The position numbers and the translations under genes were made by a program. Positions 1 through 64,000 of a DNA stretch of 64,000 nucleotides are shown piece by piece. Each line of letters begins with the position of its first letter. The first letter of the stretch is position 1. Below the pieces are notes generated by a model. That model made no database searches, had not been told where the DNA came from, and saw nothing but the letters and a program-made list of their open reading frames with translations. The stretch is from positions 1 to 64,000 of the forward strand of contig NZ_JANQOO010000028.1 in the NCBI RefSeq assembly GCF_028285715.1, given 5' to 3'. Source of the stretch: Ulvibacterium sp. GTDB lineage: Bacteria > Bacteroidota > Bacteroidia > Flavobacteriales > Flavobacteriaceae.

Positions 1-111
1 TTCTATAGTACATTTTTTGGCCTTCTTTACGGGATAAACGGGCAAAGGTTCGATCATGGAGGTATAGGGGTGCCAAATATGATCTTTGTCGTATTCCAGT
101 AACTTTTGCAT
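1..111 (-). CDS. bioA: BioA, adenosylmethionine-8-amino-7-oxononanoate aminotransferase (5' end only)
   Basis: This is the first 37 codons of a gene that runs off the left edge on the minus strand, starting at the ATG at 111-109. The N-terminus contains DKDHIWHPYTSM followed by PLPVYPV, which is the highly conserved opening of BioA, the PLP enzyme that makes 7,8-diaminononanoate from 7-keto-8-aminopelargonate and SAM in biotin synthesis. The PLP lysine and the rest of the protein are outside the window. The gene is housekeeping and marks the boundary between core genome and the catabolic region to its right, although the biotin-dependent carboxylase at 16395-19970 would need its product. Confidence 0.85.
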   Translation of the reverse strand, partial: MQKLLEYDKDHIWHPYTSMIEPLPVYPVKKAKKCTIE

Positions 112-343
112 AGATTTCTCGATTAATTCCCGGGTTCAAATATCATACTTTTTAAGGGTATTTCGTTTTTACAAACGACTAAAATATTTCATGAACTGCG
201 CTTTTTTCGGCCTATATTGTTTTAGACACTTTTGAGTAATTCTTAATTTAGCTTGTATAGGAATATTATTATTGGACAAGATAGGCGTAATACGATTCTT
301 AAGCATCTTTTTAGTCTCTTCGCATTGATTTCGGAGAAATATA

Positions 344-1210
344 TCAATTAGTCTTAGCACCGTAGAAAAGGTGTTTGGCCTTGAACTTGGAAGGTGTTAT
401 ACTCCGAATTGTTTTGAAAGTTCTGTTAAAGCCGCCAATATTATTGAATCCCGATAATGAGGCTGCTTCGGCAATGGGCATATCAGGTTTTTTTCTTAAA
501 AGCTTACAGGCATGTTCAATACGTATCTCCGTCAAGAACTGTACATATGTTTTATTGGTCCTTTGCTTAAAATATCTACAAAACGAATTTACGGTCATAT
601 TGGCAACCCCCGAGATCTCTGAAAGACTGATTCGATTTTGGAAGTTGTCCATGGTATACTCAAAAACATCACTTATCCGCTTTCCTTCCAAATTGCTATA
701 ATTTTTTGGATATATAAAGAAGGAGAGTTGTTTGTTTTTGGACTCACTAATCAATTTAAGAATGGTGAAAAGTAAAATGAATTTTTGTAGGTTATTGGCC
801 TTTTTAAACTCCATAAAAAATCCTTTCAACTCCATTTTATTGGACAAAATTAGCTGTCCATAGGCACTTCTTTCGAAAAATGATTGGAGTTGGTGAAGTT
901 CGCTAAGGTCAAAAAAATCCTTTCCAAAAGAATCCCTACTGAAAAACAACGAAATCATATGTGATTTTTCCTTTTCCAAGATATCACTTTTGAACACATG
1001 GGGCAGATTGCTTCCAATAACTAAGATATCATTTGCTTCAAAATCGACTATCGAGTCCCCGACAACCAAGGTTCCTCCCCCGGAGACAATCAAACTAAGC
1101 TGGATTTCGTCATGTTGATGGAGTCTGCCATAAAAAAGATTCTCGTTATATTCTTGGCATACTATAGCTTTGTTTTCTGGTTTTGGTATTTTAAACGGAA
1201 GCACTTTCAT
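344..1210 (-). CDS. AraC-family transcriptional regulator
   Basis: A 288-residue regulator with an N-terminal cupin-like sensor half (about residues 1-140, with an HQHDEIQLSLI segment and a GDSIVDFEANDILVIG strand pair) and a C-terminal double helix-turn-helix of the AraC type (about 185-280; the segment SLSEISGVANMTVNSFCRYF and the downstream GFNNIGGFNRTFK signature). It is transcribed divergently from the DapA-family gene at 1354 across a 143-bp spacer, the usual position for an activator of that operon. Inference: it senses a substrate or intermediate of the pathway encoded by 1354-3843. The ligand cannot be told from sequence. Confidence 0.9.
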   Translation of the reverse strand: MKVLPFKIPKPENKAIVCQEYNENLFYGRLHQHDEIQLSLIVSGGGTLVVGDSIVDFEANDILVIGSNLPHVFKSDILEKEKSHMISLFFSRDSFGKDFFDLSELHQLQSFFERSAYGQLILSNKMELKGFFMEFKKANNLQKFILLFTILKLISESKNKQLSFFIYPKNYSNLEGKRISDVFEYTMDNFQNRISLSEISGVANMTVNSFCRYFKQRTNKTYVQFLTEIRIEHACKLLRKKPDMPIAEAASLSGFNNIGGFNRTFKTIRSITPSKFKAKHLFYGAKTN

Positions 1211-1353
1211 ACTACTAAGTTACCCGAATATTGCTTACTTTTTTAAGAAATTGGGTTTTTTAGGGTAATATTTCGTAAGAAGAGGATAAAAACATATAAC
1301 TAGGCTATCACTTACACCATTAATTTTACTTTCTAAATTAATTCAAAAACATT

Positions 1354-2277
1354 ATGAGCATAAAGTGGGAAGGGGTAATGCCTGCAGTAACAACCAAGTT
1401 TACAAATGATGACGAACTTGATTTAAAAACCTTTGAGCTAAATATAGAGGCACAGTTGGAGGCGGGGGTCCATGGTATCGTATTGGGCGGTACGCTGGGG
1501 GAGGCCAGTACTTTGTTGGATCATGAAAAAAATACATTGGTGGCACATACCGTCGATGTGGTCAATGGTCGGGTGCCCATCGTTATGAATATTGCGGAAC
1601 AGTCTACAAAGGTTGCTATTGAGGCTGCACAAAAAGCAGAGGAGCTAGGAGCACAAGGATTAATGTTGTTACCTCCAATGCGGTACAAAGCAACAGATGC
1701 AGAAACAGTACAATACTTTATGGATGTAGCGAACAATACGTCGTTACCGATCATGATCTATAACAACCCGGTGGATTATAAGATTGAGGTTACTTTGGAC
1801 ATGTTTGAGCAGATACTAGATTGTGAAAATATTCAGGCGGTAAAAGAGTCCACAAGGGATACGACCAATGTCACTAGGATAAAGAATCGATTTGGTGATC
1901 GATTAAAGGTGTTGACCGGAGTTGATACTATTGCACTGGAAAGTTTGTTGTTAGGTGCCGAGGGTTGGATAGCTGGGCTGGTTTGTGCCTTTCCTGCTGA
2001 GACCGTTGCCATATATGAACTCCAAAAGGCAGGAAGAATTCAAGAAGCCTTGGAGATCAATCAATGGTTCCTACCGCTTCTTGAACTGGATATAAGCCCT
2101 CAATTGGTTCAAAATATTAAGTTGGCTGAAGTCGCTACAGAATTGGGTACGGAAAATGTGCGCAAGCCCAGAATACCGTTATCGGGAGCAGAAAGGGAGA
2201 GGGTGCGACAAATTGTTGATATGGGCGTAAGGACACGACCTGTCTTACCGGATTATAAGACCCTTGTAACGGCATAG
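1354..2277 (+). CDS. DapA-family lyase/deaminase (probable pyrroline-hydroxycarboxylate deaminase or keto-deoxy-acid dehydratase)
   Basis: A 307-residue TIM-barrel protein of the dihydrodipicolinate synthase/N-acetylneuraminate lyase superfamily. The Schiff-base lysine is K164 (AVKEST) and the partner tyrosine is Y136 (IYNNP); the GGTLGEAST loop at about residues 45-53 binds the keto-acid carboxylate. It lies 39 nt before an NADP-type aldehyde dehydrogenase and is controlled by a divergent AraC gene, so it is not lysine-biosynthetic DapA. In known clusters this pair converts 1-pyrroline-4-hydroxy-2-carboxylate (hydroxyproline route), or 5-keto-4-deoxyglucarate or a keto-deoxypentonate, to alpha-ketoglutarate semialdehyde. 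The epimerase and oxidase of the hydroxyproline route are not in the window, so the substrate is inferred. Confidence 0.8.
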   Translation: MSIKWEGVMPAVTTKFTNDDELDLKTFELNIEAQLEAGVHGIVLGGTLGEASTLLDHEKNTLVAHTVDVVNGRVPIVMNIAEQSTKVAIEAAQKAEELGAQGLMLLPPMRYKATDAETVQYFMDVANNTSLPIMIYNNPVDYKIEVTLDMFEQILDCENIQAVKESTRDTTNVTRIKNRFGDRLKVLTGVDTIALESLLLGAEGWIAGLVCAFPAETVAIYELQKAGRIQEALEINQWFLPLLELDISPQLVQNIKLAEVATELGTENVRKPRIPLSGAERERVRQIVDMGVRTRPVLPDYKTLVTA

Positions 2278-2316
2278 ATAAATTGATTTCTTTGAGTTAA
2301 GACATTTCCACAAATA

Positions 2317-3843
2317 ATGATTACAGGTAAAAATTATATAGGAAACAGATTATCCGGGGAGGGGGATAAAACCCATCATACGGTCAATCCCAAACTTAAC
2401 ATAGAAAATCCAACAGAGTTTGTTGAAGCCACTCCGGAGGAATTGGAAGAGGCGGTAAGCCTGTCCGAAAAAGCTTTTCAGACCTACAAGAAGATTTCTG
2501 GAGGTAAAAGAGCGGTATTTTTGAATACTATTGCGGACGAGATAGATGCGCTCGGCAATGAGTTGATACAGATGTATTGTGCCGAATCGGGCTTGCCCGA
2601 AGGCAGGGCTGCTGGAGAGCGGGGGAGAACTGTTTTTCAACTTCGCGCATTTGCCAAAATGGTGAGGAAGGATGATTGGCGACAGAATGTAATAGATGTT
2701 GGCCAGCCGGATAGGAATCCCTCACCCAAACCGGACCTTAGGAAAACTTCGATTCCCTTGGGCCCGGTTGTGGTATTTGCGGCCAGTAATTTTCCATTAG
2801 CCTTTTCTACCGCTGGAGGAGATACGGCCAGTGCTTTGGCAGCCGGATGTCCGGTTATCATAAAATCGCATGCGATGCACTCCGGTACTGGGGAGTTGGT
2901 TGCCTCAGCGATAATTAAAGCTGTCAAGAAAACTGGGATGCCCAATGGTGTTTTTTCCAATATTACGGGTCGAGGTAGAACAGTGGGACAGGCGTTGGTA
3001 AAACATCCCAAGATAAAAGCTGTTGGGTTTACAGGAAGCATTGCGGGAGGTAGGGCTTTGTTCGACTTGGCTGCCCAGCGCAATGAACCGATACCCGTAT
3101 TTACAGAGATGGGTAGCATCAATCCAGTGGTAATAACTTCCAATGCGTTGGATTCCAGGGCTGAAGAAATTGCCACTCAATATGCGGGTTCTATCACTCT
3201 AGGTACGGGTCAATTCTGCACCAAGCCGGGATTAATTTTAACCGTTGAAAGTGAATGGACACAAGTCTTTATAAAGGATTTGGCAAAAAAGACCATTAGT
3301 ATAGAAGCACAATGCATGTTGCACCCTAACATCAAGGATGGGTACGTTGAGAATGGGAATTTAGTGTCACAGCAAAAAGGTGTTACCGTAATGGGTAAAA
3401 TTGATACTCTCTTAGGAGAAAACTATGCCGCTAGTCAGGTAAATGCGGTATCAGGAAGTGATTTTATTTCCAATCCAAAAATGCATAGCGAGGTATTTGG
3501 ACCATTTTCCTTGGTGGTAATCTGCAAAGATGAGAAAGAGCTCATTTCTGCTATTAATCACTTGGAAGGGCAGTTGACCGGAACCATTATGGCAGAAGAA
3601 AGTGATAAAGAAACTCTTGGAGAGGTAGTGGATGCACTGCAAAGCAGGGTAGGAAGAATTATTTTTAATGGCGTGCCCACAGGAGTGGAAGTAAGCGGGG
3701 CAATGACCCATGGAGGACCATATCCAGCGTCTTCGGACTCAAGGTTTACTTCTGTAGGGCTCGAGGCCATTAAGAGATGGGTAAGACCATTTACATATCA
3801 AGGATGGCCCAAGGAGATGCTGCCCGATTATTTACAGGATTGA
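2317..3843 (+). CDS. NADP-dependent aldehyde dehydrogenase, alpha-ketoglutarate semialdehyde dehydrogenase type
   Basis: A 508-residue ALDH superfamily enzyme. Catalytic cysteine C301 (GTGQFCTKPG), general base E264 (FTEMGSINP) and oxyanion asparagine N158 (FAASNFPLAF) are all present, and the KSHAMHSGTGE segment fits the NADP-preferring ketoglutarate-semialdehyde branch. The predicted reaction is alpha-ketoglutarate semialdehyde to 2-oxoglutarate, the last step of hydroxyproline, glucarate and pentose oxidation. It follows the DapA-family gene in the same operon. The next gene is 217 nt away behind a structured leader, so the operon probably ends here. Confidence 0.85.
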   Translation: MITGKNYIGNRLSGEGDKTHHTVNPKLNIENPTEFVEATPEELEEAVSLSEKAFQTYKKISGGKRAVFLNTIADEIDALGNELIQMYCAESGLPEGRAAGERGRTVFQLRAFAKMVRKDDWRQNVIDVGQPDRNPSPKPDLRKTSIPLGPVVVFAASNFPLAFSTAGGDTASALAAGCPVIIKSHAMHSGTGELVASAIIKAVKKTGMPNGVFSNITGRGRTVGQALVKHPKIKAVGFTGSIAGGRALFDLAAQRNEPIPVFTEMGSINPVVITSNALDSRAEEIATQYAGSITLGTGQFCTKPGLILTVESEWTQVFIKDLAKKTISIEAQCMLHPNIKDGYVENGNLVSQQKGVTVMGKIDTLLGENYAASQVNAVSGSDFISNPKMHSEVFGPFSLVVICKDEKELISAINHLEGQLTGTIMAEESDKETLGEVVDALQSRVGRIIFNGVPTGVEVSGAMTHGGPYPASSDSRFTSVGLEAIKRWVRPFTYQGWPKEMLPDYLQD

Positions 3844-3898
3844 TAATAAATATCATAGAATAAAGAATAAATATAAAATAACCAACCCATTATAATTT

Positions 3899-3926
3899 GC
3901 AGCAATGCTGCTATAGCTTATTTTTT
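3899..3926 (+). terminator. possible weak terminator after the dehydrogenase gene
   Basis: A small perfect hairpin (GCAGC at 3899-3903, three-base loop, GCTGC at 3907-3911) is followed nine bases later by a run of six or seven T. The gap between stem and T-run makes it a poor intrinsic terminator. It is nevertheless the only such structure between the ALDH stop and the leader that starts at about 3931. Confidence 0.25.
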
Positions 3927-3930
3927 AGCA

Positions 3931-4031
3931 TAAGGAAGACATTGGAAAAATAAGTGACTTTGCTTACGGATAAATCTCCGTATACCTTAACCACCTGTTG
4001 TTGGTTTTGTGGCATGCGGAGATTTTGTTTT
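3931..4031 (+). promoter_or_regulatory. structured leader / candidate transcription attenuator, copy 1
   Basis: This element is shared with 45607-45702. It begins with TAAGGAAG (3931), then an upstream hairpin TACGGA (3965-3970) / TCCGTA (3977-3982). The 3' half of that hairpin overlaps the left arm of a long alternative stem: 3973-3986 (AATCTCCGTATACC) pairs with 4011-4024 (GGCATGCGGAGATT) at 13 of 14 positions including one G-U. An inner stem AACCA/TGGTT lies inside it, and a T-rich tract (4023-4031) follows. The two hairpins exclude each other, as in an attenuator or riboswitch expression platform. The gene start at 4061 is 29 nt after the T tract. Differences from the other copy keep the pairs intact. 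The class and ligand are unknown to me. Confidence 0.6.
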
Positions 4032-4060
4032 AGGATAATACAGTTATTCGATACATTATT

Positions 4061-5863
4061 ATGGAACTAAGACAAACTTTTAGACGCTTTTTGACCTTTT
4101 TGATGGTCATACCCATCTATTGGGCAATGGGTTGTAAACAAAAGCCAAAGGAGATGGTAAGTAAGCCTGGGAATTCAACTTCTGAAAACAGCCAAAGTCC
4201 TATGATTGCCTTTTGGTCCGAAAAAGATGGCAATCCGGAAATCTATTCCATGCGGATTGATGGTTCTGACCTTATCCGCCTAACGCACAATGAAAAAGCA
4301 GAGGATTCCTATCCGGTATTCTCGCCTGATGGGACCAAGATTGTATTCGAATCCAATAGAACTGGAAACTTCGAGATTTATATAATGGATGCAGATGGGA
4401 GCAATCAAATAAGGTTAACGGATACCCCTGAAGATGAAGTATCGTCCTCTTGGTCACCAGATGGTTCAAAAATTGTTTTTGTTTCTTTTAGGGATGGGGA
4501 AACCTCGGAGGTTTATGTGATGGATGCAGACGGTTCAAATCAAATAAGGCTGACATATAACGACTTTGATGATGAAGCTCCGCATTTTTCTCCAGATGGT
4601 AAACATATTGCCACAGAATCTGGTCAAGAGCGCGAGAGGAGGCAAATTTATGTGATGAACGCAGATGGAACCGACCATAACTCCATTACCCAAATGGAAG
4701 CGTATCAGGGCTATCCTACGTGGTCGGTAGATGGTTCCAAGATTTATTTTGATTCCACTTTCAACGATGGTGGGCTTTACAGTATTAATCCAGATGGTAC
4801 GGGTCTTGCTCAAATGGCAGAAAATCTCACGGGAACTTTTATAAGCCAGGCACCTGACGGGTCACAATTACTTTTTGTGGGCGTTAAAAAGGGAGCGGAA
4901 GATTTTGGGTTGTATCTGATAGACAATGATGGGAAATTTCCAACAGCCTTAAAAAATATAGACTTTGAAGTTATTGCACCTACATGGAACCCAGGTAGTT
5001 TTAGCGGCATTTCCTTACCTAAAAAAATCCAAAAGATTGCTTTTCATTCCAATCGGGATGGAAATACTGAGATCTATTCCATTCATGTAGATGGCAGCCA
5101 TGAGCGACGATTAACAGAAAATAACGCCTACGATGGCTTTCCATCTTGGTCCCCGGACGGAAAACAAGTTCTATTTCAATCTGATAGGGGTGGGGAGCTG
5201 TGCATCTACATGATGGATATGGATGGTGCCAATGTCAGGAAAATACCCAATACGCAAGGAGGTAATTATGCAAAATGGTCCAGGGACGGCTCTAAAATTG
5301 CCTTTTTTGCGGAAAGAAATGACAATACGGAAATTATAATGGTCAATCCAGATGGCTCCAATCCCGTAAACCTTACCAATAACGCTGCAAACGATGAAAC
5401 TCCAAGTTGGACGAGTGATGGACAAAAAATTGTATTTCAGACGAATAGAGGTAATGTTCGGAAGGTGGGCGAAAATGGAGACGTTCAAAGAGCCAATTAT
5501 GATATTTATATCATGGATGCCGATGGTTCTAACCAAACCCGGATAACCGGTTTTGAAACCAATGACGAGAATCCATCTATTTCACCAGACGGTACACAGG
5601 TGGTATATCAATCTTATATTGATAATGGATTGGCCATTGTGGTAGTGGACACTGATGGTTCCAATAAACGCATTTTGACGGACGCCGTTCCCCCCAGCGG
5701 TTCGCCAGCGTGGTCAGGAGACGGAAATAAAATCGCTTTTGATTCCATGCGAGATGGAAACTTTGAAATTTTCACGATGAACGTTGATGGGACTGAACAG
5801 AAACAGCTCACATTTACCGAGGGGGAGGTTGAGAATTCAGGGGCTTCATGCACACAGTATTGA
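4061..5863 (+). CDS. PD40/TolB-like beta-propeller lipoprotein
   Basis: A 600-residue protein with a lipoprotein signal (hydrophobic run then AMGC, Cys at about residue 25) and roughly eleven PD40 repeats of the type S-PDG-(S/K)-KIVFxS-RDGNxEIY-MDADGSN-xRLT. These repeats make TolB-like propellers. There is no N-terminal TolB domain and no TolB-Pal operon nearby, so it is not the Tol-system protein. It is the first gene of the operon running to 14623 and lies 29 nt behind the structured leader. It probably sits on the periplasmic or outer face of the outer membrane and binds proteins or peptides. Similar but shorter propellers occur at 8833 and 12160. Confidence 0.85.
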   Translation: MELRQTFRRFLTFLMVIPIYWAMGCKQKPKEMVSKPGNSTSENSQSPMIAFWSEKDGNPEIYSMRIDGSDLIRLTHNEKAEDSYPVFSPDGTKIVFESNRTGNFEIYIMDADGSNQIRLTDTPEDEVSSSWSPDGSKIVFVSFRDGETSEVYVMDADGSNQIRLTYNDFDDEAPHFSPDGKHIATESGQERERRQIYVMNADGTDHNSITQMEAYQGYPTWSVDGSKIYFDSTFNDGGLYSINPDGTGLAQMAENLTGTFISQAPDGSQLLFVGVKKGAEDFGLYLIDNDGKFPTALKNIDFEVIAPTWNPGSFSGISLPKKIQKIAFHSNRDGNTEIYSIHVDGSHERRLTENNAYDGFPSWSPDGKQVLFQSDRGGELCIYMMDMDGANVRKIPNTQGGNYAKWSRDGSKIAFFAERNDNTEIIMVNPDGSNPVNLTNNAANDETPSWTSDGQKIVFQTNRGNVRKVGENGDVQRANYDIYIMDADGSNQTRITGFETNDENPSISPDGTQVVYQSYIDNGLAIVVVDTDGSNKRILTDAVPPSGSPAWSGDGNKIAFDSMRDGNFEIFTMNVDGTEQKQLTFTEGEVENSGASCTQY

Positions 5864-5894
5864 GGAATTGTTTTATAAGAAAAAAGCAAACACT

Positions 5895-6779
5895 ATGAAT
5901 GGTAGCAAGAACAAATGGCTGGCGATGCTAATATTGGCACTAGGCTTCACAGTTATCGGACAGACCAAAAAACCACCATCAGGGATGGTGCTTATTCCAG
6001 CGGGCACTTTTATGATGGGAGCTTCAAATGGCCAAGAAATGGAAAAACCAATACATGAAGTAAGTCTAGATGCCTTCTATATGGACACCCATGAAGTTAC
6101 CGTTGCCCAGTTCAGAAAGTTTGTGAAGGCTACAGATTATGTTACGGATGCCGAAAAAAAAGGCGGCTGCATCATTTATGATGGAACCGACTTTGTGAAA
6201 AAGGAAGGTGTGGATTGGAGATTCGATGCCAGAGGCAATCCCCATATAAAGAGTGGCGATGACCTCCCTGTCACCCATTTAAGCTGGAATGACGCCAATG
6301 CCTATGCCAAGTGGGTTGGGAAAAGGCTGCCTACCGAGGCGGAATGGGAGTATGCAGCCCGTGGTGGAGAAGAGGGGTACACATATGCCTGGGGTAACAA
6401 AGGATTGTCTTCCACAGTATGGGCCAATGTATCCGATGAAAATTATATAAAAGTAGTGGATTGGCCTTATTTTAAGGGATATGATGATGGGTACGTCTTT
6501 GCCGCTCCGGTGGGTTCTTTTCCTCCGAATACTTTTGGGTTGTACGATATGGCAGGAAATGCGTGGGAGTGGTGCGCAGACTATTTTGATGAAAACTATT
6601 ATAGAAAAAGCCCCAAGAAAAACCCTATCAATAAAACACCCAATGAAAGAAGATCAATGAGGGGTAATTCTTGGGATGGAAGGCCTAATTTAATGCGTGC
6701 ATCTAGGCGTACAAGTGACCTTCAATACAATAGTTATGTGGATACCGGATTTCGATGCGTTAAGGAAATAACCCATTGA
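5895..6779 (+). CDS. SUMF1-fold secreted protein, no FGE active-site cysteines
   Basis: A 294-residue protein with a signal peptide (MNGSKNKWLAMLILALGF, cleavage near GQ) followed by a formylglycine-generating-enzyme/SUMF1 domain: GMVLIPAGTFMMG, HEVTVAQFRKF, LSWNDANAYAKWVGKRLPTEAEWEYAARGG, the GLYDMAGNAWEW motif and a terminal GFRC. The start at 5895 is chosen because it gives the signal peptide; the frame is open further upstream but that part overlaps the previous gene. The cysteine pair that binds copper in true FGEs (in the RGGSxxC...C region) is replaced by RGNSWDGRPN, so it should not make formylglycine, and no sulfatase is nearby. It resembles the structural SUMF1 proteins of the GldJ/GldK kind. 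The gap to the previous gene is 31 nt. Confidence 0.85.
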   Translation: MNGSKNKWLAMLILALGFTVIGQTKKPPSGMVLIPAGTFMMGASNGQEMEKPIHEVSLDAFYMDTHEVTVAQFRKFVKATDYVTDAEKKGGCIIYDGTDFVKKEGVDWRFDARGNPHIKSGDDLPVTHLSWNDANAYAKWVGKRLPTEAEWEYAARGGEEGYTYAWGNKGLSSTVWANVSDENYIKVVDWPYFKGYDDGYVFAAPVGSFPPNTFGLYDMAGNAWEWCADYFDENYYRKSPKKNPINKTPNERRSMRGNSWDGRPNLMRASRRTSDLQYNSYVDTGFRCVKEITH

Positions 6780-6808
6780 ACTAATTGGTGATGACCGATA
6801 CAGGAATT

Positions 6809-6883
6809 ATGAAAAGTGATATAAATACCGAGGAAAATAGTACGAAAAGAAGAAGTGGCACAATTGATTTTGAAGTCGGTTAA
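6809..6883 (+). CDS. possible 24-residue small ORF
   Basis: In the 137-nt gap between the SUMF1 gene and the PLP dehydratase there is an ATG-to-TAA frame encoding MKSDINTEENSTKRRSGTID followed by FEVG. No family is recognised and no ribosome-binding site is evident. It is charged and hydrophilic with no signal. It may be chance or the remnant of a lost gene; it is listed because the gap is otherwise featureless. Confidence 0.12.
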   Translation: MKSDINTEENSTKRRSGTIDFEVG

Positions 6884-6916
6884 AAAAGTAAGTATTACAT
6901 TTTCCATGGCTCTATA

Positions 6917-7882
6917 ATGATTACGTTAAAGCACATACAGGATGCGTATAAAAATATCCAAAGCGATATCCGCCGGACGCCCTTGGTTTATTCCCAGGAG
7001 TTGAGCGAGATTTCCAAAGCCAATGTTTATTTAAAGCTTGAAAATTTTCAAAAAACAGGATCTTTCAAGATTCGTGGAGTCCTGAATAAGTTGTATGGTC
7101 TCAATGAGGAAGACTTCAAAAAGACCTTTGTTGCCGCTTCAACCGGAAACCATGCGGCTGCTTTTGCCTATGCTTCTAAACACTTCGGATTTGAAGGTGT
7201 TTTGGTCCTTCCTGAAAGAATTACAAAAGCCAAAGTAAAGGCCATTGAAAACTATGATGTCAAAAAAATATTTTATGGCAAAAACAGCTTGGAGGCCGAG
7301 GAAAAAGCGACTGAAATATCCCGTCAACAGAATGCTGTATTGGTCCATCCCTATAACGACGCAGAAATTATCGCCGGCCAAGGAACTTTGGGCATGGAGA
7401 TAAAAGAGCAATTCCCTGACGTGGCGTATATTTTGGCCCCAGTTGGCGGTGGGGGACTTATATCAGGCCTGTGTTCCTATTTCAAGGAATCATCATCCGT
7501 AAAAGTAGTGGGATGCCAGCCCGTGAATGCCGCGGAAATGTATGAATCCATCCAAAATGGAAGTATTGTTTCCCCAAGTACAAAAGATACCATTTCAGAT
7601 GCCACTGCCGGGGGAATAGAAAAGGATGCCATAACCTTTGACATCTGCAAAGAGTATAAGCTCTATTTTGAATTGTTGACCGAAGAGGCGATAAAGAAAG
7701 CCCTTGGTTTCATCATAAAACATCATGAAATGGTCATAGAACCTGGAGCATCATTACCAGTGGCAGCATTGATGAACAGTTCAAAATATCGAGGAAAAAA
7801 TGTTGTATTGGTACTGACCGGTAAGAAAATAAACAAAGAACTATTAAATAACATTATGAAAGATGATGGCTTCGATAATTAA
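6917..7882 (+). CDS. threonine-dehydratase-family PLP enzyme (EutB/BhcB-like hydroxyamino-acid dehydratase)
   Basis: A 321-residue fold-type II PLP enzyme. The PLP lysine is K51 (KTGSFKIRG), the substrate loop is ASTGNHAAA and the phosphate cup is PVGGGGLISG. It has no C-terminal ACT domain, so it belongs with the short serine racemase / 3-hydroxyaspartate dehydratase group rather than biosynthetic IlvA. It overlaps the following ornithine-cyclodeaminase-family gene by 20 nt. The same pairing occurs as EutB/EutC in hydroxyectoine use and as BhcB/BhcD in the beta-hydroxyaspartate cycle, where 3-hydroxyaspartate is dehydrated to iminosuccinate. That function is inferred; other hydroxy- or diamino-acids are possible. 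Confidence 0.82.
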   Translation: MITLKHIQDAYKNIQSDIRRTPLVYSQELSEISKANVYLKLENFQKTGSFKIRGVLNKLYGLNEEDFKKTFVAASTGNHAAAFAYASKHFGFEGVLVLPERITKAKVKAIENYDVKKIFYGKNSLEAEEKATEISRQQNAVLVHPYNDAEIIAGQGTLGMEIKEQFPDVAYILAPVGGGGLISGLCSYFKESSSVKVVGCQPVNAAEMYESIQNGSIVSPSTKDTISDATAGGIEKDAITFDICKEYKLYFELLTEEAIKKALGFIIKHHEMVIEPGASLPVAALMNSSKYRGKNVVLVLTGKKINKELLNNIMKDDGFDN

Positions 7883-8822
7883 TAAGAAAGAGATTTTGGA
7901 TATAGTAGATTCTGTTGATGTGACCTCGGCCATGGAAAAAGGGTTTGTTGCCTATAGTGCCGGAAAAACCGTGGTACCACCGGTGGCAGAACTACTTTTC
8001 GAAGAACCTAAGGGCGAAACACATATTAAATATGGATATATTAAGGGTGAAGAGTTCTTTTGTGTAAAGATAGCTTCGGGTTTTTACGGGAATACGAATT
8101 TCGGCATCTCTAGTAGTCAGGGTTTGATGTTGCTCTTTAATCAAAAAACAGGGGAGACAAGGGCCGTACTCTTGGATGATGGCCATCTTACCAATATCAG
8201 GACGGCCGCGGCTGGTGCTTTGGCCGCGAAGTATTTCGCTCCAAGGAAAATCAAAAGTGTTGGGATAATTGGAACAGGAATCCAAGGAAGATTGCAATTG
8301 TTGCATCTTCAAAAAGAAAACCTCTCTAAATCAGTATGGGTTTGGGGTAGAAATAAGGATGGAGCAATGAAATATAAAGAAGAGCTAGAGGGAGACTTTG
8401 ATATCCAAATTGCGGAAAGTCCATCCGAGTTGGCGGCGAATTGCAACCTTATCTACACAACGACTCCAGCAGAGAACCCTTTGTTGAAAGCCACCGATAT
8501 TCTACCCGGAACACATATTACCGCTGTGGGTTCCGATACTCCGGACAAACAGGAATTGGAAGGAGAACTGGTTGGAAAAGCGGATATCGTAATAGCCGAT
8601 AGTATTCCGCAAAGTCAAAGTAGGGGAGAGATTTATCGAGCGGTAAAAGCGGGTAAACTTAATCCTGAAAAAGTGGTGGAACTGGGCAATGCCATTCAAA
8701 ATAAAGCACTTCAGAGAAGTAATGATAATCAAATAAGCGTAGTGGACCTTACCGGTGTAGCCGTGCAGGACATTATGATTGCCGAGGCTGTGTACAAGGC
8801 CTATCAAGATTTGAAAAATTAA
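7863..8822 (+). CDS. ornithine cyclodeaminase/mu-crystallin family reductase (EutC/BhcD-like)
   Basis: A 319-residue protein with a Rossmann dinucleotide motif (GIIGTGIQG), the family lysine in FFCVKIASG, arginine in [10 protein letters not shown] and the terminal DLTGVAVQD motif. Two ATG codons (7863 and 7866) lie inside the end of the dehydratase gene, which implies translational coupling. With the upstream dehydratase the likely role is reduction of an imine, iminosuccinate to aspartate in BhcD, or of a ketimine; a true ornithine cyclodeaminase or pyrroline-2-carboxylate reductase cannot be ruled out. It is cytoplasmic and 10 nt before the next gene. Confidence 0.82.
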
Positions 8823-8832
8823 AGAATCGAAT

Positions 8833-9807
8833 ATGAAAAGAGAAAGGACAAAAATCGTTGGGGCAATTATTGTCGTTTTGAGTTTAATCAATATTTCGGT
8901 CCATGCCCAGATGACCGATGGGTCTTCCAAAATTCTGTTTACAAGTACAAGGGATGGAAATGCCGAGGTTTATGTCATGGATTTTGATGGATCTAACCCG
9001 ACCCGATTGACCAACAATCAGGCCTATGATGGGGATGCCACATGGTCCCCAGATGGTTCTCAAATCGCTTTTAGCTCGAATAGGGACGGCAACCTCGAGA
9101 TTTACATTATGGATGCTGATGGGAGCAATGTCAAAAGGATTACCAATAACCCGGGTGAGGATAATTCACCCACATGGTCTCCGGATGGCTCCATGATAGC
9201 GTTCAATACGTCTCGTTTCGGTGGGGGAAGTAGTGAAATTTTAAGGAGAAATATAGAAGCTGGCGAAACTTGGGGTCTAAACCCTACCCGTTTAACTTTT
9301 GCAAAAGATACGCATTCCGCGAAGGCAAACAACTTCATCTCCTGGTCACCTGATGGGTTGCAAATTGCCTTTGAATCAGACCGTGATAGAGACGACCCCG
9401 AAATATACCTTGTCAATGCTGTGGATGGGACCAATATGCAACGGTTAACCTTTACCAGGGCACTGGACGAAGTGCCATCGTGGTCTCCGGATAGCGAACA
9501 AATCATTTATTCCACAGATAGCGATGGGGAACCTCAGAATGGCAACTATGAGATTTATAGTATGAACCGGGATGGTTCGAATAAAACCAGGTTAACTAAC
9601 AATGAGGCGTATGATACTAACCCATCGATGTCCAAAGATAGAAAATACATTGTTTTTGAATCTCACAGAGATGGCCATCCTGAGCTTTACAGAATGGATT
9701 CAGATGGATCGAATGTGGTTAAATTGACCAATTACTTAGGAGATCAACCTAAAGGTGAACAAGAATTTCCTAGGGGAAACATGGATCCTGTGTTTTCCCC
9801 ATTTTGA
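8833..9807 (+). CDS. secreted PD40/TolB-like beta-propeller
   Basis: A 324-residue protein with a Sec signal peptide ending near VHAQ and six or seven PD40 repeats ([34 protein letters not shown] and similar). No other domain is visible. It has the size of a single propeller, unlike the roughly twice-as-long lipoprotein at 4061. The stop codon overlaps or abuts the start of the inositol-monophosphatase homologue, so the genes are co-transcribed. The role is inferred as a periplasmic binding scaffold. Confidence 0.85.
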
Positions 9808-10670
9808 CCGTGACAAATACTCTAAAGCCTGTGGAAACCACCTCCAATGCTAATTATCTTAAGGTAGCGCGGAATATTGCCAAAAAGTCCGGTGAATTAC
9901 TAGTGGAAAGACTTCCCTCAGAGCTCAATCTTGCTGTTCGGCAACGTCGAATTTTGATGGAAAGCGCGGATCGAGAAGTACATGATTATATGTATAACGA
10001 GTTAAAACTCCATTATCCATCGCATTCTTTTATTTCGGTGTTTAGTAAGAACCAAAAATTTCACAAAGACAGGCCACAATGGGTCATTGACCCTATCGTG
10101 GGCTTGGCAAATTTTGGCCATGGCGATCCTGGGTTTGCGCTTTCCATAGCCTTTGTTGAAAATGGAATCACGGAATTAGCCGTTGTTTATTCCCCCATTT
10201 TTGAACAACTATTTACTGCCATCAAAGGAGGTGGCACGTATTTAAATGGTCAAAAGATTCAGGTTTCCAGAACGGGGGAACTGCAGGATTCCCTGCTATC
10301 CACAAGATTTCCTTATGATATCCGGACATCCAATGTGACCAACCTTGAAATTTTCGCCGAACTGATTTTAAAGGCAGAAAGTGTTCGGAACAATGCCACT
10401 GCGAGCTTGGACTTGGCCTATGTGGCCTCTGGGCAATACGATGGGTTTTGGGCAATTAATATGAATCCATGGGATCTGGTTGCAGCAGCATTACTGGTGG
10501 AAGAAGCAGGAGGGAAGGTCACTGGCTTATCTGGCGAGCCTTATCAGATGGAATTTGGGAATATCTTGGCTACAAATGGGGTCATTCATAATGAGGTGGT
10601 GAAAGCCATAACAGAAGCTAAATCCAAATACGAAATTGAAAATCAAACCTCAAAAAGAACTACAATATGA
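9804..10670 (+). CDS. inositol-monophosphatase-fold protein lacking key metal ligands
   Basis: The protein has up to 288 residues with the full IMPase fold: [30 protein letters not shown] and [17 protein letters not shown]. Two of the metal-binding positions are gone. The usual DP-(I/L)-D-GTTNF is DPIVGLANF (Asp to Val at residue 99) and the usual (I/V)xEES is SFISVFS (Glu-Glu to Val-Phe at 79-80). D96 and the WD aspartate remain. Phosphatase activity is therefore doubtful. No ATG fits the start: TTG at 9804 overlaps the upstream stop, or GTG at 9810 follows it by 2 nt; numbering here uses the TTG. It overlaps the next gene by ATGA. Confidence 0.8.
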
Positions 10671-11989
10671 AACGAGCAAAAGAATACTTCACCCTAATTC
10701 TGTTTTTACTAACGGTCATGGCATTGTTTCAAAATCTACATGCCCAAAAAACGGTACTAACCAATTGCAATATCATTGATTGTACGGGAGCCAAACTCCA
10801 AAAAAACATGACAATGATTTTGGAGGGCAACAAAATCCAAGAAATAAAAAAAGGACTGTACGCCTCCGATTCTACATCTGAGGATATTACGGTAATAGAT
10901 TTGGAAAATGGGTATGTAATGCCCGGGCTTTGGAACATGCATACACATTTATCGGATTTGTTGCCTGATCCAAAAAATATTTTGATTGATGAGAGCGCAC
11001 CCTCTGCTACCATCAGGGCTGGATTGAATGCTATGGACGGTTTGCGTCATGGTTTTACGGGTTTGCGTTCTGTTCATGAGCGTGACTACATTGATGTGGA
11101 ATGGAGGGATATTTTTGACCGAGGACTTTTTCCAGGACCACGCATTTTTGCAAGTGGTGCGGCCGTATCCCCTACAGGCGGGCATCGAGGACTTGTAGCA
11201 AAAGGTTCAGATGGCGTGGCCGAGATACGTAAAGCTGTACGCGAACGATTCCAAAATGGAGCAAATGTAATTAAGCTTTTTAGTGTGGAAATGCTTCAGG
11301 ATGAAGTGGAGGCTGCTATAGAAACGGCACATAGTCTTGGCCTGACCTTAACCGCACATTCAAGGGAGCCAGATACCTATCGCTTGGTAGAGGCAGGTAT
11401 AGATTGTATTGAACATGGCTATAATATTTCTGATGAAACCATTGCTCTAATGGCTAAAAAGGGTACTTTTTATACGCCTACGATTATTTGTAATCTCAGT
11501 GCTGGTTATATCAATGAACGTGAGAGTAGACTCAGGGCCATGGGACTTGGTGATGATGAAGAGATAGCTTCTATAAGGATGCTTATCAATATGGCCGATG
11601 AAAGGTCGCCAGAGTTTGCCCTTTATCAAAGGCAAGCCCTTAAAAAAGCAGTGGATGCAGGGGTAAAAGTGCTTATTGGGTCTGATTCCATGCCTGTTGG
11701 CGAGTTAGGTTTTATGGAGATGGAGCAATTTGTACTTTCGGGAGTCAGTGAAATGACCACCTTAATGGCAGCCACCCGAAATTGTGCGGAACTTTTAGGG
11801 GTATTGGATGAATTGGGAACTGTGGAAGAAGGCAAGTTGGCCGACCTTTTGATCTTGGACAAAAACCCCTTAGAGAACATTTCAAATATTCGAACTACCA
11901 AAATGGTTTTTAAAAATGGGGTTTCCGTAAATCTTGATTATCCGAATGGGACGGCTACTTTCTGGGACTATTTTGGCAAGCCAGAGTAA
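10667..11989 (+). CDS. secreted metal-dependent amidohydrolase (imidazolonepropionase/prolidase-like)
   Basis: A 440-residue amidohydrolase-superfamily enzyme with a signal peptide (to about residue 26, FQNLHAQ). The metal motifs are visible: HTH (PGLWNMHTHL), a lysine at VIKLFS that may be carbamylated, His in TAHSREP, His in DCIEHGYN and Asp in LIGSDSMP. The closest described relatives are the COG1228 enzymes, several of which are Xaa-Pro or Xaa-Arg dipeptidases. The 4-nt overlap with the preceding gene indicates coupling. Export to the periplasm means it acts on an imported substrate before inner-membrane transport, probably an N-acylated or dipeptide-like compound (inference). Confidence 0.85.
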   Translation: MKRAKEYFTLILFLLTVMALFQNLHAQKTVLTNCNIIDCTGAKLQKNMTMILEGNKIQEIKKGLYASDSTSEDITVIDLENGYVMPGLWNMHTHLSDLLPDPKNILIDESAPSATIRAGLNAMDGLRHGFTGLRSVHERDYIDVEWRDIFDRGLFPGPRIFASGAAVSPTGGHRGLVAKGSDGVAEIRKAVRERFQNGANVIKLFSVEMLQDEVEAAIETAHSLGLTLTAHSREPDTYRLVEAGIDCIEHGYNISDETIALMAKKGTFYTPTIICNLSAGYINERESRLRAMGLGDDEEIASIRMLINMADERSPEFALYQRQALKKAVDAGVKVLIGSDSMPVGELGFMEMEQFVLSGVSEMTTLMAATRNCAELLGVLDELGTVEEGKLADLLILDKNPLENISNIRTTKMVFKNGVSVNLDYPNGTATFWDYFGKPE

Positions 11990-12055
11990 AAGGCTCCCAA
12001 AGAAGAAATAACAAGTATTCCTAGAACGAAAGATAAGAACGTAAAAAAGGGAAAT

Positions 12056-12159
12056 ATGATTTTTTTTTTAGAAAAAAAGTAGCCATTGGTTTTGGAGCCA
12101 TTACCCTTCTATTTTCTTGTAAAGAAGAGAGGTCACATCAAAAAAACAAAAATGGGCAA
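12056..12159 (+). other. frame-disrupted start of the third propeller gene at a T10 tract
   Basis: An ATG at 12056 is followed by A and ten T (12060-12069), and its frame stops at TAG 12080-12082. The frame joined to the downstream propeller begins at AGA 12070 and reads [17 protein letters not shown], an obvious lipoprotein signal peptide, but it has no start codon. One extra T in the tract would join ATG 12056 to this frame. This is slipped-strand phase variation, a fixed mutation or a sequencing error. Confidence 0.7.
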
Positions 12160-13014
12160 GTGCCCAAGATGGAAGAGCAGCAATCAAAAATAGTGTTCCA
12201 ATCCGACCGTGATGGCAATTCCGAGATTTATATAATGAATACCGATGGAACGGAGCAAACCAGATTAACCAATAATCCGGCCTATGATGAAGCTGCGGCT
12301 TGGTCGCCAAAGGGGGATAAAATAGTGTTTCAATCGGATCGTGATGGCAACCCGGAAATCTACATTATGAACATAGATGGTAGCGACGTAAAGCGCATAA
12401 CTAATAATCCGGGCCGCGATCTTGCTCCTCGCTGGACTCCCGATGGTAGAATTGTGTTTGCCTCTGAGCGAAATGATTTAGGGGGAATTTATGTTATGGA
12501 CGGCAATGGAACTAACATTGAACTATTTTCTTCCAAAAAAGAGTCCTTTGGGGGGTCCCCCAGTTCTTCACCTAACGGTAAAAGTGTTGTTGTAGAACGT
12601 GAAACCGGACCAAAATGGACCGAAGCTACCGAATATCTACGCCGTGGTCAGCTATTTATCATCCATGCCAATGGTGATGCCTCAGTTCAATTAACCAATA
12701 TTGATGCCTACAATGGGTATCCATCTTGGTCTCCTGACGGAAAAAAGGTCATTTTTGATTCAAACACAAAACCGGGCCAGCCACCAGCTAATATTACAGT
12801 AATTAGTATTGATGGTTCAGGGTTAAAAAATTTAAGCAATAGTGAAGGGTATAACGAATTCGGTGCTTGGTCGCCTGATGGCAAAAAAATTACCTTTGTC
12901 TCTGATCGTGATGGGAATAATGAAATTTACATCATGAATGCCGATGGCACCCAACAGATAAGGTTGACCAATAATAGTTTTGATGATACCATTCCATCTT
13001 GGTCGCCTGAATAA
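12160..13014 (+). CDS. PD40/TolB-like propeller (5' end frameshifted; probably a lipoprotein)
   Basis: About six PD40 repeats ([19 protein letters not shown] and similar) fill the 284 residues. Only weak starts are in frame (GTG 12160, ATG 12169), both after the region that encodes a lipoprotein signal in the same frame, so the natural start is almost certainly ATG 12056, reached by one more T in the T10 tract. As the sequence stands the protein would stay in the cytoplasm or not be made. It ends 10 nt before the amidase gene. The role is as for the other two propellers of this operon. Confidence 0.75.
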
Positions 13015-13024
13015 AACAAGAGTT

Positions 13025-14623
13025 ATGCGATATAATCGGAAAAACATAAAGTTCTTTTTAATCATGGTCTTAATGGCTTCTTGTAATTTGGGAAATGGTC
13101 CAAAAGATACCTTGGGAGAAGTTAAAGCATTGAATATCCATGATGAAATTACTATCGGCGAAATACAAAAAGCCTTTGAAGATGGAGAATATACCATAGT
13201 TGAATTGACCCAATTTTACTTGGATAGAATCCAGTCCATAGATAGGTCAGGACCAACTTTGAACTCTGTGCTTACGGTTAATCCTGATGCCCTTTCCATT
13301 GCAAGGGAATTGGACGAAGAACGAAAAAGAGGTAGGACTCGTGGTCCTTTGCACGGTATTCCTGTTTTATTGAAGGATAATATCGATACTGCGGATAAAA
13401 TGCCGACAACTGCTGGTTCCCGGGTAATGAAGGACTCTTATCCTTTAATTGACAGCCCAGTGGCAGCCCAACTTAGAGAAGCCGGTGCAATACTTTTAGG
13501 AAAAACAAATTTAAGTGAATGGGCAAACTTCCATTCTAGCTACTCCTCAAGTGGTTGGAGCGGTTTGGGTGGGCAAACAAAAAACCCGTACGATTTGAGT
13601 AGGAATCCATGTGGTTCAAGCTCTGGGTCCGGTGCGGCCGTTGCTGCCAATCTGGGTGTGTTGGCCATAGGTACGGAGACCAATGGCTCTATTGTGTGCC
13701 CGTCCAACAATAATGGTATAGTAGGAATCAAACCGACTGTGGGCCTTATCAGTCGAACCGGAATTATACCCATTTCGTTCAATCAGGATTCACCAGGTCC
13801 TATGGCACGTACGGTGATGGATGCCACTATTTGCTTGGGGACCTTAACGGATGTGGACAATAACGATTCAAAAACAACTCAAATGGGACGCGAAGCCTAC
13901 GCTGATTATACGCAATTCTTAAAAAAGGGATCCTTAAAAGGGAAAAGATTAGGCTATTGGGCAACCCCGCTTCGAGATAATGTTCGAATGACCAAGGTTA
14001 TGGAGGAGGCTATCACCTATTTTAGGGAAAATGGTGCTGAAATTATAGTTCTCGACAATTTCATTTATAAAAGTGCCAGTGACCATTCCTTTGAGGTGTT
14101 GCTCTATGAATTCAAGGATGGACTCAACAAATACCTTGGTAATTTGGGAGAAAAGGCGCCTGCCAAAAACTTGGAGGAGGTGATTGTCAAAACCTTTTCG
14201 GATAGTTTGGAGATGAAGTATTTTGATCATGAACTTTTAAAAATGGCCAGTGTTAAAGGGAATCTGAAGGATAAAGAATATAGGACCGCCCTAGGAGCTA
14301 TGTTCAGAATAACTAGGGAAGAAGGGATAGACCGTATTATGAATGAAAATGACTTGGATGCAATCTTTTCTGCTACTGGAGGTCCTGCTTGGAAAACAGA
14401 CTTGACCAATGGCGACAATTTTAGTTTGGCAAGTAGCGACCCTTCGGCGATGGCGGGATATCCGGTTATCAATGTTCCCATGGGTCACTTGGATGGCCTT
14501 CCCGTGGGCATTTCGTTTTTTGGCAGGGCCTGGTCGGAACCTATCTTGCTTGCGATTGCATATGATTATGAACAGGGAACTTTGCATAGAAGAACCCCCA
14601 GATACCTCACGAGCCAGGAATAA
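13025..14623 (+). CDS. amidase-signature hydrolase, lipoprotein
   Basis: A 532-residue amidase-signature enzyme. The catalytic triad is complete: K117 (LLKDNID), cis-Ser S198 (CGSSSGSG) and nucleophile S222 (TETNGSIV). The start at 13025 gives a lipoprotein signal (FFLIMVLMASC, Cys20); the frame is open upstream only into the previous gene. It hydrolyses an amide bond on the periplasmic side, releasing ammonia or an amine. It is the last gene of the operon and converges with the allophanate hydrolase gene, 17 nt apart. Substrate unknown. Confidence 0.87.
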   Translation: MRYNRKNIKFFLIMVLMASCNLGNGPKDTLGEVKALNIHDEITIGEIQKAFEDGEYTIVELTQFYLDRIQSIDRSGPTLNSVLTVNPDALSIARELDEERKRGRTRGPLHGIPVLLKDNIDTADKMPTTAGSRVMKDSYPLIDSPVAAQLREAGAILLGKTNLSEWANFHSSYSSSGWSGLGGQTKNPYDLSRNPCGSSSGSGAAVAANLGVLAIGTETNGSIVCPSNNNGIVGIKPTVGLISRTGIIPISFNQDSPGPMARTVMDATICLGTLTDVDNNDSKTTQMGREAYADYTQFLKKGSLKGKRLGYWATPLRDNVRMTKVMEEAITYFRENGAEIIVLDNFIYKSASDHSFEVLLYEFKDGLNKYLGNLGEKAPAKNLEEVIVKTFSDSLEMKYFDHELLKMASVKGNLKDKEYRTALGAMFRITREEGIDRIMNENDLDAIFSATGGPAWKTDLTNGDNFSLASSDPSAMAGYPVINVPMGHLDGLPVGISFFGRAWSEPILLAIAYDYEQGTLHRRTPRYLTSQE

Positions 14624-14640
14624 CTACTACTTGTAAAATT

Positions 14641-16392
14641 TTAGGATTTATTCCTTTCCTTTTGGATTAGGTAATTCTCCCAAGACTGTAAGCGAGTTAT
14701 TTCAACAGCGTCTGAGAGCGCATAGCTCTCCGATAAAAAAGAGGTCACGGACTCGCCATTCTCCAAAAGAACCTTACCAAAACTTAATGGAGCTCCTACT
14801 TGATGTATAAACCCACCCAATTTTGTGCTTGGAACCTTCCAAATTTCTACTTCAATTTTACCTCCGTTATCCGGATCTCTTATCAGACCTGGTCTAGGTG
14901 GTTCCATGTGTTCCAAGGCAAAGAAACGATACTCGGAAAGCGTAAAGGAGGTAGTCTTAAAGACCGCACCTATTTCTGTCAATTGATAGTTAAGTGCCCC
15001 GCCTTTTTTATGTGCCCCACAAACTGCCAAATCTATGTAGTCCACGGAATTGTCAGAAAGATTTAAGAGCTTGTCTTGGCAAAGGGTGTTTGCCAGGTTT
15101 AACAGATGTTCATCTTGGAATGCCACACTAAACAGTGTTATGCCGAAGGGTAGGTTGCCTTCCTCAATACTTACCGGAAGTGCTATGGCCGAACAATCCA
15201 AAAGGTTCATAAAGTTTGTGTAGTACCCCAGGTTGGAGTTTAGTGCGACAGGGTTTTCTTGAACTTCAGTCTTGGTATAAATCGTTCCAGTTGTGGGCAT
15301 GATAAAACTCTTATAAAGTGCTGCGTATTTCTCAAATTCTTTTTTGAATCGGGCAAGGTTGTATTCCGCTTCAAAATAATCGATTGCCGATGGATTCTTT
15401 CCATTAAGGATAATACTGCCCACGGTTTTATCCACATGTTCCAAATTTTTTTCGATAAAAGCGCCAACAGCATGGTACCTTTCCGCTACCCAAGGGCCAT
15501 CATATAATAGCTTTGCCGCATTTAACATGGGCGAGAAATCAATGGTCTTTACTTCATAGCCTTTTTGCTTAAGCCCTTCAATAAAATTGCTATACGCTCT
15601 TTCATAGCTATGGTTCCCGAAAAATGACAGATTATCCTCTCTTGGGACAGCTATCGTTTTAAGGGGAACAATCTCTGATCCATTGTAGTACTTTCGACTA
15701 TAGGGATCATTGATGTCATAAACGGCCATAAGGCGAAGTACTTTCGCCGCATCCTCCAATACATTGGCGAATATGGTAATGCAATCCTGGGATTTACAAG
15801 CGGGAACCACCCCAACGTTTGATACGGTACCTTTTGTGGGTTTTAGGCCTATTAGATTCTGGAAGGCCGCCGGGACACGTCCCGAACCAGCGGTGTCCGT
15901 CCCCAATGAAAAAGGAGCGTAACCGGAGGCTACGGCACTTGCGGAACCTGAGCTCGATCCCCCTGGAATATAATCTTTATTAAAGCTATTTGTGGCTGTG
16001 CCGTATGGGGAGCGTATACCTACTAACCCTGTGGCAAATTGGTCCATATTACCCTTGCCAATACAAATAGCACCGGCTTGTTCCAATTGCTTCACCGCAA
16101 ATGCAGACTCTTTTGGGGTATAGGAGTAAGCCAAGCAGCCTGCGGTTGTATTGAACCCGTCTACATCTATATTGTCCTTTACCACGAAGGGAACTCCTAG
16201 AAGTGGGTGTCCCTCTAAGGATAATCCTTTGATGTTGTCTAATTTTTTTTGGAGGTTTTCTAGGGAAAGCGCACTTATAAAAACGTGTTCCTCTTCAAAA
16301 CGAGATAAGATATCCTCTTGGTTGGTTAATAGGGTGTTTTTAAAAACCTCGAAATCATTCAACAAGAGACCCTGTATTTCCTTGATAGTCAT
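14641..16392 (-). CDS. atzF: allophanate hydrolase
   Basis: A 583-residue protein with an N-terminal amidase-signature domain (about 1-430: K72 in VVKDNID, S146 in PGGSSSGS, S170 in DTAGSGRV) and the C-terminal domain typical of AtzF/DUR1 (about 460-575: VCGAHKKGGALNYQL, APLSFGKVLLENG). It converts allophanate to ammonia and CO2. It is the last gene of the minus-strand operon, 2 nt after the carboxylase gene. The C-terminal domain and the neighbours separate it from general amidases such as that at 13025. Confidence 0.93.
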   Translation of the reverse strand: MTIKEIQGLLLNDFEVFKNTLLTNQEDILSRFEEEHVFISALSLENLQKKLDNIKGLSLEGHPLLGVPFVVKDNIDVDGFNTTAGCLAYSYTPKESAFAVKQLEQAGAICIGKGNMDQFATGLVGIRSPYGTATNSFNKDYIPGGSSSGSASAVASGYAPFSLGTDTAGSGRVPAAFQNLIGLKPTKGTVSNVGVVPACKSQDCITIFANVLEDAAKVLRLMAVYDINDPYSRKYYNGSEIVPLKTIAVPREDNLSFFGNHSYERAYSNFIEGLKQKGYEVKTIDFSPMLNAAKLLYDGPWVAERYHAVGAFIEKNLEHVDKTVGSIILNGKNPSAIDYFEAEYNLARFKKEFEKYAALYKSFIMPTTGTIYTKTEVQENPVALNSNLGYYTNFMNLLDCSAIALPVSIEEGNLPFGITLFSVAFQDEHLLNLANTLCQDKLLNLSDNSVDYIDLAVCGAHKKGGALNYQLTEIGAVFKTTSFTLSEYRFFALEHMEPPRPGLIRDPDNGGKIEVEIWKVPSTKLGGFIHQVGAPLSFGKVLLENGESVTSFLSESYALSDAVEITRLQSWENYLIQKERNKS

Positions 16393-16394
16393 AT

Positions 16395-19300
16395 CTAAGC
16401 GGTTTTAATGATAAATAAGTAGTCCCCTGAATGTATTTCCTTGCCCTCTTCTGTACAAACATCGGTTACTTTGCCGCTAGCGGTACTTAAGATATTCATT
16501 TCCATTTTCATGCTTTCCAATATAGCAATGGGCTGTTCAAGTTCAATGGTGTCGCCTTCTTTTACTAATAGTTTCCATACAACCGCGGAAAACGGGGATG
16601 AAATACCCTCTGAACCTTCTGGGATTTCTATGCTGGCTGAGTCTTCGGCCATGTTTTCCTCTTGGCTAAAGGTTAGCTTGCCCGAGCGTATCCATTCTTC
16701 CTTTTCCATTTCAAAGGCTTCCTTTTGTCTGCGTTGAAATGATTCAATGCTTGCTTGGTTTTCGCTGAGGAACTTTTTGTAATCGGAAAGGCTAAAAGTA
16801 GTCTCTTCTATCTTTAGTGGATATCTACCTTGTGGAAAATCCCTGCGGATTTGTAACAGTTCTTCGGCCGATACTAAATAGAACTTTATTTGATCAAAGA
16901 AACGAAGTAGGAAGGGTTTTTCATTCGTAAAATGAATTCCTTTTGGGTAGGTGTTCCACATTTGCAGGGTTCTGCCGAACAACTGATACCCTCCAGGGCC
17001 TTCCATGCCATAAATGCAAAGATATGCGCCCCCTATCCCAACGGCATTTTCTGGGGTCCAGGTTCTGGCAGGATTATACTTTGTGGTCACAAGGCGTTTT
17101 CTTGGATCTAGAGGGGTCGCAATTGGGGCTCCTAGATATACGTCGCCCAAACCTATGACCAGATAGTTGGCACCCAAGATAGTATCCTGCACTTCTTGTA
17201 TGGAACCAAGGCCGTTGATTCTGCGAATAAACTCAATATTGTCCGGGGACCAGGGCGCATCGGAACGGACAGTGGTATGGTACTTTTCCATAGCCAGTTT
17301 GGCCTGGGGGTCGTTCCAGCTTAAGGGTAGATGTACAATTCTAGAGGGCACCGAAATATCCCTGCTATGTTCTAGTCCGGTAAGAATTTGTGCTGTTTTT
17401 TCCAGTAATACGCTACGATCCAAGAGATTGGCATCAAAATGAATTTGTAAGGAGCGTACCCCGGGAGTCAAATCAATGACACCTTTTAGGCCTTCATTGC
17501 GAAAGGCCTCAAAAATCTTGTGGATAATCAATCTCAACTCCAGATTTAACTCAAGGGCCCCGATTTCTATCAACAGGTTGTCATCTCCGGACTGACGTAC
17601 GATAACTTGATTTTCCTTATAAAAAAACTGGTCCAGGATAGGTGTCGCGTCTTTCAAATGGATACCTGCGCTTTGTGGTATTTTTTTTCCTAGGTTCTTT
17701 ATAAAAAGTTCTTCCGCCTTCTCTTTTGCCAAGGCCTGCTCGTACGAAACGAGGTTAAATCTGATTTTGGATTTGGATGATAGCTGTCCTACTTTCCACA
17801 AGTCCGCCTTTATGATGGTAAAGGGGCAAACAAACCCGCCCAAGCTTGGGCCATCAGGCCCTAATATTATGGGTGTATCACCTGTAAAATCTATGGTGCC
17901 AACGGCATAGGCATTGTCATGGATATTGGAGGGGTGTAGACCAGCTTCCCCTCCGTCGTCCCTTGTCCACTCAGGGGAAGGTCCTAACAATCTTACACCG
18001 GTACGGGAGGAATTAAAATGGATGCTCCATTCGGCATCAAGGAACTTCTGAAGATACGCTTCCGTAAAAAAATCGGGTGCCCCATGGGGACCATACATAA
18101 GGTCTAGGGTAATGTCCTCGGGAATCTTAGGAAAAACTAATCGGGATGCCATAGCCTGGCCATGATATTCGTTGAGGTGTATTACATCCCCTACCTTTAA
18201 AACTCTTCCATTATGACCTCCCATAACGCCCAAGGAAAACGTAGACTTGCTTCCCAAATATTCTGAAACGTCCAATCCACCGCCAAATAGAAGGTAACTT
18301 CGTTGGCCAGCATCCGTAATTTTTCCAAGAGACAGTATATCACCCTTTTGAGCTGTATAAACGGTATAATTTAAGATGGTCTTATCCCCTAAGGTGGCTC
18401 CAATTCGGGCTCCTGTTATGGTAAAAGTAGTGGTTCTTCTAAATTGTATACGCGGTCCCACAAGAGTAATCTCCAATCCGGCAGTATTTTCAGGATTGCC
18501 AAGAAGCACATTTCCGATCCTAAATGAGCGATTATCCATAGGCCCCGATGGAGGGATGCCGACCATCCAATAGCCGAGTCTTCCCGGATAGTCCTGAATG
18601 GTAGTGAAAGTTCCTCCGTCCAAAATATCCAAGGCATTGCTCCGGTATTGAAAATCGTCCAGGAATTTGGTGGATATTCTACCTGAAGCGAACTCTTCAC
18701 TTTGGGCGATACTCGTAAGGAATTCCAGATTGGTCTCAACACCTTCCACCTTGGATGAGGCTAAAACTGCTGCGGCTCTCTTCACACACTCTTCCCGGTT
18801 TTTTGCCTTAATGATTATTTTGGCCAGCAACGGGTCGAAGAATGGGGAAACTTCAGACCCTTCTCGGACCCAACCGTCGATTCGTGCCGTTTCAGGAAAA
18901 CCTATTTTGGTTATTTTCCCGGTAGCTGGCATGTAGTTTTTGTAGGGGTCTTCGGCGTATAATCTAAACTGCATTGCAGCCCCAGTGGGAGATAGGTTTT
19001 CCGGAAACACAAAACGGCCTTCCTGTAACAGTATCATGGCCTCTACGATATCTATACCGAATACTTCCTCGGTAATCGTATGTTCAACTTGTAAACGCGT
19101 ATTTACCTCCAGAAAATAAAATTGCAGATCGAACTCATCGTATAAAAATTCGATAGTACCGGCACTTCTATACTTTATAAGCTTCATTAGGTTTTTGGCA
19201 CCTTGGTACAGCTTTTCCCTTATTTCATTTGGTATGTTCGGTGCGGGGGTCTCCTCTATAATTTTTTGGGAACGCCTCTGAATAGAGCAGTCCCTATCCC

Positions 19301-19970
19301 CCAAGACAAGGCCGCCGCCTTCGCCATCCCCAAAAATTTGCACTTCTACATGTCTTGCCTTGACCAAGAATTTTTCTAGGAATACCCCTCCATTGGAAAA
19401 GTTCTTTTGGGCAAGGGATATGGTGGAATGGAATGCCTCTTTCAATGTTTGGAGCGAGTAGCATATGTGCATGCCAATGCCGCCTCCCCCTCCAGTACTT
19501 TTTAAAATAACGGGAAAGCCTAGTCTTTTGGCTGCGATTTCCGCTTCGGTCAATGAAGAAAGCAAGGGCGTACCTTTAAGAATGGGCAAATCGCTTTTAA
19601 GAGCTATTTTTCGAGCCTCGTGTTTTAGTCCAAAAGCCTGGATTTGATCTGAGGTGGGGCCAATAAAGGTCACACCTATTTTTTCCAGGGAGTTGGCAAA
19701 AACAGTATTTTCACTGAGTAGTCCGTAGCCCGGATGCACCCCATCGATACGGTATTTTTGCACAACCTCCAATATCCGCTCAATGTTCAGGTAGGTTTCG
19801 GAAACCGTTCCGGAACCTATAAAATGGGCTTCATCAGCCTCAAGCATGTGGGCGGTATTTGTGTCTGCCTCATTATAAATAGCCACAGCCACTTTCCCCA
19901 TTTTTTTTAGGGTACCGATTATACGTACAGCTATTTCCCCACGGTTAGCAATAAGAATTCTCTGCATCAT
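16395..19970 (-). CDS. biotin-dependent carboxylase, probable guanidine carboxylase (annotated family: urea carboxylase)
   Basis: A 1191-residue protein. Biotin carboxylase domain 1-445 (ATP-grasp GGGGGIGMH, QRRSQKIIEE), carboxyltransferase subdomain of the KipA/AHS2 type about 455-755, KipI/AHS1 type about 785-1005, and biotinyl domain about 1115-1191 with the biotinylated lysine K1155 (ESMKMEM). In the carboxyltransferase site the motif is YAVGTIDFTGD with Asp694. Fungal urea carboxylases, as I recall, have Asn at this position and the bacterial enzymes shown to carboxylate guanidine have Asp. Together with the two DUF1989 genes just upstream, this favours guanidine as substrate. A second Met at residue 2 is an equally good start. 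Confidence 0.9.
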   Translation of the reverse strand: MMQRILIANRGEIAVRIIGTLKKMGKVAVAIYNEADTNTAHMLEADEAHFIGSGTVSETYLNIERILEVVQKYRIDGVHPGYGLLSENTVFANSLEKIGVTFIGPTSDQIQAFGLKHEARKIALKSDLPILKGTPLLSSLTEAEIAAKRLGFPVILKSTGGGGGIGMHICYSLQTLKEAFHSTISLAQKNFSNGGVFLEKFLVKARHVEVQIFGDGEGGGLVLGDRDCSIQRRSQKIIEETPAPNIPNEIREKLYQGAKNLMKLIKYRSAGTIEFLYDEFDLQFYFLEVNTRLQVEHTITEEVFGIDIVEAMILLQEGRFVFPENLSPTGAAMQFRLYAEDPYKNYMPATGKITKIGFPETARIDGWVREGSEVSPFFDPLLAKIIIKAKNREECVKRAAAVLASSKVEGVETNLEFLTSIAQSEEFASGRISTKFLDDFQYRSNALDILDGGTFTTIQDYPGRLGYWMVGIPPSGPMDNRSFRIGNVLLGNPENTAGLEITLVGPRIQFRRTTTFTITGARIGATLGDKTILNYTVYTAQKGDILSLGKITDAGQRSYLLFGGGLDVSEYLGSKSTFSLGVMGGHNGRVLKVGDVIHLNEYHGQAMASRLVFPKIPEDITLDLMYGPHGAPDFFTEAYLQKFLDAEWSIHFNSSRTGVRLLGPSPEWTRDDGGEAGLHPSNIHDNAYAVGTIDFTGDTPIILGPDGPSLGGFVCPFTIIKADLWKVGQLSSKSKIRFNLVSYEQALAKEKAEELFIKNLGKKIPQSAGIHLKDATPILDQFFYKENQVIVRQSGDDNLLIEIGALELNLELRLIIHKIFEAFRNEGLKGVIDLTPGVRSLQIHFDANLLDRSVLLEKTAQILTGLEHSRDISVPSRIVHLPLSWNDPQAKLAMEKYHTTVRSDAPWSPDNIEFIRRINGLGSIQEVQDTILGANYLVIGLGDVYLGAPIATPLDPRKRLVTTKYNPARTWTPENAVGIGGAYLCIYGMEGPGGYQLFGRTLQMWNTYPKGIHFTNEKPFLLRFFDQIKFYLVSAEELLQIRRDFPQGRYPLKIEETTFSLSDYKKFLSENQASIESFQRRQKEAFEMEKEEWIRSGKLTFSQEENMAEDSASIEIPEGSEGISSPFSAVVWKLLVKEGDTIELEQPIAILESMKMEMNILSTASGKVTDVCTEEGKEIHSGDYLFIIKTA

Positions 19971-19977
19971 AGGTAAA

Positions 19978-20604
19978 TCAAGGCTCCGAGATAATAACTT
20001 CTATTGGTGTAGGATTGTAAGCGTTACAAGGATTGTTTAGCTGTGGACAATTACTTATTATACATAACACATCCATCTCGGCTTTTAATTGTACATATTT
20101 CCCAGGGGCCGAAATTCCATCTGAAAAAGTGGACTTCCCATCAGGGGATATGGGCACATTCATGAAGAAATTAATATTGCTGTTCAGATTGTTTTTGCCC
20201 AAGGAAACGTCGAATTCCCTTAATGCTGCCATAAAGTTATCCCTGCAATTATGCATGTGTCTTTTGTCCAAAGGATAACGCACCGAATTGCTTTCGGCGG
20301 CACAGGCACCACCAAGGGTGTCGTGCCGACCACAGGTATCTTCGGTTATTGTAAGAAGAACGTTGCCCAAATTGGAAATCAGTTCACTGCCTATGGTGAG
20401 GTAAACATTGTTTTGGTGTCTTATAGTGTCTTGTGCACTATAGCGCTCAAGGGTATCCTTGGCATTGTAGAACATGGTGTCCGCAGCTTGGTTGCCTTCA
20501 AGATCTACAATAGTGAAATTCTGTCCTTTTTTAATTACATGGGACCAGTAATCACCCGCTAAAATGACTTTTCTATATATGGATTGTGTAGTTGTTATAC
20601 TCAT
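19978..20604 (-). CDS. DUF1989 protein, probable carboxyguanidine deiminase subunit
   Basis: A 208-residue DUF1989 protein, traditionally called urea carboxylase-associated protein 2. Cys and His residues likely to bind metal are visible in [14 protein letters not shown] and near the C-terminus in [10 protein letters not shown]. In Pseudomonas, paired DUF1989 proteins (CgdA and CgdB) form a deiminase that turns carboxyguanidine into allophanate, the link between guanidine carboxylase and allophanate hydrolase. Both partners are here, 7 nt apart, and the carboxylase follows after 7 nt. Which partner is CgdA was not decided. Confidence 0.85.
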
Positions 20605-20611
20605 ATTTGAT

Positions 20612-21334
20612 TTATTTATGATAGTTTATGGTATTTATAAAGCCTCGTTTATTTTCTTCCCTAGAGCGGTAAACCGGATTTTCCTCAGGCGGGCACTCCG
20701 ATTTCCAAATGGAAATCTTGATGGTCTTGGGATCATATTCCGGCATGGGATTCAAGGGATGAGGACAGCTGTTCAGGACTACCAAGGTGTCCATCTCGGC
20801 CTGTAGGTCGATGTAGCTTCCGGCTGTATTCTTTTGGTCATAACTTAGGAAACCTTCGTTATCAATGTTGATTCGGGTGAAAAAATTCACCATGGAATGC
20901 ATATCATTAAGTCTCATGCCATATTTGGAAATTTCGGTTAGGAGGCTGGTGTGAGCGTCACGGTGATAGGCATTTCTATACTCTTGGTACTTTTTATCCC
21001 CGTATTTTTTCAAATTGGTCTCTGGCGTACTGCAAGCAGTTATCGTATCATGCCATCCGTAAGTATCCTCGATTATCGACACCAGAATACGACCCATGTC
21101 AGAGTAAAGGGCATGCCCTTTGGTCAAATATGAAGTGTATTGGGCCTTTAAGGTATCTGCCATATTATAGCGTTCATGAAAATTTTCCCGATTGTAAAAT
21201 AATGCAGATACGTTGGCCCCGCCATCGAGGTCCGTAATCCTAATGCTAGTACCTCGCTTTAGGATATGACTAAAATTCCAACCGCCTGGAATAGTTTCTT
21301 CAAACAGTAAAGATTCCTCATTAAAATTATTCAT
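20612..21334 (-). CDS. DUF1989 protein, probable carboxyguanidine deiminase second subunit
   Basis: A 240-residue DUF1989 protein, urea carboxylase-associated protein 1 in older annotation, clearly related to its neighbour ([14 protein letters not shown] versus [26 protein letters not shown] versus [10 protein letters not shown]). It is slightly longer, with a charged C-terminal tail. It probably forms a heteromer with the 19978-20604 product and deiminates carboxyguanidine to allophanate and ammonia. It lies 5 nt after the NikR-like regulator gene. Confidence 0.85.
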
Positions 21335-21339
21335 AAGTG

Positions 21340-21774
21340 TTAGGGTTTTTTAGGTTCTACAGGAGGGAGAATGGAACTGGTAAGTGCCAGTTTTCCTACT
21401 TCTACTCCCTTGATGGTTATGAAATTCTGCTTAATCAGAAAAAGCTTTTTAACATGGCCTTGTACAACCAGTATTTCCATAACATACCCATCCTCTAGTA
21501 AAACCCTATTGCTACTAATAATTTCATTGATGTTCTCTCGTTGAATAGTTGCGACGGTCTCGTGAATTTCCCGTTGGGACTCTCTATAGAAAAGGGTGAG
21601 GGAACCGGCCATAACCATATTGCCTTTATGGGATTGCATTTCGTCGTAGGCCTTTTGTATTAGATGGCTAATTACTTGCGACCTTTTTTTCCATTTGCCG
21701 CTTTTCATCAGTTTTTCCAACTGCCGAAATACTTTGTCCTGGATGGAAATGGTGATTCTTTCTACTCCTTTCAT
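21340..21774 (-). CDS. NikR-fold ribbon-helix-helix regulator without nickel ligands
   Basis: From ATG 21774 the protein has 144 residues. It has an N-terminal ribbon-helix-helix (ERITISIQDKVFRQLEKLM, KKRSQVISHLI) and a C-terminal ACT-like domain that aligns over about 50 residues without gaps to E. coli NikR. At the four nickel positions it has Arg, Arg, Leu and Val instead of His76, His87, His89 and Cys95. The frame is open to 21999, but the 75 extra residues look like nothing, and a good TATATTTG promoter box lies at 21826-21833, inside that extension. It is the first gene of the guanidine/allophanate operon and probably its autoregulated repressor (inference). Confidence 0.75.
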   Translation of the reverse strand: MKGVERITISIQDKVFRQLEKLMKSGKWKKRSQVISHLIQKAYDEMQSHKGNMVMAGSLTLFYRESQREIHETVATIQRENINEIISSNRVLLEDGYVMEILVVQGHVKKLFLIKQNFITIKGVEVGKLALTSSILPPVEPKKP

Positions 21775-21825
21775 GAATGCGTTTTTTGTCTCTAGAAAGT
21801 AAGACTTTGCTATCAGTCCAAGAAT

Positions 21826-21851
21826 CAAATATAGTGGTTTGGGCAAAACAA
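21826..21851 (-). promoter_or_regulatory. candidate Bacteroidota promoter of the guanidine/allophanate operon
   Basis: On the minus strand a perfect TAnnTTTG box (TATATTTG, 21833-21826) is preceded after 15 nt by TTG (21851-21849), close to the -33/-7 consensus of this phylum though with a short spacer. Transcription would start about 45 nt before ATG 21774. A second weaker pair (TTG, 17 nt, TACTTTC) lies nearer the gene. Confidence 0.35.
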
Positions 21852-22202
21852 TGGTGCCATATACAGTCTCTTTCTTTGTCCAAGATTTGTGAGGTAATGC
21901 AACGGGCCAGAATTTTTTCAAAACATCGACAAAGGCACGCATGAATCCATAGTAATGGGAATCAACTATAGAAATCCGATAACAGTGTTGGTGCAACATT
22001 TATTTTAAAGGTTAAATGAATCTTTATACATGATAATTTGTACGAACATACGCTCTAAATCTTTTGAAAAAACGACCGTTAATGACAAAGTCTTCATTGA
22101 AATAAAAATGTTAATATTGTTAAATTGATAAAAAAAACATTCCTAAACAATCAATTTGTTATTTATTTTAAAATCAAAACCTTTTTTTATTAAAAATTCC
22201 AT

Positions 22203-22261
22203 ATGTTCGACAATAAAAGTATGAAAAATATTGGAAAAAGTAATACTTTTATCTCGAACAT
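22203..22261. repeat. long interrupted inverted repeat in the nikR-like/susC intergenic region
   Basis: Left arm 22203-22222 (ATGTTCGA, two unpaired bases, ATAAAAGTAT) and right arm 22243-22261 (ATACTTTTAT, one unpaired base, TCGAACAT) are complementary over 18 pairs around a 20-nt A-rich centre. It lies 218-276 nt before the susC-like start and about 430 nt before the regulator gene. It could be an operator for a dimeric regulator or an RNA hairpin. The rest of 22000-22478 is AT-rich; it holds a smaller palindrome CTATTA-TAT-TAATAG near 22368-22382 and AATGGCCATT at about 22388, and no gene was found. Confidence 0.6.
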
Positions 22262-22478
22262 CGGAGGAAATTAAAAATCTAAGGATCTTTTTTGGAACGA
22301 GTTTATTTGAAATCCGAGTTTAATTTTTCTGATTTGAAGCTGCGCTGGCTATCCCTTTTTCAGCATGCTATTATATTAATAGCTGATAATGGCCATTAGT
22401 GTTGGAAACAAGGTGATAGCTTTATAAAGAGCTGCAGTTTGTTCGCAATGAAAGAATAACTAACTAAAACTGAATTTT

Positions 22479-25400
22479 ATGAAACGACTAAAAATCCCTT
22501 TTCTCAAGAAGGCTTTTGAAGATCAGTTTTTGCGAACTGTTTGGGCAACAATCTTAATGTTGCTTTATGTACATCTTTCCAATGCGCAGCTAAGTGGAAA
22601 GGTGATGGACAAGGATAGTGGAATACCTCTTGTAGGTGCTACTGTATCCTTAGAAGGTAATACGTATTACGGAGTAACTGATTTTGATGGAAATTATATA
22701 ATATCTGATATTCCCGATGGAACCTATTCTGCAATATGCAGTTTTATAGGGTACAAGAATCTTACTTTGGAAATTGAGATTTCGGGATCTGCTACCTTGA
22801 ATTTCGATTTGGAAGTAGACCTTTTGCAGATGGACGAGGTAGTGGTAACCGGGGTGGCTTCCAAGACATCCAAGGCCGTTGCCGGTATTGCGGTGCAACG
22901 GATTAATGCCGATGAGTTGGTGGACAAGTCCGCATATAATGGGGTCGATGACCTACTGTCCGGTAAAATCGCTGGGGTCTCACTTCAAAAATCAGGAGGC
23001 GGTTTTGGTTCAGGTACCCGTTTTGTGGTGCGTTCTGGTGGTGGTATAAATGGTAATGGGCAACCCCTTATTTTTATCGATGGCGTACGAATGGATAATT
23101 CCACTTCGGCCGGTGCTGGTGGTGGTGCGCCAGGTGTAGACCCGAGAGGTTCAGGTGGAATATCTTCCTTAGTGGGCTTAAATCCAGAGGATATAGCCAA
23201 CGTGGAGGTCATTAAGGGCCCCGCTGGTTCGGCGACCTACGGTACCGGAGCGGCCAACGGAGTTATCTTGATTACGACCAAAAGAGGAAACGCTTCAGGA
23301 TGGGAAGTGAATTATAGAGGTACCTTGGGATTTCATGAGGTCGGAAATACATTGGATGATGATTCATATGTTAGTAACGAGTTTTTAAGGGACAATGTAT
23401 TTAGGACGGGAGCAATTTTTAAGAATAGTGTTAACGTTTCTGCGGGTAACGAGATTTTTCGTTCTTTCTTCTCTTTGGATAGGAACCAAGAAGACGGAAT
23501 GACCCCTGATAATGAGATGAGGCAAACCAGTACCCGATTAAATTTTGACTTTACCCCATCCAATAAAATCAATTTAAAATCAAGCGCACAGTACAGTAGT
23601 ACTGACATCTTATTGCCGCAAAGAGGTCGGGGTGATGGAGAATTCGGATATTTAAGTTTTAACCCTGCTAATTATGATCCGGAATTTGACCCGATTAGGC
23701 CCGCTTTTTTCAGAACCTCATCGGATGATAATAATGTATCGAATTTTGTCGCTTCGCTTCAGGGAAAATATAGCCCATTTGCGGATAGTGATGGTTTATT
23801 ATCTGGCTTATCGGCTAATTTTACCGTGGGTGTGACCGATAGGCGGGAGAATAGTGTTTATGTGCAAAGGCGCACCTCTGAGGCCATAGAAGGGTTGGAA
23901 GTTCCTGGAGAGATTTGGGTTTCCAATGAGAAGTCTACCGACTTCACTTTTACGAACAACTTGGCGTTTAATTATAGTTTTGGCAAATTTTCCGGGTCAG
24001 CTCAAGTCGGATCCCAGATTTTTAGTGAGCGAAGCCGCAGAAGTCTAGTAGTCGGCCAAGATCTATTGTCCGGCTTTGCTACCTTGAATTCCGCTGCGAC
24101 TATATTTCCCCCAACCGAGAATGGTTTTCATGCAAAATCTGCAGGTATTTTTGCTTCCAACGAGTTGTCATTTGACGAAAAGTTTTTTACAACACTTATG
24201 ATTCGAAGAGATTATTCAAGTGTTTTGGGTAATCTGGCACCTAGCATTACCTACCCAGCTGCGAGTTTTGTGGTTAGATGGGACAAGTTCGATTTTACAC
24301 CGGATTTCTTTTCATTCCTCAAAACAAGATTTGCTTACGGAGAATCGGGTACACTGCCTAATCTAACAGCTGGTATACCTTTTCTGTATTCCCCCGGTGC
24401 ATCTCAATATGGGGTAGGTTTAAATTTGTCTTCCGTGGGTAATCCTTTATTGGAACCTGAAAGGTCAAAACAATTTGAAGTAGGTTTGGAAGCAGAGGTA
24501 GGGAACTTTGGTTTAGAGCTTACATACTATAATAATAAGGCTACCAAGTCTTTAGTGCCTAGACCCGAAGTACCCTCATCCGGGCTATATGAATACCCTT
24601 CATTTGTTAATGTAGGTAGTGTTCAAGGATCGGGGGTTGAATTATCTTTGAACGCAAGTTTTGCAGGAAAGGCGCTAGGAGGATGGAGAGCCAGTTTCAC
24701 CTTTTTAGGAGCATACCAAGAAAATGAGGTTACGGATTTAGGTTTTGATGGACAAATACAAGGTGGGCCTGGAGGAGGAACCCAAGTATTTAGAACTGGA
24801 TTGCCTAGAGGAGCCTATGTAAACAATGTAACCATTGGTGCTTTATTCTCGGATGGTACAAATGTTCAGAATATTGATTATCTGCCTAATTTTGGAGAGG
24901 TAGTTCCGGCAGGAGAGCTATACGATTTTGTTAATAGTGACGGCCCTGTATTTATTGGGGTCAACAATCCGGAGTATATTACCAGTTTAGCGACAAACAT
25001 AAGTATTGGTAACTTCAATTTCTATGCTTTGTTGGAAGCCAAGACAGGTTTTGTAGTCTATAACGAGCAGACCATAGACCAGATATTTTTCGGTCTGGAT
25101 ACCGATTTTTTTAATGGACTCGGCACCAATTATCCTGAATTCAATAGGCTATACCAAAAATTGGGATATGGCGATTTCAATACAGGGGAGGCCGTCTTAA
25201 CACCTGGTACCCAAGCTTATATTGATGCTGCGGATCAATTTGCCTCCATGTCACCCTTTAACGATGCCAATGGTATACAAAAAGGTAATTTCCTTAAGTT
25301 GAGGGAAGTAAGCCTAAGCTATGATTTTAGGGATTTAATTAGCAATTCCAAGCTTATCAAAGGGCTCACCTTGGGTATAGCCGCTTCAAATGTATATACA

Positions 25401-25598
25401 TGGTTGTCCAGAAAGGCCAGTAGGCATACTGTACAGACCTTGGATGGACAAAACATAGAACGGTGGATATCCGGATATTCCGGAACGGATCCAGAGTCGA
25501 ATGCCGGGGCTTTTACCAGTAACCCTTCGACTGGAGTTCAATCGGGCCAGTTACCCCCCAGTAGAACCTTAACAACATTCCTATCGGTTAAATTCTAA
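22479..25598 (+). CDS. SusC/RagA-family TonB-dependent outer-membrane transporter
   Basis: A 1039-residue outer-membrane receptor. Signal peptide to about residue 37, carboxypeptidase-regulatory-like beta-sandwich about 38-112 (GKVMDKDSGIPLVGATVSLE), a TonB-box-like DEVVVTG, plug domain (about 125-245) with the SusC signatures LSGKIAGVSLQ, FIDGVRMDNS and ITTKRG, then the beta-barrel ending in an aromatic C-terminus (TTFLSVKF). It imports large or bulky ligands with its SusD partner, 23 nt downstream. No glycoside hydrolase, sulfatase or polysaccharide lyase is nearby, so the ligand need not be a glycan; it may be a peptide or other nitrogenous compound. Confidence 0.95.
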   Translation: MKRLKIPFLKKAFEDQFLRTVWATILMLLYVHLSNAQLSGKVMDKDSGIPLVGATVSLEGNTYYGVTDFDGNYIISDIPDGTYSAICSFIGYKNLTLEIEISGSATLNFDLEVDLLQMDEVVVTGVASKTSKAVAGIAVQRINADELVDKSAYNGVDDLLSGKIAGVSLQKSGGGFGSGTRFVVRSGGGINGNGQPLIFIDGVRMDNSTSAGAGGGAPGVDPRGSGGISSLVGLNPEDIANVEVIKGPAGSATYGTGAANGVILITTKRGNASGWEVNYRGTLGFHEVGNTLDDDSYVSNEFLRDNVFRTGAIFKNSVNVSAGNEIFRSFFSLDRNQEDGMTPDNEMRQTSTRLNFDFTPSNKINLKSSAQYSSTDILLPQRGRGDGEFGYLSFNPANYDPEFDPIRPAFFRTSSDDNNVSNFVASLQGKYSPFADSDGLLSGLSANFTVGVTDRRENSVYVQRRTSEAIEGLEVPGEIWVSNEKSTDFTFTNNLAFNYSFGKFSGSAQVGSQIFSERSRRSLVVGQDLLSGFATLNSAATIFPPTENGFHAKSAGIFASNELSFDEKFFTTLMIRRDYSSVLGNLAPSITYPAASFVVRWDKFDFTPDFFSFLKTRFAYGESGTLPNLTAGIPFLYSPGASQYGVGLNLSSVGNPLLEPERSKQFEVGLEAEVGNFGLELTYYNNKATKSLVPRPEVPSSGLYEYPSFVNVGSVQGSGVELSLNASFAGKALGGWRASFTFLGAYQENEVTDLGFDGQIQGGPGGGTQVFRTGLPRGAYVNNVTIGALFSDGTNVQNIDYLPNFGEVVPAGELYDFVNSDGPVFIGVNNPEYITSLATNISIGNFNFYALLEAKTGFVVYNEQTIDQIFFGLDTDFFNGLGTNYPEFNRLYQKLGYGDFNTGEAVLTPGTQAYIDAADQFASMSPFNDANGIQKGNFLKLREVSLSYDFRDLISNSKLIKGLTLGIAASNVYTWLSRKASRHTVQTLDGQNIERWISGYSGTDPESNAGAFTSNPSTGVQSGQLPPSRTLTTFLSVKF

Positions 25599-25621
25599 CA
25601 TAATTGTCAAAAATAAAAATC

Positions 25622-27190
25622 ATGAAAAAAATAAAATTCATACTGTATTTAAGCATTGCAATTGCTTTATGCCAATTTTCGTGCGATAATTATGTACAAG
25701 ATATAGATCCCCTGATTAATGAGGTCGATGACGAGCAAGTGCTCAACGAAGGAAGTATAGGGCTATTATTAACAGGCCTCCAAGGTACTGTAGGTAATAC
25801 CGGAGAACAAGGGGAAGGTGTTGAGCGTATGTTATGGAGGGTGGCCGGCTATTCGGATGAAATGATTTTGGGCGCTTTCGGTACGGCACCGGATCACATT
25901 TCATTCATTCAGGATTTACCGGGTAACCTTGCCTTTTATGCTGACGATTGGGTAAGGTACCATCAACTTAGGTTTTTTGCGGATGATTTGGTTGAAAAAG
26001 TTGGCCTTGTTGGTGCAAACGGTGGTTTTCAGGACGAGAGTATTAGAGAGAATGCACTATGGTGGGGTAATTTCATTGGTGGTCTAACCCGTATGTACTT
26101 AGCTGACCATTGGGGTGCAAATGCCACTGTGGGAGATACCCCTGGGGCACCCATTACCACCGTTGAACAGTTGGCCAACGGTGAGGTGGGTCAGTTTTTC
26201 TCTGCCACCGAACTCAGAGCTTTGGCACGTGAAAAATTTAGTGAAGCCAACAATTATAGCCCATCAAATATTCCAAACCCTGAAAAGTTGATGTGGTCAT
26301 TGATTGCGCGTACCCACCTTTTTGATGGAGATTATTCGAATGCCAAATCAGCTGCTGAGCAGGGATTGCAACAAGGCGATGAGGCCTTTTCCATTGAACA
26401 TAGTATTGTTTTTCCTAATCAGATGTGGTTGCAGTCGGGAAGGACCAATAATGATGACGTTTTTATTTTTAGTCCTCATCCAAGATTCTTGCAATATGTG
26501 ATCGACGATCGAAACGAAGGGGAAATCATTTCTGAATTGACCCAAGAAGATTTGGATGATGGCGTAGTATCTTATTCGTTGAGGGGTTTGGAATCCGGAG
26601 AGGGAGAACCAGGAAATTCCGGTACGTCCAACCCAAGGAGTGATATAGCCAACCAGAATGAACGTTTGCCATTATGGGAAAAACTGATTACTACTGCCGA
26701 TGTTTCCAGCATAGGTACAGGAACAGCCTGGGAACAATACGACACGGGGGCCAATATTACACAGGATATTTATACAGACGCCGATAGCCCATTCTACATT
26801 ATAGATTGGAGAGAAATGGAGTTAATTTTGGCAGAGGTAGCCATTCGTGAAAACGATAACGCAACAGGATTGGTACATATAAACAATGTACGTACCTTCC
26901 ATGGGTTGGATGCCTATACTGAGGCTGAAATGTTGGCTTATGACAACCCCTTGGGAGGGGCCAGTGCCAATGGTATTGCGGTAAAAGCACCTTTGTCCGC
27001 AACTACGAATTATACGGGAGCTTTGGGCCTCCTAATTGAAGAAAGGGATAAAACATTATTCTTGAAGGGAACCCGAATCGTAGATCAAAGCAGATTTGAT
27101 TTATGGCACTTGGAAGGAGGCAATATTTATAAAAACTATATGCCAATTCCTTTGATTGAGACTGATAATAACCCTAATGTGCCAAATTGA
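25622..27190 (+). CDS. SusD/RagB-family substrate-binding lipoprotein
   Basis: A 522-residue lipoprotein with signal KKIKFILYLSIAIALCQFSC, followed by the SusD/RagB tetratricopeptide scaffold; the C-terminal region carries the typical YIIDWREMELILAEVAIREN and KTLFLKGTRIVDQSRFDLW motifs. ATG 25622 is preferred to the TTG at 25604 because it gives the compact signal peptide. It forms the lid over the SusC channel. A long hairpin and 190 nt separate it from the TRAP genes. Confidence 0.93.
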   Translation: MKKIKFILYLSIAIALCQFSCDNYVQDIDPLINEVDDEQVLNEGSIGLLLTGLQGTVGNTGEQGEGVERMLWRVAGYSDEMILGAFGTAPDHISFIQDLPGNLAFYADDWVRYHQLRFFADDLVEKVGLVGANGGFQDESIRENALWWGNFIGGLTRMYLADHWGANATVGDTPGAPITTVEQLANGEVGQFFSATELRALAREKFSEANNYSPSNIPNPEKLMWSLIARTHLFDGDYSNAKSAAEQGLQQGDEAFSIEHSIVFPNQMWLQSGRTNNDDVFIFSPHPRFLQYVIDDRNEGEIISELTQEDLDDGVVSYSLRGLESGEGEPGNSGTSNPRSDIANQNERLPLWEKLITTADVSSIGTGTAWEQYDTGANITQDIYTDADSPFYIIDWREMELILAEVAIRENDNATGLVHINNVRTFHGLDAYTEAEMLAYDNPLGGASANGIAVKAPLSATTNYTGALGLLIEERDKTLFLKGTRIVDQSRFDLWHLEGGNIYKNYMPIPLIETDNNPNVPN

Positions 27191-27236
27191 GGAATTAGCT
27201 AGATTGTATGGGCGGAAGTCCATAATATAATTATTT

Positions 27237-27317
27237 GCACACCATCCTAGTTTGTTTAAAAAATTAGTGATGATGAGTTAAGTTTAGATTTGTTTTATTG
27301 CAAGCTAGGAGGTGTGT
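27237..27317 (+). promoter_or_regulatory. long-stem hairpin between susD-like and TRAP genes
   Basis: Arms 27239-27254 (ACACCATCCTAGTTTG) and 27301-27317 (CAAGCTAGGAGGTGTGT) pair over about 13 positions with one bulge and one mismatch, closing a 46-nt AT-rich loop. No T run follows directly, but a T-rich stretch begins about 30 nt later. It may end the SusCD transcript, protect its 3' end, or form part of the dctP leader. It lies 64 nt before the dctP-like ATG. Confidence 0.45.
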
Positions 27318-27380
27318 TAATTTAAGATTTAAACCAAGACCCTGTTTTATTTTTATGGGCCTAGAGTTTAATTATATAAT

Positions 27381-28391
27381 ATGAATAAGGTATTATTGAT
27401 ACCAAATGGAAACTTTCTATGCCATTTCCTATTGTTAATGGCCATTTTACTTTTAGTGGGTTCTTGCGGGATGGAAAAGTCTAGGCTTATTGTAATGAAA
27501 AATTCACATAATGCCGGCGAAAAACACTCTTTTCAAGATGGATATAATGCCATGGCGGAACATATTAAGAAAGAAAGCGATTTAGAAATAGACTTTCAAA
27601 TTTTTCCCGCCAGCCAAATCGCAAAGGAAAAAGAGGCCATTGAAATGGTTAAACTTGGCGTAATCGCTTCGACTCCTGCAAATATAGGGGCCATGGGATC
27701 TTTTGTCCCAGAGGCGGATTTGTTCAATATTCCATTCCTTTTTAGGGATGCGGCGCATTTTTATAAGGTAGTAGATGGTCCAGTAGGCAATGAAATTGCA
27801 ATGAAAATTGAGAATAAACTGGACTGTATTGTTTTAGGTTGGTGGTTTGCGGGTGTAAGAAATATCTGGAACAAAGAACGTCCTATAACCAAACCAAGAG
27901 ATTTAGAAGGATTGAAAATTCGTGTTATCGGCAGTTCCATAATATTGGATGGTTTTAACGCATTTGGAGCCCAGGCAACCAGTATGGCGTTTAGTGAGTT
28001 GTACTCCGCAGTACAGACCAAGGTCATCAACGGAGCGGAATGTGACAATACGGATATTTTGGACATGAAGTTTTACGAGGTCACCAAATATGTTTCCAAT
28101 ACGGAACACCTGTTCCCCGCAGTGGCTCTTATATATAGCAAAAAACAGTTTGATAGGGCACCATTAAAAGTGCAGCAGGCCATTTTGGAAGCGGGTCGGT
28201 TGTCGGTTGCCGTACAGCGAAAAGCTATGCAGCAAAAGACCGAGGAATCAAAATTGGAATTGGAGAAAAAAGGGATTGTCTTCAATGAGGTAGACAAAAG
28301 ACCATTTCAAGAATTGGCACAAAAACTCCATGAGAAATATGCCGAAAAGGTTGGGGGAATGGATTTGATCAATCAAGTAATAAATCAATAG
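27381..28391 (+). CDS. TRAP transporter substrate-binding protein (DctP type)
   Basis: A 336-residue DctP-family protein with a lipoprotein signal (LLLVGSC). The conserved arginine that salt-bridges the ligand carboxylate is in GLKIRVIGS, and the family loop EADLFNIPFLFRDAAHFYKV is present. The ligand is therefore a small organic acid or amino-acid-like compound. It is followed after 4 nt by the small membrane subunit. Being a lipoprotein, it is tethered to a membrane rather than free in the periplasm. Confidence 0.93.
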   Translation: MNKVLLIPNGNFLCHFLLLMAILLLVGSCGMEKSRLIVMKNSHNAGEKHSFQDGYNAMAEHIKKESDLEIDFQIFPASQIAKEKEAIEMVKLGVIASTPANIGAMGSFVPEADLFNIPFLFRDAAHFYKVVDGPVGNEIAMKIENKLDCIVLGWWFAGVRNIWNKERPITKPRDLEGLKIRVIGSSIILDGFNAFGAQATSMAFSELYSAVQTKVINGAECDNTDILDMKFYEVTKYVSNTEHLFPAVALIYSKKQFDRAPLKVQQAILEAGRLSVAVQRKAMQQKTEESKLELEKKGIVFNEVDKRPFQELAQKLHEKYAEKVGGMDLINQVINQ

Positions 28392-28395
28392 CTGT

Positions 28396-28905
28396 ATGAA
28401 AACCGGGAGATTACCTAATGAAATTAATGGCAAAACCATTTGGAAGCATCCCTTGGAGCTGGGACTTTGTCTCTTATTACTTGGAATTGTTATCACCACC
28501 TTTTTGCAGGTGTTGTTTCGCTTTTTTAGACTTCCCCTTGGTTGGACGGAAGAATTGGCGACCTTTCTTTTTATGTGGGTAGCAGCACTTTCCATCGGTT
28601 ATGCCTTCAAAACAAAATCCCATTTTGCCCTAATGTTTGTAGTTGATCGCTTTAACAAGAAAATACAATGGTATATATCCAGCTTTGTGTCATTTATTAC
28701 GGTAATCTTTTTGATAATTTTTACCTGGAAGGCAGTTGAATACACAATTAGTTCCTCGGATCATTATGGACCGGGAACCGGACTTTCGATGGGGATTCCC
28801 TATTCATCCTCGGTCTTTGCAGGTGCAATCATGTTGTACTATGTTGTAAGGAACTGGCTAAAAGAAAAGGACAATTGGACGCTGACCAAAAAACGGGACA
28901 AATAA
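28396..28905 (+). CDS. TRAP transporter small membrane subunit (DctQ type)
   Basis: A 169-residue protein with four predicted membrane helices and the DctQ signature RLPLGWTEELATFLFMWVAA. It couples the binding protein to the large DctM subunit. It sits 4 nt after dctP and 1 nt before dctM, so the three are one transcription unit. Confidence 0.92.
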   Translation: MKTGRLPNEINGKTIWKHPLELGLCLLLLGIVITTFLQVLFRFFRLPLGWTEELATFLFMWVAALSIGYAFKTKSHFALMFVVDRFNKKIQWYISSFVSFITVIFLIIFTWKAVEYTISSSDHYGPGTGLSMGIPYSSSVFAGAIMLYYVVRNWLKEKDNWTLTKKRDK

Positions 28906-28906
28906 T

Positions 28907-30184
28907 ATGTGGTGGGTCGTATTGATGATATTGATTGTTCTATTGCTTGCTGCTGTTCCCGTAGGATTGGCTTTGGGTATTGCTGCAATGGTCGCCATGC
29001 TCATGCTTCCTAACGATGTATTAATCATGTTACCTCAAAAGTTCCTGTCCGGTTTTGATTCATTTCCTTTAATAGCCATTCCTTTATTTGTTTTGGCGGG
29101 CCAGCTTATGGCACAGGGAGGGCTTGCAAAGCGAATCGTGGACATGGCGATGGTTTTTGTGGGTCGAATTCATGGAGGATTGGGACTGGTGGTGATTACT
29201 TCAACAATGTTGATGTCGGGAATTTCAGGATCACCAAGTGCAAATACTGCGGCTATTGGTTCGGTTGCACTCCCAGGCATGAAACGGATGAAGTACCCAC
29301 CCGCCTTTGCCACAGCATTATTGAGTGCGGCAGGAGGCGTTTCAACTTTAGTACCCCCAGCAATCGATTTGATTATTATAGGAGTAATCGCCAATATCTC
29401 CATTGGAGGACTTTTTGCTGCTGGTATAGTGCCGGCAGTTTTCAATGGCGTGGCCATTATGGTGTTGGCCTATTACTTTGCAAGAAAGATGAAACTTCCC
29501 TTGGCAGAAAAAATGCCCTTAAAGGAAAAGTTGAATGTTTTAAAAGGAGGCTTTTTGCCCATTTTAATGGTAGTCATCATATTGGGGGGAATTTACGGCG
29601 GGATTTTCACTGCCACGGAAGCCGCATCGGTAGCCGTGGTTTATGGTTTAGTTGTATCAGCTTTTGTCTATAAGACACTTAGGGCAGATAATCTGCCTAA
29701 AATCTTGTTAGATACTTGTCTGCTTACTGGAGTGGTCTTATTGGTTTTGGGCACGGCCTCAATGTTCTCTTTTGTACTTACTTTTGAGCGAATTCCACAT
29801 GTAATGGCAGATTGGATTACAACCTATGCAGAAAGTCCTATCGCCTTCTTATTGTTGGTGCACATCATATTCTTGATATTGGGAATGGTGATGGATGCGC
29901 TTCCTCCGATTATTGTGCTATTGCCTATACTCGTGCCAGTTGGAGTGGTTTTGGGTGTGGACCCCATGCACTTGGGAATCATGATAGCCGCGAACGTGGG
30001 AATTGGTATGATATCACCGCCGATGGGCATTTGTCTCTTTGTAGCTTGTGGAATAAACGACGTACCAATAGAAAAAGTAATGAAACCCTTGTTGCCCTTT
30101 TTGTTCATTCTGATTTTCACATTAATGATAATAACATTTGTGCCGGAAATAACCTTGACATTGCCAAAATACTTGGGATTTTAA
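28907..30184 (+). CDS. TRAP transporter large membrane subunit (DctM type)
   Basis: A 425-residue, roughly 12-helix ion-coupled permease. Family motifs: FPLIAIPLFVLAGQLM, MLMSGISGSPSANTAAIGSV, ATEAASVAVVYGL and the C-terminal NVGIGMISPPMGICLFVAC. It carries out sodium-driven uptake of the acid delivered by DctP across the inner membrane. An aldo/keto reductase, an enolase-superfamily enzyme and an SDR follow closely and are likely to process the imported compound. Confidence 0.95.
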   Translation: MWWVVLMILIVLLLAAVPVGLALGIAAMVAMLMLPNDVLIMLPQKFLSGFDSFPLIAIPLFVLAGQLMAQGGLAKRIVDMAMVFVGRIHGGLGLVVITSTMLMSGISGSPSANTAAIGSVALPGMKRMKYPPAFATALLSAAGGVSTLVPPAIDLIIIGVIANISIGGLFAAGIVPAVFNGVAIMVLAYYFARKMKLPLAEKMPLKEKLNVLKGGFLPILMVVIILGGIYGGIFTATEAASVAVVYGLVVSAFVYKTLRADNLPKILLDTCLLTGVVLLVLGTASMFSFVLTFERIPHVMADWITTYAESPIAFLLLVHIIFLILGMVMDALPPIIVLLPILVPVGVVLGVDPMHLGIMIAANVGIGMISPPMGICLFVACGINDVPIEKVMKPLLPFLFILIFTLMIITFVPEITLTLPKYLGF

Positions 30185-30216
30185 CTAATCAATTATATAA
30201 ATAGAAAATAAACAGA

Positions 30217-31257
30217 ATGGAATACAGAACTCTCGGACGTACTGGTGTGCACGTTTCTCCCCTGGTTTTGGGAACGGATAATTTTATGGATCCCTCACCG
30301 GCGGATGTATGTGAAAAAATATTGCTAACCGCCTTGGATGCCGGTATCAACATGGTAGACACCGGTGATGTGTATGCCGATGGAGAAGGAGAAAAGATAA
30401 TTGGAAAGATACTAAAGAATTCAGGAAGGAGAAATCAGGTAATCATCGGAACAAAGGTAGATCATGGTCAACGCAGGCCTGGTTTTACTTTGGATGAGTA
30501 TGACCCTGCCTTGGGTCCCAACCAACACGGCCATACAAGATTGAACATCATCAGGGCCTGTGAAAACTCGTTAAGACGTCTAAAGACCGATTATATAGAC
30601 CTGTACCAATTGCACCGACAGTCACCCAATATTCCTATGGATGAGATCTTAAGGGCATTGGATGACCTGGTCACTGCAGGTAAGGTGAGGTATATAGGTT
30701 GTTCGACTCATCCTGCATGGGCGGTGGTAGAGTCCATTTTAATAAGTGAGATGAAAAATTACGTACGTTTTGTATCGGAACAACCCCCCTATAATTTATT
30801 GGATCGCCGTATAGAGAATGAATTGGTGCCTGTTTGTCAAAAGTATGGTGTAGGTATTATTACATGGGCACCAATGGCCATGGGGGTATTAGCTGGCCGT
30901 TATAGTGATCCCGAGAAATTCCCAAAGGGTTCTAGGGCTGCCTTACGTGGCGGTTTCTATGCGGACAGGGTTACCAAAAAAGGGATTGAAGTTGGAATCG
31001 AATTTTCTAAAATAGCGCAAGGAATCGATTTGACACCGGCACAATTAGCCGTTTTATGGAGTAAGGATCAGCCCGGCATTACGGCTCCGCTTATCGGTCC
31101 CCGCACTCCGGAACAACTAGAACCTTTGTTACCGTTGCTGGATATGGCATTGGATGATGAAACCAGGGCGGCTTGTGATGCCCTAGTCCCTCCCGGAAGT
31201 ACGGTGGCCAATTTTCATAATACGGCGGATTGGATGATTGGCAAAGTGGACTTCTAA
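30217..31257 (+). CDS. aldo/keto reductase
   Basis: A 346-residue AKR of the YghZ/Tas type. The catalytic tetrad is visible: Asp and Tyr in VDTGDVYADGEGE, Lys in IIGTKVDHG and His in LYQLHRQSP; the nucleotide-binding end is PLIGPRTPEQL. It catalyses NAD(P)H-dependent reduction of an aldehyde or ketone, or the reverse. It lies 32 nt after dctM in the apparent TRAP operon. Substrate unknown. Confidence 0.9.
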   Translation: MEYRTLGRTGVHVSPLVLGTDNFMDPSPADVCEKILLTALDAGINMVDTGDVYADGEGEKIIGKILKNSGRRNQVIIGTKVDHGQRRPGFTLDEYDPALGPNQHGHTRLNIIRACENSLRRLKTDYIDLYQLHRQSPNIPMDEILRALDDLVTAGKVRYIGCSTHPAWAVVESILISEMKNYVRFVSEQPPYNLLDRRIENELVPVCQKYGVGIITWAPMAMGVLAGRYSDPEKFPKGSRAALRGGFYADRVTKKGIEVGIEFSKIAQGIDLTPAQLAVLWSKDQPGITAPLIGPRTPEQLEPLLPLLDMALDDETRAACDALVPPGSTVANFHNTADWMIGKVDF

Positions 31258-31311
31258 GTTATCGAATACATTTTAATTCTCCCAGCATTCGGAAATCGAA
31301 AAACTCAACAA

Positions 31312-32412
31312 ATGAAAATAACCAAAATAGAAACTATTGTTTACGGAATCCCTGTAAAAGGTTTTGCCGATGCCTACACAAGTTTTACAAGATCAGACGC
31401 CGTTTTGATCAAGATCCATACAGATTCAGGACATATAGGTATTGGTGAGGCTTGCGCGTGGGAACCTGAGTTTTATGGTGAGACTCGGGAGTCTATTGAA
31501 TCCACTATTTTAAATTATGCTGCGCCCAAGATTATCGGTAAGGACCCCTTCGATATTGGAAAAATCATGATGATTCTCGACCAAAACTTGGCAAGGATTA
31601 CTTGTGTAAAAGAAGGGATTGATTTAGCACTTCACGATTTGGTGGGAAAGATTCTGGATATTCCTGTATACAAATTGTTAGGTGGAAAATTTAGGGACAA
31701 AGTCCCCGTGGGTTCAGAAATCGGAATCAATACCCCACAAGCCATGGCCGATAACGCCTTAAGGGTACTCAAAGAAGGAATCAAAGTAATCAAAATAAAA
31801 GGGTCCGATGATATGAAGTTGGATGTAGATCGGATTAAAACTGTGAGAGCTGCAGTTGGTGATGATGTGGAATTACGTTTGGATCCCAACGCTGCTTGGG
31901 ATACCATCGGTTCGATTAGGGTAATGCGGGCCGTTGAAGATTGTCACTTACAACTACTGGAACAACCTATACCCACCTGGGATTTAAAAGGGATGGCCCA
32001 TATTAGAAACAAAATCGGAATTCCCGTAATGGCCGATGAGAGTATATGGACACCCCAGGATGCCGTTAAAATCTACGATTATGGCGCGGCTGACCTTCTT
32101 AACTTAAAAATTGCCAAAACATGTGGACTACATCTGGGCAAAAAAGTGGAGGCTACAGCCGAGGCCCTAGGCTTACCTTGTATCGCCGGTACGGAATTGG
32201 AACCGGGAATATCCGCAGTGGCTAAAATACATATTGCAGCATCTATGCGGGTACATCCCATTGCAAGTGAATTTACAGAGCTTACCCAAGTTGATGGAAC
32301 TATTCTAAAACAACCCCTAAAGGTTGTGGATGGTTGTTTGGAAGTCCCTGAGGGACCCGGCTTTGGTATTGAAATAGATGAAGGTGCCTTGGAAGAATAC
32401 AGAATCAAATAA
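31312..32412 (+). CDS. enolase-superfamily enzyme, muconate-lactonizing-enzyme subgroup
   Basis: A 366-residue enzyme with the full catalytic set of the MLE subgroup: K161-x-K163 (VIKIKG), metal ligands D191 (RLDPNAAW), E217 (LLEQP) and D242 (ADES), and K266 (NLKIAKTCG). Members are cycloisomerases, dipeptide or N-succinylamino-acid epimerases, or proline-betaine epimerases. The two-lysine site means epimerisation or cycloisomerisation is more likely than sugar-acid dehydration. It lies between the AKR and SDR genes, 6 nt before the latter. Confidence 0.9.
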   Translation: MKITKIETIVYGIPVKGFADAYTSFTRSDAVLIKIHTDSGHIGIGEACAWEPEFYGETRESIESTILNYAAPKIIGKDPFDIGKIMMILDQNLARITCVKEGIDLALHDLVGKILDIPVYKLLGGKFRDKVPVGSEIGINTPQAMADNALRVLKEGIKVIKIKGSDDMKLDVDRIKTVRAAVGDDVELRLDPNAAWDTIGSIRVMRAVEDCHLQLLEQPIPTWDLKGMAHIRNKIGIPVMADESIWTPQDAVKIYDYGAADLLNLKIAKTCGLHLGKKVEATAEALGLPCIAGTELEPGISAVAKIHIAASMRVHPIASEFTELTQVDGTILKQPLKVVDGCLEVPEGPGFGIEIDEGALEEYRIK

Positions 32413-32418
32413 AAAAGC

Positions 32419-33165
32419 ATGAACGAAGAACGCGTAGTATTGATAACCGGCTCATCAAGTGGCCTAGGAGCCTGTTTAATTCGTCACTTTTCTAAAAAGG
32501 GCTTTGGTGTGGTCATTAACTACATCGTGGAAGATGAAGCTGAAACTTTACGAAAGGAAATAGCAGAAAATGTTGGTGAAGATAAAGTGATGAAGTACAA
32601 AGCCAACGCTTCGGACCGTCAGCAAGTAAAAGCCATGTTTGACGCTACTATTGAAAAATTCGGAAGGGTAGATATTCTAATCAACTGTGCAGGAATCAAT
32701 AGGGATACCACATTTTTGGAAATGACCGATGAACTATGGGATGCGGTAGTGGATGTGCACCTAAAAGGCCATTTTATATGTGGTCAGGAGTATGTCTTCC
32801 ATAACACGGAAAGAGAGGGGCTGATTATTAACCTCGGTGCAGCTGCGGGTTTGATAGCCCGAAAAAATGGGGTCAATTTCTGTGCCGCCAAAGGAGGAAT
32901 ATTCGCACTTACCAAGGCAATGGCCTTGGAGCTCGCCCCAAGAATACGGGTCAATTGTTTGGTGCCCAATGCTGTAAGGACCCGGGAAGTAATAGAACGC
33001 TATAATTTGGAAGACGAAGAAGGTCTTTCAAAAGAATTGGCCACCATGCCCATGGGCAGGTTGGGCGAGTATGATGATATTACCCACATGGTGGATTGTA
33101 TTGTTGGGGCCAAATTTTCTACAGGTTCCAGCTTCTTTGCCAATGGTGGGCAGTATATGCATTAA
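32419..33165 (+). CDS. SDR-family protein with degenerate catalytic tetrad
   Basis: A 248-residue short-chain dehydrogenase/reductase fold with intact coenzyme motifs (TGSSSGLG, NCAG). Of the Asn-Ser-Tyr-Lys tetrad only Lys158 remains: Asn is His114 (VVDVHLKG), Ser is Ala141 (NLGAAAG) and Tyr is Phe154 (NFCAAKGG). Classical hydride transfer with Tyr as acid is not possible, so it may be a pseudoenzyme, a binding protein, or use different chemistry. The rest of the chain is well kept (GGQYMH end, GRLGEYDD loop), so it is not simply decaying. Confidence 0.88.
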   Translation: MNEERVVLITGSSSGLGACLIRHFSKKGFGVVINYIVEDEAETLRKEIAENVGEDKVMKYKANASDRQQVKAMFDATIEKFGRVDILINCAGINRDTTFLEMTDELWDAVVDVHLKGHFICGQEYVFHNTEREGLIINLGAAAGLIARKNGVNFCAAKGGIFALTKAMALELAPRIRVNCLVPNAVRTREVIERYNLEDEEGLSKELATMPMGRLGEYDDITHMVDCIVGAKFSTGSSFFANGGQYMH

Positions 33166-33210
33166 ATGAAATCAATGGGCTTCCTATAATCAAATGAACT
33201 ACTAAAAAGG

Positions 33211-34911
33211 ATGAAAATGAATAATAAAGCAAACAAACTAATAATCGTCGTACTTATGGCAGGAGGTTTCTTGGCCAATGCACAATCCAATACTTCATAT
33301 GACCAGTTGGTAGAATTCTTCAAATCGTTTAGGGAATTTCAAAAACCTGCATTGACGGATGACGGAATTCCAGACTATTCTGATGCCGCCATGGATAAAA
33401 AAGCCATAGAATTTAAGCAATATCGAGAGCAAATGTCAGCAATTGATACAACAGGTTGGACCATAGCAAAACAAGCAGATTACTATCTGGTCTGGGCTGA
33501 AATGAATGCGGTCGATTTCCACCTTAACAAGTACAAACCATGGAAGCACGATCCAGGGTTTTATTCTTTCTTTGGTAGCGGAGATGCCGGCTCATCAATG
33601 AACTTGGAAGGCATTATGCCTGTTTTCTTTGATTTTGAAGGCCCTTTGTCCAAACAACAAAAAAAACAGATAGAGAATGGGCTAAAAATAGTTCCCAAAG
33701 TATTGGAGCAGGCAAGAACGAACCTAAGCGATGCTTCAGGAGATTTTGCGGAGTTCGCGATACGAAACTTGAAGGAGGAAGTCCAGTTTTTTAATGGGAT
33801 GGGCGAGGAAATGTTCAGCGGGAATAAAAAATTGGACAAGCTGGCGAAAGAAGCAAGTAAAGCTATTGAAGACTACAGGCAGTGGATACTTGCCAATAAA
33901 CACAAGATGACCCGGCCGGCCGGATCAGGGAAAGAGGCTTTCTCTTGGTGGAACCACAAAGTGCAACTCTCACCTTGGGGTTGGGAAGAGAGCAACACCA
34001 TTATCCAACGGGAATACGACCGAGCCATTACCTTTTTGAAGCTGGAGGAGCAACGCAACAGGGATCTTCCACCCTTGGAGGTAGCCATGACCCAACGTGC
34101 CTACAACAAAAGTTTACGAGATGCGTTGCACTTTGCGATCAAATGGTTGGACGAAAATGAGATAATGACCATAGAGGATTGGGCAAATCCACGGGATTAC
34201 TATTGGGGCGGGCGTGGTTCTGCAGGGGAGCTTTCCGAATTAAGTGATAATCCAAACGATGATGTAAACAAGGAATTTCTCCCTGAAAACTCCAATGTTG
34301 ATTTAAAGTATAGACAACGTGAGATTCTTCCAGGTGAAAATCACGAATATGTTGGCCATATGTTGGATGATCAAAGACAAGAACGTCTTAAGGTGAGTCC
34401 CGTACAACAAGTTATGGGAGCTCCACGCTTTAACATGGGTTCAATGAGATTAGAGGGCTGGGCCGTATGGATGGAAGAATGTTTGATGCAGGCCGGATTT
34501 TTAGATGGGAGACCACGAAAAGGACGAGAAATGGTATATATCATGATGGCTTCGCACATGAGTCTTTCCGTACCAGATATGAAAATGCATGCCAATGAAA
34601 TCAATCTGGCCGAGGCAAGACAATTATGCGCCGATATTACGCCACGTGGCTGGACCAGGCCAGATGAAGGTGTAGTTTTTTTCGAAATGCAATCCAATTT
34701 ACGTAATCCAGGTGGGTTCCATAACAATGTAGTTACGGGTAAGGCCTACTTCATGAAGATGTTTAGGGACTATGCGGTAATGAAAGGGGAAGATTTCAAG
34801 GTCAAGGAATTTATTGATGACGTTTTATCCTATGGAATCATCCCTATGCCTTTGATCAGATGGCAAATGTTGGGAGACGATTCAGAGATAAGGGCAATAT
34901 CAAAAAGTTAA
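33211..34911 (+). CDS. secreted DUF885 family protein (putative metallopeptidase-like)
   Basis: A 566-residue protein with a Sec signal (VLMAGGFLANAQ) and a long helical DUF885 domain. The zinc-type motif is GENHEYVGHMLD, an HExxGH variant typical of the family, with later conserved segments MRLEGWAVWMEECLM and GKAYFMKMFRDYA. DUF885 proteins are viewed as carboxypeptidase-like hydrolases, but few have a known substrate. A related lipoprotein is encoded at 43503. It lies 45 nt after the SDR gene and is probably co-transcribed. Confidence 0.82.
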   Translation: MKMNNKANKLIIVVLMAGGFLANAQSNTSYDQLVEFFKSFREFQKPALTDDGIPDYSDAAMDKKAIEFKQYREQMSAIDTTGWTIAKQADYYLVWAEMNAVDFHLNKYKPWKHDPGFYSFFGSGDAGSSMNLEGIMPVFFDFEGPLSKQQKKQIENGLKIVPKVLEQARTNLSDASGDFAEFAIRNLKEEVQFFNGMGEEMFSGNKKLDKLAKEASKAIEDYRQWILANKHKMTRPAGSGKEAFSWWNHKVQLSPWGWEESNTIIQREYDRAITFLKLEEQRNRDLPPLEVAMTQRAYNKSLRDALHFAIKWLDENEIMTIEDWANPRDYYWGGRGSAGELSELSDNPNDDVNKEFLPENSNVDLKYRQREILPGENHEYVGHMLDDQRQERLKVSPVQQVMGAPRFNMGSMRLEGWAVWMEECLMQAGFLDGRPRKGREMVYIMMASHMSLSVPDMKMHANEINLAEARQLCADITPRGWTRPDEGVVFFEMQSNLRNPGGFHNNVVTGKAYFMKMFRDYAVMKGEDFKVKEFIDDVLSYGIIPMPLIRWQMLGDDSEIRAISKS

Positions 34912-34962
34912 AACCAACCTTGCCGGTAACCAAACTGATTTACCAAAATACAACCAACGGAC

Positions 34963-35556
34963 ATGGATGATTTTAGCATCAATCGTAGAGAGTTGATTAA
35001 AATGGGGCTTGCCGCGAGTGCCTTGGCAATGCTTCCCATAGGTTGTGTGGATTTGTCTGGGAATAAACCAGAACAATTCCTTAAACCCGTTGGTGATTCT
35101 GGTTTTCCAATCAATCCAAAATTAATCGGAGAACTGACGGAGAAGGAGTTTGATACTTTGGCTTCATTGATCAATTATGTAAACGAAGTCTGGCAATTGG
35201 GGTGTAACATGGAAGATTATCGTAATATTTTGAGACAGGATCTTCAATTGAAGACTACCATTGAACCAAGTTACCTATCGGAATACAGAAATGCCATTAG
35301 CTTAATTGATATGTTGATGAAAGCTAATAATAATCTGGTCGAAACATGGGCTACTTTGCTTTTTATCGAGTTTTCAGAACCCAATTTTGAAAGTACTCAA
35401 CTTGGAAGGGCCAGAAAGTTTGTATTTGAAGAATTGATAAAACATTTTGTACCCATTTCGGGTTCTTTTAAATCGTTTGGATTATGGAATTACAATGGTT
35501 TTTTTGGAGGATCGTACCTGTCCGATGAAAGCTATAGAAAAATGAGGACGTCATGA
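34963..35556 (+). CDS. gluconate 2-dehydrogenase subunit 3-like protein, Tat-type signal
   Basis: A 197-residue protein starting with a twin-arginine-like signal (NRRELIKMGLAASALAM) and a lipobox-like PIGC, followed by a segment typical of the small subunit of membrane GMC dehydrogenases (LTEKEFDTLASLINYV). It overlaps the GMC gene by ATGA (35553-35556). The usual function is as chaperone or export partner that carries the folded flavoprotein across the membrane. No cytochrome subunit is present next to it. Confidence 0.78.
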   Translation: MDDFSINRRELIKMGLAASALAMLPIGCVDLSGNKPEQFLKPVGDSGFPINPKLIGELTEKEFDTLASLINYVNEVWQLGCNMEDYRNILRQDLQLKTTIEPSYLSEYRNAISLIDMLMKANNNLVETWATLLFIEFSEPNFESTQLGRARKFVFEELIKHFVPISGSFKSFGLWNYNGFFGGSYLSDESYRKMRTS

Positions 35557-37106
35557 AAAAAGTAATCATTATAGGTTCTGGCGTAGCTGGCACCATACTG
35601 GCACGAGAGCTTTTGTCCAAAGGAAGATACGAGATTGTTATGTTTGAGGCAGGACCAGGTTTTGAGCCGGGTAATAGACGTATATGGCTAGATCATATTA
35701 CCAGCGAAAATAACATATACGACCCCTTTATTGATGAAGAAGGGTATGAAGTGGGCAATGAACATATGCCTGTAATTGGGGCTCGTCTTTTTATGAAAGG
35801 AGGCACGACCAACCATTGGGGAGGTCTAACCCCCCGTTTTAAGCCCGAAGATTTTCATTTGAAATCCAGAACCGGTTATGGATCCGATTGGCCAATATCA
35901 TATGAGGATTTAGCACCGTACTATACCATGGCCGAAACTCTTTTGGGAATTACAGGAGATTCAGAAAACAACGACCCGCCACGCTTTGGGGATAGATTTC
36001 CCTTTGCCCCGGCACCTTTTACCGTAGGCGACAAAATGCTGATGGGAATATTGGAGGATATGGGCATTTCATATGGCCATGCAGCCTTGGCCCGAAATGC
36101 CAATAGGTGCGTCACCACGGGAACATGTGATTATTGCCCAATGAATGCCAGATATAATGCATTATATGATATATCACAACTGCAAAAGGAGCACAAGGAT
36201 AAACTGACCCTCAAAACCGAATCACCGGTAGTAAAATTGGTCATGGACTCCAAGAAAAGGACTGCAGGGGTAGATTTTGTTGATTTAAAAAAACAAGAAA
36301 AAAAATTTGAGGAGGCTGATATCGTGGTAATTGCGAGCGGTACTATTGAATCGGCGAAACTTTTGTTGGTTTCCGCCAATACCGATTGGAAAAATGGTGT
36401 CGGAAACCATTCGGATCATTTGGGTAGGCACCTTATGGGGCATCCCGTGATGTTTGCGGCCGGTGTGAAAAAAGGAAATCCGGATATGTTTTATCCAGAA
36501 CTGGGCTTTACTTCCTTGTTAAGTCGACATTTCGATTCCCCTCGATATCAACCGACAGGTAAGATGTGGTTTGCCCCACGTATTGGCGCCAACCTCCCTG
36601 TTGAAAGAGGGATTCTTTCAAATACATCACGTATAGATATCGAAAAAACACTGAAAGGCGGTATGGCAATTTCTGCAGGTGGTGAAATGGAAAGTTTTGA
36701 GGATCCTGTAAACCGTGTACAATTGGGAAGTGGAAAGAACAAACTGGGCTTGCCCACCACCAAATTGGATTTTATTGTTCCCGAGGTAAATATAAAGGCT
36801 AGGCAGGGGCATGTGGAGACCTTTAAAGACTTATTAAAACAAGCTGGTGTAGAGGAAGATAGCATCGAGTCCGAGACGATGGATCCCGATGGGGCGCATG
36901 CGTCCGGCACCTGCCGTATGAGCAAATCAGATACAGATGGTGTAGTTGACATCAACCTTCAAGTGCACGGTACGGATAACCTCTATGTCTGCTCTAATGC
37001 GGTTTTTCCAAGCATTGCAGCAGCAAATCCTACCCTTACGGTTTCAGCTCTTGCCGTACGTTTGGCAGAACATATTTTGGGAGAAACAACAAAAGGTGGT
37101 GCTTAG
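35553..37106 (+). CDS. GMC-family FAD oxidoreductase (membrane dehydrogenase large subunit type)
   Basis: A 517-residue flavoprotein. FAD-binding IIIGSGVAGTILAREL at the N-terminus, the GMC signature TTNHWGGLTPRF, the active-site region HASGTCRMSKSDTDGVVD and the C-terminal FAD motif AAANPTLTVSALAVRLAEHIL. Four clustered cysteines near residues 189-196 (CVTTGTCDYC) fit the fructose/gluconate dehydrogenase branch. It has no signal of its own and would be exported with the Tat-type subunit encoded before it. It oxidises an alcohol or sugar-like group and passes electrons to the respiratory chain. Acceptor and substrate unknown. Confidence 0.87.
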   Translation: MKKVIIIGSGVAGTILARELLSKGRYEIVMFEAGPGFEPGNRRIWLDHITSENNIYDPFIDEEGYEVGNEHMPVIGARLFMKGGTTNHWGGLTPRFKPEDFHLKSRTGYGSDWPISYEDLAPYYTMAETLLGITGDSENNDPPRFGDRFPFAPAPFTVGDKMLMGILEDMGISYGHAALARNANRCVTTGTCDYCPMNARYNALYDISQLQKEHKDKLTLKTESPVVKLVMDSKKRTAGVDFVDLKKQEKKFEEADIVVIASGTIESAKLLLVSANTDWKNGVGNHSDHLGRHLMGHPVMFAAGVKKGNPDMFYPELGFTSLLSRHFDSPRYQPTGKMWFAPRIGANLPVERGILSNTSRIDIEKTLKGGMAISAGGEMESFEDPVNRVQLGSGKNKLGLPTTKLDFIVPEVNIKARQGHVETFKDLLKQAGVEEDSIESETMDPDGAHASGTCRMSKSDTDGVVDINLQVHGTDNLYVCSNAVFPSIAAANPTLTVSALAVRLAEHILGETTKGGA

Positions 37107-37141
37107 GAATGAATGAACACTATTAATACTAAAAAACGAGA

Positions 37142-37807
37142 ATGAGACATATGAAAAAAACAAAACTCAGTTTATATCTAGGAATGGCACTCCTTATTTT
37201 TTTCGGGGTTTTTTGTAAAAATGACAAGAAGGGCGTAAAGGCCTCCGATGCCGAGGCAGTACTGGAACACCAAGATTCCTATAAAACCTATGTTATCGAT
37301 ACCACCGATAGCCATATTGCATGGGTAGGTTCCACGCCCGTTGACGGTCATAATGGAACAATCAAATTTTCCAGCGGAAAAATGGGTTTTGAAAATGGGA
37401 TTCTAAAATCTGGAAGTTTTGAGATTGATATTAATTCCATTGCGGTTCTCGATTTGAAAGATTTAGAAGAGAACGGAGATTTGGTAGAGCACTTAAAGAA
37501 CGAGGACTTTTTTGAGGTAGATAAATTTCCAAAAGGCCAGTTTGATATCGTTTCTGTATCGACGGACGGAAACGGAACTACCCTGAAAGGGAATTTGACC
37601 CTAAAAGAGGTTACAAAATCCATAACGTTTCCAGTTGACGTGCTTATTGAAGGAAATAAGGCCACCTTGACCAGCGCACCATTTTTTATAGATCGTACCG
37701 AATGGGGTATTATTTATGAATCCGGTACATTCTTTAAAGATTTAAAGGACGAATTCATAAAGGATGAGATAGAAATTACTTTGGATGTTAAAGGATTATT
37801 GAAATAA
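37142..37807 (+). CDS. YceI-family periplasmic lipid/quinone-binding protein
   Basis: A 221-residue lipocalin-like YceI protein: signal sequence, then DTTDSHIAWVGSTPVDGHNGTIKFSSG, the GNLTLKEVTKSITFPVDV strand pair and the DRTEWGIIYESG motif. ATG at 37151 (the fourth residue) is an equally plausible start. YceI proteins bind polyisoprenoids or quinones. Its place 35 nt after the GMC dehydrogenase suggests a role in electron transfer from that enzyme (inference). Confidence 0.85.
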   Translation: MRHMKKTKLSLYLGMALLIFFGVFCKNDKKGVKASDAEAVLEHQDSYKTYVIDTTDSHIAWVGSTPVDGHNGTIKFSSGKMGFENGILKSGSFEIDINSIAVLDLKDLEENGDLVEHLKNEDFFEVDKFPKGQFDIVSVSTDGNGTTLKGNLTLKEVTKSITFPVDVLIEGNKATLTSAPFFIDRTEWGIIYESGTFFKDLKDEFIKDEIEITLDVKGLLK

Positions 37808-38112
37808 ATGGGTTCCTGCGCCCCCTAAAGTTAAGGATGAATCAAATAAGGTTCCCTTTCGCGTATTTAGATTGACGACCAGGCGAGGTTGAATTTCATC
37901 ATTACTAACATATTGTAAAACCTAATTCATTTAGACAAACCATATGCTAATATTTCCATTTTTGGTCTGGGTACGTTTTTTCCCAGAATAGCAGCTGCGA
38001 CTTCAACGATTAAGGCATCTACCTAGCAGTGAATGGATAGAATGATCATTCGCAAGTGCTACTTCATTGTCCTGAAATGAATGAAAAAAAATAATTTTTT
38101 AAAATCATTAAA
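37808..38112 (+). promoter_or_regulatory. 305-nt intergenic region with two dyads
   Basis: No gene is visible. It contains a hairpin TCTGGG (37966-37971) / CCCAGA (37982-37987) with a T-rich loop, and a perfect 12-bp palindrome GAATGATCATTC at 38040-38051, about 60 nt before the next ATG, a possible operator. This looks like the boundary between the TRAP/GMC transcription unit and the unit at 38113-45140. Confidence 0.35.
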
Positions 38113-39210
38113 ATGAAAGAAAAACATATTTCACGACTAGACTTCAAAAAATTTATACTGGCACTCTTTGTTTTAGGTATTGTAGAACTTCAAGCGCAAA
38201 AACCAATCGTAACCGATGAGTTTGATAGTTTTTTGGTGACCAAAAAAACCGAAGTGGGTGAAGTCATTGGAAAAATTGAATTAATAGAGCCAAACCCCAA
38301 TCCGACTATCTGGTCTTTGGTCAAACCAGTGCCCGGTGGCGACCCCCGTAATTACTTAAAGGAAGGTCAATTGGATGCTACGAAGGTAGTGGAAATCGAT
38401 TCCAAAACAGGAGAAATCAAACTTAAAAAGCAACCCTCTAAGAATCCTGCCCATTATTATGCAGAAGTCCGTGCCACAAATAAGGAAGGATTTATGGAGC
38501 AAGTGCTTATTATTATTGCCAAACCAGAGATGCCCAAACTGGAAAACGCACTGGACATCTTTACCCAGCGCAAAGAAGTTGGCGGCTTGATGTTCTATGC
38601 TACGGAAGCTGTTGATAAAGAAAAAATAGACTATGCGGCAAATGTGGCCAATGCACTTTTGTCAAAAGATAGGAAAAAAGGGGGTAAAATAGCTCAACAT
38701 ATAAAAAGGTCCAATTCTGCGATGGTTCTTTTCAAGACCTATGAAGAGCGAAACACTTCCATTGGGTTTTTTATGTATTGGGAAGAATTGGGCCTAAATG
38801 CACAGGATTTGGAGGATGAGGAAATTATACCGGATTATCTGCGATTGGGGGGACCTAGAAATATTCGCCGTGATGCCTCGGTTGAGGAGATTACCCATAA
38901 AATACATCGTGGTGGTATCATGAATGCATATCCAAAAATTCAGAGGCGTATAGAGGCTGCTACAAAAGTGGCCGTGGAACGCGGTTTTTACAATCCTCAA
39001 GATGGTCTTCCTCTTGAGGATTACCCAGATGAATATCTTGCTTTCGGGTTGGATATCTATTATGGGGTAATGGGGCATCGTTCTTTTGAAGGCAAAGCAC
39101 TTACGCCAGATAACCTAAAGGAAATAGATCCGGAGTTGTATGATATCCTTCAATTCTTATTTCCGTCCAAAGAAGAATTTTTTGTAGAAATGGGCTGGAC
39201 TCAAGAATAA
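38113..39210 (+). CDS. secreted protein of unknown function with cadherin-like N-terminus and RDAxxEEIxH motif
   Basis: A 365-residue protein with a signal peptide to about residue 28 (VELQAQ). Residues 35-136 look like a cadherin-type beta domain (VVEIDSKTGEIKL, YYAEVRATNKEG). The C-terminal half (about 145-360) belongs to no family I recognise. It shares the pattern R253-D-A-x-x-E-E-I-x-H262 and the region before it with the products of 61567 and 62421. The EE and H could be metal or catalytic residues. It is 3 nt before the sortilin-type gene and so is tightly coupled to it. Confidence 0.75.
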   Translation: MKEKHISRLDFKKFILALFVLGIVELQAQKPIVTDEFDSFLVTKKTEVGEVIGKIELIEPNPNPTIWSLVKPVPGGDPRNYLKEGQLDATKVVEIDSKTGEIKLKKQPSKNPAHYYAEVRATNKEGFMEQVLIIIAKPEMPKLENALDIFTQRKEVGGLMFYATEAVDKEKIDYAANVANALLSKDRKKGGKIAQHIKRSNSAMVLFKTYEERNTSIGFFMYWEELGLNAQDLEDEEIIPDYLRLGGPRNIRRDASVEEITHKIHRGGIMNAYPKIQRRIEAATKVAVERGFYNPQDGLPLEDYPDEYLAFGLDIYYGVMGHRSFEGKALTPDNLKEIDPELYDILQFLFPSKEEFFVEMGWTQE

Positions 39211-39213
39211 AAA

Positions 39214-41958
39214 ATGAAAAGGATTCTCCAAAATAGTGTATTCGTCCTTATGGCCCTGATATCCATGCAGTTGCCTATGTATGCCCAATCTAATTTGGAG
39301 GCAGTCCTATCCAAAATACATTACCGCAATGTAGGTCCGAGCAAACAAGGCGGGCGTGTAATGGACATTGCAGCTCCCGATCAGAAAAAGCAACCTTATA
39401 CCTATTACGTGGCATTTTCTACCGGAGGGCTTCTCAAGACACGTGATAACTTCCTCACATTCGAACCTGTAACGGATGGCATTGACCTTATTTCAATTGG
39501 GGATGTGGCAGTATCATATTCGAACCCTGATGTTGTTTGGATCGGTACAGGAAACAACGCATATTATGGGAACGGCGTTTTTAAATCTACCGATGGTGGT
39601 AAAACCTGGGAGAATATGGGGCTTAGGGATTCTCATTATACTACACGTATAAGAATCCACCCCCAAGACCCTGATATCGTATATGTCGCTATGACCGGCT
39701 ATGATTATTCCGATGATACGGGACGTGGGATATTTAAAACTACGAATGGGGGGAAAACATGGGAAAAATCCCTTGGTGCCATAAATGGTGACGACCATAT
39801 TGGTGTGGCTGACCTAGTGATGCACCCCGGTGACCCCAATATCTTGTATGCATCAATTTGGGACAGACAAGGAGGTGAGGAAAGCTTAATATATAAAACC
39901 ACGGATGGTGGCAAAAATTGGAAAAAAAAGTCCAAGGGCCTGCCAATAGGATTGATGGGAAAGATTGGTCTGGATATTTCGATGAGTAATCCCGAAACGC
40001 TTTATGCAGTCGCCATAGGAATTAGAAGAAACAAAGATAGTAATGGAGAGAATGCGGTCTTCCGTACGGACAACGGTGCAGAACTTTGGAGGCGTGTCAG
40101 TCCAAAGGAGGTTGAGATTAGGGGAGGTGCCCGTTTTGGTCAGCTACGGGTAGATCCCAACGATTTGGATCATGTGTATGTGATGAATACTGGTATCCAG
40201 ATCTCGGATGATGGGGGAAGAACTTGGTATAAGGGGATACGCTTTGGTGGTGACAACCAAGCGATGTGGATTGATCCAGAAAACAGTGACCACATAGTCC
40301 TTGGGTATGATTACGGGGTTGCCGTATCTTATACGGGAGGGGAGACCTGGTACCATCCGGACAATATTCCCAATGGCCTGTTCTTTGACGTAAGCTATGA
40401 TATGGATTTTCCCTACAACGTGTATGGAGGCACCCAGGATTTTGGTAGCTGGAAGGGTCCAAGTACCAAACGGGGTAGGTTCCCAATACGGATGGAGGAC
40501 TGGCAGCACTTAAAGGGTGCTGATGGTGCATATGTCCAAGTGGATCCATCGGACAGCCGATGGCTTTATGTGGAATCTCAGAATGGAGATATTTCCCGTA
40601 ATGACCAAAAGACCAGCGTACGGAAGAATATCCAGTATCGTAAGGAAGGCTTACGCTTTAATTTCGTTTCGCCCATTCTAATATCCCCCCATAACCCAAA
40701 TATTATTTTTCATGCAGCCAATATGGTGCTTCGATCTTCGTACCGCGGAGAGGATTGGGAAGAAATAAGCCCGGACCTAACAAATTATCATGAAATAATA
40801 AAACCAAGAACCGAAGGAACCACTCAGGACGAGTACATGGACGGATATACCGTTAAACGGACAATTTCTACCTTAGACGAATCACCGATAGAACAAGGTG
40901 TAATCTGGGTTGGGACCGATGACGGGAACGTTCAATTAACTCGTGACAATGGTGGAACCTGGACCAAACTGAATGATAATATACCGGGGTTCACAGGGTA
41001 TGTCGTTACACGTATTTTGGCATCGAACCATAAAAAAGGCACTGCCTATTTAACTGTGTCCGGCCTAAGGAACAGGTTTGACCTGAGACCTTATGTTTAT
41101 AAGACCGCAGATTATGGGCAAACCTGGCAACCTATCTCTAATAATCTTCCCGATGACGAACCGGTTGACGTAATCGTAGAAGATTACAAAAACCCAGAAT
41201 TACTTTTCGTTGGTACAACAAAGTCGGTCTATGTTTCTATTGACGGAGGGGATAATTGGAATCCACTGAGGAATAATATGCCCCGTGTCCCCATCCATGA
41301 TCTGGAAATCCATCCCCGAGAGAGCGATTTGATTGTGGGTACTTTCGGAAGGAGCATATGGATAGCCGATATATCCCCTTTACAGGAACTTGTCCCCGAA
41401 GTCATGAAAAAAGAGGAGCACCTGTTCGATATCGAGCCACAGGTATTATGGATGCTTTCGGAACAGACCCAGGTTGGGGCAGCTATGCAGAATTTTAATG
41501 GGGAGAACGCACCCCATGGGATTGTGATTAACTATTATCTGAAGGACAAGGCGGAGGGAGATGTTATAGTCCAGATATTTCGCGGTGATTGGCTGATTAA
41601 CGAATACTATGGAGGTACCGCCAAGGGGCTGAATACGGTGCAATGGTATCTTACTGAGCGCATTCCTAGGACAGAAGAAGAGAAGAAGGAGTTCGACAGA
41701 TGGTTTGAGAGCGATGAAGAAGAGTTTTTTGATTATTACGATGGCCATGACCATTTTGGGGAGGCCGATATGGAAGTGAGCGTCTATGGACGTTCCCTGG
41801 AGATATGGATACATATCCTAAAGGAATGGAGGGAAAGAAGGTATAAGTATATAAGGGCCAGACCAGGTACATATACCGTGCAACTCTCAGTGAACGGAAA
41901 GAAACTAAGAAAAAATGCAATGGTCCTAAAGGATCATTGGTACGATAGAAACTATTAA
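39214..41958 (+). CDS. sortilin/VPS10-type Asp-box beta-propeller, secreted
   Basis: A 914-residue protein with a signal peptide (MQLPMYAQ) and many BNR/Asp-box repeats (STDGGKTWE, TTDGGKNWK, SIDGGDNWN) that form a large ten-bladed type propeller, then a C-terminal beta region (VINYYLKDKAEG, ARPGTYTVQLSVNG). The domain block is shared with 51911 and especially 56257; the segment YGGTQDFGSWKGPSTK is almost identical in the latter. No T9SS C-terminal sorting domain was seen. Related proteins are usually annotated as glycosyl-hydrolase-like without proof. A peptide- or protein-binding role is the safer guess. Confidence 0.87.
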   Translation: MKRILQNSVFVLMALISMQLPMYAQSNLEAVLSKIHYRNVGPSKQGGRVMDIAAPDQKKQPYTYYVAFSTGGLLKTRDNFLTFEPVTDGIDLISIGDVAVSYSNPDVVWIGTGNNAYYGNGVFKSTDGGKTWENMGLRDSHYTTRIRIHPQDPDIVYVAMTGYDYSDDTGRGIFKTTNGGKTWEKSLGAINGDDHIGVADLVMHPGDPNILYASIWDRQGGEESLIYKTTDGGKNWKKKSKGLPIGLMGKIGLDISMSNPETLYAVAIGIRRNKDSNGENAVFRTDNGAELWRRVSPKEVEIRGGARFGQLRVDPNDLDHVYVMNTGIQISDDGGRTWYKGIRFGGDNQAMWIDPENSDHIVLGYDYGVAVSYTGGETWYHPDNIPNGLFFDVSYDMDFPYNVYGGTQDFGSWKGPSTKRGRFPIRMEDWQHLKGADGAYVQVDPSDSRWLYVESQNGDISRNDQKTSVRKNIQYRKEGLRFNFVSPILISPHNPNIIFHAANMVLRSSYRGEDWEEISPDLTNYHEIIKPRTEGTTQDEYMDGYTVKRTISTLDESPIEQGVIWVGTDDGNVQLTRDNGGTWTKLNDNIPGFTGYVVTRILASNHKKGTAYLTVSGLRNRFDLRPYVYKTADYGQTWQPISNNLPDDEPVDVIVEDYKNPELLFVGTTKSVYVSIDGGDNWNPLRNNMPRVPIHDLEIHPRESDLIVGTFGRSIWIADISPLQELVPEVMKKEEHLFDIEPQVLWMLSEQTQVGAAMQNFNGENAPHGIVINYYLKDKAEGDVIVQIFRGDWLINEYYGGTAKGLNTVQWYLTERIPRTEEEKKEFDRWFESDEEEFFDYYDGHDHFGEADMEVSVYGRSLEIWIHILKEWRERRYKYIRARPGTYTVQLSVNGKKLRKNAMVLKDHWYDRNY

Positions 41959-41968
41959 CAATAACGAC

Positions 41969-43450
41969 ATGAAAATTAAAGCAGTAATTGAAAAAGGAAC
42001 CATGTTCTTACTGACATTGATACTAATCGCCAGTTCGGAACTAATGGCACAACAATCCAAACTACCTACTCAGCAAGAACTGGAGAAAATGGGAATAGAA
42101 GAATGGAAGAACCAGATTCGGAGAGAAAAGTTTGATATCATTCTTCCGAAAATCATGAAAAAACGTAAAGTTGATATGTGGATTCATGTGATGCGCGATG
42201 CAGTTGAAGACCCTTTCGGAGAAAAGGATCTGGGTTCTGCGTCCGGGGTGTTTGTCTTTACAGATCGTGGAAGTGATAGAATTGAGCGGGCGATTATTGG
42301 TCGTAGATGGGGTGGTTCGCAACGAGGATGGAGAAGTCATTTGGACAGTTCGCTTGAAAACTCCAAGGCCTTTGATATTATTGGTGAACCTGTTTTTGTG
42401 GTAGAACCCATTGCACAGCCCTTAACTGAGTATGATTTCAGATTCAAAGGGTTAAAAGAGTTTGTGGAAGAGCGCGATCCAAAGGTCATTGCCCTAAACT
42501 TTATGGATAAAATTGCCTCTTGGCCAACATCACAGGAGATTTATGACGGTATATCGCATACGGATTACCGATTGTTAACCAAGGAATTGGGTGAAAAATA
42601 TTCTGATAGGATTATATCTTCTGAATACCTAATGATGGATTACCAAATCTCCCCAGTGCCCAGTGAGGTGAAAATGTTGAAAAAGATGCGGCAGGATGAA
42701 CTGGTGGAAGTAGAGAAGATTTTTAAGGACATCATACCTGGGAAGACCAAGGTAAAGAACTATGGTCAAATTGGGGATTCAGACAACGATGAAGCCTATG
42801 TGGTTCCTTTTAGGCGTATGAGCACGGGGCTATCGCAAAGAGCCCGTAGCGAAGGTTGGGAAAATGCTGTCGTGGAAGGCGGAGACATTATAGCGGCCAC
42901 TACCCAGGCAATTTTTGGCTATGTACTTCGAGAGGGCGAAACGGAGGCCCCACAGGAAATCAAAAAATTATGGGAAGCGTATAAAAAAATCGATCAAATA
43001 TTTGCAGAGACCATAAGGGTGGGAAGAACACCTAGGGAGATTGTAAAGGATTATACGGAACGCTTCAAAAAAATAAATGTTGAAGTTGAAGATGATCAGA
43101 TGCATATGATCCAGCCCAAAAACAATTATCCGGAATATGCAAAAAAGTATGGTCCGGAAAAAATCATAATCTCGGTGGATTGCCATGGAAAGGGAATGGG
43201 AGCTACCGCTGAGAAACATGATATTTATTTAGGTCCTAGGATTGGATCTTACGGCCCGGATTGGGTATTGGATGTTCCCCTTCAAGAAAACCATCATTTT
43301 GTTTTGGAGTACTTCTTCTATATGCCCTCGCCTGGGCCAAAAGATAAGGACCAATACCTATTTTTTTGGGATCATGAACAAGCTTTTGTCACTAAGGACG
43401 GGGTTGAGTATCTGGCACCACAGCAAGATGAGTTGATTCTGATCAAATAG
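41969..43450 (+). CDS. secreted M24 (Xaa-Pro aminopeptidase-like) protein, metal ligands not evident
   Basis: A 493-residue protein with a signal peptide (SSELMAQ), an N-terminal creatinase-like domain (VDMWIHVMRDAVEDPFG) and a C-terminal pita-bread domain. Relative to active M24 enzymes the usual Asp-x-Gly and second Asp ligands are not visible in VVEGGDIIAATTQAIFGYV. The later parts are DCHGKGMGATAEKHD, FVLEYFFYMPSPG and HEQAFVTKDG. It may be a non-metal M24-fold enzyme, as creatinase is, or inactive. It is 10 nt after the sortilin-type gene. Secretion argues against a role like the cytoplasmic ectoine hydrolase. Confidence 0.75.
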   Translation: MKIKAVIEKGTMFLLTLILIASSELMAQQSKLPTQQELEKMGIEEWKNQIRREKFDIILPKIMKKRKVDMWIHVMRDAVEDPFGEKDLGSASGVFVFTDRGSDRIERAIIGRRWGGSQRGWRSHLDSSLENSKAFDIIGEPVFVVEPIAQPLTEYDFRFKGLKEFVEERDPKVIALNFMDKIASWPTSQEIYDGISHTDYRLLTKELGEKYSDRIISSEYLMMDYQISPVPSEVKMLKKMRQDELVEVEKIFKDIIPGKTKVKNYGQIGDSDNDEAYVVPFRRMSTGLSQRARSEGWENAVVEGGDIIAATTQAIFGYVLREGETEAPQEIKKLWEAYKKIDQIFAETIRVGRTPREIVKDYTERFKKINVEVEDDQMHMIQPKNNYPEYAKKYGPEKIIISVDCHGKGMGATAEKHDIYLGPRIGSYGPDWVLDVPLQENHHFVLEYFFYMPSPGPKDKDQYLFFWDHEQAFVTKDGVEYLAPQQDELILIK

Positions 43451-43502
43451 CTTATTGCTACGCTGTAGCTCAATTTATTTTTATCGTAAACAAACACAAT
43501 CC

Positions 43503-45140
43503 ATGAAAAAAACAGTGTTTATTTTTGGGATTTTTCTACTCCCACTTGTTTTTGCTTGCAACCCAAAGCTTGAAAAAGAAGAGGAAACCTTAAAGAGTGT
43601 TACTGCTTATAACGATTTGGTGACCTTGTTGATGGAGTTTCGACAATTTAGAAATGTCCCGATTAACGGTGGTGTTCCAGACTATTCTTTAGGAGCGATG
43701 AAAAAGCAGCGGGAAGGGCTGGAGGAATTCCAAAAACGGTTGGATGCTTTCGATACAAGAGCATGGTCAGTTTCGCAAAGGGTAGATTATCAATTGGTAC
43801 GGGCCGAAATGAACGGCTTGGAATTTCAGCATCGAGTCGTTCGACCCTGGGCCAGGGATCCCAGTTTTTACTTAATTACCCAGGGAGGAAGCGGACCTAT
43901 CCGGGAAGGTGGATTTGGATGGGAACTGGATTTTCCAGTGGAACTGGACCAACTTGATGATTTCTCCGCAAAACTAAAAGGTGTCCCCCAGATTTTGGAA
44001 CAGGCAAAACAGAACTTGACCGATGGGGCCGGGGATTTTGTAACGTTGGCATTGCAGCACTTATATGAGGAAGTGGATTTTTTTGAAGAAATGTCCCAAG
44101 AACTTTCCAAACATCATCCGGCCTTGGTTGAAGATGCAAATAAAGCAGGGGAAGCGGTTATTGCTTATGGAACGTGGTTAGAGGAGAACAAACAAAATAT
44201 GTCAGCGCCAGCCGGCGTGGGCAAGGAAAACTACAGCTGGCTGATGAAAAATGTGTACTTATTTCCCTATAGTTGGAACGAAATACGGACCATCGTAGAA
44301 TTAGAGGATAACCGGGTCATTGCATTTCAAAAACTAACGGAGAACAAGAATAGAGACGTACCCAGGATAAAGCCTGTTCAGTCAAAGGAAGAATACATGA
44401 GCAGCGTACGTGCATCCATCGACTATGTCATCCAATTTTTAAAAGACGAAGAGATTTTTACTGTTGAGGACTATATGACCGATGAAGGTTATTATGGTTC
44501 ATGGCATGGTTTTGATAATCCCTGGCCTGAAAAACACGATTACTTTTTCAATTTCTCCCATAGAGAATCACTTATGGAGGAGACTCATGAAATGGTCGGT
44601 CATCATTTTGACTTTTTACGTGCGGAACGCGATCCTAATCCAATTAGAAGAGGTGAGGCGCCTTACAAAATTGGTACCGATAGAGTGGAAGGGTATGCAT
44701 TTGCCTTGGAGGAACTCTTGGTGTATGCCGGTTATTTGGATGAACGTTCGCCCAGGGCAAAGGAAATTGCCTATGAACAGGCTGCTTTTAGAACCGTTAG
44801 GGCTTTGTCCGATGTATATATGCACAGTCAGGATTGGACTTTGGAAGATGCAGTGAACTATTGTGTGGCCAACGCCCCCCATGGCGAATTATTGAAGGAC
44901 AGCCATCACTTATGGTACGAATTGGCTACAACTTTGCGCGGAACAGGTCACCATATGATTATGGTGGTTGGAAAAGTACAATTTATGAAATTAATTAGGG
45001 ATCGAGCCAACCAACTGGGAGATGATTTTAACCTTAAAATCTTTATGGATGAGTTTCTGGAATCCGGATTGATACCTTTTGCATTAACGAGATGGGAAAT
45101 GACCGGATATGATGATGAAATGAAAAAACTTTTGGAATAA
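43503..45140 (+). CDS. DUF885 family lipoprotein
   Basis: A 545-residue lipoprotein (signal FGIFLLPLVFAC) homologous to the product of 33211 along its length: FRQFRNVPINGGVPDYS, a metal-type motif EETHEMVGHHFD, RVEGYAFALEELLVYAG and the conserved C-terminal ALTRWEMTGYDDE. ATG 43503 is chosen because the 16 residues upstream in frame do not resemble a signal. Presumed periplasmic or surface hydrolase of the DUF885 type. A strong terminator follows 71 nt after the stop, ending the unit that began at 38113. Confidence 0.82.
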   Translation: MKKTVFIFGIFLLPLVFACNPKLEKEEETLKSVTAYNDLVTLLMEFRQFRNVPINGGVPDYSLGAMKKQREGLEEFQKRLDAFDTRAWSVSQRVDYQLVRAEMNGLEFQHRVVRPWARDPSFYLITQGGSGPIREGGFGWELDFPVELDQLDDFSAKLKGVPQILEQAKQNLTDGAGDFVTLALQHLYEEVDFFEEMSQELSKHHPALVEDANKAGEAVIAYGTWLEENKQNMSAPAGVGKENYSWLMKNVYLFPYSWNEIRTIVELEDNRVIAFQKLTENKNRDVPRIKPVQSKEEYMSSVRASIDYVIQFLKDEEIFTVEDYMTDEGYYGSWHGFDNPWPEKHDYFFNFSHRESLMEETHEMVGHHFDFLRAERDPNPIRRGEAPYKIGTDRVEGYAFALEELLVYAGYLDERSPRAKEIAYEQAAFRTVRALSDVYMHSQDWTLEDAVNYCVANAPHGELLKDSHHLWYELATTLRGTGHHMIMVVGKVQFMKLIRDRANQLGDDFNLKIFMDEFLESGLIPFALTRWEMTGYDDEMKKLLE

Positions 45141-45211
45141 TTTTTATGCCTAATCCCATGAAAATAACTTCGACCTTATTTCCTTTCTATCGACTATTTT
45201 TTTTGCGTTTT

Positions 45212-45257
45212 GATCCTTCTGAGAAATCCTTACAGGATGCTGAAGGATCTTGTTTTT
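45212..45257 (+). terminator. intrinsic terminator after the DUF885 gene
   Basis: A two-tier hairpin: outer stem GATCCTTC (45212-45219) / GAAGGATC (45242-45249), inner stem ATCCT (45226-45230) / AGGAT (45234-45238), followed by TTGTTTTT. This has the form of a rho-independent terminator and closes the 38113-45140 operon. Confidence 0.7.
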
Positions 45258-45294
45258 GACATAAGGAGGGCGACCAAGTATAAAGTAACGATGT

Positions 45295-45531
45295 ATGGGT
45301 TCAAAGATGAGGTTGATTTGGGATTTTAGGGGATTGAAAGCATTACCGAGGGCCGAGAATTATAAAGGTACCCTAAATGAATTTCTTGTTCGCGAGAAAT
45401 ACAGTTATAAGCATATAGAAGTGAAGCAATATTCCATGTTTTATACGGTGGTGCAATTGGTGGTGGATATAGAGGATGTGGAGCATTTCAGGAAAATCTT
45501 GAAACCGGAAAGAGGAGAAGGAATAGAATAG
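45295..45531 (+). CDS. small conserved hypothetical protein
   Basis: A 78-residue cytoplasmic protein (alternative start at 45307, fifth residue). It contains RLIWDFRG near the N-terminus, a central HIEVKQYSMFYTVVQLVV and ends FRKILKPERGEGIE. I recall similar short proteins of unknown function in other flavobacteria, with an LIWDFRGP opening and an L(K/R)P(H/E)RGE ending, so it is probably real. It has no domain name that I know. It is isolated between a terminator and the second leader element. Confidence 0.55.
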   Translation: MGSKMRLIWDFRGLKALPRAENYKGTLNEFLVREKYSYKHIEVKQYSMFYTVVQLVVDIEDVEHFRKILKPERGEGIE

Positions 45532-45606
45532 TTTTTTTGAAGTAAATTTCATATATTTATTTAGGATGAAATGATGTGGCAAAAGCCACCCATATATTTT
45601 CCAACT

Positions 45607-45702
45607 TAAGGAAGAAAATAGGGAAAATAGATGGATTTCTTACGGAAAACCTCCGTATACCTTAATCAATATATGATTGGGTGTATGGAGGTTTTTTGTT
45701 TT
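45607..45702 (+). promoter_or_regulatory. structured leader / candidate transcription attenuator, copy 2
   Basis: Second copy of the 3931-4031 element. TAAGGAAG begins at 45607. The upstream hairpin TACGGA (45641-45646) / TCCGTA (45652-45657) overlaps the left arm of a 14-pair stem: 45648-45661 (AACCTCCGTATACC) with 45680-45693 (GGTGTATGGAGGTT), all positions paired with two G-U. The inner stem is AATCA/TGATT, and the tract TTTTTTGTTTT (45692-45702) follows. Compared with copy 1, T-A has become C-G in the outer stem and C-G has become T-A in the inner stem, so base pairing is what is conserved. The EF-hand gene starts 28 nt later. A small GTGGC/GCCAC hairpin lies just upstream at 45576-45589. 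Confidence 0.62.
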
Positions 45703-45730
45703 CGCAACTCACGCTAAAAACGATAACAAT

Positions 45731-46795
45731 ATGAAGAATTTAAGTAGACTATGTGTCTTTTTAGTGATTCAGTGTTTATGGAGTCAAGATCAAGTCCTAA
45801 CCGTACTGGATGCCAATAAGGATGGTGTGCTTGACCCTTATGAAGCCTTGGATGTACTGTTAACAATCCAAAAGAAGAGCAACGGGGAACTAACGTTTTC
45901 TTCCCTTGTTGAATTGGCGCAGCGAAAAAAACAAGCGGACGAACAGGAAGTGCTTGAAATGTTCGAGGGTTTTGAGCAAGATAATAATGGAAATGTTATC
46001 CTTTCCAAGTTAACCGGGGAAATGACCTCTTTTGCCAAAATGATGGATGATAACGAAGATGGTTTACTTTCTATGGCCGAAGCCTTCGCCTTTGATATGG
46101 AAGATGCGCTGTTGGCTGATGAGGAAGAAATCCAAGAACGTACGGAAGGCATTCTCAAAGAATACAAAGCCGTGAACGATGCTTTTAAGTTGGAGAGGGT
46201 TCCCAAAAGAAAAAGGGGTCGGTTTATGGAATATGATAAAAACAAAGATGCGGTAATAACAAAGGAAGAATTATTGAACTTTTTTATGGCGGATAATATT
46301 CCCGTCAAATTTAAAGTAAATGGAAAAACAGCCTATATGACCGGGGTTATAACCACAGCTTTGCCTGCAACGGTATTACGTCTTTTAAATGAACACCCTG
46401 AAGTAGACACCATCGAAATGTTGACCGTACCAGGATCCATAGATGATGAAGCAAATATCCGCGCTGCCTTCTACGTGAACAAAGCTGGGTTGACCACCAA
46501 ATTAAATGCCAAGAGCACTGTGGCATCCGGAGGAACGGATTTTTTTATGGCCGGAAAAAAGCGAATTGTGGAGGAAGGCGCTTATTTGGGCGTGCATTCC
46601 TGGGGTGGAGGCCCAGTTCCCGCAACCGAAGTGCCAAAAGATGACCCGGTCCATGTAAAATATCTAGAGTTTTATGAAGCCGTAGGGGTTCCAACTTCAT
46701 TTTACTGGTATACCCTTGAAGTGGCTCCGGCAGAAGGGATGCATAAAATGACTGCCGAAGAAATTGAAAAATACAAGGTACGTAAATCTGAATAA
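45731..46795 (+). CDS. secreted EF-hand protein fused to a ClpP/crotonase-fold domain (COG3904-like)
   Basis: A 354-residue protein with a signal peptide (to about WSQDQ). The N-terminal half has EF-hand loops such as DANKDGVLDPYE, DDNEDGLLSMAE and DKNKDAVITKEE. The C-terminal half (about 190-350) resembles the periplasmic ClpP-fold proteins: PGSIDDEANIRAAF for the oxyanion strand and VASGGTDFFMAG with the likely nucleophile Ser, then LGVHSWGGG. It may be a calcium-regulated periplasmic serine hydrolase (inference). The start at 45731 is chosen because it gives the signal peptide and sits 28 nt after the leader. It begins the long operon and is 2 nt before the first SUMF1 gene. Confidence 0.72.
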   Translation: MKNLSRLCVFLVIQCLWSQDQVLTVLDANKDGVLDPYEALDVLLTIQKKSNGELTFSSLVELAQRKKQADEQEVLEMFEGFEQDNNGNVILSKLTGEMTSFAKMMDDNEDGLLSMAEAFAFDMEDALLADEEEIQERTEGILKEYKAVNDAFKLERVPKRKRGRFMEYDKNKDAVITKEELLNFFMADNIPVKFKVNGKTAYMTGVITTALPATVLRLLNEHPEVDTIEMLTVPGSIDDEANIRAAFYVNKAGLTTKLNAKSTVASGGTDFFMAGKKRIVEEGAYLGVHSWGGGPVPATEVPKDDPVHVKYLEFYEAVGVPTSFYWYTLEVAPAEGMHKMTAEEIEKYKVRKSE

Positions 46796-46797
46796 AC

Positions 46798-47865
46798 ATG
46801 AAAAGTAGAGTGCTCTTGTTAATGTTTACTATTGCTTTTTTCTGTCAATGCCAAAATGGCCTTGAAGAAGCATGGGCCATCAATGGGAACATTGTAAATG
46901 AAAGGAGTGAACAGGAAGAACTGGATTTAATAAAAGAAGGCGCAAGCACTTTCGAAAAGAACAGTTCTGGTTTTTGGGAGGCCACATTTGACCATGGTAT
47001 AACCATGATTTATGTGCCTGAAGGTACCTTCACCATCGGGAACAATAAATTGGGGGGCGGCGCTGCCCCGGAACATGAAATGACTTTAAGCGCTTATTGG
47101 ATATCCAAAACGCCAATAACATTGGGTCAGTTTAGGGCTTTTGTAAAAGAAACAGGCTATGTGACCCAGGTGGAAAAACCAGGGGATATGGGATCTTTCG
47201 TCTATGACTTTTCCATTCAAGGATTTAAACCCACGCCCGGTTTTTATTGGGACAATGCTTTTCATCAAGTGATGGAAAAATACCCGGAGATCACCATCAA
47301 TGACCAGCATCCGGTGAACAGCCTAAGTTGGAACGATTGCATTGCCTTTACGGATTGGTTGGCCAAAAAAACAGGACTATCCTTTATACTTCCCACGGAG
47401 GCAGAATGGGAATATGCCGCACGGGGAACGGACGGTCGCATTTATCCATGGGGGAACGACGACCCTGATGGCACTCGGGCCAATTATGCAGATGAAACTT
47501 TTGACAAATACTTCCCCAATACCGGACAATCCATTGTGCATAATGGCGTGGATGATGGCTTTGCCATTACCTCCCCGGTTGGCAGTTTCCCTAATGGAAA
47601 ATCACCCTTTGGAGCATTGGATATGGCAGGGAACCTTACCGAATGGGTGTTTGATTCGCACTATATATATACCGATTCGCTAAAGGTCAATCCCATCAAT
47701 CCCGTTATGACCGATTTTAAAATTATGAAGGCCGGATTTTGGGCTGGATCAGCAGGAAGATATAATCTAGATCTGACGAACTTGAGTTTGGACATAATAT
47801 TCGTTCAGATGCCAGACAAGGGGATGATCCCAACACCGAGGATGATCATTTGGGGTTTAGAATAA
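46798..47865 (+). CDS. SUMF1-fold lipoprotein, 3' end frameshifted
   Basis: A lipoprotein (AFFCQC) with a SUMF1 domain: MIYVPEGTFTIGN, KTPITLGQFRAFVKETGY, NSLSWNDCIAFTDWLAKKTG, LPTEAEWEYAARGTDG, ALDMAGNLTEWV. After AGRYNLD the reading frame leaves the family sequence; the expected end (DELEFGHNIRSDARQG, then DDHLGFRITISYTERK) is encoded one frame over, up to a TAA at 47889-47891, 2 nt before the next start. A single-base deletion at about 47773 explains it. FGE-type cysteines are absent, so it is not expected to make formylglycine. Confidence 0.8.
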   Translation: MKSRVLLLMFTIAFFCQCQNGLEEAWAINGNIVNERSEQEELDLIKEGASTFEKNSSGFWEATFDHGITMIYVPEGTFTIGNNKLGGGAAPEHEMTLSAYWISKTPITLGQFRAFVKETGYVTQVEKPGDMGSFVYDFSIQGFKPTPGFYWDNAFHQVMEKYPEITINDQHPVNSLSWNDCIAFTDWLAKKTGLSFILPTEAEWEYAARGTDGRIYPWGNDDPDGTRANYADETFDKYFPNTGQSIVHNGVDDGFAITSPVGSFPNGKSPFGALDMAGNLTEWVFDSHYIYTDSLKVNPINPVMTDFKIMKAGFWAGSAGRYNLDLTNLSLDIIFVQMPDKGMIPTPRMIIWGLE

Positions 47866-47891
47866 CAATTTCATACACAGAAAGAAAATAA
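47773..47891 (+). other. frameshifted 3' end of the SUMF1 gene
   Basis: Between GAT (47770-47772) and GAC (47775-47777) only two bases (CT) are present where the paralogues have a proline codon. Reading from GAC 47775 restores the complete family C-terminus to the stop at 47889-47891. The alternative end at 47865 has no resemblance to the paralogues. It could be a recent mutation or a sequencing error. Confidence 0.75.
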
Positions 47892-47893
47892 TC

Positions 47894-49930
47894 ATGATCA
47901 AGTATCCAAGGCAAATAATAGGAAAATATTCATTTTGGAGCCTATTACTTTATGCGGTATTGCTTGGTTGTATAGAAAAAAAGGAACTGCCGGATAACAG
48001 CTCGGATATCACCAAGGGTATTTATGAAAAGTCCGTTACATTTTATAAAAATGATAAGGGGTTTTGGGAAGCGGAATTATTGGATAAACATTTTGTGGTT
48101 CAAATACCTGCCGGGGAGTTTCAAATGGGTTCTGATCAAGGCGAAGCCAAGGAATTGCCCATACATGACGTGGTCTTGGATGAGTACTGGATGAGCAAAT
48201 ATTCGGTTACGGTAGCGCAATTCAGAAAGTTTGTTGAAGAAACAGGGTATGTGACCGATGCCGAAAAAGGTGAGGGTTGTTGGATAGAAGAGGGTGGAAG
48301 AATTCGATACGATGTAAGCTGGCGCAATCCCAATTTTGTTCAGGGAGCAGATCATCCGGCCATTTGTGTGAGTTGGAACGATGCCACCGCATATACCGAA
48401 TGGCTGTCCAAAAAAACAGGACTTACCATTCAATTACCTACCGAGGTCCAATGGGAAAAGTCAGCCCGGGGCAACGACAAAAGACTATGGCCTTGGGGCA
48501 ATGAACTTCCCGATGGGACCCAGGCCAATTTTGCGGAAAGCCAATACCTTGAGCGTTTTGGGGACTTTGGTCGCAATCCGAGTCCCAATATGAACGATGA
48601 GTATCCGCAAACATCCCCTGTGGATGCATTTCCAAAGGGACAATCCCCCTACGGGGTCTATGATATGGCTGGTAATGTGATCGATTGGCTTTATGATTGG
48701 TTCGATGCATCCTACTATTCCAATTCACCAACTCAAAATCCCATAGGTCCCTACCATAACCCCATCCGAAGAAAATTTGAAACAGAAAGAGGTTGGGGAG
48801 ATAATTTGCAACGATCAATTCGAGGTGGAGCATGGACCGATGCTTCTGGTGAGTTAAGCTTGGAAGAAGGAGGTCATAGTGTTCGTGCTGATATGCGGGA
48901 ACAAACCGACCAACATAGCAGTGATGATCATTTGGGTTTTCGTTTTGTTATTGTTGAAGGACATCGTTACGCTCCATATCGTGAGACACTTTTTTCAAGT
49001 GCACAAGCTGCGGTAATGGAATCGGTTGGTGATGCGCAAATCACCATCGACTACGATCGTTTGCTAACCGATGACGACAAGCCCGCCTTTGGTACACTTG
49101 TTCCGTATGGTAAACCTTGGAGTCCCGGTCAAGATGCAGCGACGGTACTCTCGGTGGACAATCCCATTCAAATTCATGGCAAAACAATCAATCCGGGGAG
49201 TTACAACCTGTATTTGATTCCGCAGCAAATCGATGCCGATATGAAACCGGGCAGTCATATGAAATGGAAGGTCATTTTTACACAACCGGCCACCCATCAA
49301 CAAAAGGAATTTGAACCAGGGCAGGAAGTACTAAGATTTGAGACACGTGCACAACTGGAAGACAATTCCAAACAACATATGGAATTCTTTTTTGATGAAA
49401 ATGAAAACGGAAGAATCATTCGGTTTTTATATGGTTTTGTAGAAGTGCACATTCCTATTTCTGAAGGATCATTTTCCAAGAGTGAGGAATCAAAAGCCAT
49501 GGTTATGAATGCCATGGGTGAAACGGAAATTCAAGTCCATTACTATAGAACGGTAGCTGCGGAAAGAGAGATATATGGAACTGTGGTTCCCTACAACGAG
49601 CCATGGCCCGGAGCTGAACTCCCTACCACGATCGAGTTTGGCGAAGATGTTGTTTTTCAAGATAAGGCATTGCCTAAAGGGAAATACGGCTTGAGCATCA
49701 TTCCAACAAAAGGAAAATTTTGGAAGCTTATCCTAACCGAAACAGCTCTCAATGAAGAAACAGAGGATTTTGAAACTTCTGAAATTTTTAACGAAGATAT
49801 TGAAGTGTCACTTTCAGAATCAGGTGCCAACAGATTGGAATATTTCTTTGATTATTCTGGTGCGAATGAAAGAAATCTGGCGTTGACATGGGATAAAGCA
49901 ACACTACAATTCAACATAAAGAAAAATTAA
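47894..49930 (+). CDS. SUMF1-fold lipoprotein with two C-terminal DUF2911 domains
   Basis: A 678-residue lipoprotein (AVLLGCIEKK). SUMF1 domain about 55-355 (VQIPAGEFQMGSDQG, LPTEVQWEKSARGNDK, GVYDMAGNVIDWLYDW, SIRGGAWTDASG without FGE cysteines), then two DUF2911 domains (about 375-515 and 520-678) with the repeated pattern GTLVPYGKPW / GTVVPYNEPW and an NPGSYNLYLIP / PKGKYGLSIIP strand. The fusion is unusual. DUF2911 is a small beta domain of unknown role common in Bacteroidota. It is the second of four SUMF1 genes in this operon. Confidence 0.85.
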   Translation: MIKYPRQIIGKYSFWSLLLYAVLLGCIEKKELPDNSSDITKGIYEKSVTFYKNDKGFWEAELLDKHFVVQIPAGEFQMGSDQGEAKELPIHDVVLDEYWMSKYSVTVAQFRKFVEETGYVTDAEKGEGCWIEEGGRIRYDVSWRNPNFVQGADHPAICVSWNDATAYTEWLSKKTGLTIQLPTEVQWEKSARGNDKRLWPWGNELPDGTQANFAESQYLERFGDFGRNPSPNMNDEYPQTSPVDAFPKGQSPYGVYDMAGNVIDWLYDWFDASYYSNSPTQNPIGPYHNPIRRKFETERGWGDNLQRSIRGGAWTDASGELSLEEGGHSVRADMREQTDQHSSDDHLGFRFVIVEGHRYAPYRETLFSSAQAAVMESVGDAQITIDYDRLLTDDDKPAFGTLVPYGKPWSPGQDAATVLSVDNPIQIHGKTINPGSYNLYLIPQQIDADMKPGSHMKWKVIFTQPATHQQKEFEPGQEVLRFETRAQLEDNSKQHMEFFFDENENGRIIRFLYGFVEVHIPISEGSFSKSEESKAMVMNAMGETEIQVHYYRTVAAEREIYGTVVPYNEPWPGAELPTTIEFGEDVVFQDKALPKGKYGLSIIPTKGKFWKLILTETALNEETEDFETSEIFNEDIEVSLSESGANRLEYFFDYSGANERNLALTWDKATLQFNIKKN

Positions 49931-49934
49931 GACC

Positions 49935-51029
49935 ATGACCAAAAACAAGTTTTGTGTATGTATGGCAGTGCTTTTCTTGATGGCATCCTGCAACACCCAA
50001 ACCATAGATAGGGAAGGGGTAAATAATGCCACAAGAAATCAGAAAGAAGAGTTGGACTTTGTGCGTACCAAGGCGACCAAGTTTGAAAAAAACACTTCCA
50101 AACATTGGGAAGCCGAATTGGATAACGGAATCACCTTTATTTATGTGCCCGAAGGCTCTTTTACCATGGGAAACAACGCCAATGAAACGGCTTTACCCGA
50201 ACATAAAGTCAACCTTAGCCACTATTGGATCAGCAAAACTCCGATCACCACAGGGCAGTTTAGGGAATTTGTGGAGGAAACGGGATATAAAACAGAAGTG
50301 CTGAACGAAGGCCATACCGGACCCTATGTTTATGATTTTGAAATAGAAGCGTTCAAGCCAAAATATGGCTATTATTGGGACAATGCATTCAAGGATATCT
50401 TGGCTCATTTTCCTGAAATCACCATAGATGATTCCCATCCTGTGAGTAGTATTTCTTGGAACGATGCTGTGGCCTATACCCAGTGGTTGTCCAAAAAAAC
50501 AGCCTTGGAGATAAGTCTTCCCACCGAAGCGGAATGGGAATATGCCGCCAAGGGAACTGATGGCCGAATTTATCCTTGGGGCAATGAAATTCCAGACGGA
50601 ACCCGGGCAAATTATGCCGATGAGACCATGCAGAAATTTTTTCCGAACCTGGAGCAGGCATTTACCCATTTTGGGGTGACCGATGGATATGCCATTACTT
50701 CTCCTGTAGGGAGCTTTCCAGCTGGTGCCTCTCCTGTTGGAGCCTTGGATATGGCCGGTAACCTTACCGAATGGGTCTATGATTCTGCCTATAAGCTGAC
50801 CAAAGAACAAGCTGTTGAGGTTACCAATCCCATTAACACCATTAAAAATGGGGAAAATCAGGAAAAAGGCGGCCTTTGGTGCGGGTCAGCAGGGAGGGAA
50901 GGCCAAGACCCTGATGAAATAAAATACGGCCATAATGTTCGGACAGATACCCGACCCGCCGATGAAACCGATAGTGCCGATGACCATATGGGTTTTCGTA
51001 TAGCAATATCCTACACCAAAAGAAATTAA
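49935..51029 (+). CDS. SUMF1-fold lipoprotein
   Basis: A 364-residue lipoprotein (FLMASCNTQ) closely similar to the products of 46798 and 55124: FIYVPEGSFTMGN, ISKTPITTGQFREFVEETGY, SSISWNDAVAYTQWLSKKT, GALDMAGNLTEWVYDS, and the C-terminus DDHMGFRIAISYTKRN. The catalytic cysteine pair of FGE is not present (GLWCGSAGREGQ has one Cys only). It lies 4 nt after the previous gene. Probably a structural or binding protein at the outer membrane. Confidence 0.85.
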   Translation: MTKNKFCVCMAVLFLMASCNTQTIDREGVNNATRNQKEELDFVRTKATKFEKNTSKHWEAELDNGITFIYVPEGSFTMGNNANETALPEHKVNLSHYWISKTPITTGQFREFVEETGYKTEVLNEGHTGPYVYDFEIEAFKPKYGYYWDNAFKDILAHFPEITIDDSHPVSSISWNDAVAYTQWLSKKTALEISLPTEAEWEYAAKGTDGRIYPWGNEIPDGTRANYADETMQKFFPNLEQAFTHFGVTDGYAITSPVGSFPAGASPVGALDMAGNLTEWVYDSAYKLTKEQAVEVTNPINTIKNGENQEKGGLWCGSAGREGQDPDEIKYGHNVRTDTRPADETDSADDHMGFRIAISYTKRN

Positions 51030-51047
51030 TGTAAAAAAACGAAACAC

Positions 51048-51824
51048 ATGAAAACTACATTTTTAACCACATGCTTTGTTGCGCTCATTTTCACTTCATG
51101 TGGGCCTCGCCCCGGAGGGTTGCCCGATTCCAAACCGTGCGATTTGTCCAACACCAAATCGACTGCCTCGGAAACCTATACGTTCAACAGCGATTTTGGA
51201 AGCTATTTTTCGCAAAGTACCCGGTGGGAATCGCACAGTGCCGATATACAAATAGTCAATGGAAAAGGACAGTTAACTGCAGATTCCGAAGATGTGTCCA
51301 ATGCTTTGGAAGCATGGAAGCTGTACAAGGACCAAATGCCGTATGACAAGTCTTGGGAGTTTTCGGTTTGGGTGGATGTGCCCACCTATTGGAACAGCAA
51401 TGGTGGGAAAGATGCCCAGGTGGGTATAGGTCTCTACGCAGGAAGACCCGTTGAAAATGGGGAGTCGCCGAAGGTGTACGAATGCAATTTGGCCGCGATA
51501 AATGGTGAGGTCAGGTTTGTACAGGCCCAGTTGATCAAAAACCGATTGGGGTATGATCCTGATGATGTCCAATTTAAGAAGTTGGATAAATCCAAGGCCA
51601 AAGCCAAACTCACCATTCAATATTGCGCTAACTATAATAGTCTAGGATTGTTTATCGACGATGAACAGGTTGGTAAAAGCAAATCCATAGGAAAAGGAGG
51701 AGTCGATGATTGGGAGTTGGACTCCAATGGCAAAATCGATGTGGGAATAATGGGCTTTGCGGAAAACACGGTCATTACCAACAATTCGCCCATTGTGGAA
51801 AAAGTAACGGTAACTGTTTATTAA
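51048..51824 (+). CDS. lipoprotein of unknown function, probable jelly-roll fold
   Basis: A 258-residue lipoprotein (ALIFTSCGPRPGG). The remainder is beta-rich with a pattern suggestive of a concanavalin-like or LamG-type sandwich: WEFSVWVDVPTYW, DAQVGIGLYAG, YNSLGLFIDDEQVG. No family name can be given. It lies between a SUMF1 gene and a sortilin-type gene in the same operon (gaps 18 and 86 nt), which points to a surface role in the same assembly. Confidence 0.7.
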   Translation: MKTTFLTTCFVALIFTSCGPRPGGLPDSKPCDLSNTKSTASETYTFNSDFGSYFSQSTRWESHSADIQIVNGKGQLTADSEDVSNALEAWKLYKDQMPYDKSWEFSVWVDVPTYWNSNGGKDAQVGIGLYAGRPVENGESPKVYECNLAAINGEVRFVQAQLIKNRLGYDPDDVQFKKLDKSKAKAKLTIQYCANYNSLGLFIDDEQVGKSKSIGKGGVDDWELDSNGKIDVGIMGFAENTVITNNSPIVEKVTVTVY

Positions 51825-51910
51825 TATCAAAAGTAAATGGGGAACAAGATCATCTAAATATTTAGGTGTTAAAAAGTGAATTTGATAAACGAAAATTAAG
51901 AAAGGTATTT

Positions 51911-54900
51911 ATGCAAAAGGGTTTTAATTCGATTCTATCATTGTTTATATCATGTTGTATGGGAGGATTGGCAATTATTCCTTCATGTGGAATAGCACAG
52001 ACTATTTCTCCAGAGCTTTATGCTTCATTAGAATATCGCCACATTGGACCCGATGGAAACCGAATCATCGCAGTAGCCGGGCATTCTAAAGAGCCAGACC
52101 TTATTTACGTTGGGGCCGCCTCTGGTGGTATTTGGAAATCCACGGACAGCGGCTTAAAATGGGACCCTGTTTTTGACGATCAGGACGTTTCTTCAATTGG
52201 AGCTTTGGCCGTTGCGCCTTCAAATTCCGATGTTGTATGGGCTGGGACAGGAGAGACGAATATCCGAAGTAGCATATCAATTGGGAATGGTATTTACAAA
52301 TCGACAGATGGCGGAGTTACCTGGGAAAAAATGGGATTGGAAAACACAGGACGAATAGGAAGAATTGTCATCCATCCCAAAGACCGAAATATAGTTCTTG
52401 TTGCCGCAATGGGACATTGTTATGGTCCCCAACAAGATAGAGGGGTGTTTAAAACCGTAGATGGCGGAAAAACATGGAATCGGGTATTGTTCACGGATGA
52501 AAACACCGGAGCCTCCGACATTGCCATGGATCCAAAGAATCCTTTGAATTTGGTCGCAGGAATGTGGCCTTTGGAAATAAAGACCTGGCAACGAAAAAGT
52601 GGAGGTGCCAACGGAGGAGTATTTGTTTCCAATGACGGGGGCGAAACCTGGAACAAAAGCACAAAAGGTCTTCCAGCAGGAAATGTAGGTAAAGTGGCAG
52701 TTGCTTATGCGCCAGGCAGTCCCAATAGAATATATGCCTTAATTGAAACTGATCAGTACGCATTTAAAGGCGTGTTGTGGGGGTCGGAAGACGGCGGCAA
52801 AACGTGGGACCTCATTAGCCATGATCAACAATACCATACCCGTCCGCATTACTATTCCAGATTGGCTGTGGCTCCTGACGACGAGAACGAAATATGGTTT
52901 TTGGCATCCAGAATGGTGGTTTCCTTGGATGGTGGTAAAACTGGTGACATTAGACCGGATGCAGGCTATGACGTACACGATATCTGGTTCGACCCTGAAA
53001 ATTCCGATCGCATTCTTATCGCTTATGATGGTGGCATAAGAATTAGCCAAAATGATGGGAAGAGCTGGTATCATCCTGATTTACCTATAGCCCAAATGTA
53101 TCATGTGGCCACAGATAAGCAAGTGCCCTACTTCGTATACGGAAATAGGCAGGATGGCAGGACCTATAGAATTCCAAGTCAAAGTATAGCAGGGCCCTTG
53201 AAAAAAGAACTTGGGGGCGGCGAGGTCGGCTTTGCCATCCCCGATAAATTCGACCAATCCATTGTGTGGTCTACCAACGAACAAGGCGTTCTGACCAAGC
53301 ACAATCTTTCCAGCGGAATAACTACCAACGCGCAGGTATGGCCTGTAACTCCCGTGGGACAATCGCCAAGGGATATAAAATACAGATGGGTTTGGAGCCA
53401 TCCTTTTATTCTTACCAACCATACCAAGAATACGCTGTACACTGGGAGTCAGTATGTGCACAAAACTGAAGATGGAGGGGAGACATGGACAATAATTAGT
53501 CCAGATCTTACCACCAACGATCCACAAATGCAGGTACATTCAGGTGGACTTACCTACGACAACGTTGGTGTGGATTATGGCACCACATTATATGCCTTGG
53601 CCGAATCCCCGATAAACAAGGATGTACTTTGGGCGGGAAGCAATGATGGTTTGATCCATGTGACTCGAAATGGGGGCAAAAGCTGGGAACAGGTAAGTAA
53701 GCATATCAGCAACCTTCCACCCCTAGGGACCATTACCAGTATTGATGCATCAAAATTCTCAGAAGGAAAAGCCTTTGTGACCATAGATTTTCATCAGGTC
53801 AATAACCGGGACCCTTTCGTTTATATGACCAAGGATTTTGGCAAAACCTGGACCAAAATCGTTAACGGGGTTGCGGTAAATACTTTTAGCTATGCGCAGA
53901 TTATACGGGAGGATCCTTTGCGCAAAGGAATGCTCTATCTGGGAACGGAAAATGCGATTTATTTCAGTTTGGATGATGGTGCCCATTGGCATCCATTGAA
54001 AAACAATCTGCCACCGGCTCCAGTACGTTGGTTGGATATTCAAGAGGACTACGGCGATCTTGTATTGTCTACCTATGGCCGAGGCTATTGGATTATGGAC
54101 GATTTATCACCCCTTCGCCAGATCAACGATGGAGTGCTCCAATCTAATTTTCACTTTTTTAAACCACGACCCACATTTCGCCTAAAAAGAGAAGTACAAG
54201 CCGAATCATCTTTAGGAGAGTATTTTGAAGATCCTGAGGAAGGAGCGGCCATAAATTATTATCTTAAAGAGGGCATTTCAGAAGATATTAAGATTAAGGT
54301 GTTAGACAAAGACGGGTCTGTTGTCCAGGAACTTGAAGGGACCAATGCTCCAGGAATCAATAGGGTATTTTGGGATCTACGGCATAAAAGTTCGCCCGAA
54401 GTCAAATTAAGAACATTGCCATTGGGGTATCCCGAGGTAGCTAATTTGCCCAAAGGCCTACGCTTTAATAAAGAAGGATGGCGCAGGCTTATTGTGGAAG
54501 GCACTGGACCTGATGGTCCCATGGTTGCCCCAGGGCAATATACCTTGAGTATAAGCATAGGCAATGACGAATATACACAACCCCTGGAAGTGCTGATGGA
54601 TCCCAAATCGAAGGCATCCTCGGAAGATGTCCTCAAACAAGTGAACCTTGCTTTAAAAGTACGGGATTTGGCAACAGAACTTGTTACTACCGGAAATGCT
54701 ATAGAATGGATACGAAAGCAGCTCAATGATCTAAAAACCACAAAAGGTGTGACGGATGGATTGATCAAAAGAAGTAAAAAACTGGACCAAAAACTGATTG
54801 ATATTGAGCAAAACCTGTTTATCCTAAGAACTACCGGTGCCTCTGAAAACGGCCTGCGATTTCCGCAACGGCTTTTTTCACATATCAAAATGCTTGGATA

Positions 54901-55081
54901 TTATGTGTCTCAAGGCGATGCGTCCCCAACGGCTTCCAAATATGAGGCGTACACAGACCTCTTAAAAAAATGGGAGGGCCATAAAGCTGCATACGAACTG
55001 CTCCTTGAAAACGAACTGGCTGATTTAAACAGAATGCTTGAAAAAAAGGGTGTGGATACGATAAAGGTCAATGCTCAGTAG
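51911..55081 (+). CDS. sortilin/VPS10-type Asp-box propeller, long form
   Basis: A 1056-residue secreted protein from ATG 51911 (signal ending GIAQ). Asp-box repeats (STDGGVTWEKMG, NDGGETWNKST, EDGGETWTIIS) span about residues 40-740. A C-terminal extension follows with a beta domain (DGPMVAPGQYTLSISIGN) and a helical, probably coiled-coil segment rich in Lys/Leu/Glu (about 900-1050). It is more distant from 39214 and 56257 than those two are from each other. The 15 residues upstream in frame lack signal character, hence the start. No sorting domain was seen. Confidence 0.85.
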   Translation: MQKGFNSILSLFISCCMGGLAIIPSCGIAQTISPELYASLEYRHIGPDGNRIIAVAGHSKEPDLIYVGAASGGIWKSTDSGLKWDPVFDDQDVSSIGALAVAPSNSDVVWAGTGETNIRSSISIGNGIYKSTDGGVTWEKMGLENTGRIGRIVIHPKDRNIVLVAAMGHCYGPQQDRGVFKTVDGGKTWNRVLFTDENTGASDIAMDPKNPLNLVAGMWPLEIKTWQRKSGGANGGVFVSNDGGETWNKSTKGLPAGNVGKVAVAYAPGSPNRIYALIETDQYAFKGVLWGSEDGGKTWDLISHDQQYHTRPHYYSRLAVAPDDENEIWFLASRMVVSLDGGKTGDIRPDAGYDVHDIWFDPENSDRILIAYDGGIRISQNDGKSWYHPDLPIAQMYHVATDKQVPYFVYGNRQDGRTYRIPSQSIAGPLKKELGGGEVGFAIPDKFDQSIVWSTNEQGVLTKHNLSSGITTNAQVWPVTPVGQSPRDIKYRWVWSHPFILTNHTKNTLYTGSQYVHKTEDGGETWTIISPDLTTNDPQMQVHSGGLTYDNVGVDYGTTLYALAESPINKDVLWAGSNDGLIHVTRNGGKSWEQVSKHISNLPPLGTITSIDASKFSEGKAFVTIDFHQVNNRDPFVYMTKDFGKTWTKIVNGVAVNTFSYAQIIREDPLRKGMLYLGTENAIYFSLDDGAHWHPLKNNLPPAPVRWLDIQEDYGDLVLSTYGRGYWIMDDLSPLRQINDGVLQSNFHFFKPRPTFRLKREVQAESSLGEYFEDPEEGAAINYYLKEGISEDIKIKVLDKDGSVVQELEGTNAPGINRVFWDLRHKSSPEVKLRTLPLGYPEVANLPKGLRFNKEGWRRLIVEGTGPDGPMVAPGQYTLSISIGNDEYTQPLEVLMDPKSKASSEDVLKQVNLALKVRDLATELVTTGNAIEWIRKQLNDLKTTKGVTDGLIKRSKKLDQKLIDIEQNLFILRTTGASENGLRFPQRLFSHIKMLGYYVSQGDASPTASKYEAYTDLLKKWEGHKAAYELLLENELADLNRMLEKKGVDTIKVNAQ

Positions 55082-55123
55082 TGGAGTTTTCACAAACGGT
55101 AATCACTAACATAAGATGATAAT

Positions 55124-56248
55124 ATGAAATTGATTAGAAATATCCTTTTACTGCTATTTATGGTGATGTTTCAATGTTGTAAACAGTCCAATCAAAAGGC
55201 AAAAACTGGAACCGATATGTCGCATGATAATGAAAGTCAAGATAGTTTTGAACTGGTAAAATCCAAGGCCATTGCTTTTTCCAAAAATGATCAGGGCCAT
55301 TGGGAAGCGACTTTCGATCATGGTATTGTAATGATCCATGTACCCAAGGGAAGTTTTACCATGGGCAATGATAAGCTAACGGACGAGGCCGTGCCCGAAT
55401 TCAACTCGTTTGAAGCAGCCCCACAGCATAAGGTAGCGCTGGAGGGTTACTGGATCGGCAAGACTCCAATTGTTTACGAACAGTTCAAGGCTTTTGTAAA
55501 GGAAACCCAATATGTAACCCAAGTTGAGGAAGAAGGGCATACCGGGCCATGGGTATATGAACTTAAAATTAGGGCCTTTGAAACTAAGTTTGGCCACAAT
55601 TGGAAAAATGCCTTTCAAGATAATGTAATCGCCAAGTTTCCAGAAATCAAATATAATGGGCAACATCCCGTGGTCAATGTTACCTGGTTTGATGCCATGG
55701 CCTTCGCCGAATGGTTGTCTAAAAAGACCGGGATTGAGTTTACACTGCCCACCGAAGCGGAATGGGAATACGCCGCCCGTGGCGATGACTTTAGAACCTA
55801 TCCTTGGGGCAACGAAATTCCTGATGGTACTCGGGCCAATTACGCCGACGATACCTTCAATACCTATTTCTCGGGTACAGGAGAGGCTTTGGTGCATTTC
55901 GGCATTGATGATGGGCATGCGATCACGTCCCCGGTTGGGAAATTCCCAAAAGGAATGTCACCTGTGGGGGCATTGGATATGGTTGGAAATGTACGCCAAT
56001 GGGTATATGATTCCAACTATAGTTATGATAAGGAGGACAAAGACAACCCAATCCATTTGGCGGATAACAACATTAAATTGATGAAAGGTGGACTATGGTC
56101 CGCTTCAGCGGGAAGATTTGGTTCCGAGCCCGATGAAATTGCCATGGGCCACAATATTCGGGTAGACGCACGCCAAGGATTTGAACCCGATAGTGCCGAT
56201 GATCATTCCGGATTTAGATTGGCCATATCCAATACGAAAAGGAAATAA
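55124..56248 (+). CDS. SUMF1-fold lipoprotein
   Basis: A 374-residue lipoprotein (MVMFQCCKQ). SUMF1 domain with MIHVPKGSFTMGND, GKTPIVYEQFKAFVKETQYV, NVTWFDAMAFAEWLSKKTG, LPTEAEWEYAARGDD and the complete C-terminus EPDEIAMGHNIRVDARQG then DDHSGFRLAISNTKRK. This intact copy is the reference that reveals the frameshift in 46798. No FGE cysteine pair is present. It lies 42 nt after one sortilin-type gene and 8 nt before another. Confidence 0.85.
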   Translation: MKLIRNILLLLFMVMFQCCKQSNQKAKTGTDMSHDNESQDSFELVKSKAIAFSKNDQGHWEATFDHGIVMIHVPKGSFTMGNDKLTDEAVPEFNSFEAAPQHKVALEGYWIGKTPIVYEQFKAFVKETQYVTQVEEEGHTGPWVYELKIRAFETKFGHNWKNAFQDNVIAKFPEIKYNGQHPVVNVTWFDAMAFAEWLSKKTGIEFTLPTEAEWEYAARGDDFRTYPWGNEIPDGTRANYADDTFNTYFSGTGEALVHFGIDDGHAITSPVGKFPKGMSPVGALDMVGNVRQWVYDSNYSYDKEDKDNPIHLADNNIKLMKGGLWSASAGRFGSEPDEIAMGHNIRVDARQGFEPDSADDHSGFRLAISNTKRK

Positions 56249-56256
56249 GGAAAAGT

Positions 56257-59013
56257 ATGAGGCTATTGAGGTATAATTCGAGGTGTAAACTAGTGGTAGG
56301 TTTGGTCACGGCTTTGGTGTTCTCCGTTGGGGTGTCAGAATTAATGGCACAACCTAAACTTGAACAAATTGTCGAGGGTATCCACTATCGTTCCATTGGG
56401 CCAACCCGACAAGGTGGAAGGGTGGTTGCCTTTGCGGTATCACAACAAAACCCCTATACTTTTTATGCCGCTGCTGGACCTGCCGGGGTTTTTAAGACCG
56501 AAAATAATGGTACTACATTTTATCCCGTATTTGACCACGAAAATATCGCTTCGGTGGGAGATGTGGCTGTTGCTCCTTCCGATGACAACATTGTATGGAT
56601 CGGTAGCGGTGAGGCCAATCTTAGAAACAGCACCTACTACGGAAATGGGGTATACAAATCCGTTGATGGAGCCAAGACCTGGCAACACATGGGTTTGGAA
56701 GAATCCCATCATATAGGGCGGGTGCTGGTTCATCAACATAACCCGGAAATTGTATATGTGGCCGCACAAGGGCATTATTATTCGGAGAATTCGGAGCGGG
56801 GTATCTATAAATCAGTGGATGGGGGTAAAACATGGACAAAATCCTTGGATATCAAGGAAGGAGATCGGCATATAGGGGCCACCGAAGTACGAATGGACCC
56901 AAATGACTCCAATATTTTATACGGAATCACTTACGATAGACTTCGTACCCCTTGGTCGTTTAGGACCCGAGGAACAGGAAGTGCCATATATAAATCCATG
57001 GATGCAGGGAATTCTTGGGTCAAACTTACCAACGGGTTACCCAGTGGTGCCTTGGGCAAAATTGGAATTGACATCTACCCAAAAAACTCCAACATTCTGT
57101 ATGCCACTGTTGACGTTGCCCAAGCTTCAGGCGGGGGCATCCATGAAATTTATCGCAGCGACGATGCCGGAAATTCCTGGCGACGTGTAAGTGCGGAAGG
57201 CGAAAGTGTAGGAGGGCGCTCCAATTATTACGGGCAAATCATTATCGACCCAAATAACGATCAGCATATCTATGTTTTGGGAACTATTGTGCATGAATCT
57301 TATGATGGTGGTAAAACCTGGGGACAACATATAAAATATGGTGGGGATAACCATGCACTTTGGATAGATCCCAATAATTCCAACCATATGATCATGGGAT
57401 ACGATTACGGCATGGCCATTTCGCATGATGCCGGTAAAAATTGGTATCATCCCGACGAGTTGCCCATGGGGCAATTTTATGCCATCGGGGTGGATATGGA
57501 TTATCCGTATAGCGTTTATGGCGGAACACAGGATTTTGGTTCTTGGAAAGGGCCCAGTACAAAAAAAGGCCGTTTCCCAATTCGGTTTGAGGATTGGGAA
57601 CACGTAAATGGAGGGGATGGATTTTATAACCTAGTGGATCCGAATGACTCAAAGTGGTTATATACAGGCTCACAATTTGGACATATTACCAGAGTAAACC
57701 AAAAATCAGGAGCTCGCAAAACCATCATGAGCGATGAGACAGAAGGACTTCGATTTAATTGGAATACCCCTTTGCTAATTTCACCACACAACAGCAACAC
57801 CATTTACGTAGGAGCGCAGAAATTGTTGCGTTCTTCGGATAGAGGGGACAATTGGGATACCATCAGTCCAGAACTAGCTCGTGTTGATGTAACTAAAAAA
57901 GGTTTTGGGCCATTTGTGTTTGGGACTATTACAACAGTGGATGAATCCCCAGTTCAAGAAGGAGTGATTTGGGTAGGAACCGACAATGGTCATGTTTACC
58001 AAACAACAGATGCTGGTAAAAATTGGATCAATCTGGATAAAAAAATCAAGAAAAATCCTGGGTATTGGGTAACCCGGGTAACCGCATCAAACCATGATGC
58101 TGGAACCGCCTACATCACCTATTCCGGATTTCGAAGGGATGATTTTAGGCCTTTCGTCTATAAAACCATTGATTTTGGTAAAACATGGATCTCTATTTCC
58201 AATGGCCTTCCCAATGCATCTGTCAACGTGATTAAAGAAGACCATAAAAACCCCAATTTACTGTTCATTGGAACGGATAAGGCGGTCTACTGTAGTTTGA
58301 ACGGGGGTGAAAATTGGCTCAAATTGAAAAATAATATGCCCACTGTCGCCATCCACGATTTGGTCATTCATCCTAGGGAGAACGATTTGGTGGTTGGAAC
58401 ACACGGAAGAAGCATCTACATTGCCGATATATCCATTCTTCAAGAACTTTCTACTGGACTGCTAAATTCGGAGATGCACCTGTTCCAGGTTGAACCGAGG
58501 AAGCAGTGGCGAATGAATAGTCAACCCGCTGTGAGCGCCCAAAATTTTTCAGGTGAAAATGAACCTCCAGGGGTTGTCATCAACTACTATTTAAAAAACC
58601 GCCCAAAAGATAAGGTCAAGATTACCATTTATAAAGATGATGAATTGATCTATGAAACTTTGGGAACCTACGAACCGGGCCTGAACCAAATATTGTGGGG
58701 CATGATTAAACAGGTCCCAAGAACGGAAGAAGAACAAAAAGAGTGGGAGCAATTTGAAAAACTCAGTGCAGAGGAAGACGAATTCTTTGACTATTACGAT
58801 ACTGTAGAAATTTTTCCAATGCCCGAGGAGGAAGTGGACAAATATGGTCGCTCCTTGCGAACCCGGGTGCATCCCAGGCCTGGACTGACAGTAAAGGAAT
58901 ATAACTATACTAGAGTGCCCCCGGGCAAATACAAAGTAGTGTTATCTATGGGCGAACTGGCAGAGAGCACCGAGGCTATTCTGCTGGAAGATCACCATGA
59001 TGCTGGTGAGTGA
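56257..59013 (+). CDS. sortilin/VPS10-type Asp-box propeller, secreted
   Basis: A 918-residue protein with a signal peptide (SVGVSELMAQ), Asp-box repeats (SVDGGKTWTKS, HDAGKNWYHPD, TTDAGKNWINLD) and the same C-terminal region as the product of 39214 (VINYYLKNRPKDKVK, then VPPGKYKVVLSMGE). It is the close paralogue of that gene, so the two sub-clusters share a duplicated module. It sits 8 nt after a SUMF1 gene. Probable periplasmic or surface binding protein. Confidence 0.87.
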   Translation: MRLLRYNSRCKLVVGLVTALVFSVGVSELMAQPKLEQIVEGIHYRSIGPTRQGGRVVAFAVSQQNPYTFYAAAGPAGVFKTENNGTTFYPVFDHENIASVGDVAVAPSDDNIVWIGSGEANLRNSTYYGNGVYKSVDGAKTWQHMGLEESHHIGRVLVHQHNPEIVYVAAQGHYYSENSERGIYKSVDGGKTWTKSLDIKEGDRHIGATEVRMDPNDSNILYGITYDRLRTPWSFRTRGTGSAIYKSMDAGNSWVKLTNGLPSGALGKIGIDIYPKNSNILYATVDVAQASGGGIHEIYRSDDAGNSWRRVSAEGESVGGRSNYYGQIIIDPNNDQHIYVLGTIVHESYDGGKTWGQHIKYGGDNHALWIDPNNSNHMIMGYDYGMAISHDAGKNWYHPDELPMGQFYAIGVDMDYPYSVYGGTQDFGSWKGPSTKKGRFPIRFEDWEHVNGGDGFYNLVDPNDSKWLYTGSQFGHITRVNQKSGARKTIMSDETEGLRFNWNTPLLISPHNSNTIYVGAQKLLRSSDRGDNWDTISPELARVDVTKKGFGPFVFGTITTVDESPVQEGVIWVGTDNGHVYQTTDAGKNWINLDKKIKKNPGYWVTRVTASNHDAGTAYITYSGFRRDDFRPFVYKTIDFGKTWISISNGLPNASVNVIKEDHKNPNLLFIGTDKAVYCSLNGGENWLKLKNNMPTVAIHDLVIHPRENDLVVGTHGRSIYIADISILQELSTGLLNSEMHLFQVEPRKQWRMNSQPAVSAQNFSGENEPPGVVINYYLKNRPKDKVKITIYKDDELIYETLGTYEPGLNQILWGMIKQVPRTEEEQKEWEQFEKLSAEEDEFFDYYDTVEIFPMPEEEVDKYGRSLRTRVHPRPGLTVKEYNYTRVPPGKYKVVLSMGELAESTEAILLEDHHDAGE

Positions 59014-59075
59014 ATAGCATCTTAAAAATAAAGTAGAACCAAAAAGTAAATGGAAAATAAAATAAATATTAGCAT

Positions 59076-60194
59076 ATGAACATTCCAATCTTTGAACTGG
59101 AAAGGGTTCAATCCCTTTTTGAAAACACAGTGGACTATAACCTTACCGAAAGTGGGTTCCATCCCTATACCTTAAAGGAGTTTTTGACCAAGGAAGAAAT
59201 TGAAGCACTGACCAATACTGTATTGGGTTACGGACAGACCAATGGTTCCATCCCACTAAGAAAAAGGATAAGCGCATTGTATAATGGAGCAGACGAGGAC
59301 AGCGTTTTGGTGACCAATGGTTCATCCGAAGCGAACTTTGTTGCTTGTCATACCCTATTGGAAAAAGGGGACGAGGTAGTAATGATGGTGCCCAATTATA
59401 TGCAGATTTGGGGTATTGCCGAGGAGATGGGCTGTACCTTAAAGAGCTTTCCTCTTATTTCGGAAAACAATTGGAGGCCTGATCTAGACGACCTAAGAAG
59501 CAAAGTGACTGCCAAGACCAAAATGATTGCGCTGTGCAATCCCAACAATCCCACAGGATACACGCTGAGCAATGAAGAAATGCAAGAAATTGCGGATATC
59601 GCCAAAAGTGTGGATGCATGGGTATACTGCGATGAGGTTTATCGTGGTGCGGAGCTCAATGGAAAGACCATTGAAAGTTTCGTGGGCATGTACGAAAAGG
59701 TGATGGTCAACGGCGGGCTTTCCAAAGCCTATGCACTGCCCGGTCTGCGATTGGGGTGGTTGGTCGGTCCCAAAGAATTGATCGAGGATACATGGGCCTA
59801 CCACGATTACACCTCTATTACTGCTGGCATTATGAGTCACTACATTGGCGAAATTGCCCTACGCCCGGAAAGACGGGAACAAATTCTTGAACGGAACAGG
59901 ACCATGCTCAACGAGAACCTGAAAGTGGTGCGAGGCTGGTTGGATGGTTATGGGGACTTGTTCGAGTATGTACCCCCCAAAGGAGGCGGTATGTTGTTCA
60001 TAAAATACAATTTGGACATCATTTCCTCCGATTTGGCAGAATGGCTCCGTATCGAGAAAAGTGTTTTCATTCTTGCGGGGGATGTATACGGAATGGACAA
60101 GCATTTTAGAATAGGAATAGGCGAACGAAAGGAATATATATTAAATGGCCTGGAACGAATTAAGGATGCTTTAAAAGAGCGATTTAATCTTTAA
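59076..60194 (+). CDS. class I/II aminotransferase (PLP)
   Basis: A 372-residue fold-type I aminotransferase: CNPNNPTGYTL, YCDEVYRGAE, the PLP lysine in NGGLSKAYALPGLRLGW and a C-terminal arginine in KHFRIGIGERKEY for the substrate carboxylate. It has no signal and is cytoplasmic. It lies 2 nt before the YfcC-type carrier gene, so the carrier probably brings in the amino acid that this enzyme deaminates. Substrate unknown. Confidence 0.88.
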   Translation: MNIPIFELERVQSLFENTVDYNLTESGFHPYTLKEFLTKEEIEALTNTVLGYGQTNGSIPLRKRISALYNGADEDSVLVTNGSSEANFVACHTLLEKGDEVVMMVPNYMQIWGIAEEMGCTLKSFPLISENNWRPDLDDLRSKVTAKTKMIALCNPNNPTGYTLSNEEMQEIADIAKSVDAWVYCDEVYRGAELNGKTIESFVGMYEKVMVNGGLSKAYALPGLRLGWLVGPKELIEDTWAYHDYTSITAGIMSHYIGEIALRPERREQILERNRTMLNENLKVVRGWLDGYGDLFEYVPPKGGGMLFIKYNLDIISSDLAEWLRIEKSVFILAGDVYGMDKHFRIGIGERKEYILNGLERIKDALKERFNL

Positions 60195-60196
60195 AT

Positions 60197-61543
60197 ATGT
60201 TAGGAAAGGTAAAGTTCCCGGATGCATTGCTATTGCTTTCCATTTTTATCCTGGCTGCGATGATAGCCACCTATGTGGTACCTTCGGGCAAGTTTAAAAG
60301 AACGGTTAACGAAGCTTCGGGAAGGGAGGTGGTTGTTCCGCATTCGTTTGAACAGACCGAGGCGGCACCAGTCGGATTTTTTAATATGTTGGTAGCCATC
60401 CCGAAAGGTATGCAGCAAGCAGCCTCCGTAATCTTCTTTGTTTTTTTGGTTGGGGGATCGTTTGTGGTAATCAACAAAACGGAGGCCTTGCATGCTGGAG
60501 TGGAATATATTGCTGTAAAGTTCAGTTCCCATGAAATGTGGGTCATTCCAATTTGCATTGTCCTTTTTGCGGCATTGGGCGCCATCCAAAATTTTCAAGA
60601 GGAAATTATCCCATTGGTGCCCATTCTGCTATTGTTGTGCAAGCGAATGGGGTTCGATAACCTCACGGCAGTGGCCATAAGTCTTGGAGCTGCCATGGTA
60701 GGGGCATCCTTTAGCCCCATTAACCCCTTTCAAGTAGGGATAGGTCAAAAAATATCGGATGTACCCCTGCTTTCTGGAGCATTGTTCCGGACTGTTTTTT
60801 TGGTGATAGCCGTTCTCATTTATTCCATTGTTGTGTTCCGAAGGGCATTTAAGACCAAAACGGCAGGAGAAACGACCCAGGTAATGGAATCAGGTTCGTT
60901 TTCCATAGCTCATAAACTAATTCTGTTGGTGGTGGCCCTATCGTTTGTTTTTTTGGTCATGGGGGTATCGCAGTGGGATTGGGATTTTGAGCAAATGACG
61001 GCCTTGTTTTTTCTTACAGGGATCGTTTGCGCGATAATTGCCGGATTTGGCGCCAATAGAACCATAAATGCTTTCGTGGAAGGATTTCGGGATATGGCCT
61101 ATGCGGGTTTACTGATTGGATTTGCCAGGGCAATTTATGTGGTGCTCGAGGAAGGGCTCATTTTGGATTCGTTGGTAAATAGTCTCTTCGTGCCCATTTC
61201 CCAAATGCCAAAAATGGTTGCGCTTACGGGGATTACCTTGGCAGAATCCTTGGTGCATTTCCCAGTTCCCAGCGTAAGTGGGCAAGGGGTGCTAACCATG
61301 CCGTTGCTGGCATCTTTGGCAGATTTAATGGAAGTGCCTAGACAATTGATGATCCTGTGTTATCAATATGGGGCGGGCACTGCAGAACTGATTACCCCAA
61401 CCAACGGTGCGTTGATGGCGGTTTTGTCAGCCAGTAGGGTGTCCTTTGCCAAATGGATCAAATTTTCCATAAAGGCCTATGTGATTTTGGTGCTATTGGG
61501 TATTGTGGCCATTTACATTGGGCATAGCATTGGGTATTCATAA
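60197..61543 (+). CDS. YfcC-family (ArcD/DcuC-like) membrane carrier
   Basis: A 448-residue integral membrane protein with about 12 helices. Family motifs: MIATYVVPSGKFKR near the N-terminus, ALGAIQNFQEEIIPLVPI, GASFSPINPFQVGIGQ, and YGAGTAELITPTNGALMAVLSASRVSF near the C-terminus. YfcC proteins are predicted basic-amino-acid or C4-dicarboxylate exchangers. Coupled by a 2-nt gap to an aminotransferase, it likely transports an amino acid or the matching keto acid. Confidence 0.85.
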   Translation: MLGKVKFPDALLLLSIFILAAMIATYVVPSGKFKRTVNEASGREVVVPHSFEQTEAAPVGFFNMLVAIPKGMQQAASVIFFVFLVGGSFVVINKTEALHAGVEYIAVKFSSHEMWVIPICIVLFAALGAIQNFQEEIIPLVPILLLLCKRMGFDNLTAVAISLGAAMVGASFSPINPFQVGIGQKISDVPLLSGALFRTVFLVIAVLIYSIVVFRRAFKTKTAGETTQVMESGSFSIAHKLILLVVALSFVFLVMGVSQWDWDFEQMTALFFLTGIVCAIIAGFGANRTINAFVEGFRDMAYAGLLIGFARAIYVVLEEGLILDSLVNSLFVPISQMPKMVALTGITLAESLVHFPVPSVSGQGVLTMPLLASLADLMEVPRQLMILCYQYGAGTAELITPTNGALMAVLSASRVSFAKWIKFSIKAYVILVLLGIVAIYIGHSIGYS

Positions 61544-61566
61544 AAAACTAATCTCAAATCCAATTA

Positions 61567-62397
61567 ATGAAAACTGTAAAAAAAGTTCTTGGAGGTATTT
61601 TTCTGCTTTTGTTGGGGTCAATCGCTTATTTGTTTTTAACGCTGTCCGATGAATTTAAAGATCAAGATAATCCAGTTTCCAATTCACCCTCAAAAATGTT
61701 CGACAAGTCGGCCATTGTTTTTGATGCCATTACCATTTATGGTACCAACGGTGTTACTATGGAAAAACTGGTGCATGCTGCCCATGTAGCAGCCCAATGG
61801 TTGGACAATGACGAGAACGGACAGGTGGATGATAAAACCTTGAGGCAAACCCTTGAAGACAATAAGGCAACGGTAGTGATGTCCAAGGATGGATTCTCGG
61901 GTGCCGGCATGGCAAAGGTGATGGCCAGTTTTTCTGGTTATGCCCTTCAAGATTTGTATGCCGAGGAAACCAACAATCCAACACGGAGGGATGCGTCCCA
62001 AGAAGAGATTCACCATATCGTTTTAAATGCTGGATGGCAAAAAATGCTACCTGCTATTTTTAGTGAACATAAAAGTGACAACAGCAAGTTGTACCGCATT
62101 TGGAAGTATGCCAACGACAATGGCTATTATTCTTATGATGACCCCACTTGCAATGATGGCTGTAAAACAACAGAGTTCTTTTATCTGGCCACGGCCGCCT
62201 ATTTGGATTCGCAAGCTGATCTTTTTTTGGACGAAATGCGGTTAAAGACCGTGGATGTCCTTAAGGAACACATCCCGGAAATATTCGAAATTTTTGAATC
62301 GAACGAATACGTTTACCCTCTACATAAATGGCCCGATGGCCAATATACTTTTCGACACAACATAAAATATCTGGGAGAAAATGCCCCAGAATCTTAA
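61567..62397 (+). CDS. secreted or membrane-anchored protein of unknown function, RDAxxEEIxH family
   Basis: A 276-residue protein with one N-terminal hydrophobic segment (IFLLLLGSIAYLFLTL) that may be a signal anchor. It shares with 38113 and 62421 the pattern R141-D-A-x-x-E-E-I-x-H150 and, about 40-70 residues earlier, a helical stretch ending in an acidic loop (WLDNDENGQVDD) and a hydrophobic strand (NKATVVMS). The acidic loop looks like a single EF-hand-type calcium site. No known family matches. It lies 23 nt from its neighbours on both sides. Confidence 0.7.
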   Translation: MKTVKKVLGGIFLLLLGSIAYLFLTLSDEFKDQDNPVSNSPSKMFDKSAIVFDAITIYGTNGVTMEKLVHAAHVAAQWLDNDENGQVDDKTLRQTLEDNKATVVMSKDGFSGAGMAKVMASFSGYALQDLYAEETNNPTRRDASQEEIHHIVLNAGWQKMLPAIFSEHKSDNSKLYRIWKYANDNGYYSYDDPTCNDGCKTTEFFYLATAAYLDSQADLFLDEMRLKTVDVLKEHIPEIFEIFESNEYVYPLHKWPDGQYTFRHNIKYLGENAPES

Positions 62398-62420
62398 AGA
62401 TAGAACAAAATAAAATCATT

Positions 62421-63617
62421 ATGAAAACATCGAGTTTAATATGCACTATCCTGGGATTTTTTTTCTTGTTGGGTTGCGGGTCCAAACCCAAAAAAGAAAC
62501 GCCTGTTGAAGAATCTTCAAATGCCACTTTTAATACGGAACTTGGTATTGAAGCCGTTCCGGTAAACTTGGGTGAAGCGTATACTTCCAATTTTGAGCGA
62601 TACACCAAAGTAGTGGCTCCAAATGGAAAGCCCATCCATATTGTTATTCAGGATTGTATTACTGACGCACAAGCTGTACGATGTAGGGGTATTTTGGAGC
62701 ATTTTTTGGCGGATTACCCTGGATCGCAATATGGGAGTGATAAGGGCGAAATTGCTAATAAGATGGCGGACAACAAAGCGGTTTTGGTGCTTTTGAATGG
62801 GAAAGACGATGGCAAGAACCCCGTAGAAGTGCCAGGCCAAGCCTTGTTTGAAGAGGAAATCCAAGTTGAGGGACATCCTTGGTACGTCAACCAAAACTAT
62901 GAGCACCGGGATGCCGCTTATGAAGAGATCCTTCATTTTGTACACGATTTTGGAATTGGTGTAGATGGACACAACAGCTTCCCGGGAGCAGCGCCGGAAT
63001 TTCAACAGGAAATACGAAAGGCCCAGGTCAATGGCCTCGAAAACAAACTTTGGGCCGGAGGAGAAAGAGAGCAACGCTGGATTGATGAACTCGCAGAAGA
63101 GAATAGTCTATCACAGGAATATTTGGCCTCGGTAATTGATACTTACTATGGACTTTGGGGGGCATTCTCCGAAAGCGATGGTGGTATGTGGGGCGTTTAT
63201 GCGGCAAAGACCAGAGACGATTTAGAAAGCAAGGATCCCATGGGGCATAAGCTCATGGACAACAAGTTTTTTCATCCGTATTTAACGTACAATGCCAGAA
63301 TTGATGAAGGCTTTATGGGTACTTTTTCCCTAAAATTTGACCCGGAAATTCCGTATTCCCACCACTCGAGGTACCTAAAGGATATTACCCTTTTGGGATC
63401 TAAGGATGTAAATGTCCACGTAAACGAGTTGGACAATGCAATTACGGGTAACTCAGGAAAAAATGTGGTCATATTCTCTGGAAATCAAGATGAATATACC
63501 ATTACGAATGTCTCCAGTTCAGTTGTGGTTTCGGATAAAATCGAAGGTAGGGATGGTTCCAATACATTGAAAGCGATAGAGGAACTGCAATTTTTGGACG
63601 GGACATTAGAGCTCTAA
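62421..63617 (+). CDS. lipoprotein of the RDAxxEEIxH family with RTX-associated C-terminal module
   Basis: A 398-residue lipoprotein (FFFLLGCG). The central region has R163-D-A-x-x-E-E-I-x-H172 within HRDAAYEEILHFVHD, as in the products of 38113 and 61567. The last 60 residues (ELDNAITGNSGKNVVIFSG, then DEYTITN and GRDGSNTLKAIEELQFLDGT) match the module that usually follows hemolysin-type calcium-binding repeats in secreted RTX proteins. ATG 62421 is chosen for the lipobox; the longer frame overlaps the previous gene. Function unknown; it may be an outer-membrane hydrolase or adhesin. Confidence 0.72.
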   Translation: MKTSSLICTILGFFFLLGCGSKPKKETPVEESSNATFNTELGIEAVPVNLGEAYTSNFERYTKVVAPNGKPIHIVIQDCITDAQAVRCRGILEHFLADYPGSQYGSDKGEIANKMADNKAVLVLLNGKDDGKNPVEVPGQALFEEEIQVEGHPWYVNQNYEHRDAAYEEILHFVHDFGIGVDGHNSFPGAAPEFQQEIRKAQVNGLENKLWAGGEREQRWIDELAEENSLSQEYLASVIDTYYGLWGAFSESDGGMWGVYAAKTRDDLESKDPMGHKLMDNKFFHPYLTYNARIDEGFMGTFSLKFDPEIPYSHHSRYLKDITLLGSKDVNVHVNELDNAITGNSGKNVVIFSGNQDEYTITNVSSSVVVSDKIEGRDGSNTLKAIEELQFLDGTLEL

Positions 63618-63647
63618 TCAAAATCGTAACTAAAACAACGAAACCCA

Positions 63648-64000
63648 ATGAAAACATTAAAGAAAATCGCCGCTGTTTTGGCAATGATATTGACCCTAAT
63701 GGCCTGTAAGAACTCCAATTCCAACAAGCAAACAACTTCATCTGAAGAGGGAAATTCAAGTGGGATAGAGCTTCCTGAGGACCGTTTGGGTGGATTTCTT
63801 CCAAAAGCACCTTTTGGAAATTCCACAGTAGATTTTCAAGATGACTCCGTAACCATCATTGAAAATGAAGGATACAGCGGATTTCCAAAAATGATGATAA
63901 CCTATGGCAACAATTTTCCGGTTATGGAAGGTGTGCCCAATGAATTTTTGCATGAAGTGGCCACAACCTTTCAACAAATGTTTCCACAAGATTCTACCTT
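63648..64000 (+). CDS. lipoprotein, partial at right edge
   Basis: An open frame from ATG 63648 to the window end (117 codons) with a lipoprotein signal (MILTLMACKN) and then ELPEDRLGGFLPKAPFGN and SGFPKMMITYGNNFPVMEG. No family recognised from this part. It is 30 nt after the preceding gene, in the same orientation, so it continues the operon. Confidence 0.7.
   Translation, partial: MKTLKKIAAVLAMILTLMACKNSNSNKQTTSSEEGNSSGIELPEDRLGGFLPKAPFGNSTVDFQDDSVTIIENEGYSGFPKMMITYGNNFPVMEGVPNEFLHEVATTFQQMFPQDST

What the first reader, a model, noticed from the sequence alone, without database searches (positions are those of the whole stretch)
3931..4031. Leader RNA copy 1 with mutually exclusive hairpins, heading the first SUMF1/propeller operon
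Directly visible: a TACGGA/TCCGTA hairpin whose 3' half overlaps the left arm of a long stem followed by a T-rich tract, ending 29 nt before a start codon. This is the layout of a transcription attenuator or riboswitch. A second copy at 45607-45702 shows compensatory changes, and the two copies sit exactly at the heads of the two long operons carrying SUMF1 and propeller genes and nowhere else in the window. Ligand or trigger unknown.
Basis: partly seen in the sequence, partly recalled or inferred. Interest (0 to 1): 0.8.

Follow-up and report, generated by a model that had tools for sequence, protein, structure and literature searches.

The report
New pseudoknotted riboswitch candidate in Bacteroidota
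A small folded RNA at the start of two operons in this bacterium, also found in related species, looks like a new metabolite sensor that switches on genes for handling an amino acid that has not been identified.

Summary
Both copies are real. The terminator reuses the 3' strands of P3 and of the pseudoknot, so aptamer and terminator exclude each other. P0 and P1 covary strongly, P3 in four copies; the pseudoknot is almost invariant and untested. Two divergent copies keep the fold and seem to use a start-codon hairpin instead.

Of 44 non-redundant copies, 42 lie upstream of one gene set: threonine-dehydratase-like, ornithine-cyclodeaminase-like, PRK07324-like aminotransferase, or a secreted peptidase-like family; the other two head propeller operons. 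SUMF1 and propeller genes are a local feature.

Best reading: a ligand-induced ON riboswitch with no Rfam 15 match, lacking the guanidine-IV-like core, but sharing gene types with the orphan Gd4v motif. No true Gd4v RNA was available for comparison. Ligand unknown; a hydroxylated or guanidino basic amino acid is my guess. No binding or switching was shown.

The parts
3899..3911 (+). copy 1, P0 hairpin (GCAGC/GCTGC)
   Evidence: sequence; P0 has changes on both sides in 4 of 4 scored pairs over 44 copies; in copy 1 the model aligned this region differently and one P0 pair fails, so P0 is least certain here
3916..3955 (+). copy 1, P1 stem (3916-3926 with 3945-3955) closing the conserved loop
   Evidence: 10 of 13 pairs with changes on both sides over 44 copies
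3931..3939 (+). copy 1, conserved loop TAAGGAAGA; TAAGG is the 5' strand of the possible pseudoknot
   Evidence: invariant in the 7 copies known before any pattern required it; later pattern searches demanded most of it
   Evidence: 5 of 6 pairs with changes on both sides, all from four copies L085, L095, L145, L146
3985..3989 (+). copy 1, CCTTA, 3' strand of the possible pseudoknot
   Evidence: complementary to 3931-3935; invariant, so not tested by covariation
3972..4031 (+). copy 1, intrinsic terminator (5' arm overlaps P3 and CCTTA) and U-rich tract
4061..5863 (+). first gene after copy 1: PD40 beta-propeller protein
   Evidence: Pfam
6917..8822 (+). PALP threonine/serine-dehydratase-like gene (6917-7882) and ornithine-cyclodeaminase-like gene (7863-8822), conserved partners, in the operon of copy 1
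45576..45589 (+). copy 2, P0 hairpin (GTGGC/GCCAC)
45590..45634 (+). copy 2, P1 stem (45590-45602 with 45622-45634) around loop TAAGGAAGA at 45607
45641..45657 (+). copy 2, P3 hairpin
45660..45664 (+). copy 2, CCTTA, 3' strand of the possible pseudoknot
45643..45702 (+). copy 2, intrinsic terminator (20-bp stem 45643-45662 with 45679-45698) and U-tract
45731..46795 (+). first gene after copy 2: EF-hand protein of the secreted ClpP-like family
   Evidence: Pfam EF-hand; tblastn link to that family
59076..61543 (+). PRK07324-like aminotransferase (59076-60194) and YfcC-like basic amino-acid antiporter (60197-61543), in the operon of copy 2
   Evidence: both below the NCBIfam cut-offs

Best explanation
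The element is a cis-acting riboswitch, undescribed as far as I could search. Shown by sequence and alignment: the leader can fold as P0, then P1 with a highly conserved purine-rich loop, then P3; the last conserved block, UACCUUA, is complementary to the P1 loop (pseudoknot). The strands that complete P3 and the pseudoknot are also the 5' arm of a strong terminator. Inferred: RNA polymerase first makes P0-P1-P3; if the ligand is present it locks P1 loop, pseudoknot and P3 together, the terminator cannot form and the operon is transcribed (ON switch); without ligand the terminator wins. Two divergent copies appear to use the same aptamer to free a start codon instead. Inferred ligand: an unusual amino acid handled by the PALP, imine-reductase and aminotransferase enzymes; my guess is a hydroxylated or guanidino basic amino acid.
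For: Covariation: 44 copies, 95.5% of 1263 cells paired, 20 of 29 pairs with changes on both sides, 0 of 500 shuffles as high on any measure, slid controls 33-51%; a plain MAFFT alignment of 43 rows, before the divergent copies, agrees. Found without pattern bias: R1 gave strong matches in 5 of 298 other family genomes, E 3e-7 to 1e-11; R2 gave L095, with a compensatory P3 change, and scores the two divergent copies L145 and L146, not in the model, at 48.1 and 45.8 bits. Mutual exclusion: in 42 of 42 main-group copies a 14-bp arm made of the P3 3' strand and its flanks finds a downstream partner, 585 of 588 cells paired, followed by a T-rich tail. Prefix folding keeps P3 until the terminator's 3' arm emerges in both window copies. 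Promoter: TAnnTTTG 50-85 nt before TAAGG in 28 of 44, against 65 of 2050 random positions. Gene link: 42 of 44 have PALP, OCD, AT or the ClpP-like family downstream on the same strand, 1 of 44 upstream. No conserved leader peptide.
Against: No ligand, binding or switching was shown. The pseudoknot varies only once (outer pair, L066), and the pattern searches demanded most of it. P3 covariation rests on four copies, two of them fitted by the model. In one search the partner arm was chosen to maximise pairing, and partners swapped between copies still pair 13.2 of 14 (observed 13.9), so the terminator's own covariation is modest. The terminator scan had no random control. In both window copies the terminator fold is far more stable than the P3 fold without pseudoknot (-37.8 vs -29.8 and -52.6 vs -34.4 kcal/mol), so the ON state needs kinetic or ligand help that was not modelled. 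Copy 1 has a weak P0; neither window copy has an exact TAnnTTTG in the expected place. The 44 copies are not independent (many close Aquimarina and Tenacibaculum sequences). R2 also gives 32.3 bits to a coding stretch (L167) and 29 to L096, so its weak matches are unsafe. One of three Bacteroidota genomes with the aminotransferase (G563) shows no element in the 19 kb around that gene. An RNA-binding protein could play the ligand's part.
Confidence: 0.75

Rival explanations
1. A protein-dependent attenuator: an RNA-binding regulator, not a metabolite, holds the P1 loop and P3 and decides between antiterminator and terminator.
For: The architecture (antiterminator exclusive with terminator) would serve a protein equally well; the invariant UAAGGAAGA loop could be a protein site.
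Against: Invariance of both UAAGGAAGA and UCCGUAUACCUUAA in the first seven copies and a possible pseudoknot suit a ligand pocket better; I recognised no regulator among the 13 downstream gene families with two or more members, though an unlinked regulator would not show.
Confidence: 0.13
2. It is a divergent member of the guanidine-IV / Gd4v riboswitch group.
For: Gd4v is also a two-hairpin pseudoknot RNA with a terminator, is also predicted in Bacteroidetes, and sits upstream of PRK07324 transaminases, which can share operons with OCD genes (PMC9788692); the elements here share those gene types.
Against: Four guanidine-IV-like leaders upstream of sugE-type genes (identified by eye) share TAGGCC..AG; TAGGCC is in 0 of the 44 elements with flanks, and R2 does not match those loci. 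Here P3 disrupts the terminator's 5' arm, whereas guanidine-IV was described as including the terminator stem in the bound form (PMC7736828 passages). No actual Gd4v sequence could be compared.
Confidence: 0.05
3. Ribosome-mediated attenuation through a short leader peptide, or a T-box sensing a tRNA.
For: Weak Phe_leader matches in L040 and L037 (E 0.063 and 0.097, 32.3 and 31.4 bits against a gathering score of 55). An open frame with a possible start crosses the loop in 32 of 44 copies.
Against: The 34 such frames lie in two different phases (24 and 10), 26 start with TTG and only 4 with ATG, they stop at many different places, and 12 of 44 copies have none; there are 1-nt indels next to the loop. 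No T-box match.
Confidence: 0.03
4. A plain terminator or a dispersed repeat without regulatory role.
For: It does contain an intrinsic terminator.
Against: Only 2 copies in the genome; 42 of 44 copies lie upstream of the same gene families; P0 and P1, outside the terminator, covary; the fold persists in L145 and L146 without the usual terminator.
Confidence: 0.02

Closest known systems
Gd4v motif (orphan variant of guanidine-IV riboswitches, Lenkeit et al. 2022, PMC9788692)
   Same: Hairpins plus pseudoknot with a terminator; inferred ON switch; associated with PRK07324-type aminotransferase and ornithine-cyclodeaminase-type genes; also predicted in Bacteroidetes; ligand unknown in that paper.
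   Different: Gd4v is described as extremely similar to guanidine-IV in sequence; the core here is UAAGGAAGA / UAUACCUUA with no UAGGCC; extra P0 and a separate antiterminator P3. Gd4v is reported as gut-enriched; the named carriers here include many genera that I recall as marine. No Gd4v sequence was at hand for a direct comparison.
Guanidine-IV riboswitch (PMC7736828)
   Same: Transcription-terminating ON-switch layout with pseudoknot.
   Different: Different conserved core in four guanidine-IV-like leaders found here by eye; regulated genes differ (sugE-type exporters most commonly).
Classical antiterminator riboswitches that act as ON switches, such as the adenine type (recalled)
   Same: An aptamer strand doubles as the 5' arm of the terminator.
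   Different: Different fold, sequence and regulon.
Flavo-1 motif (Rfam)
   Different: Not among the matches at the thresholds used.

Membership tests
Riboswitch (as a kind) | conserved structured aptamer supported by covariation in the 5' leader | tested here: met
   (44 copies); promoter box at a fixed distance in 28 of 44
Riboswitch (as a kind) | expression platform mutually exclusive with part of the aptamer | tested here: met
   (by sequence and folding, not by experiment)
Riboswitch (as a kind) | coherent regulon downstream | tested here: met
   42 of 44
Riboswitch (as a kind) | pseudoknot proven by covariation | tested here: inconclusive
   5 of 6 pairs invariant; pattern searches demanded them
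Riboswitch (as a kind) | direct binding of a small ligand that changes expression | not testable with these tools
   needs in-line probing and termination assays
Guanidine-IV / Gd4v | conserved primary sequence of the guanidine-IV core (TAGGCC..AG in the leaders seen here) | tested here: not met
   0 of 44 elements hold TAGGCC; identification of those four leaders as guanidine-IV is by eye
Guanidine-IV / Gd4v | similarity to true Gd4v RNAs | tested here: inconclusive
   no Gd4v sequence obtained; upstream of the 5 over-cut-off PRK07324 genes found in 299 genomes I recognised none (by eye; TAGGCC only in L106, within an upstream reading frame)
Guanidine-IV / Gd4v | Gd4v-type gene association (PRK07324 aminotransferase, OCD) | tested here: met
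   NF005593 is the best NCBIfam hit of the L045 aminotransferase but below its cut-off (322.5 vs 476 bits), as is the window's (302.8)
Any of the 4227 Rfam 15 families | match at the gathering score | tested here: not met
   window: 0 matches; window 3801-4100 and 7 leader loci at E up to 10 show only sub-threshold matches
Leader-peptide attenuator | conserved short ORF with fixed frame overlapping the hairpins | tested here: not met
T-box | T-box covariance model match | tested here: not met
   no T-box match
Dispersed repeat | many copies per genome without gene link | tested here: not met
   2 copies in the genome, gene link

The most novel reading that the evidence does not exclude
This RNA and the orphan gut motif Gd4v are two structurally unrelated riboswitch classes that sense the same undiscovered metabolite: a hydroxylated or guanidino basic amino acid degraded by a shared imine-reductase and PRK07324-aminotransferase pathway in Bacteroidota and gut bacteria.
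Probability: 0.3. Interest if true: 0.87.

Novelty: new variant of a known kind. Interest (0 to 1): 0.72.

Why it matters
Riboswitches with unknown ligands point to metabolism nobody has described. This element gives a compact, covariation-supported aptamer with a clean ON/OFF assay (terminator read-through), a divergent branch with an apparently different expression platform, and a tight gene set. The Gd4v ligand was unidentified in the 2022 paper read here, despite screening. A second RNA with a different core and overlapping target genes narrows the ligand to something those genes have in common and offers an independent test of every candidate. Finding it would point to functions for the PRK07324-like aminotransferases, the linked ornithine-cyclodeaminase-like enzymes and a secreted ClpP-like/M28 peptidase family that I could not assign.

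Tried and rejected
Leader-peptide attenuation: see rivals. Rfam family: none at gathering; Phe_leader matches are sub-threshold. Third copy in the genome (L011, E 0.0016): the match is the end of a reading frame followed by an ordinary terminator, rejected; R2 does not match it. L006, L007, L009, L014 (read) look like coding or start-codon regions, and R2 does not match them; the remaining rows (E 0.5 and above) were not read.

Dropped rows: R1 matches L041 and L042 (E 0.05, 0.07; read as coding by eye; R2 E 0.92); R2 match L096 (E 0.02, 29 bits; lacks the core); five of 46 matches (L060, L064, L071, L072, L089: no R2 match, where the other 41 match by construction, being in the model); three viral-contig matches (best R2 E 0.83). 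In one search, 66 of 397 genomes match the loose pattern and the reversed control also rings, so most are chance; of the loci fetched there, 25 besides the known copies and L145/L146 were run with R2: best L167, 32.3 bits, which lies inside a 515-aa reading frame, then L170 and L150 at E 0.08 and 0.25; all dropped. Matches without a fetched locus were judged by eye only. No plasmid copy. The phylum-wide R2 search scored only 10 candidates per genome and may have missed copies.

Gd4v comparison: I looked upstream of PRK07324 genes in the phylum of a Clostridia genome and on a Priestia plasmid without recognising a Gd4v RNA; L107 and L108 have T-runs and hairpin-like stretches 130-160 nt before the gene that I did not analyse. 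Rfam 15 found 3 Guanidine-I riboswitches and a tRNA in the 20 scanned of 30 sugE-type loci; three of the four guanidine-IV-like leaders were among the scanned and not matched, so absence from Rfam says little about that class.

Ligand ideas weighed: canavanine/homoserine (ThrB- and ThrC-like genes downstream of 4 and 6 of 44 elements; CtdA/canavanine passages), 5-hydroxylysine (LysO and YfcC transporters), hydroxyarginine (next-best aminotransferase families GntC and VioD; PDB 8fft second). None can be decided by sequence. The aminotransferase (E 1e-85) occurs in 3 of 345 genomes, none over the family's cut-off; 2 of the 3 carry the RNA: too few for a test.

One search covered a 70-residue fragment by mistake and found nothing; repeated with the full protein. 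Literature: searches listed no paper that I recognised, by title and abstract start, as describing this motif; passages of PMC11109978 were searched for flavobacterial terms with none found. The paper asked for and two others were not held and not seen.

Full report
Observation. Both copies are as described. A pattern drawn from them occurs twice in the window and twice in the genome, against none in shuffles or reversed. The copies are homologous (79% over 76 bp). The exact pattern was absent from 59 other related genomes, two congeners included.

Finding relatives. A covariance model built from only the two window copies (R1), run on 299 genomes of the same family (298 besides this one), gave strong matches in five other genomes (E 3e-7 to 1e-11); two weaker matches were dropped. 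All five keep UAAGGAAGA and UACCUUA and lie directly upstream of ornithine-cyclodeaminase-like or PALP genes. An exact pattern from these seven copies, scanned over one genome for each of 84,980 species, gave 46 matches in 45 stretches. I keep 41, in 35 genomes by my count of record titles, all Bacteroidota: Aquimarina, Tenacibaculum, Bizionia, Lacinutrix, Kordia, Maribacter, Flagellimonas, Winogradskyella, Marinifilum, Ancylomarina, Saprospiraceae and others. These 41 include the five genomes. Because that pattern fixed UAAGGAAGA, CGUAUACCUUA and so part of P3, those parts cannot be tested on these rows. A second model (R2), run on 395 phylum genomes, added L095; a looser pattern on 397 family genomes added L145 and L146. 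After removing two identical cores (L079, L087) there are 44 non-redundant copies, the two of the window included.

Structure. On the 44 copies: P0 4 of 4 pairs with changes on both sides; P1 10 of 13; P3 5 of 6, from copies L085, L095, L145 and L146 only; pseudoknot 1 of 6, with five invariant pairs. Overall 95.5% of cells pair, against 86.8% in shuffles and 33-51% when strands are slid. That alignment was fitted to the R2 structure and leans towards it; the plain MAFFT alignment of 43 rows (41 distinct) gives 93.1% against 87.6%, 14 pairs with changes on both sides, and P3 nearly invariant. L145 and L146 have largely different P1 and P3 sequences that still pair; R2 gives them 48.1 and 45.8 bits, above the best coding false match seen, 32.3 bits.

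Switch. In 42 of 42 main-group copies a stem uses the 3' strand of P3 and the following ACC as its 5' arm, followed by a T-rich tail. 585 of 588 cells of a 14-bp arm pair, but the partner was chosen to fit and swapped partners still give 13.2 of 14 against 13.9, since most of the arm is conserved; the most variable pair occurs as C-G, T-A and A-T (22, 12 and 8 copies). Folding growing transcripts of both window copies, P3 is present in the best structure until the terminator's 3' arm appears, then is replaced. The pseudoknot is not in this energy model. In L145 and L146 I see no terminator of that kind; instead the P3 3' strand can form an 11-12 bp hairpin with the start codon (L145) or the stretch just before it (L146). 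The scan's T-tail rule also passed these two, with tails at or beyond the start codon, so a weak early terminator is not excluded; two cases in AT-rich DNA are suggestive only.

Transcript start. A TAnnTTTG box (recalled as the Bacteroidetes -7 consensus) lies 50-85 nt before UAAGG in 28 of 44 copies, 25 of them at 54-62, against 65 of 2050 random positions. Copy 2 has the near match TATATTTA; copy 1 has none in that interval. This puts P0 near the 5' end of the mRNA.

Genes. tblastn of representative proteins on the 9 kb downstream (less where the stretch ended) finds, for 44 elements: secreted ClpP-like family 29, OCD 25, PALP 24, aminotransferase 17, ThrC-like 6, ThrB-like 4, PD40 4, LysO 3, SUMF1 2, IMPase 2, YfcC 1 (copy 2's aminotransferase and YfcC lie beyond 9 kb and are not counted). 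42 of 44 have at least one of the first four. The two others, L052 (Flagellimonas) and L085 (Maribacter), head PD40 genes; L085 continues with SUMF1, a peptidase-like gene, PD40 and IMPase, without PALP or OCD in the 5.4 kb held. In both, genes resembling the window's DHDPS-type and aldehyde-dehydrogenase genes lie upstream as in the window. In the window the set is split: PALP and OCD with copy 1; ClpP-like, aminotransferase and YfcC with copy 2. The ClpP-like label is my recollection of COG3904; Pfam shows EF-hands or an M28 peptidase domain in the four such proteins scanned.

Ligand inference. The L045 aminotransferase's best NCBIfam hit is PRK07324 (322.5 bits, under its cut-off of 476), followed by GntC (gamma-hydroxyarginine cyclodehydratase) and VioD (capreomycidine synthase), also under cut-off. 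Its best PDB relatives are 3op7 (unnamed aminotransferase) and 8fft, the latter recalled as GntC. At E 1e-85 such a gene is present in 3 of 345 Bacteroidota genomes, including the window genome and G451, both carriers of the RNA. Lenkeit et al. 2022 (PMC9788692; abstract, Introduction, parts 1 and 2 of Results, Discussion and passages read) report the Gd4v orphan motif upstream of such transaminase genes in over half of cases, with COG2423 (OCD) genes in common operons, guanidine only weakly bound and ligand unknown. A shared guanidino or hydroxylated basic amino acid is the simplest common denominator I can offer, but it remains a guess.

Relation to guanidine-IV/Gd4v. Four leaders upstream of sugE-type genes resemble guanidine-IV by eye and share TAGGCC..AG. 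None of the 44 elements holds TAGGCC and R2 does not match those loci. I could not obtain a real Gd4v RNA, so non-membership is likely but not proven.

Verdict. A well-supported new riboswitch candidate: mechanism type known, ligand and pseudoknot open.

Noticed in passing
window 14641-21999, - strand: Allophanate hydrolase, urea carboxylase, UAAP2, UAAP1 and a NikR-like regulator in a row; such 'urea carboxylases' can be guanidine carboxylases. Its own leader was not studied.
   Followed up: partly
L078 1360-1455 and 2962-3059 (-); also L049/L063, L057/L079, L059/L090, L073/L087, L078/L086: Five of the 35 named genomes carry two or three copies of the element, in L078 in tandem with an aminotransferase gene between them.
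   Followed up: partly
L051, L048, L082, L091, L145, L146 (downstream of the element): A secreted ClpP-like domain family occurs alone, with EF-hands or followed by an M28 peptidase domain; it is the first of the searched families after the element in 25 of 44 cases.
   Followed up: partly
L115, L136, L121, L123: Guanidine-IV-like leaders upstream of sugE-type genes; L115, L121 and L123 were scanned with Rfam 15 at gathering threshold without a match; L136 was not scanned.
   Followed up: partly
L105 4050-4350 and 5700-5940: Priestia plasmid genes MATE / OCD / PRK07324-like aminotransferase / PhzF with two similar-looking upstream sequences and a PucR-type regulator gene nearby: possibly the same pathway under protein control.
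   Followed up: no
L103 8001-10691: In Pararhizobium the nearest plasmid relative of the aminotransferase (52% identity) is followed by a PAS protein and an OCD gene, with an inositol-monophosphatase gene a few kb upstream, recalling the window's operon 1.
   Followed up: no
window 46798-56248: Four FGE-sulfatase/SUMF1-domain genes lie among Sortilin/BNR propeller genes in the operon of copy 2; their role is unexplained.
   Followed up: no
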